Source of the DNA: Bryopsis sp. KO-2023
Lineage: Eukaryota; Chlorophyta; Ulvophyceae; Bryopsidales; Bryopsidaceae
DNA: 64,000 bases
Direction of reading: 5' to 3'
Assembly (NCBI GenBank): GCA_030272585.1
Contig: BSYQ01000009.1
Coordinates: forward strand, 1,550,001 to 1,614,000
Part shown: one piece after another, positions 1 to 64,000 of the stretch
How positions within the stretch are numbered: position 1 is the stretch's first letter
Layout: each line of letters begins with the position of its first letter
The notes under the pieces: model-generated
What the model saw: the letters and a program-made list of their open reading frames with translations, nothing else
The model's database searches: none
What the model was told of the DNA's origin: nothing
Position numbers and translations under genes: made by a program

Positions 1-545
1 TGCATGCTGAACATGTTTTCGGTTCATCTGCATCTCGAGTTATATCTTGGTATCGGCATATTAAGTTTTCCCTCAGATTTGAACGGTATTTGACAACTTT
101 AAAACCAACTTCTCTTCGGGTTTTCTTTACTCGTTTTCGTTGTGGTATTCATTTCTTGGAAGTGGAAGTGGGACGATATAATGGTGTACCAAGGGAAAAC
201 AGGATTTGTCGGTTGTGTCGGTCCGCGGTGGAAGATGAACGGCATTTTCTTTTTGAATGTCCTTTTTATTCTTCCTTTCGTTCTTTGCATTCAGATGTTT
301 TTCGATGGGCTAATCCCAAGGATCTTTTTAGTAGGGTGCCATCGGGCAAATTAGCTTTAGTTATCAGCAAAATGGCTTCAATACGTTCAGCAGGTTTACA
401 ATCCTAAGGTTTTTGTTTTGTTTTTGTTTTTTTTTTTTGTTTTTCTCTTTCTTTTCTTTCCTTTTTGTCTTTGTTCCAGCATCATAGAGGGTGATGGCTC
501 TCTTTTGCTGTGGGTTGTAATTATGATTATGATAAGAACAAGATT
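1..545 (+). mobile_element. 3' end of a LINE (non-LTR retrotransposon), 5'-truncated by the window edge
   Basis: The frame is open from position 3 to the stop at 405-407. It carries the C-terminal signature of many non-LTR reverse transcriptases: a conserved RCGIHFLEVEVGRY-type block, then a CxxC pair, then EDERHFLFECPFY, the CCHC-like zinc motif at the end of the RT ORF. A T-rich stretch (419-470) and an ATTATGATTATGATAAG-like simple tail follow, as expected of a LINE 3' UTR. Only about 135 codons are visible, so the RT and endonuclease domains cannot be assessed. The 3' boundary near 545 is an estimate from where the simple tail stops. Confidence 0.7.
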
Positions 546-907
546 CGATTGCAAGAACCAACGGTGTTTTCATTTCCAAAAACATCCCAAAGACTGCAAT
601 GTAAACGGGCAGCAGACAACGAGATCACCTGTTCGCAGCACCCGCCCTTGTTTTCAGCGCCGATACAACTCGCGTCACCTCCCAGGGCTCGCAGGACGAA
701 ATCATCGGCACCCATGGCCATTGCGGAAGTATCACATGCTTCCGAGGTGGGTACTTCGCCCGCTTGAACTGCCGCCAGCACACCTGCGATCGCGAATCGA
801 AGGACAGCGTTTCCTTTCCTGCAGAATCCATGTTGAGAAGCACGAGCAAAGGGGCGAGAGCTTGAGGGAACTCACTGGCAAACCATGAACAATGCAAAAG
901 CCGACAT
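527..907 (-). CDS. possible small secreted Cys-rich protein (2 exons), 3' end overlaps the LINE tail
   Basis: An ATG at 907 opens a short exon (907-876, residues MSAFALFMVCQ) ending at a GTGAGT donor. A 57-nt intron ending in CTGCAG leads to 818, where the same frame continues in phase. Together the exons give a typical signal peptide (core FAIAGVLAAVQA) followed by a Cys-containing mature part (ACDT, SCIG, GGCCEQ, LHCS, GSC). The frame stays open to about 527, inside the LINE tail. A stop could also be reached by splicing at 628 to a tiny exon at 593-570. The introns would be shorter than elsewhere in the window. I recognise no family. It could be a real gene whose end was altered by the LINE insertion. 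Confidence 0.33.
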
Positions 908-1084
908 AACGCCTCCTTGAGCTGGGAGTGAACGGTGGCTGGAAGAGTGGCTCGTTTTCTTTTTGATTTATTTCGGTTTAGGGTTCATTTGATGACGACT
1001 GGGTAGGTCGCATTCTTTGGTTTGGTATGATCTTTATATAAGGAATTTTTTTCGTTGCAATAGAGGCGTTATTACACCGGTCCG

Positions 1085-1180
1085 TTTCCTTCGACTGCTA
1101 CGTTTTCTTCCACACCCAGAGATCGAAAAACCTTTACAGAAATGTAACCCTCGTTTAACCCTTCAAACAAATAGTGCCAA
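1085..1180 (-). repeat. split direct repeat A, 3' terminal copy (96 bp)
   Basis: Copy of 1483-1578 marking the 3' end of the element. It is separated from internal repeat B by a 137-bp unique spacer. Confidence 0.85.
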
Positions 1181-1317
1181 TTTCTGCCAAATTGTGCATC
1201 CCAAGCACCACAAAAGTAAATCAAAATATCCCTATTAGCTCTATATAAAAAAACTCCCAAATCCCACCAAAAAATAATCTCCAAAAAGGGAGGGAAGAAC
1301 ACAGTTCCGGGATGGGT

Positions 1318-1483
1318 GAAAAACCGAGTAAAGAAAGACCAACTGAGTGAGCTTAAGAACCCAAACTACTGAGATCCAAAACTCCAAAAGATACCCCTAC
1401 AGACCACCTCAGCAATCAGTCCTTTCAATCGTCCCACCCTAAAACTCCGCAAAAGGAACCGCGCTTCCTGCGGAACCGTAAAT
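1318..1483 (-). repeat. split direct repeat B, internal copy (166 bp)
   Basis: Full-length copy of 5665-5830, fused to internal repeat A at 1483. Confidence 0.85.
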
Positions 1484-1578
1484 TTCCTTCGACTGCTACG
1501 TTTTCTTCCACACCCAGAGATCGAAAAACCTTTACAGAAATGTAACCCTCGTTTAACCCTTCAAACAAATAGTGCCAA
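1483..1578 (-). repeat. split direct repeat A, internal copy (96 bp)
   Basis: Matches 1085-1180. It lies just 3' of the recombinase ORF and abuts internal repeat B with a one-base overlap, forming the B/A junction typical of PAT-like elements. Confidence 0.85.
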
Positions 1579-1613
1579 AAAAACAAAGCACCTAAAAATA
1601 GAACGTTCGTTCG

Positions 1614-4600
1614 TTAAACTGGCGAAAACACCGCCCCCAACTCACGCCGAAGCTGTTCCGCAGGAAGCACCATCCATCCAAAAACACGAAAATCCCAGGG
1701 GGAAGGCTGGCGCTGCCGATTGATATACTGAAAGATTGCCTGAGAAGAAGGCGACCAACCTCCCCAATCACAGAGCTTCGGTAACGGCACAAGTAAATTG
1801 AAGGCGCTGGAAACCCCAGTGCGACGAACTGAGTGATGAGTATGGTCTGAACCATGATCCTTCATCACCCGTGCAAACCAACGCGCTACGCTGCCCGCTG
1901 TTGGAACACTCGGATCACCAGGTAAAAACCAAAACTGCTCCGATTTGTCGTCATGGCCGTCCCAGTCACGCACTCGAAATCCTTCATAGCGATCCAACAC
2001 TGCGACCAGTTCGACAAAACCACGACAGTCGAATCTCCGAACCCTCAAAGTGGCCGAGGTCTGTCCCTTCGCCTTGAAACGCCGTTCTGTAAAAGTTACT
2101 GACGAAGAATCCCACTGATAGTCGCCGACCCGAGTATCAAAACTTGAATCAGCGCGCGAAAAGAATATCACATCCAAAATACAAATCAAATAGGGACGAA
2201 TGCTTTCTGCATCGCTCCCAACCAAACCCTTCTTGGCCCACGACCACAACCAGTCCATGGGAAAGTCCCTGGGCTGTGGTTCCTTAGCTTCCGAAGGGAC
2301 CTTAATAAGCCAAGCTTGCTTGAGCCGAGCCGTCAAGGAGTCATGTGCAGAGAATGCGGATCCGAGCCAACGGTGAACCGTACTAATTGCAGAAAGGTAG
2401 TTGCTCATGGACCTCGGCGCCACTCTCCCTTCATTTCGAAGAAAAAGGATATAGGCGTAAATGCGAACAGAGCGAGCCGGCACACAGCACCAACCCCTCG
2501 ACCTAGCGAAACCGAGCCATTTACGAAAACGCATCCAAATAGATCTCCGACCTCCTGGGCTATTCGATAATGCTAAGTCGCCAAACAGCTCTCTTCGTTC
2601 GACGTTCGACAATTCACCAAATTGAGGTAGCGTCTCGTCGGTCCAATCGACGCATCCCTCCAATTCACCCCATAGCTCCTGAAGCCAGACTTCGTCTTGC
2701 GAATCACGCCCACCATGACATTCCAACGGCCCTGGGGAAATGGTTCGCCCTCTCTGCCCAATGGAGGCAACAGCGGATTCGCCCACGCTGGAACCACCAC
2801 ATACTCCTGAAAGCACTCGAACATCGGACGAAACCAAGGTGCCGACGGCCACAGGGGCATCAAAACGGTGGCAGTTGCTTGAGGTAAGGAGCGCAGCAGG
2901 TCCCCCAACTGCGAAAGCAGACGAATCGGTGGATGGCACCACGCATGTCCCTGACTCCAATCCACGGCACTGAACGCCTCGCTCTCCGCCATCGGATCGC
3001 CCCATTCCGCATTGTAACGGAACACCACTCTGCTCCATTGAGACGCAAACCTGTCGAGATCGAACGGTCCCCACCATCGGCTGAACTGATCCAACCACTT
3101 CCGATTTACCAAATAATCCTCCTCCGAAAGATTCGCTCTCGACAGTTTGTCCGCCCACACATTCTCCTTCGAGGGGATCCACTCTGGCTGCAACGCAATC
3201 TTTCGCGACTCCAGAATGCGGTACAACAACCGTAATGGACCCATCAACCTCGGGCTCCTCGTCGTCATCTTCAACAAGATCGATAACACCACCTGAGAAT
3301 CGGTTACCAAGCGCACAGTCCGGTTCTCCAAGGTCCCATGGAATGCGCGAATCGCTGCCTCCACAGCCCTCAACTCGAGCATATTTATATGCTCGCTTTT
3401 CTCGTCGCTTGACCAAATGCCCCTGGCCAGGACAGGAACGCTTTCCTTTGCCAATGGATCCACCAGGTGGGACCCCCAACCACTCATCGACGCATCTGTA
3501 AAGAGACTGATCGTCGCTGGGACCTTCCAATAAACCGACGATGTGTGACGCTCGTTCATCACACTCCACACCGCCAGATCCTCCTTCGTCTCCGACGATA
3601 GCTCGATCAACGACGCCCAAGTAGCCCCCAGGGTCATATCCCAGAATAGACTCCTGAGATGGTATCTCGCCAACGGAATAGCCAGGCCCAGGCTCTGACA
3701 CCAACCCGCAAACCTCGCCAACCTGCGCTTGGGAACCTTCCTCATTTCCTTTAGTAATCGCGCCTCCCTGTGGATCCGAGCAACCTTCTCCGGCGGCGCA
3801 ATCACCAGGCCCTGCGCCGTATCGATTAGCATGCCCAAATGCCGAAATTGTTGCACCGCCTTCCATTGGCACTTTTTCTCCTTCCAGCGCAACTGTAAAT
3901 CCATCAGTAGGCCTCGAATCAACTCCCCCAACTCGTTCGCTGCCCGCTCGCTGCTCATTGCTCCCGCAAAGTCGTCCAAATAGGGAGATATCGTTGGCGC
4001 TGGGTTGCTCATCCAATACCTCCTCAATCCTGGGGAGGTCGGACATCTCCACCTCGACATCCTTGGCGCTCTGAGAAAGGAAACCACTGCCCTCATCACC
4101 TTCGTGAAAATCGCTGGGGCATTCACGAACCCGAACATCAGAGCTGGGAACTCGTAAGTCACGCCCTCGATGGTCGCACAAAAGAAGCGGACCTCCGACT
4201 CCCGAAACCTGATGTTGAAGTAAGCGTCCTCCAAATCCCAGGCCACGATCCAATCCTGCGGTTGCAGACGAGGGAGAAAAGAACGGAGGGTCTCGTATTT
4301 TACCGATAATTTGCGGCAAAAGGAGTTCACAAACCGAAGATCGACGCACAACCTGTGGCCGACCACGACGTCGTCTACCTTCTTTTCGACCAAGAAAGCG
4401 CGGGACACGTAATCCTTGCAACGCGCTTCCCTCATCGCCCCGCACCGTAAATACCGCTCCTTCAACTCGTTCCAAGCGCCTTTCAAGGCTACTGGAATAC
4501 GCGAGTTGCCATGATGGAACTTCGGCGGCTCGGACGAAATCCAATTGGGAACCACTCCCTGATTGAGCCACGATAGTACCGTCGGATTGGCTCCTATCTC

Positions 4601-4772
4601 GCGCCACGCCTTGAGAGCTCCCCGAATCCGGTTGAACTGAAAATTCCGAGAGTGCACTTTCCGAGTGGGTGTCCCCTGCACCATCATCTCCTGGCTTATC
4701 CTCCTGCACGCGCAACTTTCTCAATTCCTGAGCAATCTCCAGCGCTGCCTTAGAAGCCTTGGTTCTGCCCAT
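1614..4772 (-). CDS. tyrosine recombinase ORF of the YR retrotransposon
   Basis: From the ATG at 4772 (MGRTKASKAALEIAQ) the frame is open for about 1050 codons to 1614. Only the last ~330 residues look like a domain: a core-binding helical part (RSIWMRFRKWLGFARS, then a SAT-like helix around SAISTVHRWLG) and a catalytic part with FFSRADSS, HHSVRRTG (the HxxR box, near 1836) and a Tyr in AIFQYINRQ (near 1726). This is the R-H-R-Y integrase that would insert the circular cDNA. The ~700 upstream codons overlap the RT ORF and have biased Gly/Ser/Val composition. They may be a spacer kept open by constraint, or the recombinase may start internally. Confidence 0.75.
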   Translation of the reverse strand: MGRTKASKAALEIAQELRKLRVQEDKPGDDGAGDTHSESALSEFSVQPDSGSSQGVARDRSQSDGTIVAQSGSGSQLDFVRAAEVPSWQLAYSSSLERRLERVEGAVFTVRGDEGSALQGLRVPRFLGRKEGRRRRGRPQVVRRSSVCELLLPQIIGKIRDPPFFSPSSATAGLDRGLGFGGRLLQHQVSGVGGPLLLCDHRGRDLRVPSSDVRVRECPSDFHEGDEGSGFLSQSAKDVEVEMSDLPRIEEVLDEQPSANDISLFGRLCGSNEQRAGSERVGGVDSRPTDGFTVALEGEKVPMEGGATISAFGHANRYGAGPGDCAAGEGCSDPQGGAITKGNEEGSQAQVGEVCGLVSEPGPGYSVGEIPSQESILGYDPGGYLGVVDRAIVGDEGGSGGVECDERASHIVGLLEGPSDDQSLYRCVDEWLGVPPGGSIGKGKRSCPGQGHLVKRREKRAYKYARVEGCGGSDSRIPWDLGEPDCALGNRFSGGVIDLVEDDDEEPEVDGSITVVVPHSGVAKDCVAARVDPLEGECVGGQTVESESFGGGLFGKSEVVGSVQPMVGTVRSRQVCVSMEQSGVPLQCGMGRSDGGERGVQCRGLESGTCVVPSTDSSAFAVGGPAALLTSSNCHRFDAPVAVGTLVSSDVRVLSGVCGGSSVGESAVASIGQRGRTISPGPLECHGGRDSQDEVWLQELWGELEGCVDWTDETLPQFGELSNVERRELFGDLALSNSPGGRRSIWMRFRKWLGFARSRGWCCVPARSVRIYAYILFLRNEGRVAPRSMSNYLSAISTVHRWLGSAFSAHDSLTARLKQAWLIKVPSEAKEPQPRDFPMDWLWSWAKKGLVGSDAESIRPYLICILDVIFFSRADSSFDTRVGDYQWDSSSVTFTERRFKAKGQTSATLRVRRFDCRGFVELVAVLDRYEGFRVRDWDGHDDKSEQFWFLPGDPSVPTAGSVARWFARVMKDHGSDHTHHSVRRTGVSSAFNLLVPLPKLCDWGGWSPSSQAIFQYINRQRQPSPWDFRVFGWMVLPAEQLRRELGAVFSPV
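2573..4687 (-). CDS. reverse transcriptase-RNase H (with DIRS-type C-terminal methyltransferase-like region)
   Basis: A 704-residue frame beginning at adjacent ATGs (4687, 4684). The RT core shows RLCVDLRFVN, the catalytic AWDLEDAYFNIRF block and YLDDFAG (active-site DD, about residue 240). RNase H follows with LFTDASMSGWG, MLELRAVEAA and LVTDSQ. After it comes a region with PFDLDRFAS, a SAVDWSQG block and CHPP, the arrangement seen after RNase H in DIRS-order elements and often annotated as DAM-like. The role is first-strand synthesis and removal of the RNA template. The frame lies wholly inside the longer recombinase ORF but in another frame, so it needs reinitiation, leaky scanning or frameshifting. 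Confidence 0.85.
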   Translation of the reverse strand: MMVQGTPTRKVHSRNFQFNRIRGALKAWREIGANPTVLSWLNQGVVPNWISSEPPKFHHGNSRIPVALKGAWNELKERYLRCGAMREARCKDYVSRAFLVEKKVDDVVVGHRLCVDLRFVNSFCRKLSVKYETLRSFLPRLQPQDWIVAWDLEDAYFNIRFRESEVRFFCATIEGVTYEFPALMFGFVNAPAIFTKVMRAVVSFLRAPRMSRWRCPTSPGLRRYWMSNPAPTISPYLDDFAGAMSSERAANELGELIRGLLMDLQLRWKEKKCQWKAVQQFRHLGMLIDTAQGLVIAPPEKVARIHREARLLKEMRKVPKRRLARFAGWCQSLGLAIPLARYHLRSLFWDMTLGATWASLIELSSETKEDLAVWSVMNERHTSSVYWKVPATISLFTDASMSGWGSHLVDPLAKESVPVLARGIWSSDEKSEHINMLELRAVEAAIRAFHGTLENRTVRLVTDSQVVLSILLKMTTRSPRLMGPLRLLYRILESRKIALQPEWIPSKENVWADKLSRANLSEEDYLVNRKWLDQFSRWWGPFDLDRFASQWSRVVFRYNAEWGDPMAESEAFSAVDWSQGHAWCHPPIRLLSQLGDLLRSLPQATATVLMPLWPSAPWFRPMFECFQEYVVVPAWANPLLPPLGREGEPFPQGRWNVMVGVIRKTKSGFRSYGVNWRDASIGPTRRYLNLVNCRTSNEESCLAT

Positions 4773-5562
4773 GAGCTCCACCTCTATTACCCAAAGGCTG
4801 AAGGTTGGGGTTCGCTCGACCTCTGCCTCGCTGCGAAAACTGACGACCACCAAAACGACCGCCAGAAAAACCTCCTGAGGAATCTCCTCTGAACCCGCCG
4901 CTCCGCGACGAGCCCTCTGCTTGTCTTTTAAAAACTGCCTTCTGCTGTTGGTCCCTCAGGGACTTCAACGTAGCCTGCGCAGTGTCTCCGACAAAACGCC
5001 CTGACGACGCTGCTAATTTAACCGACGTGGACACCGCCCGAAAAGCCTCCGACAAAGGCGTGTTCACGTGTGCTGCGTGCAAACGGTGTACTTCCAACGT
5101 ATTGGCTGCCAACTCCAAAATTGGCGCGAACGAAGATACAAAAGGTTCCAAAGCCTTCTTTACTGCAGTCCCTTGATCCGAGTGCGCCGCAAATTGAGCA
5201 AACAGGACAAACCAATCAAAAGCAAACGCCACTACAGGCGCCCACGAACTAAACTCAGCAAAGAACCCAGAACGCACACCAAGAGCAGCACCCACGCGAG
5301 CACCCGCTGCTGTGTCCAACACGTCGAAATAATGGCAAAAAATGGCCGCTGCTGGTACCTCTACTGGATTTAGCGCCGCCCGTGGCGGGTCACTGCCTGG
5401 AGCAAGACACAGCTCCTCCAAACTTTCAGCGATCTCCGCCGACCCAGCAAATTTCTTCAAAATCCCGTCCAAACGAGATTGCGGGGAACTCTGCTCTCCT
5501 GACGCTCTCAACAAATCCAGCTGTGCTTGTAACGCAGCAATCTTTTCCTCGACAGTCGGCAT
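4750..5562 (-). CDS. gag-like protein of the YR retrotransposon
   Basis: About 270 residues from the ATG at 5562 (MPTVEEKIAAL). An upstream non-ATG extension is open but unlikely. The N-terminus is a predicted coiled coil, the middle is helical and Ala/Phe-rich, and the C-terminal ~55 residues are rich in Arg-Gly (RSGGFRG, GGRFGGRQF, RGRGR), a likely nucleic-acid-binding tail. No CCHC knuckle is present. Position, basic tail and overlap with the next ORF support the role of a structural nucleocapsid protein. The downstream ORF starts at 4772, so the two overlap by 23 nt in different frames. Confidence 0.65.
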   Translation of the reverse strand: MPTVEEKIAALQAQLDLLRASGEQSSPQSRLDGILKKFAGSAEIAESLEELCLAPGSDPPRAALNPVEVPAAAIFCHYFDVLDTAAGARVGAALGVRSGFFAEFSSWAPVVAFAFDWFVLFAQFAAHSDQGTAVKKALEPFVSSFAPILELAANTLEVHRLHAAHVNTPLSEAFRAVSTSVKLAASSGRFVGDTAQATLKSLRDQQQKAVFKRQAEGSSRSGGFRGDSSGGFSGGRFGGRQFSQRGRGRANPNLQPLGNRGGAHGQNQGF

Positions 5563-5664
5563 CAAAAAAAGGACTAACAATCCAGGGACAAGCCCCACGC
5601 TGGCTGAGCCAGGAATGGTTCGAAACGGTGCACTTCAGGTGCCCGTGAGGGTAAAGATAAAGCA

Positions 5665-5830
5665 GAAAAACCGAGTAAAGAAAGACCAACTGAGTGAGCT
5701 TAAGAACCCAAACTACTGAGATCCAAAACTCCAAAAGATACCCCTACAGACCACCTCAGCAATCAGTCCTTTCAATCGTCCCACCCTAAAACTCCGCAAA
5801 AGGAACCGCGCTTCCTGCGGAACCGTAAAT
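5665..5830 (-). repeat. split direct repeat B, 5' terminal copy (166 bp)
   Basis: Matches 1318-1483 over its full length in the same orientation. It forms the sense-strand 5' end and leader of the element, about 100 bp upstream of the gag start. Confidence 0.85.
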
Positions 5831-6027
5831 ATCTACAAACACTGATTGTCATTCAAAAAGAAAAAACAAAATCACCCCCTCTCATAAGAAATCGAATAAC
5901 TAAAAATCGACGACCGTTCAAGCAAAGCAGAAGCTAGCGAACGGTGCAAAGAAAGAGAAAGCTGTTGCCAGGCCCTTTCCACAACTATCGACGCCCACTA
6001 GTAAAAAAACGCCTAAAAAACACATTT

Positions 6028-6420
6028 TTTAAAGTGTGTATTCATATCGAAAAACTGTGTTTTGTTGTGTATTTTTCGGAAATTGTGTATCTGAACAATT
6101 GTGTAACACAATTTAAATGGTGTATTCTTGACCGCTTTTCGTGTATTTAATTGTGTATTCTAAGGGTTTTAATTGTGTATCTCTGTGTATTTACAGGAAA
6201 TTGTGTATGTTGCTGGTGTCCACGAAAATGTGTATTTATAGTGTGTATTCTTGTGTGCAGCGACGGGAGATATGGTGATCACTCGAAAGTGTGTATTTAA
6301 TTGTGTCTTTCTGTGTAGGTGAACGGGAGATTTGTTGGGCATGGGAAATTGTGTATTCAAGTGTGTATTTATGTGTATGACAACTGGGATAGTGTATTTC
6401 TGTAGTGAAACCGGAGATAT
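6028..6420 (+). repeat. cluster of degenerate TGTGTATT motifs
   Basis: About 17 copies of a (A)TTGTGTAT(T) motif, all in the same orientation, spaced irregularly at roughly 10-40 bp. They are interleaved with a weaker (G/A)CGGGAGATAT-like motif near 6263, 6323 and 6408. A 96-codon minus-strand frame runs through the block (6459-6169) because the motif lacks stops in that frame, but it is repetitive and probably not a gene. Related motifs recur in inverted form at 8330-8353 and 10274-10320, flanking the TRIM insertion. Confidence 0.6.
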
Positions 6421-6917
6421 TCTTTCAAAACAATTTACAAAGATTGAATCCAGAGCCAAAAACCACCACCACCCAACTCACAAGATCCACAACACCCCTG
6501 CTCAAAACTTTTTGAGTCAAAAGCACTCAACAGAGGCGGAACTGGCAAAACTGCAATGACCCTCTAAGACAGAAGCCTCTTCGGATTCCTTAGCTTCCAG
6601 AGCGATTCTAATCGCTCGAATATGGAGGCCCTCCTTTGCCAAGCTTGTGCAAGGACTTGCTGTCAAACAGGGTCATTGGAGGGATCAGCCAATGATCCCC
6701 CCCGCCCCCCTCCTCCACACACACACACATTATCTCCTCTTCTGTTTTCCCATAACATGGTGCTGATTGGTTTCTAGAGCAAACAGTGTTATCGACATAG
6801 CTCGAAACGGTGGGATCGTCCAAGGAGTCGGTGCTAGGGCCGGATGTTTTGGAGTCGGTGGAGGGGATTCCCTCCTTTCGGCCTGGGAGGGGCTTCTCAT
6901 CCTCCATGCAACAGTTG

Positions 6918-8084
6918 TCAAGCTGGGTCATTCGGAACTGAGTTGGCCTTGGAGGCGCCACCTATTCACAAACACAAATGGATAGCGTGAGTACAGCTGC
7001 AACCTTGGGGAAAAGACGAAGGGAATAGTGAACGTACGTCGGGGAAAGACCTTTTCCTTCTACTCACCACAGTAAGCGTTGCAGTGTAAGTTGTACATCC
7101 AACCCAGCCTGTGGCAGCCAGGGTTGGGACAGTAACTAGGTCCAACAGGTTCTCTGGTATTTTGCATTGGCCAGGATTCTGTGCCAATCGCACGACCAAC
7201 CGAATTGTTGGGCTGATTTTTTTTCTAGGGACACTTTTCACCGACCTTTTCACTGGCAGTGTAGGTAGAAACCACACCACACTTCTTTTTTACAGGAAGG
7301 ATTCTCTGATCAGCAAAAAGTTGCGTTGCGTAATAGGACTAAAAAGGCAGGACATCTGCATCAATCTTTTTGTAAGCTTTTTTTATTGAACCCAGCAGAT
7401 TTCACATCAAACAATATTCCAAGTGTACAAGGGACTTGTATGAATGTCTCTCACACACAGAGATATCTCTTCAACTGACCAATTAGGAATAACATACCTC
7501 AGACAACGAAGCAACCGACAAGCTCACTTGTGTTAGAATCCCAGTGGATGATGGCGGCTATTTCTTCGGGGCTTCTCCAATTTTTGAATAGAAGGGGATT
7601 GGAAACAGGAGTATTGACTCGGCATTTACTAGTGATTTTCCCACTGCTTTCACTCCCTGCCTTTCGACTGCTGGTTGCCTGGGCGGCCTCTTTTTCAGCT
7701 TGAAATACAAAAAACAGATTGCTGGGAAGTAAAGAATCACGTTGTGAACATCACCAAAATAGTTGATTAGAACAGAATCTGAGGAAAAACGAGGTAAGGC
7801 TATGGTGCACAACAGTGTGAATTATTTTTTTCAATTTCCCTGGGCCCCTGAAGTGGCCCCAAATTTTGCCAGTCAAATTTTTTTATACCAATACAAAAGT
7901 AGTGTGAAAATACAGAAAAAGAGTCCAACACTCTTACCAAGCCAAGCACACTCCGACCAAGGAAAGGCAGCGATTAAATCTGACGACCCCAGGGTTTCGA
8001 TCTCGGTTGTAGGCCACCCCCCGCCCGTCAGTAAGCATGGTCGCGTGCGTTGGGCGCTTCGTTTTTGATCTCGCGTTCCTCTTC
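6918..8084 (-). CDS. partly resolved gene: membrane protein with a Cys/His-rich C-terminus
   Basis: Four 3' exons join in phase: 7778-7630, 7557-7498, 7212-7068 and 6961-6918, with the stop at 6918-6920. They follow an exon ending at a GTAAGA donor at 7938 whose start I cannot fix. The readable part begins with a hydrophobic segment (NVILYFPAICFLYFKLKK, a membrane span followed by positive charges). It continues through a Ser/Thr-rich linker into a compact YCPNPGCHRLGWMYNLHC block with six Cys and two His, a possible zinc-binding knuckle, and ends CGGASKANSVPNDPA. I recognise no family. The upstream end is ambiguous because two frames look coding between 7938 and 8084. Confidence 0.42.
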
Positions 8085-8328
8085 TAAAAAAAACAAAACT
8101 GAAGAGCACGGTACAACAGCACAGCACTGCGCCCAACCTGTTCACTCAAACTGAGCACGTCCTCACTTCCATCCGCGCTTCTTTTTCTCACGTCCAGCGC
8201 CAACGCCGACGCTTGGGAACCTCGGCCCGCAATCACATCACGCTTGCGATCTGACAAGGAAAAGTACGGCTTATCCAGCAAGATACACAATTTTGTCTTC
8301 ACGAAATCATGGTGAAACGGAAAGCTAC
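8084..8328 (-). CDS. orphan coding-like exon next to the TRIM insertion
   Basis: The frame from 8328 (just after a TTTGTGTGTAG acceptor-like site) to the TAG at 8084-8086 reads like real protein, for example LSDRKRDVIAGRGSQAS and SEQVGRSAVLLYRALQF. Upstream, the frame runs into the TRIM LTR, whose ATG at 8365 would supply an artificial start. It is either a terminal exon whose upstream partner lies beyond the TRIM, or an upstream exon of the 6918-8084 gene joined by a splice I could not resolve. No domain is recognised. Confidence 0.3.
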
Positions 8329-8353
8329 ACACAAATACACACAAATACACAAT

Positions 8354-8584
8354 TGTTCTGTTCATGAGGCTCGATTGATTAGATTAGTCGTGCCAGAAAC
8401 TGGAACAGGACTTAAGGGGCTTTCGCTGTATTAACAATATCCGTTTTCAAGGCTTGTAAGACACACAGTCTCGCTGTGCGAAGTCGGGGGCGTAAGCGCA
8501 CCCCAGCGTGCCGGCCCCCGCGGATCGCTGTGACCATCGACCTGATCTCAACGCGATCAGCAGACATGGAGGAACTCACAGAAT
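8354..8584 (+). repeat. left LTR of the TRIM element
   Basis: 231 bp, begins TG, matches 10043-10273 by eye throughout. If one more A is included, the PBS follows with no gap and the target duplication becomes the 4-bp CAAT. Confidence 0.8.
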
Positions 8585-8585
8585 A

Positions 8586-8597
8586 TGGTTTCGGAGC
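8586..8597 (+). promoter_or_regulatory. primer-binding site of the TRIM element
   Basis: TGGTTTCGGAGC begins with the TGG that pairs with the CCA end of a tRNA. It is identical to the 12 bases after the gypsy left LTR (14186-14197) and resembles the initiator-tRNA(Met) PBS of many plant LTR elements. Confidence 0.65.
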
Positions 8598-9623
8598 CGA
8601 AGTGACGCTTCCTGGGCGTAGAGAGGAACGAAGTTATGATGCGGAAAAACTAAAACACGAAAGCCAGAGATCAGAGCGAGGGACGCACACTGCCGTGCAC
8701 ACAAAGACGCTCCTGACGTCCCTTACCCTCCTCGATATTCTGGGAACTTTCGAAGATCAACAGCGAGCTCTTGGCGAGTGCGACCGTATGGGCGCGAGCA
8801 CTTTTTCGCTGGCAAGGGTCGAGGGAAGTGTGGGGTGACGTCCACTTTTCGAGCCTTTTCACAGCGCCAGAGAGCCCAAACGCGATTGGACCTATCAGGG
8901 TCTCATCGAAACGACGTCACCCCTTTCAAGTCGTGGACCTGGAGCGACGCTGGATAAAAAAGTCGGGCTTGACGAGGTGAAGTCGCCACTGTTTTTCTGT
9001 TGTGTGACTGTATGGGCAGGAACACAGAAACGTCGAAAGAACAGCGAGACAACCATCGTCGCCACCTCAGATGCACCTATCGCGAAGGAAACGCGCCAAA
9101 AACGAGTTTCCTTCCATCTTAACTGGACTGCCTAAGAGCAAACGCCTCGACACTCTCAAGGCGCAGTCAAGTTACCTCCTCACCGATCATCACTGACTCA
9201 GACAGCCAAGGGCCGTCACGTTCGCCACCTCCAGTCCCCCTACAGAAACGTCACCACAAGCGATAGACGACACAACAGTACGGTGATGATAACCCACGAC
9301 AGTACGGTGGACGTTGCATGCGCTTCAAGACGAGGGGACTTGGCGACGACCCAACCCGTCAGAGTCTTGGAGAGGAGCGGGAAAAAAAAAAACACGGACT
9401 GAAAGCACGGAGAAGAGCGTGGCAAACACGGCCACGCAAACAACGAACGGAACGTCGGGACTATTTGGATCTTCAGTTCCTACATGGACTCCATCAACGC
9501 CACCAATGACCTCACAGAAACGCGGAGAAGTCGAAGTGACGCTTCTGGCGTGGAGAGGACAGCAAGATCGTTTCGACGTTCTCGACAACCCCAAAAACGG
9601 TTCAGTTCACCCACCGACACCAA

Positions 9624-9672
9624 CCACTCCACCCACTCCACCCACTCCACCCACTCCACCCACTCCACCCAC
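9624..9672 (+). repeat. CCACTCCAC minisatellite (9-bp unit, about 5 copies)
   Basis: Tandem 9-bp units followed by degenerate CCCA/CCAC-rich sequence to about 9765. Open frames across it on both strands are low-complexity and not taken as genes. Confidence 0.8.
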
Positions 9673-10042
9673 ACCCCTCCCCCAACTCTCCCACTCCACC
9701 CACTCCCAGCCATCCCACCCACTACCCCACACCCCTCCTCCACCTATCCCACCTCTTCCACCCATCCAACCATTTGTAGTCGTGGACCTGGAGCGACGAT
9801 GGATAAAAAAGTCGGGCACCAGTCAGAAGTCAAGAAGTCGCCACTGTGGCGATTGATTATAATTTTTTGGGATTTTTTTTTCTTTCTTTTCTTCATCGTT
9901 AGAGAGGAATTTTCTCAAATTTTTTTTATCGTAACTTTTTGGCGATTTTCCCAAATCACAGTGTGAAGCTTCGGGTTTTTTTTTTTTTTTTTTTTTTTTT
10001 TTTCGGAGTTTTACACAGTGGAATCTAGCGAGGTTGGGCCCA

Positions 10043-10273
10043 TGTTCTGTTCATGAGGCTCGATTGATTAGATTAGTCGTGCCAGAAACTGGAACAGGAC
10101 TTAAGGGGCTTTCGCTGTATTAACAATATCCGTTTTCAAGGCTTGTAAGACACACAGTCTCGCTGTGCGAAGTCGGGGGCGTAAGCGCACCCCAGCGTGC
10201 CGGCCCCCGCGGATCGCTGTGACCATCGACCTGATCTCAACGCGATCAGCAGACATGGAGGAACTCACAGAAT
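10043..10273 (+). repeat. right LTR of the TRIM element
   Basis: 231-bp copy of 8354-8584, followed by the ACAAT target duplication at 10274-10278. Confidence 0.8.
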
Positions 10274-10364
10274 ACAATTCAAAACTGTGTTCAAATTTGA
10301 AATTGTGTATTCTAGCGTGTTTTTTACTAGTGGCCTGGGCTTCTACGCATGTAATATTGATTGA

Positions 10365-10694
10365 TTGATTGAACGGTGGCTGGAAGAGTTTCCTGGAGTG
10401 GATGAAACTGGATTTCCCAGCCTATTTACGTGCGTGCTGTGCGCCAGGCTGTTCCCCCGTCCACACTCAATGAAATCCTCACAGAATTCTGCAAAAAATC
10501 TCCCTCAACCTTGCAGCCGGCATCAAACAAGCAAACGAACAAGATTACAAGCAGCCAACTCTTACTTTGATGAGTGGAAAGAATTTTGCATCATCTGGAA
10601 TAATGCTATACCTCCCCAGGTCAAGTATCATCCCTGGATAAATCCCAAAAATTCAATTTCCACCCGTGGCACCCTCCAGACTTGCATGACATAG
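10365..10694 (+). CDS. hypothetical 109-codon frame, possibly a transposon-derived fragment
   Basis: The frame starts ERWLEEFPGVDETG and holds a CVLC pair and a SYFDEWKEFCIIWNN segment. A tryptophan-rich start followed by a Cys pair loosely recalls BED/TTF zinc fingers of hAT-like transposases, but the match is weak and there is no ATG in a good context. Its first 20 bases overlap a sequence also present at 929-948. It may equally be chance. Confidence 0.18.
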   Translation: MIERWLEEFPGVDETGFPSLFTCVLCARLFPRPHSMKSSQNSAKNLPQPCSRHQTSKRTRLQAANSYFDEWKEFCIIWNNAIPPQVKYHPWINPKNSISTRGTLQTCMT

Positions 10695-11564
10695 ATTCCC
10701 TTCAATGCGTTGATTTTTTTTTTTCTTTTGATCAACCATCAACAGACATTTGCTTCATAAAACTTGAGCTTCTTTCCTTTCTTTTTTTTTATTTTGACAC
10801 CCGAATTTCCAGTGAACAAGATGCTGATTACAATGGGCGATTCCCCTATATCGAACTAAACTGGCACAGACACTTTCTCTGGTTTGCAGCCGCCGGGGCT
10901 CAAACCTGGGTGGCCAACCATCAACCCAATGTATTTGTGGACCTCCCAATCGGGTCCAGATATGATGTAAAAAAAAAAAAAAATCCATTGTGCAGACTCT
11001 ATCTCTTGAAGACATTTCGAGGAGATCCTCCTTCGCACTCCAAAACGATGCTAAAAAAAATCTGGAACTTTTCTAATGTGAAAACCTTCATCCTGCGTAC
11101 TGCTGCATATTCTCTCCTGAAATTCTTCAGTGTTTCAAAAAAACCATGGGCTTGTCTTCCCTTCCCCCCCCCCCCCCTTTCTGATTTTACTCTCAATGAA
11201 AAAAAATGGGCACAAAGACTCGAGCAACCACCACCAACTCACATCCGTTGACGAAATAAAAAATAATTGAGAAGGATACAAAAAAAAAGGCAAAAAAATG
11301 GCAGAGATTGCCCCTCATCTCCCTCGAAACAAACAAATCCCCATTTCCCTTTTTTCAATTCCTTTCTTTTCCCCCCCTTCAAATAAAAACAATCAGCACA
11401 CGCACACAATCAACCTCAGACATGCATCCTCCCGACCCCAACCCCCCCCGTCTTGGGTGTATTTTGTTTTCTTTTTTATCGTCCATAATTCATGATTAGA
11501 ACATATACATCGCTACGTTGGCTATTGCAAATTTTGGTATCGAAATTCATCTGGCAAAATCTAT
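10695..11564. other. intergenic, low complexity
   Basis: Homopolymer runs (A15 near 10969, C14 near 11165) separate an ordinary-looking block at 10810-10965. On the minus strand this block has a GGTTTGAGCCC string, a weak resemblance to a Pol III B box. No gene could be supported. The segment is the 3' flank of the CDF gene. Confidence 0.6.
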
Positions 11565-13492
11565 CTATTTGAGCTCGGCGAGTGAAGGAAAATCTGCACT
11601 TCCCCGAGACCAATCCACCTTGTGTTCAGGATCCTCCCTTTTCTGGTAATCAACGTGAACAAAAGCCCGCTCCACATTTGGAAGTAGCTCGATCTGCAAA
11701 CGAAAAATTCATGCACATCACCATCAAGAAAGCATGTTTCCTCATTTTGCCTAAAAATAGATAAAAAGAAAACCCCCAAGAAACCACCACAGCATTTCAC
11801 ATGAGGAATCTCAATCATATGGACTCTTTTTCCACCACAGCTGTTTTGCCTTGATGAAAAAAAAATTCAAATCGGGTCGAATTAAAGCAAAACAAAGCAA
11901 ATTCTGCTATTGTGAAAATAAAAGCCAATCAACAGCGCAAAAAATCACACCTAAACAACCAAACAAACACTCAATGTTAAAAAATTAACTTCATATCCCC
12001 CCCCCCTCTCGAGTATTCCGATCCCAATCTGACCTTCATTTGCAATCCAACCGCAACATCATGAGAATCAGTCACCGTCATATTACCAGGCACCACCACA
12101 TCCAACTCGACGAAATATTTCATTCCAAAGTGATAAGCTCTGACAACGTCCAGCTCCAATTCTTCATCGTGGCTGTTTGCGATCCCCTTCAGTTTTTCCA
12201 CGAAGTCAGGGGGTGCACCCAACCCAATGATTTTGTCAATTTGAACCTTTGCTAACTGAAGCCACGACCAGATGATGTACAAGGAAATCAGGATTCCACC
12301 GGCTGGATCGACCCACCAAAATCTGCAACCAGTCAGAAAACCAAACAGAAATTGAAAGCCGAAAAGCACAATACATGATTCTAGAAATAGATAGGCCCAG
12401 ATACCGCAATCCGGGTGTGATTGAGTGACATTACCCCTTTCAAAATTTGAAGTTGGAAAAGCAGCATGCATGCCCTGAATATGGGTTGAGACTGAGGTCA
12501 AGCCGGAAGGAGGATTGCTGGAAGCAGTTTCTCTTTCTATGCACTGTGAGTTCACTCACGACTTAGGTTTGACATGAATGGAAATCACAGCGGCTGCGAT
12601 GGCCACAGAATTACTCAAAATGTCGTTGCGATGATCTTCGGCCAGCACCATTGCCGATTCCGAAACCTCCTTCAGAGAGTTACAGACGAAAAACAGCACG
12701 GTTTTGACCACAATCACCACCCCCAATACGACATACATCAGCAAGTCCATGTCAGGGATGGGAGGGTCATCTACAAAAACACACACACAGAGAGAGTTAA
12801 AATCAGCACAGAGAAGCTTCGGACATGGATGGATTTGGTTTCGAATTATTCCCTCACTGCAGTGATATTTTTTTTCACACTGCGGATGACAAGCCCCTCC
12901 AAAATGCTGGGTTGCAGGTTTCGAAAGCTGGATGATTGGCTGTGGCAAGTGGGAATTGAAAGAGAACCCACAGAAACCCAAGTAATCAGAGGATAACTGG
13001 GGAAGGAGGTGCTGGCCATTAACACACTGCCACAGCAAGATCACACTCTCTGGTCAGGAATTGGGTTTATATTCGATTTTACCCAGGTCAGTTTTGCGAC
13101 GCACCAGATCCGAATCCCTCGACGAGTTTCCCAACGGATGATTTGATCACCTCCACTGCTGCCAACGTCATAATGCACGCCGTTATGATCGCCCCAATCG
13201 TTTGCAATTTCGTTTTCCCGATCGGAAAACGAGAATCCACCTTGCGCATGCGCCAATCGCAGAGAAACACCACCAGCTGCGACCCCACGTCCACAGCGGA
13301 GTCGGCGAAACTCGCCAAGACGGATTCGGAACGAGACAGGATGTAGATATAGCCCTTGGATATGAACAGCAGCAAGTTCGCTACCAAAGACAAACGCAGG
13401 GCGATATTCACCGCCGCTCGGCGGTCGTCGTGAGTATCGATGAGCGGGGCGTTAGCGTCGTTGATGGCGCCGGTCTCCTCGTCTTTAGCCAT
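11565..13492 (-). CDS. cation diffusion facilitator (Mn-CDF / MTP8-11-like metal transporter)
   Basis: Four exons join in phase: 13492-13105, 12770-12560, 12322-12034, 11693-11565, giving 338 residues. The CDF family exchanges divalent cations for protons across organelle or plasma membranes. Seen here: LSLVANLLLFISKGYI (TM1), FADSAVDVGSQ (DxxxD in TM2), FPIGKTKLQTIGAII, TM4 in exon 2, LAEDHRNDILSN (DHxxD in TM5), WWVDPAGGILISLYIIWSW (TM6) and the cytosolic metal-binding fold with APPDFVEKL, VRAYHFG, YFVELDVVVP and ELLPNVERAFVHVDY. DxxxD in both TM2 and TM5 points to manganese rather than zinc selectivity. Donors and acceptors are all GT-AG. A Lys/Asp-rich short tail follows the fold. The promoter region is interrupted by the gypsy element. 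Confidence 0.92.
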
Positions 13493-13859
13493 TTTCGTTG
13501 CGCTGGAGTGTCGACTTCGTTCTTGCGCAGTGCACGTGAGCGTTGGGGGCGAAAAAAGAAAGGAAAAAGACAGCAATATGGGGGGAGAGAAGTTGATCCT
13601 ACGGAACCATCAGCTCCGAGAATGGCCACGCACAAAATTGGTCCAACCCCTACTTTTTCTTGTCTGGAATCACCACCTTGCCCCACCCTGTCGCGTGAAA
13701 CGTGGGAAGTCAAATCGCGACCTCACGCGTGGGCTGCGCACGCCAACCGGAAGATGATCGATTCGCCCACGCGTGGCGCTACACAATGTGACACGATGTT
13801 TCTTTGGTTGCTCGTTTCCATGGCACCGCATGCAGTGAAGTCTGCCGATAATTTGGGGT
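13493..13859. promoter_or_regulatory. upstream half of a divergent promoter, cut by the gypsy insertion
   Basis: 367 bp from the CDF start codon to the gypsy left LTR, ending in the GGGT target duplication (13856-13859). No coding frame is supported. Its other half is 20783-21158. Confidence 0.55.
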
Positions 13860-14185
13860 TGTTGGACCGGGTAGAACACAAGTACTGAAAGACAGACATA
13901 AGAGCGTCACATCAACAAATTCACACAACGGACACTCATTTCTAATGAAAGTACTACCACACGATTTGACTCTGAGAGCGATGTCAAATCTGTTGAATCG
14001 ACTGGTCAGTGCGGGTGAGAGGCCCATGGCAGTAGGGGATTTACGTTAGAAGTACGAGGTATGAGTCAGTGGAGGAAGTGTGAGAGTTGAGTGAGTCGGG
14101 AAGGAAAGTCTGTGAACGGGAGTTCGGGGTTGTCTTTTTGTTGTAAGACTTTTTTTGCGGAAGGCTCGTTCTTCCAGTAACAACA
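13860..14185 (+). repeat. left LTR of the gypsy element (326 bp)
   Basis: TGTTG...CAACA termini, same length as the right LTR, with no difference found by eye. Confidence 0.93.
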
Positions 14186-17100
14186 TGGTTTCGGAGCGAA
14201 CAGGGTGGATCCTGGCCTTTGGGGGCTTGGCTCTACTAGCCGGTATGTCGCTGCTGTTACAGCGACCACCGACGATATCAGATCAAAATGCAGCGCCGGC
14301 AACACCAGCCGGAAGGGCGCCAGCAACGTATTCCCCATCACCTCCTCCATTCTCTACGCCTCACACGCCCAGAACGTCTCCACACGAGCTCTGGCAGAGG
14401 CTGATGTGGTCGATCAGACATCGACACTCACATCGTGCCCTACCCTCCCCTTCACCGAACCCCGCTGCTGCGTGGGACACCCTGGAGCTTGTGCAGCTTG
14501 CAGACAGGATGCACAAGCTCTGGGGTGTCTTGCGGGGATCCAACGCCAACCTGGTCGGAGCTGGGATCGCCTCCTCGCTTCTGCTGGGGTACCTCCTGAA
14601 GTTCCTCGACAAGGGTTCTGCATGGTTACGGCGGCGTAGAACAGAGACGGCGATGAGAAGGGAAGTTTTGGAGCTCGGGAGCGCGGCGCCTGCGGCTTCG
14701 GTTTCGACGGAGGGATCAGCCACGTTGGACAGACTTCGGCGGCTGCAACAAACGGAGGGGGAGACGGAGTTGGAATTTTTGCAGCGTTATTTCTTGATGT
14801 TTTTAAACACTGGACAAGCGGCGGAGGTGGAAGAGGAGAAAAAAGCGGTCAGGTTACTCGTAGCCCGGTTACCGGGAAGAGTGTTGAGCCGCGTCGTGGT
14901 GGAAACAGAGTTCGAAAAACTGACCTTCAGCGGACTTCGGGAGCTGTTGGATCGAATGAAGAGGAGGACGGAGTACAGGGAAGCAGTGCTCGCGGAAGTG
15001 AAGAAGGATGAGGAGGGAAAGACAGAAGGGAAAGTGGAGGCTAAAGCAGAACCTAATGCGGGAACGAAAGTTCTGGTGGCGGACCGGCCACCTACTCGGA
15101 CAGGCGAGACCCCTCTCTGCCAGTTTTGCGGACGGAAAGGGCACTGGGAAGCGCAGTGCCGGACGAAGAGGAGAGCGCAGGTGGCGAGCGTGAACGACGA
15201 TGCTTTCGGCGAGCTGCTGGAGGCAATACAAAACGAGCAGTCGTCGTCGGCGTGCCATTCGGTCGCAGCAGGGACACCCGCTGGAGATACAGTGCGCAAG
15301 CAGCTTCGTGTGAAACTCAGGTTGGAAGGAGAACAGAGAGGAAGTAATCAACTCTTCGAAGCGTTGGTCGACAGTGGAAGTGGATGCTCCATCATGCCGT
15401 GGAAGGTTTGTCAAAGACACGGATGGGGAGTCGCTCCTCCGAAAGGAGTGTTAACGCTGACCGGGTTCAACGGAAGCAAGGAGAACGTGCGAGGGACGGT
15501 GACGCTCGACGTCAAAATAGGACCGTGGGAGGGAAAAGAAGTGTTTCTGGTTTCGGAAAACACATCCCAGATTATCCTGGGCGTCCCCCTCCTCGCACAC
15601 CTTTCCCTCACCGTCGACTGCGCTCGCAACTGCCTCTGGGGCAAGAACGGAACGTCCATCCCTTGCCACGCAGTCATGAAGGTAGGGGAGAAGTCGGGGA
15701 AGTTAGAGCGGGGTGTGGTTCGAGTGCTGCAAGACCCCCTCACGAAAAAAGGACGCAGGATTCGTTTAGTGGGGAAGGATGGGGAGTTTCGGTTACCCCT
15801 GGGTTCGTCGTTGGTTCTGGGACCCTACGCGATTAAAACGGTTGTTCTTCCTTTTCGAATTACTGGGCCTGGCCTGTTTTCGTTAATGGCCATAGGACAA
15901 CCCCACAACCTCCTTCACTCTGTGACGACGAACTCCGACGGAAGAGTTCGACTCACGCTGTATAACGCCCAGTTGGAGGCGAGGATGCTTACTGCAAAAC
16001 TGTGTTTGGTTAGCTTCAGGGTGGCTGAGGGAACGCCGGTGGTGATAGAGGAAGGAGGAGCAGAGGAGGAATGTGTCGAACAGGAGGAGGATGGTTTACT
16101 GCCCCATGGTTTGGATCTCAGAGAGAAGGAGGAAGTGGAACCTGAGGAGGAGGGGTGTTTTGGGATTGAAAAGAAGGGAGATGGAGGATGTCAAACAGTT
16201 TCTTTTCCACCACAGGAAGTGGAATCTGAGGAGGGGGGGTGTTCTGGAATAGAAAAACAGGGAGATGGAGGATGTAAAAAGGTTTCTTTTCCACCACCAA
16301 AGAATGACTGTGGGTCACTGGAAGTGTTTGACAGAACCAGTGGTTCAAAGGGCAGTTGGGGCACAATGCAGTCGAATCAGGACTGGGATTCACAAACAGG
16401 CCAGCTTGCATCTGTTGAACAGCAGTTGAGCCCAGAGGGGGACAGTAGAGTACTATCGAATTCTGCCCAAAACAGGGATATACCGACCATCAGTTCAGAC
16501 TCTGGAGAACAGCATCTCAGTTCAGGGGATGGGTGTGTGTTACGGAGTTTAACAACACAGAACAGTGAGGCTGTAGCTACTGAGAATCCAACAAACAGTG
16601 CAACACTGAGGAAGAGCCAGCGCACAGCCTCTCTCACAGAACTGGATGTGAGTTCTGCTACGCACTATCCACTCAGGGACAGGATTGAGGGGAAAGACTC
16701 TGAGAATGAGGGGAGAACACAGACATCAAACACAGACTTTGAATGTCAGCCCAATAACTATAATGCTACTGGACAGTTCATCAGTTCAGCTAGGGAGAAG
16801 GGAGGAAAGATTTTTGGCTTACAAACCAGCAGTTCAGAGGCTGTACATCACTTACCCAAGTCAGATACTCAGGGAAGGGTACAGCAGTCGAAATTCCACA
16901 CACAGGAGGAGAATGTAGCTTCTGAGAGTCCTGCAAACAGTGCTACACTGGGGACAAGCCAGGGTACATTCTCCACCCCCCAGCAGGATCAATGGAGGGA
17001 CTTACCAAGGGGGAGAGAGGGACAGACATGTGGGGAAAACCAAGGCACCCAGAGTGTCCTCACACCTAACCGCCTGACTGCACACAGCACTCTGCTGCAC

Positions 17101-20100
17101 GAAAGCAAAGCTGTAGCTACGGAGAGTCCTACAGACAGGGAAACATTGGGACAGAGCCAGAGTACAGTTCAGAGTTCACAAAAGGAAAAAGGGGGCTGCT
17201 CACCCAGGGGGGGGGTAGTCGGGGCAGTGGAACAAACACACAATGAGGGACCGACTGTAACTACTGAGAGTCCCACTAACAGTGACATACTGGGGAAAAA
17301 CCAGAGTTCAGTCTCTCACCTTCAAGAGGAAACATTACTCTGCTCACCCAGGGGGGGGGTAGGGGGGACAGTGGAACAGGAGCACCTTGATCTCTGGAAG
17401 TACTGGGAAGCCCTCAGAGGGAAACCACCAGGCAGAAGTTTTAGCGAACACACTACATCCTCTTTATCTCACCTGACGACGATTTGGGAGGAGGTGGCTG
17501 ACGACCTTCTCGACAACACCACAGCAGTAGGGACAGGGGAAAGACTCTGGAACGGACATACTGCTACGGTGCAAACCACTCAGGAACAACCTGCCTGCAC
17601 GTCGGAAACGCAGTCAGAGACGGAGGATACAGGCTCAGTGGAATACTGGCGACGCGAATTTCCGAACGTGATTCGTGACGACCTTAGCAGAGACGCAAAG
17701 GCGACTGCTGCTCCTCTTCGGGTTTGCCACAGGGAGGTGAAATGGCGCGTTCCCTTCCACAGGATTCCGCTGCACAACACGGGGATACGGTACTACGCCA
17801 CCGACGTCGCGCCTAAGGAGATTCGAAAACTGCTTACCTCGTTGCAGGGGCAAGGCGTCATCCGTCCCCTGGGCGTCGGCGAGCGGGCTCTGTTCTCCCC
17901 CGTACTTTTCCTAAGGAAGCCGAATGGAAAGGTCCGTAAGACGGTGGATTTTCGTTTGCTGAACTCGTACTCCGACGCCTGGAAGACGTCCCTGCTCCAT
18001 GTCCGGGATGTGCTGAAGTCGATCCCACCTGAGTGGGACTACTTCACCGTCCTGGATCTGGAGCAGGGCTTCTTCCAGGTGGACGTTTGCGATTCGCTCC
18101 AGCCCCTCTTCGCGTTTGAAACCGGAGAGGGGGACTACACTTACCTCCGCCTTCCACAGGGATGGAATTGTTCGCCAGGGCTGTTCCACTCCCGCATTCG
18201 GAGCTCTATCCACGGATACCCCGGTCGTAACTTCGTCGACGACCTCATAATCGGCGGAGAAGGCGTCGAAGGCCATGACAGGAACCTGCGACGTGTTCTG
18301 ACCAGGCTCGACGAAATGGGATTACGGATAAACAGGGCAAAGGCGGTCGTCAGACAAAAGGAGGTTACCTACTTGGGGTACACGGTCACGAAGGGGAGCT
18401 ACGGCCTTCGACGCTACGTCGACGACCAAGTGCGTCAGTTGCCAGAAATGCGCGACGTCAGGGACGTCCGTCAATTCGTCGGCATGCTTAATGTCTGCAG
18501 GGGAGTTTGCCCGAATTTCCATAACATCATTCAACCTCTGCTGGAGCTTCCCAAGGGATCGAATCCGAAACTCATGCACCAGTTGGTGGCAGAAGCATGG
18601 AAATCCATACTGACTAATAATGTCAAGTTGGGTAATTCAGATTCTGGAGAGTATAATCTGTTTACAGACTGGTCATCCTCTGGGTGGGGGTATGTTCTGT
18701 TCAGAGGTACCCCCTCAGAGGGGTGTATCGTCAGCCTCAACAGTCGAAAGTGTGCGGATAAGGGAGGAGAAAAAGTCAGCTCCTATTTGGGGGAGCTTCA
18801 AGCTCTCATATGGGCATTGAAATCGGTTTCACAGGTGGTGGCTGGGGGTCAGCTAACCCTGCACACTGATTCGAACTCAGCAGTGCAAAGGATTACGAAG
18901 TTAGCACCGAAAGAAGTCGTGGAGGACATCAGAGTGGTGCGTCTCTTGGCTTGGTTGGCAGAGAACTACCCCTCCCCTGGAAGGTTGAGGGTTCAATTCC
19001 TGCCAGGGACATCTAACCCTTGGGCTGATCTCCTGTCTAGATGGTACAGTAGGCCAACACAAACACAAGGGCAGGTGTGTGCACTTGAACCACAAGAGAT
19101 GCAAATCAGTAAAAACACAAGCATGGAATCAGGAGGATCCAACAGATCAACAGAACAGGTGCTGGAGCAGGCTGAGGCAGTGGACTCTAAAGAGAGTGAT
19201 TCAGAAAGGTCTGGCATGTCAGGAAACACAGAGTTGGGACATGCATATACAGGAGGCTCAAGGGGAGCGGAGTTGGGCAAGATAGCGGAAGGGAAAGAGC
19301 TGAGCAGAGATCAGCTGGAACGGTTGCACAAGGAGGGACACTGGAGCCCACAAAAATTGCTATGGCTGTGTGCACAACATGGATGGAAGGCTAATAGAGG
19401 AGATCTGGAGGAAATTCAGAGGTACTGCCAGACCTGCCAGAGGGTAGCCCCTAAGAAGGAAAAAGAACTTCTTAGGGGAGCTGGGCATCTAACCCACCCT
19501 GGTCAAACAGTGGGCATGGACATCATCGGTCCACTACCCTCTGGTAGGTCTGGCCACAATCATATAGTAGTGGTGGTGGACCACCTCTCTCGTGATTCGA
19601 TGGTTTGGAAGACAAAGGAGGTGAAGGGGAAACAGGTCAGGGAGTGTTTAGGTGAGTGGATAGCGACTCATGGATCTCCAGACAACCTATTATGTGATGG
19701 AGCTGCCTACTTCCATTCGAAGGACATGAGAGCATGGTACAAAGACAACCACATTCAGGTTTGGAGGACACCCCCTTATCACCACAGAGCGAATGGAGTG
19801 GTGGAAAGGAGGAACAGAGCTCTGATTTCTAAAATCAGAGTACTGTTGTTGGATCATGGAGGGTATTGGGATGATTGGCTGCAGAAGGCCAACTGGATGG
19901 TCTGCAACATGGTGAATAAAACCACTGGATGGCCACCATGCAAAGTGTGGACACTATCAAGCAAGGAGTGGGATAGAATTCAACAGAGATTGAAGGAAAG
20001 CAGAGAAAAGGTGAATGCACAGAAAAAATTGTCTGACTGGAATCATTTTCTGGGAGAGGAGGTCCTTTTATATGATTCAGCAAGGGCTGAAAAAAAGGAT

Positions 20101-20253
20101 CAGAAATTTAGTGCAAGTTGGAAGGGACCATATAAAATAGTGGAACTGATTTCCCCCAGTCGAGTCAGGATTGAGGAAATCAATGGCAAACTCAGGAGGG
20201 GTAGGAAACCTTTCCTAGAAGTGCACAAATCACAGATCAGGCACTTCTTCTGA
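14185..20253 (+). CDS. gypsy gag-pol polyprotein (single ORF, about 2022 residues)
   Basis: From the ATG at the LTR edge: a hydrophobic N-terminal segment (residues ~8-25) and a second near residue 130; a gag helical region; a CCHC knuckle at ~312 (CQFCGRKGHWEAQC); aspartic protease VDSGSG near 396; then ~500 residues of Glu/Ser/Thr/Gln-rich spacer with internal repeats (ESPTNS..LGKSQ and CSPRGGV units). RT follows with VLDLEQGFFQVDV and FVDDLIIGG (~1350, FVDD in place of YxDD), then RNase H TDWSSSGWG (~1494). Integrase has an HHCC finger ending CQTCQ and a DDE core (MDIIGPL, LLCDGAAYF, VVERRNRA). It ends with a GPY/F-type module (WKGPYKIVEL) and no chromodomain. There is no frameshift or stop between gag and pol. 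Confidence 0.92.
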   Translation: MVSERTGWILAFGGLALLAGMSLLLQRPPTISDQNAAPATPAGRAPATYSPSPPPFSTPHTPRTSPHELWQRLMWSIRHRHSHRALPSPSPNPAAAWDTLELVQLADRMHKLWGVLRGSNANLVGAGIASSLLLGYLLKFLDKGSAWLRRRRTETAMRREVLELGSAAPAASVSTEGSATLDRLRRLQQTEGETELEFLQRYFLMFLNTGQAAEVEEEKKAVRLLVARLPGRVLSRVVVETEFEKLTFSGLRELLDRMKRRTEYREAVLAEVKKDEEGKTEGKVEAKAEPNAGTKVLVADRPPTRTGETPLCQFCGRKGHWEAQCRTKRRAQVASVNDDAFGELLEAIQNEQSSSACHSVAAGTPAGDTVRKQLRVKLRLEGEQRGSNQLFEALVDSGSGCSIMPWKVCQRHGWGVAPPKGVLTLTGFNGSKENVRGTVTLDVKIGPWEGKEVFLVSENTSQIILGVPLLAHLSLTVDCARNCLWGKNGTSIPCHAVMKVGEKSGKLERGVVRVLQDPLTKKGRRIRLVGKDGEFRLPLGSSLVLGPYAIKTVVLPFRITGPGLFSLMAIGQPHNLLHSVTTNSDGRVRLTLYNAQLEARMLTAKLCLVSFRVAEGTPVVIEEGGAEEECVEQEEDGLLPHGLDLREKEEVEPEEEGCFGIEKKGDGGCQTVSFPPQEVESEEGGCSGIEKQGDGGCKKVSFPPPKNDCGSLEVFDRTSGSKGSWGTMQSNQDWDSQTGQLASVEQQLSPEGDSRVLSNSAQNRDIPTISSDSGEQHLSSGDGCVLRSLTTQNSEAVATENPTNSATLRKSQRTASLTELDVSSATHYPLRDRIEGKDSENEGRTQTSNTDFECQPNNYNATGQFISSAREKGGKIFGLQTSSSEAVHHLPKSDTQGRVQQSKFHTQEENVASESPANSATLGTSQGTFSTPQQDQWRDLPRGREGQTCGENQGTQSVLTPNRLTAHSTLLHESKAVATESPTDRETLGQSQSTVQSSQKEKGGCSPRGGVVGAVEQTHNEGPTVTTESPTNSDILGKNQSSVSHLQEETLLCSPRGGVGGTVEQEHLDLWKYWEALRGKPPGRSFSEHTTSSLSHLTTIWEEVADDLLDNTTAVGTGERLWNGHTATVQTTQEQPACTSETQSETEDTGSVEYWRREFPNVIRDDLSRDAKATAAPLRVCHREVKWRVPFHRIPLHNTGIRYYATDVAPKEIRKLLTSLQGQGVIRPLGVGERALFSPVLFLRKPNGKVRKTVDFRLLNSYSDAWKTSLLHVRDVLKSIPPEWDYFTVLDLEQGFFQVDVCDSLQPLFAFETGEGDYTYLRLPQGWNCSPGLFHSRIRSSIHGYPGRNFVDDLIIGGEGVEGHDRNLRRVLTRLDEMGLRINRAKAVVRQKEVTYLGYTVTKGSYGLRRYVDDQVRQLPEMRDVRDVRQFVGMLNVCRGVCPNFHNIIQPLLELPKGSNPKLMHQLVAEAWKSILTNNVKLGNSDSGEYNLFTDWSSSGWGYVLFRGTPSEGCIVSLNSRKCADKGGEKVSSYLGELQALIWALKSVSQVVAGGQLTLHTDSNSAVQRITKLAPKEVVEDIRVVRLLAWLAENYPSPGRLRVQFLPGTSNPWADLLSRWYSRPTQTQGQVCALEPQEMQISKNTSMESGGSNRSTEQVLEQAEAVDSKESDSERSGMSGNTELGHAYTGGSRGAELGKIAEGKELSRDQLERLHKEGHWSPQKLLWLCAQHGWKANRGDLEEIQRYCQTCQRVAPKKEKELLRGAGHLTHPGQTVGMDIIGPLPSGRSGHNHIVVVVDHLSRDSMVWKTKEVKGKQVRECLGEWIATHGSPDNLLCDGAAYFHSKDMRAWYKDNHIQVWRTPPYHHRANGVVERRNRALISKIRVLLLDHGGYWDDWLQKANWMVCNMVNKTTGWPPCKVWTLSSKEWDRIQQRLKESREKVNAQKKLSDWNHFLGEEVLLYDSARAEKKDQKFSASWKGPYKIVELISPSRVRIEEINGKLRRGRKPFLEVHKSQIRHFF
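14186..14197 (+). promoter_or_regulatory. primer-binding site of the gypsy element
   Basis: TGGTTTCGGAGC immediately follows the LTR. The gag-pol ATG (14185-14187) spans the LTR/PBS junction, so the PBS is also the first codons of the polyprotein. Confidence 0.75.
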
Positions 20254-20452
20254 GTAGAATGGTGGTGATGAGAGAATAGGTAGGACCAGAAGACATAGTA
20301 AACGGAGGAGAGAAGGTTTCTTTTACATCCGGTGAGGGATGTTTTTTCTGATGAAACACAGTGTAGGAGAAGGCTACACTGGTGTGGAAGTGAGGATATT
20401 AGTTTACTCTACCACGAGTAGAACTTTTTCGGAGGTTTGAGGCAGTGAAGCG

Positions 20453-20778
20453 TGTTGGACCGGGTAGAACACAAGTACTGAAAGACAGACATAAGAGCGT
20501 CACATCAACAAATTCACACAACGGACACTCATTTCTAATGAAAGTACTACCACACGATTTGACTCTGAGAGCGATGTCAAATCTGTTGAATCGACTGGTC
20601 AGTGCGGGTGAGAGGCCCATGGCAGTAGGGGATTTACGTTAGAAGTACGAGGTATGAGTCAGTGGAGGAAGTGTGAGAGTTGAGTGAGTCGGGAAGGAAA
20701 GTCTGTGAACGGGAGTTCGGGGTTGTCTTTTTGTTGTAAGACTTTTTTTGCGGAAGGCTCGTTCTTCCAGTAACAACA
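20453..20778 (+). repeat. right LTR of the gypsy element (326 bp)
   Basis: Copy of 13860-14185, followed by GGGT. It lies about 380 bp upstream of the methyltransferase start codon and could act as a promoter for it. Confidence 0.93.
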
Positions 20779-20989
20779 GGGTCCTCGCAAAAACTTGTCC
20801 TGTGGCTATGGTGGGAAAATCCTCGGAGACGTCACAAACCACCGTGATCGCGTGTAAGATAACCTCCCAAGTCAGGAATCCTCAGCATAAGTTGAACTTC
20901 ATCACTGGACAAATCCTCTGAAGTTCAATTCCGCCAAAAACGTCACTGCTTTTGACAGTTTTTCTCAAATTTAAAGGAGGGTACAGTAC

Positions 20990-21030
20990 ACCCATGGTAC
21001 ACCCTCAAATTGGTACGGTGTACCGTGGGT
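20990..21030 (+). promoter_or_regulatory. imperfect stem-loop upstream of the methyltransferase gene
   Basis: ACCCATGGTACACC (20990-21003) is the reverse complement of 21017-21030 except one position, with a 13-nt loop. GGTAC recurs several times in and around the arms. It lies ~130-170 bp before the start codon, so it may be in the 5' UTR or promoter. Confidence 0.45.
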
Positions 21031-21158
21031 CTGACCCATCAGAATCAATGACTCAGAATGACTTCACCTCCACCAACCACATGCTAACAATCAACAGAAC
21101 TAAAATTGTGGGTCAGGATTCGGTCTTCCGATTCCACTGCTCACAGACGCCAAATCAG

Positions 21159-22311
21159 ATGCCGCCCCCTGCACCTTCGTCCAAACTGTTCGATACTCAG
21201 GCAACAGAGTACGCGAAATACAGACCAACCTATCCTGACGAGCTCTACGATGCCATCTACGCCTTCGCTGACCTTCCTTCCTACGGCGTTGCGCTGGATG
21301 TCGCAACAGGGTCCGCCCAAGCTGCCCTGAAGTTGACGGACAAGTTTGAGAGAGTGGTGGCGATCGATCCAAACGAAAAAATGCTGTCCATGGTGAGCAT
21401 CCATTCCGCTCTGTTTTTTTCTTCTCCTTCTGTCTACCGATTGTCAGTTTCGTGAACGTGAATGCTATCAGTTTCACACTCGCTTCCAGGCAGGTAGAAT
21501 TCGGTGCAGTCGTTGCGGCGAATCGCGCGTGTTTCACGGTTGATTTCGAGATGTCCCCTCTGTGCAGTTTTTCAGAAGATGATCCCCGATCTGAAAGACG
21601 CGCGCAGTTTCAGGGGCAATCCCTGTCTACATGCGACAGTCGTTTTTCTAGCAGAGTGCTGTATCTTTCAGTCCGTTCAACGAAGGTTTTGTCCATTGAT
21701 ATGTTGTTCGAACATTGCGACTCGCACAGGCGCAACCACACCCCAACCTGGAGCTCCGTTTTGGGTCGGCGGAGAACCTTGACGTCCCGCCAGAAAGCGT
21801 CGATCTCATCACAGTGGCGCAAGCTCTGCACTGGTTCGACCTCCGAAGGTTTTATTCGGAGGCGAAGAGGGTCCTGAGTCCGCACGGTGCTCTGGCGGCG
21901 TGGACGTACGGCCTGGCCAGGTTCGAAGATAACCCCGTCGCAAGTGATATTATTCATAACTTCTGCTGGAAGGATATGGGGCCATATTGGGCGCATAACG
22001 CCAGAGATCTGACTGCCCGCACTCACACCGAGCTACCCCCCCTCCCTGAGGAATTCGGTGTGGTGGAGACACGAATGATGGAAATGAGGAAGGCGATGCC
22101 GTTCTTGGATTTCTTGAGGTATCTGGAGACCTGGTCGTCTTACAATACGTTCAAGAAGGACCATCCCGACGCGCGCGATCCTCTGCTGGACTTTCGGGAA
22201 GAGTGCATGACGGCTCTTCGCTTGAACGATGAGTCTGAGGTCGTCACAGTAGTGTTCGACTTGGCGGTGATTCTCGCGAAGCAAAAATGCAACGATTCCG
22301 ACCAAGTGTAG
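21159..22311 (+). CDS. class I SAM-dependent methyltransferase (TMT1/CRG1-like family)
   Basis: Two exons, 21159-21392 and 21730-22311, give 271 residues; the intron is GTGAGC...CACAG in phase 0. The ATG at 21159 is chosen because the family opening (LFDTQATEYAKYRPTYPDEL) follows within 10 residues. Motif I is ALDVATGSAQAAL, motif II AIDPNEKM, then LELRFGSAENLDV, VDLITVAQALHWFD and LSPHGALAAWTYG. This pattern matches the methyltransferase type 11 proteins that include yeast trans-aconitate methyltransferase Tmt1 and Crg1. The substrate cannot be told from sequence. No signal peptide is seen, so it is probably cytosolic. The gypsy right LTR lies just upstream. Confidence 0.88.
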
Positions 22312-23669
22312 CGATTGCCTACAATATCTCAGTTCAGGGGAGCAGTCTCGGCTGTGTAGCAGGTTGTCGAAAACAATGGAATTGTGAACGACTTGGGGTG
22401 TAGTGCTAGTCGGCACAGAATCGGGATATTATGGATAGCGCTGCTTTCATGCTCTTCTGCCATATCTCATTTATTTTGTTGTGTCAAAACTGTAATGAAA
22501 CACATTTCTTGATCCTCTGTTTTCATTCAAAGATGAAAAACCCAAACATCCTCTGTCGCCACAACTATTGTACCCTTCATTGTTAAATATAATATACTCG
22601 AGAAAAAATCAGCTGTCATTTAGGCAACATATCATTGATTGATATTTGCATCTCAAAAGCATTGTGCCAATTTGTTTGAATAGAAACGATCCTGTTCATT
22701 GCAGCAAACAGTTGGGCACAATGAATTCACACAATTTCATTTCCATTATTCCTGGACACAATTGTTGAATCTCACAAAAGATAGTTACACTTCCGTTCTT
22801 ACGTTTATGCACCATCACTTTGGACAGGTATTTCCAATCAAACAACTTGAGAACCTCTTTTCACCCCACTGATACGACCAAACCGCCATCTATACGGTGA
22901 TGGTACATCTTCAGCTCCTAGTAAACACCCGGATCGAGACATTTTCCATTTTTTTTTCCATCAAAAACCCTCCCGAGTAGGACCCAAGGTCCATTTCATC
23001 TTTTTCCCTTTTCACTCTCATAAAGCTGAGGGAAAAAGACTGGACACTTTTTTCTTTATATCTGTTTTTTTTCATTTTTCTTCTTCAAATTTGAAACCTC
23101 TTCGTTATTCTTCCTAAAGAGAACGAACCATCTGCATCCAGCCCGTACAAAACACTTGCCCCCATTTCAGCATCGGCAAGCCTTGCCAACTCTTTTTGTT
23201 ATTCAAGAAACAACAAAAAAACACCCCCATTGAAACTAATGACAAAAAAAAAGGGAAAAACACTTGCTTGCTTTTCACTCTGAAAGACACTTCTGCTTGG
23301 GATGGGCCAAAACTCTTCCGCTGACTTTGTTCATACACACACTAGCCCCTCGACTTCCAAAAAAATGCACAATGGTGTACCTTGAAGTTATGACTTCAAA
23401 CACTCGAAACAGCAACCCAGGTCTCTAACCAGGTCGACTGCTGCAACACATCCCATTGCCAGCGAAATGGGCCCATCCATGAATTCAAATTGTTTCAAAT
23501 CTCAGTCGGTTTTTTCCTTTTTTTTTCCTTTTTTCACAGCGTCAGAAAAATCCAGAAAAAGTTTGCGCAATCGCTGCACAAATATAAATTTTTTGTGTTG
23601 TTTACTGCTCATTTTCCTCCCTTTCTGTTTTCCATGAAAGGGATACCTCTGTTTTCTGTGAGTCTTGAT
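22312..23669. other. intergenic between convergent genes
   Basis: AT-rich with T-runs. No frame with splice support was found. It contains the 3' ends of the methyltransferase (plus) and the secreted protein gene (minus). Confidence 0.6.
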
Positions 23670-25298
23670 TTACTCATGATCAGTTTCAGCGCTAGCTGGA
23701 ACTGGCACAACACCTTTGTGTGGCTTAGCACCACCACCAACAGAAAGACCAATGCTGCTGGAAGCAGATTTCCTTCCAGTAGATCTGCTTCCAGCCGAGA
23801 TCCTTGTTCCTCTGGAAGAGCTGCTGGTTTCCAGGTCGATCGAAACTCCACTTCCTGAGAATTCAGGGAACAGGAATTTGGACCCAGCAGGGGCTGGCTC
23901 CTCGGTGTCGACCACAGTGTCTTTGGATGGCCCCACGACCTCAGATTCAACCACTTCAGCAGCAGTCTGCTTGGAGGAGGAACCCCCGGAGCCAGTTTGG
24001 AACCTGGGGTTTCCCACGCCAGCACCAGGGACGATGTGCTTGCTGGAATCATCTGCTGCCTGGACCCCAGTGTGGAGAATGTCAACCCCAGAGGTCGCAC
24101 TCTTGTCCTGGCTGCCAGTGTTGAATCTGGGGTTACCCTTTCCAGCAGTGGGCACACCGACGATCGAACCCTCTCCAGAAGAAGCAGAGGTAAAGCTGGA
24201 GGTGGTGAAGGTATCGCTGCCAGATCCACCTGAGAGTAGCATCATCCACGGTCAGAATGATTGATAACCACAATCAGCTACACATGCAGCCGATACATGC
24301 ATGTGTGGGGATAATCACATCAAATCCACCAATAAAATAACACCTCAATAATCATCGTACCAGAGGTGGCGGAGCCAGCACGTTTTCCAGTTTTGGAAAT
24401 GGCGGGAGAAACAGACACTTCAGTCTGGGAAGAAGTGGAGGCCGAGCCCCTGCCGGCAGTCGACACAGAAGATCCTCCCGTAGAAGTCACTTCTCCATGG
24501 TTGACAGCCAACAATCTGCGACCTGGAGGAAAGAGAAAACACAAAACAAGGATCAGATCTCTGTCCAACTGTATGACTGACTCCATGCATGCAAGCTCCT
24601 GTGATTAGAAGTGTTTGAAGGCGTGCAGTAGTTACAGTCGGAAAAACACCCACCCTCTGTATTGCGTCGTTCAGTGGCCGCATTCTCGGCCTCTGCGATT
24701 TCCCTCAATAGGTTGAAGTCCGCACGGAAGAGCGAATCGAAATCTAGAGAAAAACACAAATCAACATGTGTGAGAGGGGCGCAGTTGCATCGAAGGGGCG
24801 ACGATTCCAAAATGCTCAGTGGAAAATGCACGATCAGGAAAGAGGTCCGATCGCGATCGAGATCGCCCCAGCAGAAACAAGGACATGAGAATGACAAAAC
24901 TGTCAGAAAAACGCAAACCCGCAGGTGCTCACCAACAGGCGGTGCGTTTACACCAGGGTTGGTTTGGAACGAACTCGGTCCCGAGCTGATAACCTCAGTC
25001 TGTCTCAAGCGACGAGCTGCAGAAGCGAAACGAAACAAGGGGAAAAGTCAGCAAAAAAAAAAGACAGTCCCGTTCCGTAAAGGAGCAACAGGAAGGAAAC
25101 TACGACACAACTTGCAAAAGACCGAGCGAAAAACTCCATGAAAGCCCTTTCGTATCAAATAGATCCTCATATTATTTTCTTCAGGAAAAGTAAAGAGCGT
25201 TTGCACCCCGAGGTCCCACCTTCGCAGAGAGTTGTTCCGAGGATTACTAGGAGGACAGCCGCCCCGGTCAAGCTTTTGGTGTAGCTGCTCTGTGCCAT
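23670..25298 (-). CDS. secreted Ser/Thr/Gly-rich protein, family member A (unknown function)
   Basis: Five exons: 25298-25220, 25016-24933, 24743-24654, 24522-24361, 24229-23670. Every intron is in phase 1 and the joined frame gives 324 residues. Exon 1 encodes a signal peptide (core LTGAAVLLVILGTTLC). The mature chain has an acidic helix (FNLLREIAEAENAATERR), a dibasic GRRLLAV stretch, then a long low-complexity Ser/Thr/Gly region with two repeats that start GNPRF(N/Q)TGS. There are no cysteines after the signal region. It looks like a secreted or wall/matrix protein, but no known domain is recognised. A second gene at 52379-53548 has the same 79-nt first exon, phase-1 introns and a GRRLSG exon start, so the two are likely paralogs. 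Confidence 0.72.
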
Positions 25299-27462
25299 CT
25301 TTTCCAAAACACTATTGTTTTCTGGGGAAGAGTAAACACCACTAAGACGAGCAGAAACCTAGACTATGAGGCTGCTTCTTCAAAGAAAAAATTTGCGGTA
25401 GTATTGAAGAATTGTTATGTAGCTTGCAGCCCTAGAAAAATATTTTCACTGGTGAGAGTGGGGGGATGCGCCTATTTGTATGGGGTGGCGTTGGGATTCG
25501 AGTTGGCCGCGCGTTTCGACGTTTTCCCAGTGATTTTCTCGTTTCACTTTAGTCAGTTGGTGCTGAGAGGACAGATGGAAGAGTCTTTTGGCTTTTTTCG
25601 CGGTGTGGGAGGCTTCGTAATATCCTGTCGTCCGAATGGGGACCAAGCAAATCGATTTGTTATCCGTGCTGCCCACCAGCCGCCATGAGCCGCCACATGG
25701 CCTACACGTCCCCGTGGAACGAGATGATGTTTTTTTCTTGGGGCAAAGCCCAGTTCTGCCAGCTCGTTTCATTCCTTGATGATAATGATAATGATAATGA
25801 TTACATTGTTTATCATTCCTTGATAAAATCCCAGGCTTTGGATGAGGTGGAAATTCTCGGTGTTTTCTTTTCAAAATCTTGTTGATGAACATGGCTCCTC
25901 CCTCTGGACCAATCGAAAAATATAATGGGCGGGGCAAGGTTGACTAGTCAGGCCAGGAATCCAAGTGACGACTTAGAACAAGTGTGTTGGAATAAAAACC
26001 CCACGTTTTTGATCTGAATCTTTGTTGCAATTCCACAAAGACATATTTGACTGTCGAATTAATTTGGGTCGAGATGTTTGATGGCTACCTATTCTTTTCA
26101 AAGTTCTTTTATACACTGTCCGGTTGAAACCATCTTCCTGGATGAGGAATTCACCTTGGGTTGTTAAAATCAATTTGTTTGTTTGCTATTTTTCTAGAAC
26201 AAATAAGAAGTGCAGGTTCATGACTGTGATCTGTGTGTCAGCATTCTGGCTTTCGACTTGAGCAAAAAGAAACCAGCTACAAAAAGAAAGGATAGAGTCC
26301 CGTGATGTCAGACACTGCATCAAGGCGACTATTTGATTTATTCATAGATGTGGAATGCCAGCCAATTGCAATCCAGCTGCATGTCTGGTGTCTACCGACA
26401 TTACACCACAGTTACCTGTGCCTTAGGTTAGCTGCCACCCTAAACCCCCTTATACTTCCTGCTGACAGAGTGTTGAATCCCCCTCTTTCCACTCTCCAGG
26501 AATTTGAGAGTCGGAAGTGTGGGCACGAACGAAAACCACCTGGTATCAGATGGGAGTGTGTTTTTTTTTAACAAAAGAGGGTGGGGGTGGGGACCTTTAG
26601 ATGGGGAGAGAGAATATTACACTGGGAGATTCAGTTTCTACTGTATCTTGGTTGTTTGTGGAGGTTGAATACTTGGTGATCTGTGTGTGCTTTGTACATT
26701 TTTTTCTTCTCCACCACTGGGAACCCCTCCTGTGGTATTGTTTCTTGGGGTGTGGTTCTCCCCTCCTTTTTTTCAGTTGTGTTGCATGATTTGCTGGGCA
26801 TGTGCAAGCAAGTAAACAGAGACATTAGTGAGTGAGTGATTGATTAGAACCAGGGAGCGATGAGAAATATTGCTTCTGAGAAACAAGTACTCATCGAAAA
26901 GGGTTGCTCGTCTTTTTGTGTCTTCTGAGTTGGCAGAGTTTTTTTTATGGAATGAAAAAAAAGGAATAAAAAACATGCTTGTCGACGAAGATCCAAAGCG
27001 TCTTCTCGAAAGCTGTTCAACGGAAGCGAGTCTTGATTCGGCTCGACGAAAACCAACCTCAACCAGCTTTGGTATCTTGTGTTGCTTTGCAGTTATCACC
27101 ATCCCCCCACTTTTCACAAAACTCGTCGCACGAAAAACGACTCTCCAGCCGCCACTTTCCACCATTCCAGAAGGCGTCGACGCCGACTTCATGCTTTCGC
27201 CGAAAAGAGCAATCCTTTTTGGGCCTCTTGCGTGCACGCAAAACATCGAGAGGCTAACCAAATGGTACAACACAAGTATGCCAGACCATTTGGTTAACCT
27301 CTCGACGGTTATTCTTGCGCGACCGCGACTCTAACTAACCGCTTCGATCCCCAAAACGTGAGCACTTGTAGGTTTCCGTAGTTGTCTCTGGTGCTTCGAT
27401 TATCTTAGCGGCCAGTCTTTGAGACAGCAACTACTTTCAGCAAGCGTCAAGTTTTTGACAAA
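25299..27462. other. long divergent intergenic region
   Basis: 2.2 kb between the secreted-protein start and the kinase start. It holds a GATAAT/AATGAT trinucleotide-like run (25779-25800) and a perfect-looking hairpin at 27246-27305. A GC-richer block at 26990-27240 has frames open on both strands (166 codons minus, 154 plus), but neither shows a motif or good start. Confidence 0.5.
27246..27305. repeat. 21-bp inverted repeat with 18-nt loop
   Basis: Arm 27246-27266 (TCGAGAGGCTAACCAAATGG plus T) pairs with 27285-27305 with one mismatch. It sits ~160 bp upstream of the kinase ATG, so it may be a 5'-UTR hairpin, a protein-binding palindrome or a MITE remnant. Confidence 0.7.
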
Positions 27463-28858
27463 ATGAATACACAGCACTTCACACAGCATCTCCAAGGGTT
27501 TCCTCGATTTAGAGGCCAACGGACCAAGATTTTTCTCCGTGGCGACGCGCTACAAAAAGGAACCTCTTTGAGAAACGGCTGGTCGCGTGTGAGATGGACG
27601 AAGGAGGATAGGACCACACACGACAGCACTTCACACGACAAGAAACTACACAAGCATGGAAAATCAGGAGACGCCACCTCAGTGGTAGCCTTCTCAGAAA
27701 GGTTCGTGATTGGAGAGGTGCTCGGGAAGGGGTCTTTTGGAACAGTTTATCGAGCAACGGATACAGTCACGGGCGACGCCGTCGCGATAAAGGAAATTTC
27801 CGGGACAAAAAGCTCGAGGGAAGCAAAAAACGAGGCGCACCATCTACGGAGCCTCCAAGGGGTGTCAGGAGTCGTCAAGCTTTACGGTTTCTACGACGAC
27901 TGCGACAGGAAAAAGGACGTCAAAACGAAGACGTCCTACATCATCATGCAACTGTGCGATGGGGGGGACCTTGAGAATTTCTCGGAGGTGAAACGCACTC
28001 CTCACATGAGATTTTGGAACCCAAACCTAGGCTCGCATATATCATATATCATGATGACACACCACCAACCTGTGTGTAATGAAACTGATGGCACACAGGA
28101 GAATGGTCCACTGAGCGAGGAGCAGGTCCGGGCAGTGGCGGCGGAGGTTCTGGCGATGATCCAAGGATGTCACCACCACGGCATCCTGCACTTGGACGTG
28201 AAGGCTGCCAACCTTCTGATCGCATCCCCAGCCAGTCGGGAGCTCCTGAAGACAAATCCAAGGATGCTAAACCCCGGCTGGCTGGTGGCCTCCGATTTCG
28301 GCACGGCCCGGGTGGCTGGTAAGTTTCGAATAGTTTCACTTCACAGAATTATAGTTCTGTGGGTATTTAATACGTTGCGGTGAAGAAACACCATCAAGCC
28401 TAATGATGTGAATTGAATCAGGACTCCACTGAAAACCAAGTGAAAAAAACTGGGGTTGATTCCCCAATCTGCAAAACAGAATCTATACTGAGCCACGATC
28501 TTCTGTGGAATTTTTTGTAGGGTTGGGGTACTCCTCCGAATTCCTCGGGACGCCGACCCATTGTGCTCCCGAGGTTTTCGGAAGGAAGTACTCCAACCCA
28601 GCGGATGTGTGGAGCACCGGAACCATGCTGTTCCGTCTCCACAGCCGGAGGATGCCCTTCTGGGAGCCAGCCCAGGAGGGTCGGATGAAGACAACATCCG
28701 ACATCCTCCGGCACATCCTGAGTGGGACGCCCGGGTTCGGAGCTGAAGTGGACCCCCTCTTCCAAGACTTTCTACAGGGGCTTCTCCACAAGGATCCAGC
28801 ACAGCGACTCACACCGAGTCAGGCCTTGAACCACACGTGGCTGGCCACCACAGAGTAG
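27463..28858 (+). CDS. Ser/Thr protein kinase
   Basis: Three exons, 27463-27987, 28099-28318 and 28521-28858, give 360 residues. The first ~75 residues are basic and unstructured. The kinase domain shows FVIGEVLGKGSFGTVYRA (glycine loop), AIKEI (ATP Lys), a Glu-bearing helix (SSREAKNEAHHL), YIIMQLCDGGDLENF, HLDVKAANLLI (catalytic loop), SDFGTARV (Mg Asp), GTPTHCAPEVF and DVWSTGTMLF. HLDVKAANLL resembles the STE20-type HRDIKAANIL but has Leu in place of the HRD Arg, so it is a non-RD kinase. Group assignment (STE or CAMK) is uncertain. Intron 1 (27988-28098) is 111 nt, a multiple of three without a stop, so retention would add 37 residues in the C-lobe. Confidence 0.9.
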
Positions 28859-30053
28859 ACTTCGAACAGGAAATTTGTTTCATTTGTTTCATTTGTTTTA
28901 TTTGTTTCTTTTGCTTTGTTTGCTTCATTTGTCTTATTTGTTTCGTTTCTTTCTCGTGATCCATTGAAACATGGTGTGGGGCTTTTTCTACTTGGTTTGG
29001 GGACAAATTTTGCTGGGAAAAGAATAAGAATAAAACCAAACGAAATACAATTTGGAGAACTGGCCCTGGAGTCAACTTGGTTCCAGTGGTTCAATATTTT
29101 GCTGCTCTGTGTTTTTTTTGGGAATTCATTCTCCAAGAAAAAATTGCATTTGCTGGTGATCATGGGCAATATCTTGTAACATTTGTTTTTCTTTTCTGTT
29201 TTCTTGCCACACCATGAACCTTTGCCGTTGTTTGTATCAGTGCTTTGTTTTTGAGATTGATTGAAAATTTCCCCATGTCTTTGTATGGACCGATCGAAAA
29301 ATCTTGCAGGTGTCAGTAGGTGATGTGGATGGATCACCAGTGTGAAGTTCCTCCAAATTGACCGCCTGTGGTGTTTTTCTCTTCCTTTCCGAATGATATC
29401 AGTGAACAACTTGGAAGAAATTGAAAGGTGGCCCTGAGAAATACTGGGCTTCTGGCATCTACTTCTGGCTACATGTGCTATGGCTGGTAGGGATTGCAAG
29501 TATTCAAAGATCTGTGGTCAATATTCACAGGTGCGCATGTTTTTTTCTTTTCTTGGTTGTTTGGTGCTCTATTTTTTTCACACAAAAGGAATTCTGCTAC
29601 TTCTGTAGTGGGATCCATTGTTCCTCCTGTACAGGAGGAACACAAAAACGCTTACAGTCCAACATCTCAATATTCCTCGACCACTCCAAACCACAACCTT
29701 CCCCAACAGAGTCAACCCTTGCTGCCCCCCAAACCACCCTTTCCCTCAACTCACCATGCACCATCATTCTACCTCCCATCTCTCTCAACCCCCCCCCCCC
29801 TTAAATATAATGTGATAATTCATGGGGATGTGGACAGCATCAGAGGTAGAATTCTGGATGGGCTTTGATACGAGGTAGCAAGAGGGACAGTCAGTAATTC
29901 AATCCAGTGAGGCTATGATTTGAAGGCGAGAGGGGAGTTGTTTTTCTTGCGGAGTGTTGAAAGTTGTGAAATGCTGCTGGTCGCCAACCCAACCCGAGAT
30001 GTTTACAACAGTGCAGACTGTGTGTGGGTGTGAAACCCTCTTGGGTGGTCCAT
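28859..30053. other. intergenic between convergent genes, with a TTTGTTTCA-like minisatellite
   Basis: 28872-28955 is a degenerate 9-10 bp tandem repeat (TTTGTTTCA and variants) just after the kinase stop. The remainder is AT-rich, with a C/A-rich block at 29660-29810. Frames over these repeats are low complexity and no gene is supported. Confidence 0.6.
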
Positions 30054-32046
30054 TCACAGCCACACCGCCCAGCCATATGCTATCACTCCTATCAGCAGAG
30101 CTCCCAAGTGACTTGTAAGAATGTACTTGTAGCCGTGGTAATCCTTACCGACATTTCCCATCATTTTCCTCACCTAGATTGGAAAAAAAGCAAACCACAC
30201 CATATCTTGTTAGGACAATCAAATCAGCAATCCAAGCGGAAAATTTGTACATATGTATGTAAATGCTCTACATATTCAAATGCAGGAAGCCATTGGGGTT
30301 CAAGAAGTGGCAAAAAAACAGAAACAAATAAAGGGATGGAGATGGGTAGCTCAGGATTTCCCTTATTAGTCATCATGGACACTGGGCGTTTGTTCAACCC
30401 AGTATGCTCATAGCGCAAGGATAAATCATCACTGCTGGCTGATTCCACATACAACATTCCACAGAGCTGATTGCGGTGAATTGCATACTGACCAAACAAC
30501 CCCCCTGGATCTATTTCCACTCACCTCCACGGCCCAGGTGGACACTGTGCTCAAAGAACCAGCAAAGCCGGTTTTCAAAGCAAAGACCATCACAGCTTGC
30601 ACCGGTGAAAGTGGAGAAGAATACACGCTAACTCCATGGGCCAGGAAACTGACGGCACAAGCAATCATGTTGGCTGCAAACGTCCCTGCTGGAAACCATG
30701 ACAGACCTCCCTTCATTTTTCCGTTCACCGCCCCCAGCCTCCACCTCAGAATCGCCCCCAACGGACCGAACAACACCGCCACACACAGTTTCTTCCAAAA
30801 CCCTCCACCCTTCAACGAAAACGTCCCCATGAGCGATGCTGCTGTGGATATTACTAACACCACCATGGCAGTGCAAGAAATCGCTGACCATTCGCTCCAT
30901 CTGCCACTGTTCGGAGCGGCTACGTTCGACCCAGACCCTTCCATGTCAGACGCGAGTTTTTTACTCTTTGTTTCTGTAATTGCACCGGAATGGGGTGTTT
31001 CTTTGCCCATCAAGGCAAGTCCGGCATGTTCTCCGAGGGTTAGGGAAGCCAGGGCGACTTGCGTCCCAACCACAAGGCCAGACAGAACCCCCAACCATTG
31101 AGAATCCAGTTGTGTGGGGGCACCCCCAAACAGCATCACCATCATTTGAAGCTGCCAGCTGGCAAACGTTGTGAGTGATCCGCAAAACCCTGTTCTCAGT
31201 CCAACCTACAGTAAAAATAGTTCCAAAAAATAAATAAAAATGGAGCGATGAAATTGAGTAGAATAGGGAAGTTTATGGCGGGGTTCAGTAATGTGTGAAT
31301 AAAAGGATTGTTGTTGAAAGGGGGGGGGGGGGGGCAGTAGCATTTCGAATTCATTGGGTGGTTCTTGCTGGGAAGAACCACACCGTCTCAATTGAAGTAA
31401 CAAAGCAAAGATTGTTTTGTATGAAAACCATGCAAGCAACAATTCTTCCTCCTATTTTTTTTTTTTTTCTTTTCCGGGAGACTCCACAAACCTGTAAGGC
31501 GTCGTGGGATTGCAATGGGCTGCCCCTCTTAAATGCCGCGATCGGCTTTTCGGGGACCTCCTTCGCCGCCGAGTATCTCGCCGCCAACACCGCAACCGAC
31601 GAAAGCAGACCCATCACGAAACATCCCACAGCGTTCGCTGGCAAATCTCTGAAAAACGCCCCCCCATGGTTATCGCCTGTTCCGTCTGCTACGACGCAAG
31701 GTATCCAGTGAAAATTGCCCCCCCTAACGCGCTCCGCACAGTTTCCACCGAAGAGCTCTCCCAAAAGGATTCGAACGACGACCCCGGCCTGACTGAACAC
31801 GGCCAAATGCACTAACGTCGCTGGCGTTCCTTTCCGCCCAAAGATGCCGTTCACCATGGACGGTCTGGAGGGCGTGCGCTCGCTGGAAAACTCGCTGGCG
31901 GCTGCCCTAGTCGTTACCGCTCTCCTCCCTCCCGAAACGACGAGTTTTGCTGGGGGCAATTTTCGGCCGATGTGTGTGGAGGTTCGCGTAACGCATGTGC
32001 ATTGTGGGAGGAGGGGAAGCGATAACAACCAAGAAGCGGACAGCAT
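30054..32046 (-). CDS. FEX-type fluoride export protein (two fused CrcB domains)
   Basis: Three phase-0 exons, 32046-31492, 31205-30525 and 30173-30054, give 451 residues. Eukaryotic FEX proteins are single-chain tandem CrcB domains forming a fluoride channel that protects cells from environmental fluoride. Domain 1 shows VFSQAGVVVRILLGELF, LPANAVGCFVMG and VGLRTGFCGSLTTFASW. Domain 2 shows LFGPLGAILRWRLG, FAANMIACAVSFLAHG, KTGFAGSLSTVSTW and the last span SHLGALLIGVIAYGWAVWL. Both halves keep the G-(F)-x-GS-(L)-T/S-T motif. The ~70-residue N-terminus before the first span is poorly conserved, and the MVNGIFGRKG methionine is a possible alternative start. A 60-residue Ser/Lys loop links the domains. 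The upstream neighbour on the same strand ends only 270 bp away. Confidence 0.93.
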
Positions 32047-32316
32047 CGTGGGTGGAGAGTGCGCGAAGCGACCATTGTGGTGTAAATTTGGAGGAGGCCC
32101 AACAGAATTATCCTCAAAAGAAGCTTTTTGTAGTTCAAAATGCGGGGGTGACACGACACATCAAAAATCAATGCTTTCTTTTTTCAATTTTTTCAATGTT
32201 GATCAAAAGAAAAAAAAGAAGCCCACACCATCGAAACCTAGGCTAATAAAAAAACCCACCAAAGAATATACTGACCCCCAATTGTGAAGAGCAAAAAATC
32301 CCAACCCCTTCATAGC

Positions 32317-35165
32317 CTACAGTTCTTCCTTTTTTGCGCTGTTCATATCTTTTTGGTGGGTTTCGAGGCTGGCAATGGCCAGAGCGGTGTGGTAAGCGGC
32401 CCCTCTGTGCAGAACGGATTCGTCCAGGATGAAATTGGTGGTGTGCAGCATGGCAGTCGATCCAGCCGTTTGGTTGTTGATGCCCAGCAGCAAGAGGGCT
32501 GCCGGAACCTTTTGTCCATAATATGCGAAATCCTCCCCCACAAGCGAAGGTGGAACATCGACCGTGGAAGACTCACCGAACAACCTGAAAGGGTTAAAAA
32601 ACACACACACATGTGTTTGGCAGGGTCGACATATTCGGAACCCTCCTTTTTGGGGGCAGCCAGGGAGGGGGGGGGGAATCTTGGATGGGGAATATGACGG
32701 GTAATCAAAACAAAAACATTTTTTTAAAAGAAATCACGGGGAAATACATTGTGTGTAGGTACGTGGCAGAATTAAGAAAAAAGGTCAGCTGGATAGGGAA
32801 ACGTACAGTGCACCTCCTGTCGCAGACCGGTGTTTCAATGGCCTATACATTGCGCACCAGTTGCTCCTGCGATTACTACTTCAGATTTGACAATGTACGG
32901 GTACATTGTTCGATCCAGGTCAGACTGGGGAAGTGCATGGACTCACCCTTGGGCAACTTTCATAGCAAACTCGTAGGCCCCCTTGTCGTTGATTGTGGGT
33001 GGATATCGGGAGGAGTAGGAAGACGCAGCCTCACACCTGAACGCTGATGCAATGCCCTTGGACATCTCGGTCATCCGCTCTTCCAGCATGTCGATGCCGG
33101 TCGCCTGCAGGGACCTCCAATCCACCAACACAATAACTACCGCAATTGCTCTTTTCACATTGACATAATGTAGTGAAGGAAGCACTAAACGTGGGTGACG
33201 TTCTTATATTACCACTAATTTTCAATTAGCACGAGAAGATTAACGTATTTCACCAGGATGTTGCACATTCTAGAGTGGCAGTCCAATATATTACAGCTGA
33301 AAGAGAATTAGGCAATCTTTATGTCGAATTCATCCCCACATGAAATGTTTTTGTTTTTTTTTTAATCATGGAAAGAAACGTTCAGACAATGCACACACCT
33401 CATCGTCCCAGAAATCGTAACGTCCGAAGGAATCACGTTGAAAGCTCCGCCACCATCCACCTTTGCAATCGTCACTACGTTCGATTCCACAGGAGGGGTT
33501 TCTCTGGACACCAATGTCTGCAGAAAAAGCGACAAATTTTACAGTCAGTTGTTATATTTACTGCCCCGGCGTCTACCAGCATGGACATCAGAAAATCTCA
33601 AGCAGCGAAAGAAATAGTCCAAAACAACCGGGCAAGGGAACTTGACAAAAAAGAGCGGTTTATTCTCATCACAGAATCGAACATCGGATGATGTGGGGAA
33701 AATAAAAGCTTTCAAATATCCATTCTGAAGCAAGGTTAATGACCCAAGATTCTGGAGCAAGAAACAAAACCGCATTTGTTTTCAGAGAGAAAAAACACAT
33801 GCTGGCACACACAAGATCCTTTGCACCTGAAAGGCGGTGATCATTTGAGCGACGGCAGGCCAAGGGTCGACGTTCAAATGGGGCATGGCACCATGGCCCC
33901 CCCTCCCAGTGACCTTCAAAATGAACGCGTTTGTACCTGCAGTGATGGTCCCCTGTCGAGAGCCCACCACTCCAGAGGGCAGCTCCGGCCAGACATGAAA
34001 CCCAAACATGGCTGACACGCCCTCCACAGCCCCTGGAACAATCACAACTCAGTCCCACAGCTGATAGAGTTCCCCTCACGTGCATTTTGACTCCATTTAT
34101 GTATGGTAGAAAGCTAGAGTTGACCTCAGTAGTGGGATTGCACTGTTGTCATATGTGTTTTTCCACGAAAATGTCATTCTGAAGTGAGATTTGCAACCGT
34201 TTTGATGCCTTGTGTTAGGTGTTTTTTTCTGCTTCGACATACCTTGTTGGACCATTTTCTCTCCGCCGGCTCGGCCCTCTTCTGCAGGCTGGAAAACGAG
34301 CCGGACTGTGCCTTTCAGCTCCGCTTCTCGCTCCTTCAAGAGTTTTGCTGCCCCCAGCAACATGGACATGTGTGCATCATGTCCGCATGCATGCATGTGG
34401 CCCGGGATCTACCGACCACAGCACCCCCACTCACATCTAGACTCCCCACAAGGCCTTTTCAGGCTGAGAATTAAAAAATAAAAAAGAATTATTTTGCGTT
34501 GTGAATTTATGCAGGATGAAAAGTACCATGCTGACATACGGGAGCCCTTCCGGCTCTTGAATGGGGAGTCCGTCCATGTCAGCCCTCAAGGCCACGATGG
34601 GTGTCCCTTTTCCAATTGTTGCGACGATCCCTGTCTCAGCCACAGGGTACCTAGCGAAAGAAAATATTTTTTATTGACTTTATGTGTAGAAAAAATCAAG
34701 CCAGCCCCGCAAGTACAACCCCAACTAAGAACAATGATGTAGGACTCAGCCTGGATTGCTGTATGTGAAATAAACAACAGAAAGCAGGGGTGGATGGACG
34801 GTACCCACATGAGTTTTTAATCGTTTCAGCCTGCATTTGCATATTCATGCACAATCTAAATTTCCACCACGGAATTCTACTGATCAAAAGCTTTCATGGG
34901 GAGAGACTGAGGATCGCTCTTGGCGTGTGACCGACCTGTACGGAATCTGGAGGTCATCAAGAGTCTTTCGAAGGAAAGCGCTGGTTTTCGGCAACTCGTA
35001 TTGCAATTCTGGGATTTTGTGAAGTTCGCGTCGCTGAGCGACGATCCATGGCTCGATTTTCTTCGCCGCCCCCAGGAGCGACTCGACATTCGAGATGGCG
35101 GCGGTGCATGCCAACAATTGAACGCAGAGTAGGACAACGAGGGGGCTTGCTACTGACGCCGTCAT
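32317..35165 (-). CDS. M20 metallopeptidase, ILR1-like IAA-amino acid hydrolase
   Basis: Seven exons: 35165-34936, 34650-34527, 34408-34243, 34032-33827, 33517-33399, 33114-32947, 32584-32317. They join in phase to give 426 residues. ILR1-type enzymes release auxin or related acids from amino-acid conjugates in the ER. Exon 1 has a signal peptide ([18 protein letters not shown]) and the ELHKIPEL block. Later motifs are [33 protein letters not shown] (metal ligands), LVFQPAEEG (catalytic Glu-Glu), [30 protein letters not shown] and GEDFAYY. The last residues are AKKEEL, a KEEL variant of the KDEL retention signal. The substrate is inferred from family; ureidoglycolate or N-acyl substrates are alternatives. 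Confidence 0.93.
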
Positions 35166-36353
35166 CCTACCGTCTGCGGCTTGAAGAAAGCTTGGAAAAA
35201 AATATTCGATTGCATAGTAATAATGTATTTCATTAATTTCGATTTTCCAATGCCACTTTCGAAATCGAATTCTGGTGGGAATCAGAAACGAGCCAAATCC
35301 TGTGAACCATTCCTGCTTTTTCTTTTTGCACAAGGGTGCAACTCATAGGACAGTGTGTTTCGATTCCTGACGTCTTTGGAGTCTCAACTAGGTGATAATC
35401 TGGCCAGAGTCTCTCGTGAGATTATTCCCAGCCTTTCTTCAGAGACGCCCAATTCCCCCACCCCTTAGGAATGACGCGGGATTGTCGCCTTTTTGCTAGT
35501 TTTTCTAATGCAATTCTTGTTTATTATTTACAGCTAGCTGTGTTATCGAGATAAATAGGGTATTTATGGGATCACCATCTTTCCCCCCAGAAGAATCTGA
35601 GCCATACTGGTTGGGGTGTCTCTGATGATACAGCAAAAGGGTCCTGAATCCATGTATATGTACATAGATAGATGTCAGGGACGAGTTTCTGTCCAACATG
35701 AAGCATCTTATCACCCCAGCCATCAGCAGGATTCCCAAATTCAGGAACATCGACTTGTATCTCCCCAATCAGTTCTGCCTATTTTCCCCGATAGAAGATT
35801 GATTGGTGGGATCTATTGTTGACCCTTGGGGGCTTCACGAATTCAGAAACAAACAGAACTCGAGTTTTTACTCAGCCGTCAAGGATTGAGAAAAAGTATC
35901 AAACAAATTGCCCTACATTTGACAACAAAACCCCTGAAATCTTGACGAAGAGCACGATGCCCCAAGCATGGCTGAAAGCTTAGATACGTTACAATTAGCC
36001 TCCAATTCCTTTCCACCTTCCCCCAACTTCGCCGACTAACACACATCTCTCGTCCTTTTTCTGCCACCGCACTGCCACAGCACACAAGAACAAATTATTC
36101 GATATCGAAAAAGTAACCTTATCGAAATTTACCACCCTCACACTGCAATCGTTTTCATTAGCATGCATTTCTCTTTTTCTCAACTTCATAGTGCTCTTTC
36201 GTTTGGAGGTGATTACAGCCACTTGCAAAACCCTCCAAAATCCCCTGCAAAGCGGAAATCGCTTCTTTCCTTGCTGACCATATTTTCAAAACCTTTTTGA
36301 AATGCACACAAGAGTCCATGCTTACCGAAGGTAAAAGAGCTCTGGACCCCATC
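35166..36353. other. intergenic upstream of the amidohydrolase
   Basis: 1.2 kb, mostly AT-rich. On the minus strand near 35700-35770 a frame reads YKSMFLNLGILLMAGVI, resembling the last membrane span of the FEX protein, but no splice-supported gene surrounds it. Confidence 0.5.
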
Positions 36354-37431
36354 TCAAACAATGGCACTGGCAGCACTCGAAATACGAGGCCATAAATCAG
36401 CACACTCCTTGGCAACAGGGCCAGTAATGGCAGATCCTAAACAAACACAAGAGTTGATCCACATCAGACCATCTGTTGGGAATTGTTGCGAATAGTATTT
36501 GAGAGGGTACACACAAGTTTGAACCCCTGGACTGACTAGGTTAATCAACAGATGCCCTCATCTATACTGCTCCCACATAAACTGTTAAATTCCACCCTGG
36601 AACCATAACTATCACGGGCAACTGAGCTTGCATCAAACGATGTGCCATATTCGACGGCTGGCTGGCAGGCCGTTTCATTTTTTTTGTGAGCAGGCCTCCA
36701 TGTGACGGGGGGGGGATTCACAAAAAGTTAATGAAACGGAACACAACTCTGGACCTTCTGTTTCCATCCCATTCTCTGTCCCTTGAGAGTACCTTTCATT
36801 TCTCCCTTGGGATTGACGATCACTCCAGCATTGTCCTCAAAGTAGATGAAAGTACCGTCCTTTCTCCTCCAGGGCTTACGCTGACGAACGACCACCGCTG
36901 GGGTGACTGCAATAACAAGCCAACTCTTTCTCAAAAAAAAAAAACAAACAGAAACAGAAACCACCCTGTTGCTCTGCAACTTTCGAAATAAGGGAGAAAT
37001 AAGGGGGGAAGAATATGATTTGCCCTCCCTTGCAACAAGCAAATGGCCCAGTCTGGCTGTGCAGCTGACAAGAAAACCTAGCAAAGCTTTTTGAGAGTCA
37101 GCATGGGGCCACCATCACTCAAGTCCAAACTGACTTTCCCCAAAGTGGAACGCACCACCTTATCGACAAACGTCCTTCGATATCTAAACTATTTCCCCTA
37201 ACCTTTCTTCCTCAGGTCGGGCTTTCCCTTCTTCACCGTCGCCATGACCATATCCCCAGGACCAGCTTTAGGCAATCTGTTCAACCTCGCTCCCCATCCA
37301 ACGACAGAGATGATGTACAGATTTTTGGCACCGCTGTTATCGGCGCAGTTCATGATCGCCGCGACGGGCAAACCAAGAGACATCCGGAACTTGTTTCCGG
37401 CAGCTCCTCCGCGCCCTCTCTTCGACGCCAT
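36354..37431 (-). CDS. RPL23: cytosolic 60S ribosomal protein uL14 (RPL23)
   Basis: Three exons, 37431-37203, 36906-36793 and 36436-36354, join in phase to 141 residues; the family is about 140. The sequence follows the eukaryotic uL14 closely: [90 protein letters not shown] and [13 protein letters not shown]. It lies at the subunit interface of the ribosome. The first exon starts 676 bp from the divergent OB-fold gene. Confidence 0.97.
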
Positions 37432-38106
37432 TGTGCTCTCGTTCCCTTCTCCTCTAGTCCGCGCCGACTATTCCACTCCAAGCTCCACCAAAGCCCACAA
37501 CGAAACAAACGTTGTGTCCAACGACGGCGATTTGCTCTCTCCGCGCAGGAGCAAAATTTCCCCAACCAGAACAGTGGCGATCCATTTGGCCGCCAGAATC
37601 CACATCGGATCAGGGAAGCCCCATCACGCGTAATGCGTCACGTTTTGGAAAAGACTCACTCGGATGTCCACCACCAATTGGACAAAATGGACTGTTTTTT
37701 CACTCGTTTTTCGGGTTCAGATGGAGACCTTCTGGAAAAAGAGTGAGGAGCAAGTCAGCAAGCAATGTCTACTGTTCACCTGTGCAAAAATAAAGAAATG
37801 GCAAATTGCACACTCTCCAAAACACTCTTGCCTGGGATTTTGTAATCCAAGGTCATTTGTGCAGGCAAAATCTGTCCATGTGAGTCAGCATCACAGAAAC
37901 TATCTTTCTGGACTTTCAACGGGTCGACGCGCCAATTTCGCTTCCGTCCTTTTCCCCCTTGGATGAAAGTTAAAGCCCCGATGTCCCGTTGAGGCACGAG
38001 ATCCTTTCAGGGCGCCTCACGAACACCCCGAAAGGAAAACAGCGAACCCAAGAGGGAAAGAAAAAAATAAAAACACTCTGGGAAAGAATCACGATAGCTC
38101 TGAGGG
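37432..38106. promoter_or_regulatory. divergent promoter region between uL14 and the OB-fold gene
   Basis: 675 bp with no supported coding frame. It must hold the uL14 promoter on one side and the OB-fold gene promoter on the other. No clear TATA or initiator could be assigned. Confidence 0.45.
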
Positions 38107-40876
38107 ATGGACGAGCCATGCACGTCCATTTCGGAGGGGAGCCTTTCCCAAGTGTTTTTGGACCGACCTCGAGGAGCACTAATCAAACAGGAGATCACGC
38201 TTCAAGTCATTGGTGCGCGCGTTGCACGTCCGTTAATTTCACTACACACCCTACGAACACTTGGATATTTTTCCTTGCATCACCAACAAGCACAACACAC
38301 AAAAATGACGTCTTTCTCCTCCTTAGATTCCGGTTGGGAGGTGCGAACTGGGTTTTGGGGAGATTACTACGTGATGAGGTTGCACGACCGGAACCGTTGG
38401 GCCCTTGGTTTCCTTTGCACTTCGCTCTTTAAAACTGGAATCGTCAAACGACTGGACGATGGAGCGGTGGTACGGTTATCGGAGTTCGTGGTGACGAACT
38501 ACAAATGGGGGAAACTGTAAGTGCTGCCCGTCGAACAGGTGATTGAAGGATTCCGATCCCGAACGCTGAGTCTATTTTTTCTTCAACACGCACAAAAGAA
38601 ACTGACACGAGTAGCGAAGGTCTACGTCGGTTAGAGCGCTAGCTAAGAAACGACAGGCGTCAAAGACGTCCGGCACTTTTCCTTGCATTTTGCTTGACAA
38701 GAAAAATCATGGGGCCAGGCAAAAACGTTTCCACAGTTTAGCAGCGCAAGCAAAATTTGATGCAAAGATATTGATTGCTCAAGGGCCGTCTCTAATTCAT
38801 AATTTCCAGCCATGTCCTCCCAAGGCACCCACAATCCAATATATCAAAAAAAACAAATATGAAATGAACAAATGACCTATAAATATAAATAAATGAAACA
38901 TCATTGATCTAGGGCTGTGCACACAGTTGGTTGGCAAGGTCATGGAGGTCGTTTTGGGGTTTAGACCTGTCCTATGTCTGGATGGAATTCCCGGATGGAT
39001 TGCACCTGTACCGAGGTGGCCATCTCAATGGAATGTTGATGACTCTTTGTTCTGTTCAGGTGCCTTTTTATCGTCAAGATGGATGTAGTGAAAGTGCAGC
39101 CATTGGTCGTGCCATCGGAAACCATTCTCCCCTTGTCTGAGCTGACGGGTGAAAACACACAGTACCCCATCGACCCACCCCTTCGACTGCCAACAATACC
39201 ACATCTGTACGGTGCTCGAACTCTGTACAACCCTTCATCCCCCCTGAACTTTAAGAAAGCTCTGGAACAAGAACCAGGCGATTCCAGCTCATCAAAGTGC
39301 ATGGATGGCACTGGAGAGGACGTTGTCTTGTTGGAGGAGAGGTACTCCGAGATCTGGTCATTCGGGGATGATGAATTTCAACAAGCCTTTGGGACAGACA
39401 GTGAGAAACTCCAGTCACCGAGTTCCAGGGATGAGGGGGAAACCTCAGTGTCAGACACCGGAACGTCACAACACCAGCATGGAGAACGAGAACACCACCG
39501 AGAAGAAGTACAGCATTCCACGGCTTCCGTATCCTCCTCGCAGATGGAGCCCAGCAAAAAATACGACTTTGATTTCTTCCCTGTGCCTTATGACCTGGTG
39601 GGGCAATTTTTCCACATACCCGAGCCGAACCTTCCACCCTCCGTAACTGGGTTTCCTCCACCAGCTGCGTTTTCGGATTGCAGAAATCAGTTTCCAAGGA
39701 AATACTTGCCTGGTGATCAGACATTGCTACCTCCAGGGCAACTCTTGCCTGGAAATTACTACCCCATGGTCGAAAATGCTGTATACTATGCCCCACCCCC
39801 ACCCCCCGACCGTGCTCAGAGGCGAGGGGGGTCAACCAGCAACCGAACCCCCCCAGCATACGGCTGTGCTTACATGCAGCAGAATACAGTGTGGGAAACC
39901 GGTCAGCAATGTGGGGTGTCAGCAAATAATCCTCAGGGGGTCAAGAGGGGGAACAGAAACAACAATCGGAGTGGCTTTCATTGCGGGCAGGGGCTGAAAC
40001 GACATGAAAAAGTGGGAGGCAAGTTTGAGAAAGGGCAAAATGGTCGACAGAGGCTTAACCAACAGCTTCAGGTGGGAGTTTTGCCCGTTCTTACCTTTCA
40101 AACAGCCCAAAGCATCATTGGAAATCATGAGAAAACATTAACAAAAAACACACAACGCATTACCCTGAATTTCTGACCGCACTGAAAACGCTGTTGGAAA
40201 AAGAGTCACCCATTTCCTGCCAAATAAGCTATGCAACAGAGGGAAAGGGATATGTTTTTTCTTCTTCTCAAAATGCACATACATTCGGAACCTAACCTGC
40301 AGGCCCTGTAGCTCTCCAACATCCCTAAATTGAGAAAAAAAGCAATTGCACAGTTTTTGAAGACGATAACCTCATCCATAATTGACCGATTTTCCCACTT
40401 CTTTTCCCCAGGATCCTAGCCCTCACACGGTGCTAGCAAACAACTCACAAGCGCCTCAATGCTCCAGCACCAAAGATCCCAAAAAATCTTGGTATGGTCC
40501 ATTCATTTTCCCACCCCCTCCTCCGCCGACCCCACCCTATCCCCCCTACACTCCTCCACATGGAGGCATTCGACCACCCCCCCACATGTTGATGCATTTC
40601 AATCCGAGACCTAGGTTTCACCAACAGCAGCCCAGATTAGGAACAAGCCATGGGCATCCCAGCCAGAGGCTGTCTTCTTCGCTCCATGCCGGGTTTGGTG
40701 CAGGGGCGAATAATTTTGGAGGGGGGAGTGGGTATTGTGTTTTGCAAAACGGGGTAAGGGGAAGGGAGGGGGGTGGATGGGGTATTGGAATGGGTGTGGG
40801 AACTAGACAGCAAGGTAGGCACCAGCAGGGGCGCTGGTACGGTGGTAGAAAAACGACCTGGGGGAAAAAATACTAG
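38107..40876 (+). CDS. RPA70N-like OB-fold protein with a long Pro/Gly/Arg-rich tail
   Basis: Three exons, 38107-38516, 39060-40071 and 40412-40876, give 628 residues. Residues ~30-155 match the N-terminal OB fold of replication protein A large subunit: ITLQVIGARVA, YYVMRLHDRNRWALG, a LFKTGIVKRLDDGAVVRLSEF block and VVTNYKWGKLCLFIVKMDVV. That last stretch spans the 543-nt intron in phase, which confirms the splice. After the OB fold there is no DNA-binding domain A, B or C. Instead come an acidic Ser-rich linker, a YDFDFFPVPYDLVGQFF segment, then Pro- and Gly/Arg-rich disorder (PPPPPPTPPYPPYTPP, late GGRKTTW). An additional in-frame intron of ~100 nt is possible near 38229-38328 (donor GTCCGT), which would shorten the OB insert. 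Confidence 0.75.
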
Positions 40877-43748
40877 GATTTCCTTGGTCAGCCACTCGGG
40901 AAATATATAGCATTTCTCAGCCTGGGTCTAGAAATTGTACACCAGTGTAGAGAGGGAAAAAAGGGGAAAAAAAAACGAACAGTGAAGGGGTCTTCTTTTA
41001 TAATATATATTTTTTCCCCTCTTTTTTTTTTAATCAAAGATTCTTTGAAGAAAACATTTATGGACATCGAAGAAGAGAGGGAGAGAAAAAGTCGAAGGGG
41101 AATCGCACATGTCGATGTTTGGTTATATGGGGGCCAACTTTTTTTTTTTTGAAGGGGGAAAGCAAAGACATTGACAAATATTTCTGTTGCAAAGAAAATT
41201 GGGGGTTCAAGCGTGGAAAAAAATATGTTTTTTTTCAAGGGGGAAAACGAAACTAATAGAATGCCTTGTGGCTGGATACATTCGCTTGGAATTGAGGTCA
41301 AATTCCATTGAGGTGAATAAAGAAAAAAGAGAAGGGAGAGAGGGAACAGTCGCTAGAAAAACTTTATTATCTTTTACTCGGTTATCATTTTTTTATTTCT
41401 CTTTTTGTTGAAAGAGGGGGGGGGGGTTGGGAGATAGTCCGATTGAAAAATGATTTGGTGGCTGGTGAATTTCTGGGGGTGATTTGATGGTTAGAGATTA
41501 ATAGGTGTGAGATAGGGCATTAGGGAGAGAGAGAGAAAACAAAAAACAAAAAAAACAATGGCGTGCACTACTACTGTGGGATGGGTCGCATTAAGGGATT
41601 TTCATGTCAACAAGGAATTGTCAAGAAAATGTTGTATAAACAAATTGTACGAAATATTTTGGATGATTTCTGTTTGTTCGAACCGAGAATGGATCTTTGA
41701 TTTGCATCCAAAGTACCAAAAGAAATTCTTTTATGAGAAAATATTGGACTTTAGGATTGGAAAAAAATATGGTCGAAACCTGATGCAAGAATTGACCCCC
41801 TATTTTGAACATGCAAACACTGTTGCCGCCCCAGTGTTCTGAAAAAATTATACTTCAACCCAGAGGTTTTTCCACCGACTGGAGTCGCCAGAATTGAAAC
41901 AAAACACAAAATCCTGCCAGTATCGCTTCTTCGAAGTCTGATTTTTTGTTTAGTTTTTGGTTTTTTATGTCATCATCCCATATTTTTCTCTCTTTGTTTG
42001 TCAAATGATTACTTGGATGGGAAATGGAGGCGGGGCAAAAACAATCAGTATACAAAGTTTCTGGTTGGAAATTTTGAAGGGAAAACCGTCCTGTTTCAAA
42101 TCACAGTTCGGTTGGCACAATTTCTTTCACGGAAAACAAAAGTGGTGTCTGGAGCGAGAAAAAATTGTCGATTTTGAAATTAATGGAAAAACGATTTGTA
42201 GGTTTAATGAATTCGAGTGCCCTCATTCTTCTTCCCCTTTGCAAAACATACTATTCGAATGATGTATTTGTTGCATTACACACCAACGCTTGCAAAATAA
42301 CACATTCACCGTTTCTTATTTATCTCGCAAAGCACGGCACAATTTTTCGGAAATCCAGTCCAAAAACCACAAACACCTGAAAAAGTACAAGCCTTCCTCC
42401 TGCACCCCCATCGATATTTTCTTTTCCACGTTTCCTTCTTTTTTTTATTATTTTGCATATTTTTGCACTCAGATTTCCCCCGAAACTTTCCAATGCAAAA
42501 AACCCTGTAACTAAAAATTATCCCCACCCCTTTTTCGAAAGAAGTTCAATAAATACATCCCAGTGATCGAGAGGATTTCCCATAAATATTTTTTATCTCA
42601 ATTTTTTTTTTTCCCCATGACTTTCCATCAACAATGGCAACATGCATGCCCCCCCCCTCCGACGTCCTTTTTCAAAAGATTTCGTCCCCATTTTACAAAA
42701 ATATAACTCCCATTTGTGCTATATATAAAAAAACAAAACCTAAACTTTCTGACTCCCCCTGCTGGAGCGATATTCACACCACTGACAAAATTCTGTCGAG
42801 TTTTAAAATCTTTCCCTCTCCCCCCCCCTTTTTTTTCCCTTCTTCTTCTACATCCTTTTTTTCCATTTTCATTAAAAAGGTTGACATAAATTTTATCCCT
42901 CCAATATATTTAGTGTGATTTCTCTTTTGTTCCTCAAATTGCAATCGACTTCCCTGCTTATATTTCTTTCTTTTTTTTAATATAAAATTTTCTTTTATCT
43001 CTTTTCAAAATCAGTACGCGCTAGAATTCAAACCGTTGACATTCATTTTGACATTTTTTTTTCTCCCCATAATATTATTTTTTGCACAACTACGCTGCGC
43101 ATGAAATTTCCACAAAAGCAAAGAAGGAAAAGAGATCGCACAAAAGAAAGAAACCAAAATAAAAGCAAAAAAAAACGAAAGAACATTTTTTTTTTTTTGA
43201 CACAATAATACGAACTATTTGTTGACTTTTTTTTTCTTTTTTTTCTCCCCATTTTTTTTTTGACCACCTACTTGCAGAAAATGATTTTGCAATTTTTTTT
43301 GTATTTTTTTTGGTAGGCTATCATCCCCTTTTATTCTTCGTCGTATCATATGTGAAATTTTTTGAAGTGTTGAAATTTGAAATGTTCTTTTTGGAAAAAA
43401 CAAAGAAGAAACAATACGAAAAAAGGTACAAAAATAAATAAAAAAAAACATGTGAATACTCTCTCAACTCACTCTCCTTTTTTATTATTGCAGTCAGCGT
43501 TATGAGACCTACCCAGGACAAAAACAAAAAGCAAATTTAATAATTTTTCGAATGAAAAAAAAAAATGTATCGGTTGCTTTCCAAATAATTCGAGTGAAAA
43601 ACTAGCTCATCAACTTTCTGCAAAAGTGCAAGGGTGCATTCTCAAACATAAAAATATCAAAAACAGAGAAAGGAAAAAGGAGCAAGTCGATCACTCATAT
43701 ATACTTAGTACATATTTTTTTCCTGTTTTTCCAATTTTTGTTGTCGTG
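40877..43748. other. AT-rich, homopolymer-filled convergent intergenic region
   Basis: 2.9 kb dominated by A/T runs and CT-rich stretches (for example 41135-41150, 42600-42612, 43190-43260). It separates the 3' ends of the OB-fold and TSP1 genes. One short ORF is listed separately. Otherwise I see nothing that can be supported. Confidence 0.7.
41558..41842 (+). CDS. hypothetical 94-residue ORF
   Basis: The ATG has a favourable AAACAATGGC context and the frame reads without obvious repeats (for example WVALRDFHVNKELSR, EWIFDLHPKYQKKFF). It stands in very AT-rich DNA with no recognised domain and no partner exons. It may be chance or part of a 3' UTR. Confidence 0.2.
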   Translation: MACTTTVGWVALRDFHVNKELSRKCCINKLYEIFWMISVCSNREWIFDLHPKYQKKFFYEKILDFRIGKKYGRNLMQELTPYFEHANTVAAPVF

Positions 43749-46700
43749 TTAAGTTGTACAGCATTTCATAGTAAAATTCAATGCTATGTGCACCCCGCTC
43801 ACCAGACTGCCGGATGGTAGTGTTGACGTGAGTTGAGATGACGAGCTGAACGATTCTCTGGCGGTAAAGTATTCCGTCATGTTGGAAAAACCCTGTGAGG
43901 TCGCCGTGAACCATGTTTCTGATGAAAAAGATTTTCCGTGTACGGGAGGAATTATCCCCGATCCCTCTGCAGCAGTGGAGGTCGAGCCCATGGAGTCTGT
44001 CATGGACACGGTCCGAGCGTGCCCCGATGGCTCGCCTTCCCTGGTGATTAAAAAAAAAAAAAAAAAAACGATCACAAGAAAATTCACAGCAATCTCAGGA
44101 TGAGCAATGCAAGTATAAACAGCTCTGTTTTTAAAAAAGGCATCCACAAAATAAAAAATGAATAAAACAATAGTCTGGAAAACAGCCAGAAGGAAACAGA
44201 GTATAAAAAAATTGAAATTTTGAATAAAAATACATATTAAGAAAATGAGTGAAGCCAAAAAAAAGAACAAAAAAGAAGTCAACACGAAGAAAAACATTGA
44301 ACACAGCTGTTCGCCCTCTCCTCCCCAAACTTTTTTAGCAAGGAAAAAAAGAGGGGCAAAAAAAACTCACTCGGTGGCTGCAGGGGATGGCACCAGATCC
44401 ACCGTGGGCGTTACCCCAGAACCTTGGCTGCCGATTTCTGACAGGAAAGCTCGCCAAATCGTGGAAAGAGACCTTTCCTCATTTGACAAGTATGACTCCG
44501 TGCTGGTGGTGGCCGCCTCCTCTGCCTCCTCCTCTGGAGGGTCAGCCCGTCTCTTTTTAGAAACTATCTTTGCCATGATCACAGTGGCGAGAAGGAGCAC
44601 CACCAAAACGCCCCCGAGTAGCCCAGCCGATATCACAGCAGCTTGCGAAACATTGTCACTGAATTGGCACAGAAAAAAGACAACAACTCATAATCTAAAT
44701 TGAAAATATACAGGGGGGGGGGGGGAGGAGGTGGAGGGTCTGGCAAACCAATGTTCAAAGGGGTGCCACCCCAGCCATGGAATCCTACATTCTGTGTGTT
44801 AGGGGAAAAAGATGATATCGTAGGGAGAGGTCACATACCCGCCTCCACCGTCCGATCGAGGTGTTTCATCCCCTTCAGCCAGGGCCACCAGTTTTTGTCG
44901 GGGATGACACCTTCCGTTGCGTTCAAACCAGTTGGCTGCACACCGATCGCAAGCAACCCCATCATACCCAACGAAACAATCGCAGATCCCTCCGCTGGCG
45001 AACATGCATTTTCCATTTCCGCTGCACATGCCATCTCCGATAACGGTGAAGTTTCCATTCGGAGCCGGGCAAGCAGTGAATTCGTGTCGGCAATCCTGCC
45101 TGAATTCGAAAGGGTTTTCTTTGCCGAAACCCGGCACCCCTGACATTTCGCCTATTTCGCACATGTTGTTTCCGTGGGTGGGCACTCTGACAATCTTGTC
45201 GATTTTTTGAGCAATGCAAGGATCGGATGAGCCATTGGAAGCCGCACTGCTGCTGTTTTCGACCAAGCTTTTGATTGAGAAAGTTGATGCCATTGCACCA
45301 GTGATGATGAAGTTCATCAGCATTGTATCTTTCTTCCCCTTTTCCTGACCAGTCATTACCACATTGAACACCTGCAACGATCCAGAGAAACACAAATTGA
45401 GGTTTCTGTGGATTAGGGGGGAGAATCTTTCTGAGTTCGTAGGACTTCATGAATATCAAGTAATGATGCATTTCCACTTCAACAACAACAAAAAAACCAA
45501 TGGAAGGAACAACCCGTTTTATCTGACCAGCCTTTTTACAATTCCACACTCGGAAGTTCATCAAACCGATTTCAAGTTTTTGGATTTTGAATTTCCCACC
45601 CACCGAACACCAGTCACAACCAAAAACTGAATAAATGGATAAGTGAATCTGACAGGCTCCGTCAAACCGGGATCTTCATGATCATGAAGAAGGGAAATTG
45701 TGTTCGATTAGGGCCCACCTTGTCTTTCACCGTGGAGCCACCTGCCACCTTGTCGGCCAGGCACCTCATTATATCGTTCACCTCCACATCATCTTCCATT
45801 TCCAATACAGCAGACACCTCCAAGTGACAAGATGAGCCGTCCCCATCACAAACACCACACTCATCAATTCTGGCACTGGAGCAACAAACACCCCCTCCAT
45901 CCAGAATAGTCTGACACACACACACACAAACATAGCCCTTGATTTAAAGAATTGACCATCCACCTAAGAGCATACGGAAATGATGCAAAACGAGCATGCA
46001 CATCCATCCTTTGTCTGACACTCACCGAGCAACATTGTCCAAGAACATCTACATACAAGCCGCCGCCCCCGCATTCACCACAAGCATCCACCACACCCTC
46101 GCAACACAACCCATTCCTATCGAGGGTTGTGTTTTTGCCAACGCAGCAATCCCCACCAATGGAGAATATTCCAGATTGGCAGCACTCCCCTGCTCCATCA
46201 AAAGAACCAGCACATCGTAGCTCTTCCCGAATGTCAAACTGACAATCAGGACCCTCGAAACCCTCATCACAAGTGCAAACGCCGTTGTCGCAATTTCCAT
46301 TTCCTGCGAATACCACAGAACCGTGATTCATTTATAGGTGGTTTTTCCACAACAGTGAGCATAAGCCTGGCAGAATGCCAAGTGGAGGCGATGCTGAAAG
46401 ACTTCATGCAAAAGACATTTCAACACATGTACCCCTGACATATGACGACTGACTGCTGGTGGGGCAGTATATTTTTCCTCACTTGTCAGAAACCCACGGA
46501 CACCCACCTGAGCATGTGAAACCTTGGCACAAATCTGCAGATGCTGATTGCAGCAGCTTCCGCTGACCTCTCTCCACTGGATCAGGGCAACCGAAAACAT
46601 TGCAGTCTTGCTGGCTGCTAGGCCTAGTTAGATTGGCCAGAATGCACATGGTATCGTCCTGAACAGCAGTCCTCAGGGAACTAACGCACTCCACTCTCCG

Positions 46701-49700
46701 AGACTGAACTCCACCACCGCATTCTTTGGAGCATTCATTCCATGGATCTATGTCGAATCGGAAAGCCTCACAGGGAGCCGTGTTGCATTCACGTTCTGTG
46801 ATGGACTCTGGGAGATCCCTACAGGCCTCCTTTGGTGCGATGTCCCCAGTGGAGGAATCAAAACACGTGGCTGCCCTGAATCGCTTCCCTGTTGACCAGC
46901 AAGATGCTCATACACAGATAATTAACCCGATGATTACGTTTCAGATGTGTGGAGGGAAGGGCATTCCCTCACAACAGATGCCAAAATTCGTATAGAATTG
47001 AGGGAGGCAGGGCTGGCACTGACCTCCTCCGCAGGCTCTATCACACGCTCCCCAGGGTTCAAGCCTGTAGAAAAACTCGCTCTTTGTACAAGACTCCGTT
47101 TCGCAAATTTCTACCCTTTCGATGGCGTCCATTTCTTCTTTGTCACAGTTTGACTCGAGTGCCAGGGTCCCCATCGCTGATCGGCAGAACACCATTCGCT
47201 CCTTTTCAACACAAATCCAAGAATAAATTACTGTTGCTTCATGAGGCGCAATTCTCCTCACCCCACCTTCCCCCCATCCCCCTGCCCCTGTTCCAGGATA
47301 AAGGAGGTGAAATAACAGAATAAGGGGACCCACGCTTCGGCCTATGGCTGTGAACTCTCCTTAAAACGAAGAAAAGGGGGTAGAAAACAGAAATGAGGAT
47401 AAAAGATGTGGAACAGCAACTTTCAGAAGTAGCTATTTGGGGGGTGACACTGAGTTCTCAGTCGATGCAAGCATGTGGGTGTTCTCCATGCTTTGGCAGC
47501 TGCAAACATCATGTAATCCGAATCTACTAAAGAATTGTAACTTTGGGAGTGCCCCCCAGCTCACCGCCGTGCTGGCTCCTGGCTCCCCACACGATTGAGA
47601 ACAATCTCCAAGCTCAGCAACAAACACCTCGAAACCCTCTAGGCGACCGCTGCCTCCATCAACGTTGTTGGAAGGCTCGAATTCCGTTTCTGTTGTTTCC
47701 ACCTCGTTTACTTTAGTTCCCACCTGATCATCAGCCCAATCCTTAAATCCCTCTCACATCGACGAAAATAACAAGAATTTGCACAAGGGGAATAGGTGTT
47801 ACAGTGGCTGGACGGCCATAACAATAGGTGGTGCTACTGGTTCCCGTAGGATCCGGTGTTTACCTTGCGTCCACCCTCTGGTCCTGTCGATGGTGCTTTG
47901 TTCCCCTTCAGGTCACCCTCCACATTGCTGTTTTCTTCTGGACTTGGGGGTGGAGACCCCAGGGTTTTTGACTTTGAAAGGGTCACCGCTCCCTTGTCTG
48001 AAGTATCAGAAGGGGCCGGCGCTGGGGAACCCGGTTCCACTCCTGGCCCTTCCTCTGGTGGTTCAACAGGAGCCTCAACTGGTAAAATTGGCTCCACCCC
48101 TGGCCCTTCCTCTGGTGGTTCAACAGGAGCCTCAACTGGTGAAATTGGCTCCACTCCTGGCCCTTCCTCTGGTGGTTCAACAGGAGCCTCAACTGGTAAA
48201 ATTGGCTCCACCCCTGGCCCTTCCTCTGGTGGTTCAACAGGAGCCTCAACTGGTGCAATTGGCTCCACCCCTGGCCCTTCCTCTGGTGGTTCAACAGGAG
48301 CCTCAACTGGTGAAATTGGCTCCACCCCTGGCTTTTCCTCTGGTGGCTCTAGAGGACCCTCAACTGGTGAAATTGGCTCCACCCCTGACCCTTCTCCTGG
48401 TGGCTCTAGAGGACCTTCAAATGGTGAAAATGGCTCCACCCCTGGCCCTTCCTCTGGTGGCCCTAGAGGACCCTCAACTGGTGAAATTGGCTCCACCAAT
48501 GCCCCTTCTCCTGGAGGCTCTAGAGGACCTTCAAATGGTGAAATTGGTTCCACCCGTGCCTCTTCTCCTGGTGGCTCTACAGGAGCCTCAACTGGTGTCC
48601 CAACCAACAGATCCTCCAGGTCTTTCCCTAGACCTACACCCAGCACCATGTTCTTTGCATCCCTCTTTGAACCACTTCCACCTGATGAAGAAGGTGGCCC
48701 CCCTCGAGTAGTTTTTGAATGAAGCAGTGGCTGTGGAGGGGCCGAGAAATTTCCTGGTGGTGATGCATCCGTCGAGACGTCCCCAGGTGGTGATGCAGAC
48801 ATTGAGGCATCTCCTGGTGGAGGGGCCGAGAGGTTTCCTGGTGGTGATGCACCCATCAAGATGTCCCCTGTTGGAGGGACTGAGAAATTTCTTGGTGGTG
48901 ATGCAGCCGTTGAGAGGTTCCCTGGTGGTGATGCAAGCGCCGAGATGTCCCCTGGTGGCGACGCAGCCACCGAGATGTCCCCTGGTGGAGGAGCTGAGAA
49001 GCTTCCTGGAGGTGATGCAGGCATCGAGGCATTCCCAGGTGGAGGGACTGAGAGGTTTCCTGGTGGTGGAGTATCCATTGAGACGTCCTCCGGTGCAGGG
49101 GCCAGGAAGTTTCCTGGTGGTGATGCATCCATCGAGATGTCCCCTGGTGGAGGAGCTGGGAAGCTTCCTGGAGGTGATGCAGGCATCAAGGCATTCCCAG
49201 GTGGAGGGGCTGAGAGGTTTCTTGGTGGTGAAGCATCCATTGAGATGTCCTCTGATGGAGGGGCCAGGAAGTTTCCTGGTGGCGATGCAACCGTCGAGAT
49301 GTCCCCTGGTGGCGATGCAACCGTCGAGATGTCCACTGGTGGAGGAGCTGGGAAGCTTCCTGGAGGTGATGCATCCATCGAAATGTCTCCTGGTGGCGAT
49401 GCAACCGTCGAGATGTCCACTGGTGGAGGAGCTGGGAAGCTTCCTGGTGGTGGTGCAGGCATCGAGATGTCCCCTGGTGGCGATGCAACCGTCGAGATGT
49501 CCACTGGTGGAGGAGCTGGGAAGCTTCCTGGAGGTGATGCAGGCATCGAGGCATTCCCAGGTGGAGGGACTGAGATGTTCCCTGGTGGCGATGCAACCGT
49601 CGAGATGTCCCCTGGTGGCGATGCAACCGTCAAGATGTCTCCTGGTGGAGGAGCTGGGAAGCTTCCTGGAGGTGATGCAGGCATCGAAGCATTCCCTGGT

Positions 49701-51570
49701 GGAGGGACTGAGAGGTTTCTTGGTGGTGAAGCATCCATTGAGATGTCCTCTGGTGGAGGGGCCGAGAGGTTTCCTGGTGGTGATGCACCCATCGAGATGT
49801 CCCCTGTTGGAGGGGCTGAGAAGCTTCCTGGAGGTGATGCAGGCATCGAGATGTCCCCTGGTGGCGATGCAACCATCGAGATGTCCCCTGGTGGAGGAGC
49901 TGGGAAGCTTCCTGGAGGTGATGCAGGCATCGTTATGTCCCCTGGTGGCGATGCAACCGTCGAGATGTCCACTGGTGGAGGAGCTGGGAAGCTTCCTGGA
50001 GGTGATGCAGGCATCGAAGCATTTCCAGGTGGAGGGGCTGAGAGGTTTCCTGGTGGTGATAAATCCATTGCGACGTTGCCTGTTGGAGGGGTTGGGATGT
50101 TTTCTGGTGGCGATGCAATCGTCGAGATGTCACCTGGTGGAGAAGCTGAGACTGGTGGTGATGCAGGTGTCGAGACATCCCCTGGTGATGACGCAGCTGT
50201 CGAGACCACTCCTGGTGGTGATGCAACAGTCGGGACTTCTCCTGGCTGAGGGGTCGAGATGTTTCCTGCAGCCGTTGACACCACTGCTGGTGGAGGGGCA
50301 AAAAGTTGTCCTTGTGGTGGTGATGTTGGTTGGAGCGGTCCTTGTGAAGGAACAGGGCTGCTCGTGTTGGGCAGTGTTGGTGGTGCCGGTGAGGGTTCTC
50401 TGTATCCCGGAACCAAATGGGCTGGGCGTCCAATAATCCGTGCACTTGTAACACACTGGAACTCTGTCTCTTTACATATGCTCATGCATCTTCCTCCTAT
50501 AACCTTGTTGTATGTTGGCTCATCGAGTGTGAAGAGATTTGCACATTCCCACATGTGTAGAGACTGAAACACAAAGACAAGTTAAACCTGGGATCCTTGG
50601 AGAATTCACAGTCTATCATCCTACTTATTCTGAAAAAGTTCTGACCATTATTGAAATGCTATCCCCACTTTTACCTCTATTCGCTTGCAGCCTGATTCAG
50701 TTACAAGTGCTGCAGTTGTTCTTGGTATCCTGACGGCGCAACCATCTTTTATGCAGACAAAAGTAGTCCCGAATTTGCATTGACTCGCTCGATTAGATTC
50801 ACATTCCACTGGCAAACTGCCTCCACATTGAATTGAGCATGATCTCAAAGCTACTCCAACCGCCTGCAACAATATGAAATTTGGGAACTTGGAACTTGAA
50901 TCTCACAGCAGATTTCAATGGAACAGAATGTAAATTGCATGCGCTTGCCTGAGAAAAACTCTCTACTTCTTTTCCAGTTTTGAAGACATGGCAATTGCAC
51001 ACATATCGCAGATTTTCAGCGGTACAACCTGCACTGAACCAGAACATGTGAGTCTCCATGTTGCATTCATCATGGATTAGGATCTGCTGAAACTCAGAAT
51101 CGAAAATCTGTACCACTCTCCATATCCAATGAAGCATCTTTTATATTGCTCACTTTAGAATGAAAAAACATCCTCTAACAAATTCCAAATGGAACGTGGC
51201 TTTCTATTGGAAACGCACTATTGCAAGGATTGGGAGTTTAAGTATTTCGGTCGTCGAAAAGGCTTCAGCCTATGTTGGAATCCCTATGGACTGAAGATGC
51301 TGCACACAGCCAGCGAGCAGCGCTCCGGACCTCGCAGTTCTATTCCGTACCCACTGATTGGCGCTGCTGCAGCTGTCGTGTGGCATGCAAGTCCACCTCC
51401 GATAACCAATTATCAATTTCCCCAGCGTGGCTCCCAACCAGCAACCCCAATAGGACCCAAACAATTATACCCCCAATCCCTCGACTCTTTGTTACACGCG
51501 ACCTACACTGGGCGCCCATTTTTCCTTCTGCCCGTGTGGCGTTTATTAATTTCCTTGCTTTTGTTTCCAT
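43749..51570 (-). CDS. large single-pass surface protein with TSP1 and EGF-like repeats and a giant Pro-rich exon
   Basis: Twelve exons join in phase to 1854 residues: 51570-51355, 51107-50949, 50863-50675, 50563-47864, 47723-47565, 47201-47024, 46888-46508, 46303-46026, 45910-45719, 45371-44839, 44658-44371, 44040-43749. A signal sequence (GIGGIIVWVLLGLLVGSHA) is followed by a degenerate TSP1-like unit (RSCSIQCGG) and a 900-codon exon of SPPG- and EPPEEGPG-type repeats. Then come TSP1 units (LGDCSQSCGEPG; PWGACDRACGGG; PWNECSKECGGGVQSRRVEC), EGF-like units (CSGNGNCDNGVCTC; CSGNGKC) and DECGVCDGDGSSC. A membrane span lies at ~1669-1690 (SAGLLGGVLVVLLLATVIMA), then a KKRR stop-transfer and a ~160-residue Ser/Thr-rich tail. 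The role is probably adhesion or extracellular matrix contact. Intron 2 uses a GC donor. METKAR is taken as start; MGAQ at 51519 is an alternative. A donor-like GTGAGC near 43815 leaves the C-terminus slightly uncertain. Confidence 0.8.
48020..48610 (-). repeat. 57-bp coding minisatellite (about 10-11 copies)
   Basis: Each unit encodes 19 residues of the type PVEPPEEGPGVEPISPVEA. Copies nearest 48050-48310 are almost identical, and those toward 48600 diverge (EGPLEPPGEG). The unit is a multiple of three, so expansions keep frame. Confidence 0.85.
48720..50260 (-). repeat. Pro-rich coding repeat array (SPPGDIS/SPPGSFPAPPP units)
   Basis: About 1.5 kb of higher-order repeats built from ~10-13 residue units such as ASPPGDISTV, ASPPGSFPAPPP and PPGNLSAPPP. 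Many contain NxS/T or Ser/Pro clusters suited to glycosylation, like algal hydroxyproline-rich glycoproteins. All units keep the reading frame, which also leaves long meaningless frames open on the other strand. Confidence 0.85.
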
Positions 51571-52378
51571 GAACGTCAAAAATGTTCCTGCGTTGCGCGT
51601 CTATTCTGCGACGTCTTTCTCATTCAACGTCTCTTTCCTAATTCCCAACGCGCGCTCTTCTTCGCGTATTCGCGTAACGGTGAAGGAGCGAAAAAATCGA
51701 GCGGATGTTGCCCAGAGCTTTTACGCCCTTGTCCGTGTGGCCCAGTGCTGAAATCCAGAGAACATTCTTTGAAAAGACACTTCACGGTTGTTGGACTATG
51801 AATCACCAAGACCGAATCGCGCGCGTTTTTTGTCAGAAAATTGGCGGGTGGTAAGCGTTTCAGGTCGGTTGCGCGGGCCTGCGGTGTTGCTGGACTCTTC
51901 GGGGATAGGTTCGATATGTGGCTTTCCAACCGTGCTGTGGCTGTGAATTCACACTGGTGTAGCCCCCCTTCTGAGCGTGTCCTCATTTTTTACGATGCGA
52001 TCGGTGGCGCTGTGTTGTTTAAGTTGCCGTGATGCGGAAGTTTTCGTGCTTCCGCTTTCCTCCAAATCAGCACAAACCATACATTTGCTGAAAGTATTGA
52101 AAGGAAAGAGTGTCCATGGAAATAGGCTAACGCTGTGGAAAAGTTCGCATCGGGGTGGCACTATTAGATCTGTTTGAACGAAAAAACTACCCATCCCATT
52201 GCAACCTTCCGAATCCAACGACAGAGCCCTGAAATGACCGCCCAAGGAGCGTGGGGCTGTTCCCGTAGGGTGCAATGCTTTTCTTGATTACCAACCCAAC
52301 CACCCCCAAGAGAAAGAAAGAGAGCAGAGCCAAGTGCAACAGAAGAGTCCAAAACAGAGAAACAAGAAAGATTCGACA
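51571..52378. promoter_or_regulatory. divergent promoter region between the TSP1 gene and secreted protein B
   Basis: 808 bp without a supported gene. The TSP1 start (minus) and secreted-protein start (plus) face away from each other across it. Confidence 0.45.
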
Positions 52379-53548
52379 ATGCTGTCGCAAGCCCACGATT
52401 TTCGAGTGATATGTTTTGCTGGGCTGCTGCTCATATGTGGCTGCGCTCTCGTGGAAGGTGGGTGCTCGGATCGAGGACGCCAACGGGGCTTCTTTGAGCC
52501 GTCGATCGGGTAGCGACGATCGACAGTGTCTCGATACCTTCCCGCATGTACAGGCGATCGATTCAAGTCACGCCCATCATTCAAGAGCTGAAATTCAACC
52601 CCCCCCCCCCCTTTTACATCCGACTGCAAACGGGCTGCTGCCAAACCAACAAGGCCAAGATCAACAACAGGATTCAGTGAATGGAGAGCTGAAAGTTTTC
52701 TTTCTGCTGAAAGACAGCATCTTTGGCAATGCTGAGAATTCTAGGTAACTTGTGCCATTTGATGTGGCGGTGTGTAACCATCCAGAATTGACTGATTAGC
52801 AGGTCGCCGATTGAGTGGGGATGGAACCAGTGCCAGCGACATAATGCTCCAGCTGACTGGTCAGACTCCGAATGCACCAGCTGACCCAGTTTCAGGCACA
52901 GCGGCTGATTCTGGAGGTGTGCAATATGGTGGGATGGTGGCCATGTATGCCTTCCAGAGTAGATCCGAATTTGGTAAGTATCGGTCAGTGTCTGACATTT
53001 GTCTGGAATTGTAAGAGACATGTTGTGGAATAGCTGATTTGGGCCACTTTGGGGGATTCGTGTGTGGTGAAAGTGTCCTCCACTAGAAAAGAATATATGG
53101 CATTTAAGGATTCTTCTGAAAGAAAACAGTTGAGAAAATTTTTGGCCGTCGGATATTTCTTTGAAAGAAGGAAACCAAGTTTTGGGGTGCAGCTTGCCCC
53201 CATTGGAAATAAAGGTAACAACTGGACAGCCACTTTGCTGAGATCTGGGTCGAATCAGGTCAAGAGCCGCTGGTGGTGGAGACTGCTTTCGAATCGACTC
53301 CATCGCCTCCGGCTCCCAGTGAAAGCACCGGTGAGGGGGAAGAAATCGTGGAGGTGGAGGTCGAAACTCCTGTGGAAATCAGCGACCGAATCATGAGCCT
53401 GGACGGCTTGGATGTTCCTTGCGACAGCGATCGAATCTTTCTTATGCCCAGGGCAGTCCAAGAAAAATGTCACAAAGAAGCCGATACCTTGAACGACGAA
53501 AATGGTGAATCCTCTGGTGGGGAAGATTCGGAGGGCCAGGTTGATTGA
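52379..53548 (+). CDS. secreted protein, family member B (exon 2 unresolved)
   Basis: Exon 1 (52379-52457) is 79 nt and encodes a signal peptide (FRVICFAGLLLICGCALVE), ending GAAG/GTGGGT in phase 1 exactly like exon 1 of the gene at 25298. Exons 52803-52973 (starts GRRLSGDGTSASD) and 53259-53548 are phase-1 joined and end in an acidic tail (GESSGGEDSEGQVD, stop at 53546-53548). Between 52458 and 52802 there is at least one more exon. Coding-like pieces exist (LKFNPPPPFYIRLQTGCC; NGELKVFFLLKDSIFG) but lie in different frames on either side of a 13-C run at 52599-52611. I could not join them, and a homopolymer length error is possible. No known domain is recognised. Confidence 0.55.
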
Positions 53549-55110
53549 TGGAAGAAAAAAAAATCAAGGAAAGCAATCTTTCTCTTTCTTTTTTTTTCTG
53601 TTGAGAGGGAAAAACCCAGAAATCAAGCAGAAGCGCAAGCTTAGGCGTAGCGGCTACGCATAACAAGGATTGGAGGCGTAACGAGTCTTTTTTGGTATAT
53701 GGCTCGCCCTCCTGCTTTGACTATCTTTTTTTTTTTTTTTCTGATCTGTTTGCATCTCTGTGATGCTCTCAAAACTTTATTTCTTTTTCTTTTTTTTCTT
53801 GTTTTTTAAATCATGAATGGACGAGAACAGTTCTGTTGTACTGTTTTTTTGTTTTACTGACTCTTTTTCATTTAATCAACTACATTTTGAGCTGGAGCGA
53901 GATGTCCAGGATGTCAAAAAATAAAGCCAAGTTCGGTATTTCGAAAAACGGGAAAGGAAATTTCAAGGTGGAGAAAAAGCAACCAAGGCACATGACAAGG
54001 GGGGTTCTATAGATGGGGTTGCTGATATTCAGGATTTGGCTCCTTTAATGCCTTCGGTGATATTTTGATCTTTTTATCTGTGTGTAGATGTGCAACGCCT
54101 TCTTTTTGAAATAAATTTAAAAGGGGAAAAAGGGAGCGACTTGATTACTGACATTGCTAGGGTTTAAAAGCTTGTATGGAAGTAAAAACTATGTTGCGAA
54201 TCTGGAGTGTGGGATGTATTAAAAAGTGCAAGAAAACAGCTTCTTCAGGTTCTCTTGCAACTAATTTGAACGTGTGTGTTTCAAGAGCTGCTTTCTTGCC
54301 TTCTGTTGATAAGTCGGGGTTGTGTTATCAACTGTGAAGTGGGGTAGTGAATATAGACCCAAGAAAGGGTAGGGTTAGTCCCAGCTACCTTGGGAAAACA
54401 GGGATTAGTCATAATTATTATCTTAAAAGTGGAAGTGGGATTTGAACTAATATTAATGTATTCGAACTGCAAATGATTGCAAGGATGAATAAAAGTGCCC
54501 TGGAATATATGGCACAAGAAAATTGAATTAAAGTGGGGGAGGGGGCTGTCTTTTAGTCAAAGAAAGCAGCACTGCTAGGATGGTTAATAGGATACTGTCT
54601 GAGGGGAGGGATCCTTTGAAATTCAGACATTTTTTAGAATGTATGTGTGTGTGTGAGAAAAGTTTTCCTTGAAGTTAAAATCAATGATGGAGAGGGAATA
54701 GATGCAAACTGGATTGAACATAAATCTTTGAAAACTCTTAAGAAATTGACTGTTGTAATTTATTGGCTTTTCTGTGTCTGTTATCTTGGCTGCTGGACTT
54801 CTTGGGACTAGCACAGCATTCCAAAAAGAGGATTTCTCCATGTCTTCTTGTTGCTATGATTTATCCCCCTCTTATTTATTTGCCCCAATACCCAAAAAGT
54901 ATGTATTCATTAGATAAGCTGGATTGGACATTGGAACCTGCAAATCCTCCCTTGTTACAAGCAAGACAAAGCCTAACATACAAAATGAAAACGATAATGC
55001 CAGAAAAGTCGAATCAATCTTTTTCAACTATCAAAAAAACTCCATCATCAAAATCAGCACGGGTTATTCCCCATTAAGAGGTAGGGCACCAAGCATCCAG
55101 TGAAATACTA
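53549..55110. other. intergenic between convergent genes
   Basis: AT-rich with long T runs (53727-53740, 53789-53808). No frame could be supported as a gene, including the 104-codon frame at 54763-55077. Confidence 0.6.
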
Positions 55111-58100
55111 CTACAAATGATCCAGCATAATTCTGTGTGCCACCATTCCACTGACAATCTCTCCAAACCTGCTGATCCATTTTTCCATGGTATTGCCCTC
55201 TGCAGCCTCAGTGCCATCTGGGACCTATCCAAACAAAAACAAAACCACCATTGACCGATGCAAAATTGAAAAAAACAAGAATGATTCCAGAAACTTGCAG
55301 TGGCAGACAGGGACAAGAACAACATGTTGATCTTTTCACGTCTGAGCATGGTATTGTGTGGATTACCCTCGAGGAATTAAAGATATCAGTGGCCGTCAGC
55401 TCCCTGCCGATTTTCGGGTCATCATAGAACTTTTTGAATTCGGCTTCCATTGCTGCTGTCACTGCTCCATTGATACGGCAAAACATCAACTCCACTTTGT
55501 GGCTCGACAGCTCTTCCATCATCAGCTGAACCGTCAGTCCCTCAGGATCACCATCAGGGTAGCTTTAAAAACAAACACACACCGCTCATTCGATTCCCAG
55601 AAAATTTGTTCCTACCTTAAACTGGTGAAGTGAGGGTGCTGTTTCTTTTTCTTCTGGTTACCTGTCGTGTAGACCACCGTTGCAATCACGGCCATGACCT
55701 GGAGCATCTGCAATTAAAATGACGAATTTTACCCTGCCTTCCCAGTCGCCCATACTTGCAGCAGCTTTTAGAGCCCCCAAAACATCTTCGGGAGCGTCTC
55801 CTCCACCTCCTGCAGTCAGTCCCTGCAGAAACCCGAGGAACTCTGGCACATCCTTTGTGAACTGCTGCACCCGTATGCGTTCAGCATCTCCATAATCTTT
55901 ATAGGCCACCATCGAAAAGCGCAGCTCAATTTTTATGCCTGGGTGCTGCTCGTTGACCTTTTGGGCGATACCTTCAGTGATGAGCTGCAGGGTCCAAACA
56001 AAAAATTGGCAATGTTATTCTGGTGAAATTCTTGCGGCAACAGAAACCTCCTTGCAATAAAATTCTCACCTTGATTTGAGATTTGGACGCCTCTATCCAT
56101 GGCCCCATTGACCCTGTCGTATCCAGAACATAGCATACATCCACAGTCATGGCACTTGGGGTGTTCCCTGCTCTAAGTTTAACGCTTCTTTCACCCCTGA
56201 GCTGCTCGAGAAGATCTGGAAAGGCACTCTTTTGATGTTGCAAAATATCTTCCATACTCTCCCTTGCATCAGCAGCCATCGGAGCAAACTGGGACCAATC
56301 CTCGCAGTCATCCACCATATTCAGGCGCAGTCCACTTCCCTGCGCGGAACCCTGCTCCTGGCACATCTTCAGAGCCTCCGGAATCGCACAAGGCAAGACG
56401 GCAGTCAGCCATTTGTTGTAGCAATGTGGAACAAAAAGCTTGTCAAACCCCACTCCGATGGCCAAAACTTCCACCAACTCTTCTTCAGCTCTCTCCAAAG
56501 CCTGCGCCAGTCTGACTCCACTTGTGCCAAACCCATCCGAGATGATGAAAATCTTTCGGGGGCCCTTAGGATTTGTCGCTTGAAAGAGGCTCAAAGCACA
56601 CTCTATGGCATCAGCATCAAGGCTGGCATATTCACGATCGTGTCGGAGATTGCTCAATAAAGCAGCAATCGATGCTCCATCCCATGGAGTGTCCGGCAGC
56701 TTGACAACATACATGCTGGACCCAAACAGGAGCACCGTGAAGTTTTCAATATCCATGGACAAGAGCCCCTCCACGAACATGACCAATGCTTCCACAGAGC
56801 ACTGAGCAAGATGACCCCCCATGGACATGGAGATGTCCACCACGATTGTCACTGCATACTGCCTCTTCCCACCAGACTTCTTGGCAGAGAAGTACTTTTT
56901 GTAGTTGAATTTCGTTGTCACAGCTTTGATCAGCCCCTGGAGGTGCAACGAGGTCCCCCTCTCGCTGGCTTTGTTTCTGGTGTACACGTTCACAGGCAGA
57001 CACTCCTCCAGCGCTTCCACCATGGAATCGATCTGGCCTGCAACCCTACCGGCCGCCTCACCCCACTTGCTCTGAGCCTCTTTCATCACCCCAAGAAACG
57101 CCTCATCAGAATCCACCGCAGAATAGAAGTCGTGGGTCTTGTCGATGGCCACCTCCACCAATGAGTCATCTTTCTCTGCTCGTGGAAGGCTCTTGGCTTG
57201 ATCCAGGAAGGGAATCTCCTCGCTGCCATCACCAACCTGAAACATGGACAGCTGCTGGATGCCCCCAGCACCCTCCTCCTTCCCCTTGCTGTAACTCAAC
57301 CTCCCAACAGAATTCAAAATCCCGACATCAATTTTTTTAGCTGGTGTGGGTGGTGAAATAGGTGGCTGGAATATTTTTCCGCCCCTTTCTTGCGGTTCCG
57401 TAGCACCTTTAAGCATTTGATCAAATTGCTTGATGATCAGACCAGCGAGCAAGATGGGCAACTCCTCCACAAACTCGACATCCAAAACCTCGTAGCACGA
57501 AGCAACGCTACCCCAAAGTCGTTCAATATCCTGCATGATCGATTCTTGCATCCCATCCTTGAGATTCAACACTACAAGGTCCACCTCCCGCTCCTTCGTG
57601 ATCTCTGTGTAGTCGGCCGGATCTTTTTCTTGGGTGAGCCCATCGACCATCATCAGCATGACTCTGTGTCTGATTCCTTTTTCATTCTCGTTGATGGGGT
57701 GGGGCCAAACCTTTGCTGCAACATTAGCAAACCCAGAGGCCGGGTGTGTTGCTTCGTCATAGGAGAAGGACTCCAGTATCTGTTGACCCAGGCCGTTCGA
57801 AAAAGTCTGGCCGAATGTCTTCAGCATCCTCTGGCTCTTTTTCCCACCGAAACGAGCTATGGCGAAAGGGCATTCCAAGCGTCTCAATGTCTCAATGGCC
57901 AGCACCAGGGCTTCTGCAGCCTGATTGGCCTGTACAAAAAAGTAGAAAAAACCACGTATCCTGCTAAGGTCGTTGGACAAAATTACCTACATTGTGAATC
58001 AAGACATGGAGACTCTGTGCTACCTTTGTGATCATTGATCCTGAGTTATCCACCAGCAGGCACCATTCAAAGATGTGATTCTCGGACGTCTTCTGGTAGA

Positions 58101-61100
58101 ACTGCTCCTGCTGGCTTCGAAAATCGTTCAACACCATTCTGCAGTATTTCATCAAAGGCTTGGACTCCACCAGTAGCTGGTATGTCCATTTCTCATGTCG
58201 ATCAGAAAGATCCATCTGGAGCGGGTCCTCGATAGGAGTCGGCGCATTATCTCGCCTGGAATGCAGCACCATTTTTGGTTAACTGTAAATGGATACATAG
58301 AGAGAGATGTGGTGCGCACACAGCATTGAGGAAAGAGGCAAATACAATGGAATCGCATCCACACCTGAGAACACGCTTATCCTTGTACATCTTCAAAAAA
58401 TCACACTTCTTGAGTTGCTCCTCGGTCAAGCGAGGGTTTACTTTGAACTTGGCCATAGCTTCGGTTATCTCTTCATCGTCAGCAATGCCTGCACAGATTT
58501 CTGCACCCCTAGAGAAATCGATGGGTCCATCCATTGCACCACGTGATCTGGCTTTCTTTGCATTGCCTGCCTGAGCACGATAAACCGCCAAAGACAGACT
58601 CGTATTTTCTGAAGGCCCGGGTGTGTTTCTGGGTGACGGCTGCGAAATCTCAGAGCTCCCCGGTTCGCCAGATGCTGCGTCGTCCCCCCGACCAGCAAAT
58701 ATGTCTGTGAAGTCTACATCGTCGATCATAATCGACTGTTTCAAGATGGAAGTCTTTGAGGAATCCAACGCTATTCCAGAACACATGCCTTTCCCTTGAT
58801 CCCCACTCAACATCACACTGTTCAGATTTTGGGTATGGTGCTGCTCGCTTCTTCTTCGGCTGTTCGACAGCCCCAGTGATTCAATCTGGCCGGGGGTGTA
58901 GTCAGGCGTGGTGCTATCATAGTTTTCGGCTTCTCGAATCCTCCTCCTTGATTGGGATGGCATCTGAAAGTCGACATTCGTGTGCAGGGCTGTGGCTGAT
59001 CCTGGTTGCAACATCGAAATTGCTTTCTGAATGTCTTTGTTGAGGTTTCCCCCTGGGATCAAGCTGAGCAGTCGGAGGATCTCCCCACAGGTGAACCGAA
59101 TCTCTGCTTGCCCACCCTGGTGCCCATTCCCCATCCACATCCGAAAACACTCCATTGCCATGCAGAGCTTGATTCCGAGATGGACAACAGTGGGTTGAAG
59201 CGCTGGATCGACTACCTTGTGCCCCAGGCTGATCATCTGACAGGCCTGCTGAAAGATGGACATCCACTCCTCCGCAGCATATTTCGCTTCAGCAAGTGCA
59301 GGCAGGATATTGGCTGGCAACTCAGCATTGATCTCCACCTTTTTTGGGATCTGGTTCACAATGTCAAGCGAGTTGTCTGCAAGACGCTCGATCTCTTTAA
59401 GTTTCTGAACGATGGACTCCTCCACCTTTTCCTTGATATAACTGCTTGATTCATCAGCGAAACTGCTGGCATCAGAGTCGTGATCGTCACAGTCGCGGTT
59501 AATTTCGCCGTCAGACACCAAGCTTGTCTCAGGGAATGGGTACCAGCACTCCCCAGATTCCTCGGCTTCTGCTGGTAGGTAGTCGTCACTTTCACTTCCA
59601 TCATCCTCAGGGGAGCGTTCTTCTCGAATTTGTGGTGGTGCAAACGGAATCACCATGTCTTTTGATTCATGCAAGTCGCTTCCTCCATACAGCTTGCCCA
59701 TTGCGAGCAGTAAACCCATCTTAGATGCTCTCCAGCCCAGATCAGAGTTTCCCCTAAACCAGAACACACACACACATCTCAGCCCACAACAAATTCCATC
59801 GAAAGTGCATAAGGTCGATCTCGTTCCTTCCACTAGGCTGGGGCAATTAACGAATAATTTGCAAAAAATATACCTTGACAGCATGCATCCCAGATATGCC
59901 CAGTAAACTTCCAGTGCTGCGCTCTGGTGCAGGCGGCTTGCTGGTGAGTGTGGCTTGCTGAGAGAAGCAATCGAGTGGATCAACTGCTGAAGAAACGAGA
60001 TCCCTTCAAGTCTATTAGCTTCATTCCAGGTGTCTGCAGCTCCTTGCGCTGCCCTCAAAATCTTGTGAACTTTCTGCACCTGTTGTCTCCGCTCCTGAAG
60101 CCCCAAAGAAAAGGAATCAGACCACCAACACACGGCTAGCTAGTTATCCTGCAAAATATCATGCTGTCACTGTTTAAATGACTTACTCTGCACAGTCCAG
60201 CAAGCAGGGACTCTTCCAGATCCCACCGATTGTTTCTGAAGGACTGCCGCATTGCCTCAGTAGTCTGCTGAATAGCTTCATTCTCCTCCTCGTTGACAGA
60301 CAAACAGATCAACCCATCTTTGACTCTTGATGAGCTCCCCTCACTTTCATCAGCTGCACCTGACCCCAGGATACCTACAGAACGAACCATTGCCACCCAT
60401 TGATCCTTCACTTTGCTTGATATCTCTTCCAAAAAGCTTTCACAGCATTAAACGTCAAGTGATTTTTGTCAGAAATTTCACCACATAATGGAACAAACAG
60501 TTTTAAAAGGATTCAACCTGATACAGTATCCACGGTGTCCAGAAGCTCGGGAGATTTCCCATCAATCGTCACCAAAGCACGAGCTATGAATTCAACACCC
60601 TTAAAGTCTGGAGGTTCGTGCATCGTGAAGTCATCCGAGGCCAGCTCCTCCTCCCTCCCTTTCATGAACAATGCGATTCGAACGACCCTGGTAGCAAGCA
60701 AGCATTCCTTTATCAGATATGTTGATCAATGAATTCCAAACACTGAGGTAATGGACTGAGATGAGCAGCTCTTACCTCAAAAGAGTTTGGAACCTGCTCC
60801 AAGGGGGCTTCGCGATAAGATTCCGAAGAATTTCTGCAATATCCAGTATGGGGGAGCCGATTTCTTCCCTAAGGTCGTCAGGCAGGGCTATCCAGAGAAC
60901 CCTTACCATTCCGTGGATGATCCTGCAGATTTCAATAACAAAAAGACCCTTATTTTCTGGCTGGTTTGAAATCCAGGCCATAGATCCATTCCTTGAGCAA
61001 AAAGTGCACCGAAGAGAATTAAAGGAGGCTTTCATTACTGATAATGTCAAATCATGGAACCCACCCATCAATTGTGTTGCTGCCAATATCCTGCTTCAGT

Positions 61101-64000
61101 TCAGTAGCTGCCTTCATGATGTCGACCATTCTCTGAGACTCCGTGGTCGAAAAGTCTAAAACGATCTTTCCGATTTGCTCCCTTTGAGCACTCGTCAACG
61201 ACGAAGCAGAATGCCATTTTGGAAAATGCCGCACAGTTTCTAAGATTGCCCTCCAAATCTTGCTGGCCCCCTCTTTCGCCTGCGCTTTTTCAATAATCTG
61301 CGAAACTGCCTCATTCACTGCATCGATGGCATGCACACAGCAGCGGGACATCGTGGGATACATTTCCATGGACGAGCGTAACAGATCCTTCGCCTTTGTG
61401 GTCTGGAAACCCAACTTTCCTATGGCTTCCAACAGACTTCTTCCATTTGCAATCTCCAGAGCTTCGCAGAAAGCTTTAAGAATCCCTTTGAAGGAACCAT
61501 TGCCTGTGGACTGTTTTTCCAAAATTCGAAGGAGCCCAAGCAGCATTCTGCCACAATGCCCAGAGGACAATGCCTGCACGATTTTTTGGCTCCCTGGATT
61601 CAACAAAGTGGACTCAAGAGATTCCGTTGGAACCCTTCCATCATCAACTCCTGAGGCAACATTCAACAGGGTCGATACAACATCATCCTGCGGCTCCAAA
61701 TTCCCCAATCCCTGCAGCAACTGAGGAAAACTGCAGGCCCCATCGTCCAGGCAGCTGATACAAGCTTTCACAATATCAAGAGAAGAGGTGTCCACAATAT
61801 CCAGGGTATCCTGCACCATTCCCACAGTTTCCGTAAAAGAGCATTGATCCTCGGCCACCAGCTTATTCCAGAGGTGGTCAGCAGCATCCTGGAACTTATC
61901 GGCGATCGCTCTATTTGGCATGATTTCAACAATGCAAGTGCAAGCCGCCATCCAGTTGCTGTCGCTCTCCGAAGCGATCAAGCAGGCACAATACACCGAC
62001 TGAAAAGAATCTTTCAGGACCTCGGCCGGAATATCAAAGGGGGTCGAATGCGATGGGGTCGAAATCTTCTTTTCCAGGAATGGTTGCAGTTTTTTCCGTG
62101 CGTCCCCATGCTTCAACATGCAGTTCCCTCTCTTTTTCATGTAGTTCATCAGAGAATCTACAGCGGCACTCACGTCCCCCGGAACGAAGCGCTCCAATCT
62201 TTCCAGCAGTTCCAACTGTGCAATTTTGCTGGCCTCTACATCACAGAGGTCATATGGCAAAACTGCAAACAGCAAGAGATGAGGCAGGGTGTCTTCGCTT
62301 GATTTCACAAGCTCATAAACGATGTCCAAGCTCAGAGATCCAAACTGTTGCCAATTGGGTAACAATTGAGTCCTCTTTGAGTTTCGCATTGCGAGGGACA
62401 AATATTGGGAGGGCTTCCCAACATATCCCAATATACAGATCTTGCGATGGTCCCCTTCACAATCAAAGCCGGCTCGGAAATCGTTGATCGGAGAAAGCGT
62501 CACGTGTTCTTTGAACCAGCCTGGAGTTTCAGGTGCCTTGAATTTCATCCGAATGCGAGCATCGCCCTTGTAGATTGCAAACTGCATATCATTTTTGGTT
62601 TTTCCATGCATGCACTCCACACGGACATCCTGTCCGGAGGCACTCCTACCCCAGCTAGACATCTGCAGAGTGGATTCGCCTATGTTCGAAACATCAATCT
62701 CTGCCCCAACTGTTTCACCAGCCTCGAAGAACTCTCTGCAAACAAATGTCTTGGATCCTTTGATCTCCATGCAGGGTCCCCTCATGTCGAATTGCAGTTC
62801 GAATGGCAAAGACTCTCCTGCTTCCGTAAAGAGACTGAGCTTCGATTTGGTCGCTGGCCACACACACATGGGATCGACAAAGAGCAGCATTTTGACACCG
62901 GCACTCTCTTTGGATTCCACTGTCACCACATCCTTCTCGAACTCCACAGCTTCGCCTTTGGGAGTGAGCACTTTGGCTCCGACCACCCCGTCATTCGAAA
63001 TCATCACAGTTTTCTCAAGCTGGATTTTACCATCGCGCTGGGGTAACTTCTTTTGCGGGATCTGGATGGTGATTTTTGATGGCCGCACAGCAAGTCTTGC
63101 AACTCCCCAGCTTCCCTACCACAGAGAATACAAGCTGTTCAACAGTTGCCGACAGTTGCTGCATTTTTCTAAGTCTGACATGGCGTATATAGGACTGTGA
63201 AAAGTTCACAGTACACTAATTAGAAAAGTTAGCACCAATCAGAGAAAAAAACGAACAGAGAATCACCCCCCCGCCAAAAAAAAAATACCTTGAGCATGAA
63301 GTTCTGCTTTCCACATCCAAGAACGTTCAATTCGAAAGGATATTCCCGCGAGCCGCGTTTCTCCTCAAGGGAAATATACACTTTTCCTGCCCTGTCCGGA
63401 AGAATATCTCCCGACTTGCCTCCAATGAAATTCAACCCAGGGGCACTGGAATCAAACTTGAACTGCACTGGAACCTTCCCAGAGTTCTCAAGTTTCAGCC
63501 ACGTTTCCAGTTTTTCACCAGATTTTGCTGCTGGAAGCTTGATGCTTGAAAACTGCCCGACTGGATGCTCATTCTGATCCAGCAGTCTGAAGGATGGTTT
63601 GACAATGCTCACCCTTGCACTGATGGTTTTCAGGTTGTGGCTGGAGTTCACCCCCACAATAACATCGCAAGAAGACTCTCCGACAAACGCACCAGGATCC
63701 AATTCCAGCTCAAAAACCTTCTCCTCATAACCCCCCAGCATTAAGCGCGTCGGCTGAATATCCCAAACGCAAGAAGGTGCCTCCTGGACCTGCGATTTGA
63801 TCAGAAGAGTAGCACCCATGCTATTCCGAACCTTGAACTTTCTCTTTTGTGGTCCTGAATTTGCTGCAATATGTCCAAAATCAATCCCCTCACAATCAAA
63901 GTCAACCCGCAGCTTCTCAACTGCTGCTTTCACAATCAGCATCCCCTTTGGACAGGCATGGCCATAATCAATCTCCCACTTTCCTTTCAGCTTCCCCATC
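55111..64000 (-). CDS. giant protein with three tandem VWA domains and MSP/ASH-like N-terminus (5' end outside window possible)
   Basis: Twelve exons join in phase: 63999-63289, 63115-61065, 60991-60776, 60687-60518, 60425-60187, 60094-59874, 59753-58365, 58255-58024, 57929-56070, 55984-55662, 55562-55367, 55224-55111; 2573 residues from the ATG at 63999. The N-terminal ~450 residues look like repeated immunoglobulin-like MSP/ASH domains (GIDFGHIAANSGPQKRKFKV; LKLENSGKVPVQFKFDS). A ~1200-residue helical and acidic middle follows. VWA1 has LLVDNSGSMITK (~1735), split by an intron before ANQAAEALVLAIETL. VWA2 has IVVDISMSMGGH (~2105) and IFIISDGFG. VWA3 has YVLDTTGSMGPW (~2344), VAYKDYGDAERIRV, GGGGDAPEDVLGAL and LIADAPGHG, the alpha-kinase (VHK/MHCK)-type VWA, but no kinase domain follows. 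All three MIDAS motifs look metal-competent. VWA1 resembles midasin-type VWA. The function is unknown; a scaffold is likely. Confidence 0.8.

Follow-up and report, generated by a model that had tools for sequence, protein, structure and literature searches.

Gene structure and coding content

The window, a stretch of 64,000 nt of contig BSYQ01000009.1 whose numbering is used throughout, holds only the C-terminal third of one very large predicted gene. The full gene runs from 83189 to 55111 on the minus strand of the same contig, with its start 19 kb beyond the window edge, and encodes a predicted protein of 8,566 aa (949 kDa). The model, derived from sequence, comprises 20 exons joined across 19 predicted introns (the donor of intron 2 is uncertain); frames are consistent, all introns keep the frame, and the 8,566 codons are open, with no internal stop, up to the stop codon at 55113-55111. 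The domain order predicted from sequence is an N-terminal region, six AAA+ modules (the sixth by motifs only), a long linker region, an ASH/Ig array, an acidic stretch, and three VWA domains (VWA1-3). A preliminary description of this DNA had proposed a single gene with 12 junctions in the window and had recommended inspection of the sequence upstream of 64000. The single gene is supported by a continuous exon chain conserved in three copies, 11 introns rather than 12 lie inside the window, and examination of the upstream sequence showed that the gene runs on to 83189, with a midasin-type AAA+ ring there.

All exons described below are on the minus strand. Exon 9 is one exon of 8,937 nt (72225..63289) spanning the ring end, linker region, and ASH domains; its 3' end (63289..64000) lies in the window and encodes aa 6034-6270, corresponding to two Ig/ASH-type domains. 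Exon 10 (61065..63115; aa 6271-6953) gave no credible Pfam match when searched alone; judged by eye, it encodes roughly two more Ig/ASH-like domains to about 62425, followed by a region with no recognised fold. Near 63120, a 173-base intron backed by the paralogues was preferred to a 24-base alternative. Exons 11-14 (60922-60776, 60687-60518, 60374-60187, and 60094-59874; aa 6954-7195) are bounded by GT-AG introns found at the same places in both near-complete paralogues, and exon 15 (58365..59753; aa 7196-7658), for which no Pfam match was obtained, encodes the acidic stretch, followed by a segment in which no known domain was recognised.

VWA1 starts in exon 16 (58024..58255), which contains the MIDAS motif DNSGSM (58050-58033), and is completed in exon 17 (56070..57929; aa 7737-8356), which also encodes VWA2 (DISMSM, 56837-56820) and the start of VWA3 (DTTGSM, 56123-56106). 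The middle part of VWA3, including GGGGDAPED, is encoded by exon 18 (55662..55984) and its end by exon 19 (55367..55562), the spliced domain matching Pfam VWA_4. Intron 19 (55225..55366) marks the junction at which, in a three-copy genomic alignment, both near-complete paralogues hold a fourth VWA domain (~190 aa). Exon 20 (55111..55224) supplies the last 37 codons and the stop, and its C-terminal peptide is similar in the paralogues.

The AAA+ ring, linker, and acidic stretch

In phmmer searches of PDB sequences, the exon encoding AAA1-3 matched Midasin (6or5) with an E-value of 4.3e-106, while dynein reached 2.5e-5 at best; a dynein identity was rejected on account of this far weaker match. 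After midasin, the matches included NorQ, CobS, and CbbQ, mixed with dynein. The AAA5 exon matched Midasin with an E-value of 1e-89, the best stretch being midasin's fifth module, and the four matches obtained up to E 0.1 with the AAA4 exon were all midasin chains, the best falling on the fourth module (4.8e-9). Ring modules 3, 4, and 5 match the midasin modules of the same rank. Pfam AAA_5 was found in five modules, the sixth showing Walker-like motifs only, and the midasin AAA lid (PF17867) gave two matches above its cut-off of 22.7 bits (35.3 and 25.4 bits).

Both Walker motifs, A and B, are preserved in AAA1, 3, and 5; Asn replaces the Walker B Glu in AAA2 and AAA6, and Walker A is broken in AAA4. 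Small differences aside, the pattern is alike in all three copies. Yeast Rea1 is described as having functional AAA2-5, with AAA1 and AAA6 lacking Walker B (PMC6286127). This AAA2-AAA5 pattern was not found in the window protein, whose intact pairs are confined to AAA1, 3, and 5, and because of this difference we class the protein as a divergent relative rather than a ribosomal midasin.

The N-terminal 854 aa gave no match in Pfam or PDB, and the 2,741 aa of linker region searched gave no match to the midasin linker, either alone or as a three-row profile. The midasin linker is helical and divided into stem, middle, and top parts; an AF2 model of the linker region here was mostly helical but, with a pLDDT of 34.6, unusable. 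The acidic stretch (aa about 7200-7350) peaks near aa 7225, at 29% D/E per 100 aa, and is situated between linker and VWA domains, the place expected from Rea1, but it extends over ~150 aa, against ~600 aa given for the D/E-rich stretch of Rea1 (PMC11603028).

The ASH/Ig array

Inside the window, a HYDIN-type Ig domain was detected at 28.1 bits, above the Pfam cut-off of 25.5, and a Motile_Sperm match at aa about 5975-6029, just outside the window, scored 25.7 bits, just below its cut-off of 25.9. The AF2 model of the 237 in-window residues of exon 9 had a pLDDT of 72.9, and the first 22 rows of a Foldseek search with it consisted of 19 central-apparatus chains and three CEP192 SPD-2 chains, with E-values between 2.2e-13 and 1.8e-9 and query TM-scores between 0.33 and 0.65. 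By profile and modelled fold, the array domains of exon 9 are thus predicted to be beta-sandwiches of ASH/MSP type. The ASH/MSP-like domains reported earlier are therefore real, given a HYDIN-type Ig above the Pfam cut-off and fold matches to ciliary and CEP192 chains. Their supposed N-terminal position has to be revised, since ring and linker precede the array and place it in mid-protein, and a passive scaffold of MSP and VWA domains is ruled out by the AAA+ ring upstream. A role at the cilium or centrosome is possible because ASH domains are present.

The VWA domains

The VWA exons were spliced and each domain was scanned separately against Pfam. VWA1 matched Pfam VWA below the 23.8-bit cut-off (E 0.0023, 18.6 bits), VWA2 matched it above the cut-off (E 5.9e-7, 30.3 bits), and VWA3 matched VWA_4/PF25106 above the cut-off of 27 (E 3.3e-11, 43.5 bits). 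The best PDB match of VWA1 was weak (8ql1, E 0.023), to a midasin-type MIDAS chain under another label; that of VWA2, also weak, was the Rea1 MIDAS (6qt8, E 0.0064), with an aligned part that includes sequence before the fold. In Rea1, extensions peculiar to its MIDAS domain bind UBL domains. In VWA-to-VWA comparisons, hhalign probabilities were below 4% for all six pairs.

The presence of DNSGSM, DISMSM, and DTTGSM in one chain, as first described, was confirmed in the spliced minus-strand chain to the stop at 55111. The assignment of the three domains to three subfamilies is only partly borne out, since a midasin-type MIDAS chain is the best, weak PDB match of VWA1 and of VWA2 alike; the midasin flavour itself stands. 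VWA3 (DTTGSM, GGGGDAPED, VWA_4) is of a type that we take to be alpha-kinase-associated (vwkA type). The gene does stop soon after the third MIDAS motif, at about 225 residues instead of the 200 or so first estimated, and, as already remarked, without an alpha-kinase before the stop. None was found in the window gene or in the translated 3' ends of the two near-complete paralogues. Loss of an alpha-kinase was rejected as an explanation, as at this place both of these paralogues encode a fourth VWA, followed by a stop.

Paralogues and sequence constraint

Two further near-complete copies on the same contig cover 8,564 and 8,548 of the 8,566 residues, and three fragments were found besides the three near-complete genes. 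Candidate family loci also lie on chromosome 2 (C2:2100618-2105343, plus strand; C2:2158966-2162770, minus strand). Computed over about 8,500 codons, dN/dS against the two paralogues was 0.30 (dS 0.29) and 0.24 (dS 1.09), with whole-exon values of 0.04-0.54 over both comparisons and 20 exons, and values of 0.13 and 0.11 for exon 17. Since the exons and 18 of the 19 intron places are matched in both near-complete paralogues, and dN/dS is low, the exon chain is more than chance. Change is slowest in the ring and VWA1-2 and fastest in exons 10-14 and 18-20; exons 11-14, with dN of 0.12-0.29 against the nearer paralogue, are among the faster-evolving stretches. The fourth VWA domain (Pfam VWA_2, E 1.3e-10, in the copy at C9:1742 kb) is present in both near-complete paralogues and missing from the window copy, which keeps its reading frame across the gap. 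One of the three near-complete copies has an internal stop. A search with exon 2, suited to close relatives only, of bacterial/archaeal genomes and of viral contigs gave 5 and 2 pattern matches, respectively, none of which was confirmed.

Proposed function and alternative explanations

Because a midasin-type AAA+ ring lies upstream of the window, the window protein is most likely an ATP-driven remodeller. We consider it probable that the window holds the 3' third of one giant midasin-family AAA+ mechanoenzyme gene, the pulling mechanism and side-branch role proposed here included. Judged by its domains, the protein is likeliest to be a remodeller that derives from midasin, generates force, and combines an ASH anchor with several hooks; its role may lie outside ribosome assembly. 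In ribosome assembly, midasin acts on pre-60S particles in the nucleus and strips helper proteins from young ribosomes. In Rea1, ATP hydrolysis by the ring is reported to move the linker to a ring-docked MIDAS domain holding the ligand, which is thereby pulled off its complex (PMC11603028; PMC6286127; PMC6624252). In the same manner, ring ATP hydrolysis may drive the linker toward ring-docked VWA hooks gripping a ligand, and the ligand would then be pulled from its complex. The three hooks (four in the paralogues) could differ in the ligand or subunit that they grip, and anchoring or selecting the target complex may fall to the ASH array. More tentatively, the family could be a side branch, expanded in one lineage, that serves a purpose other than 60S ribosome assembly and may work at microtubules or ciliary structures; a changed role is favoured by the several copies, the copy without a hook, and the different ATPase pattern. 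A second, non-ribosomal class of midasin-type proteins, near-megadalton in size and both expanded and varied in one lineage, with ATPase sites in three alternating modules, three to four different MIDAS hooks, and an ASH anchor to microtubule or ciliary structures, is plausible, though as a whole we lean slightly against it. If the role of the family does differ, a force-generating ribosome-assembly design would have been reused for something else. The natural absence of one hook from one copy and the alternating 1-3-5 ATPase pattern offer handles on the cooperation of ring, linker, and MIDAS.

The gene could instead be the organism's own ribosome-assembly midasin, enlarged by added domains and multi-copy. 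Its ring and module order are those of midasin, and VWA1 and VWA2 weakly match the ribosomal MIDAS domain, but the divergence of the three near-complete copies, the existence of three fragments, the copy without a VWA, ATPase sites distributed unlike those of Rea1, and an ASH array absent from the sections of the Rea1 accounts drawn on here (PMC6286127; PMC11603028) make this rather unlikely. Also against it, 17 of the 23 AAA_5 matches scored in the genome fall in five loci with the module spacing of the family and 6 are single matches elsewhere, although scoring covered 23 of 141 candidates and a compact midasin may be among the remaining 118 or the 6 single matches. That the model fuses two or more genes, one for a midasin-like AAA+ protein and another, downstream, for an ASH/VWA protein, is highly improbable: the joint does rest on 19 predicted introns, one with an uncertain donor, but the single 8,937-nt exon links ring end, linker region, and ASH domains, every intron keeps the frame, three copies separated by a dS of up to 1.09 share the chain, and dN/dS is below 0.55 in each of 20 exons.

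Decay of the window copy into a pseudogene would be in line with its missing fourth VWA and the existence of related fragments, yet it is very unlikely for a copy with 8,566 open codons, a frame kept across the missing part, and low dN/dS. RNF213 is linked to defence, and the family, having expanded in this lineage, might likewise serve in defence or quality control as an ATPase comparable to RNF213, or as a eukaryotic counterpart of bacterial MoxR-vWA conflict systems; its variable middle would sense targets. Consistent with this are the multi-copy cluster with its fragments and internal stop, the contrast between a slowly changing ring and VWA1-2 and the fastest exons (10-14 and 18-20), the MoxR-vWA pairing used by bacterial conflict systems (PMC7159879), and an RNF213 core described as dynein-like (PMC7311170). 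However, no effector domain was found in the exons scanned, and dN/dS never exceeds 0.54, as measured over whole exons rather than single sites; we judge this explanation improbable.

Comparison with known systems

The preliminary description knew of no protein with this domain order, and a literature search for such a family likewise found none. The proposed midasin-family remodeller shares with midasin an AAA+ ring with rank-matched modules 3, 4, and 5, the midasin lid, and C-terminal MIDAS/VWA domains; its N-terminal region, long linker region, and acidic stretch occupy the places expected from midasin and may correspond to the parts found there. It is longer (8,566 aa, against nearly 5,000 in midasin) and has three or four VWA domains where midasin has one. 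Further differences are its intact Walker motifs (AAA1/3/5 versus AAA2-5), an N-terminal region (about 820 aa) and linker without detectable similarity, its several gene copies, and its ASH/Ig array, a feature not encountered in the parts of the Rea1 accounts used here (PMC6286127; PMC11603028). Alpha-kinase-associated VWA proteins of the vwkA type resemble VWA3 in DTTGSM, GGGGDAPED, and the VWA_4 match, but no alpha-kinase domain follows the VWA in the window gene. The ASH/HYDIN/SPD-2 proteins HYDIN, CFAP65, and CEP192 resemble it in having Ig-like ASH domains, a likeness seen both in Pfam and in the fold comparison; we know of no AAA+ ring or MIDAS domains in proteins of this type. Bacterial MoxR AAA+ proteins work with a vWA partner, as described for RavA-ViaA, NorQ-NorD, CbbQ, and ternary conflict systems (PMC7159879), and thus also pair a MoxR/midasin-clade AAA+ with a vWA; in these systems the ring is formed by separate small subunits, whereas the window protein carries everything in one chain.

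Gene structure and copies

The gene under study encodes a giant protein of the midasin (Rea1/MDN1) type, in which an AAA+ ring is followed by HYDIN/MSP-type Ig-like (ASH) domains and C-terminal VWA domains, and it extends on the minus strand past the window edge. The window corresponds to C9:1550001-1614000, and the analysis also took in 30 kb upstream of the gene portion within it. Its contig (C9) carries two further near-complete copies, a nearer one at C9:1742 kb and a more distant one at C9:1345 kb. Open frames and alignment to these two loci place the ATG at 83189 (window numbering, positions above 64000 lying beyond the edge), and splice sites common to the three loci give a gene spanning 83189..55111 with 20 exons, encoding 8,566 aa (948.8 kDa). 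The 19 introns were placed by hand using the GT-AG rule, with a reading frame consistent across all; 18 are clear in all three loci, and the weakest point of the model is the intron 2 donor, for which the three-locus alignment revealed no counterpart in the C9:1345 kb locus. Intron 8, preceding the large exon, has a GC rather than GT donor in the C9:1742 kb copy. The preliminary description, which covered 64000-55111, had placed 12 introns within the window; the three-locus model has 11.

Out of 8,566 residues, pieces aligned by tblastn covered 8,564 in the C9:1742 kb copy and 8,548 in the C9:1345 kb copy; cross-matches between AAA modules are present in the tblastn list, but these figures do not depend on them. 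Nei-Gojobori estimates were dN 0.088, dS 0.293, and dN/dS 0.30 against the nearer copy (8,547 residues), and dN 0.262, dS 1.091, and dN/dS 0.24 against the more distant one (8,532 residues), with dN/dS below 0.55 for every one of the 20 exons taken singly in both comparisons. Near-complete coverage in two copies and low dN/dS argue that the chain from the ring through the last VWA is one maintained unit. The C9:1742 kb copy contains one internal stop, in exon 3 within the acidic insert of AAA4, which was kept as is in the dN/dS count; a stop also appears in the count for exon 20 in each paralogue and is read as the natural gene end.

Elsewhere in the assembly (91,088,769 bases, 28 contigs), tblastn identified gene fragments at C1:977 kb (583 residues), C9:1449 kb (199), and C1:1370 kb (83). 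Within and around C1:977572-978132, exon 15 sequence almost abuts exon 17, without exon 16; this fragment is a dispersed partial copy of the gene family. A scan for AAA_5 modules had 141 candidates, of which 23 received a score: 12 belong to the C9 copies, 6 lie elsewhere, and 5 fall in two loci on contig C2, at C2:2100618-2105343 (plus strand) and C2:2158966-2162770 (minus strand), approximately 55 kb apart on opposite strands. Their module spacing (969 + 3,373 and 3,427 bases) resembles that of the window gene (963 + 3,274), and they are probable further family members.

AAA+ ring and putative linker

Pfam identified three AAA_5 domains and a midasin AAA lid (PF17867) in the 952-aa frame of exon 2, one AAA_5 in exon 3, and one AAA_5 with a second PF17867 lid in exon 4; AAA1, AAA2, AAA3, and AAA5 each exceeded the AAA_5 cut-off when scored singly. 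Against PDB, exon 2 matched Midasin at E 4.3e-106, compared with 2.5e-5 for the best dynein, with bacterial NorQ, CobS, and CbbQ ranking between the two or alongside dynein. With midasin module ranks read from their order along the chain, the third module of exon 2 best matched midasin's third, exon 3 matched solely midasin chains (4.8e-9, strongest on the fourth module), and exon 4 matched Midasin at 1e-89, strongest on the fifth. AAA6, spread across exons 4-8, was assigned by Walker-like motifs alone.

Walker motifs of the window copy are intact in AAA1 (GATGVGKT/LLDELN), AAA3 (GPPAVGKT/LADELN), and AAA5 (GPPGIGKT/LLDEIN). AAA2 keeps Walker A (GKSGCGKS) with LLVDN as Walker B, AAA4 has GPTSFKT and VIEDYD, and AAA6 has GDTCSKKT and LLDNIN. 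Both paralogues share this pattern bar single changes; the C9:1345 kb copy, for example, has GETSFKT and GGTCSKKT. At AAA1 and AAA5 the translated matches give some aberrant letters where they extend into an intron, but nucleotide alignments show that GVGKT (AAA1) and GIGKT (AAA5) are conserved among the three copies. Three alternating active ATPase sites are predicted.

The 2,741 aa of putative linker region tested after the ring gave a single PDB match, at chance level (E 1.9), and a three-row profile of it gave 8 PDB matches, none below E 0.06. A model of 1,150 aa of this region was mostly helical, but its pLDDT of 34.6 is too low to use. The first 854 aa of the protein had no match in Pfam or PDB.

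ASH array and VWA domains

Within a spliced 571-aa query starting at aa 5934, Pfam scored HYDIN-type Ig (28.1 bits, cut-off 25.5) and DUF1573 (30.7, cut-off 26.1) at aa ~6065-6160, inside the window, and Motile_Sperm at aa ~5975-6029, just beyond it (25.7, below the 25.9 cut-off). The structure of a 237-aa in-window piece, predicted from three rows (pLDDT 72.9, pTM 0.60), gave a Foldseek list whose top 22 rows are chains of the ciliary central apparatus (19) and of CEP192 SPD-2 (3), with E from 2.2e-13 to 1.8e-9 and query TM-scores of 0.33-0.65. From rank 23 on the list also contains bacterial Ig-like folds, so that the fold class is firm and the family less so. Centrosome proteins and TRAPP subunits have been described as carrying ASH domains (PMC11922060, PMC4094338).

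VWA2 and VWA3 passed the Pfam cut-off, with VWA1 below it. The spliced C-terminus gave three PDB matches up to E 1. VWA2 with its preceding sequence matched the Rea1 MIDAS domain (6qt8, E 0.0064), and VWA1 matched chain 8ql1 (E 0.023), labelled NDE1, which the aligned letters suggest is a midasin MIDAS domain. A viral protein match at E 0.89 was taken as chance. Both paralogues carry a fourth VWA directly ahead of the shared C-terminal peptide, its motif reading DESGSM at C9:1742 kb (Pfam VWA_2, 1.3e-10) and DESPSM at C9:1345 kb; the window copy is without this domain, with the reading frame kept. Because the more distant copy also has it, loss from the window copy is the simpler history.

Other features of the window

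A 2,045-aa open frame at 14116-20250 (plus strand) matches aspartic protease, reverse transcriptase, RNase H, and integrase domains and belongs to an LTR-type retroelement. A protein kinase exon lies at 27409-28380 (plus; Pfam Pkinase, E 6.8e-24), and a 1,113-aa open frame at 1617-4955 (minus) has no Pfam match at E 0.01. Long open frames of 915 aa (minus) and 574 aa (plus), neither with a Pfam match, overlap at 47834-50581; the highest GC among the window's 2-kb bins (0.581) is at 48001-50000.

Proposed working and comparison with Rea1

Among the matches listed in searches on midasin paralogues, midasin-like or protist midasins, and giant AAA/VWA proteins, within a literature coverage that excludes most subscription journals, there was no description of such a protein; with eukaryotic protein databases outside the search as well, annotated yet undescribed relatives may well exist.

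In the comparison with the nearer copy, dN is lowest in ring exons 2-8 (0.01-0.08) and in exons 16-17, encoding VWA1-2 (0.04-0.05), and highest in exons 10-14 (0.12-0.29) and exons 18-20, encoding VWA3 (0.15-0.22). We interpret this contrast as a motor and two hooks that stay constant while the adaptor parts vary. From the homology of the ring and, to a lesser degree, of the VWA hooks, we infer that the protein is a pulling remodeller; having several different hooks hints at more than one ligand or at cooperative gripping, and the ASH array may serve as an anchor. In Rea1, according to published work, the linker swings towards the ring and is engaged by ATP hydrolysis, and the linker top meets the ring-docked MIDAS domain, whereby assembly factors are pulled off (PMC11603028); MIDAS binding of UBL domains is integrin-like (PMC6624252).
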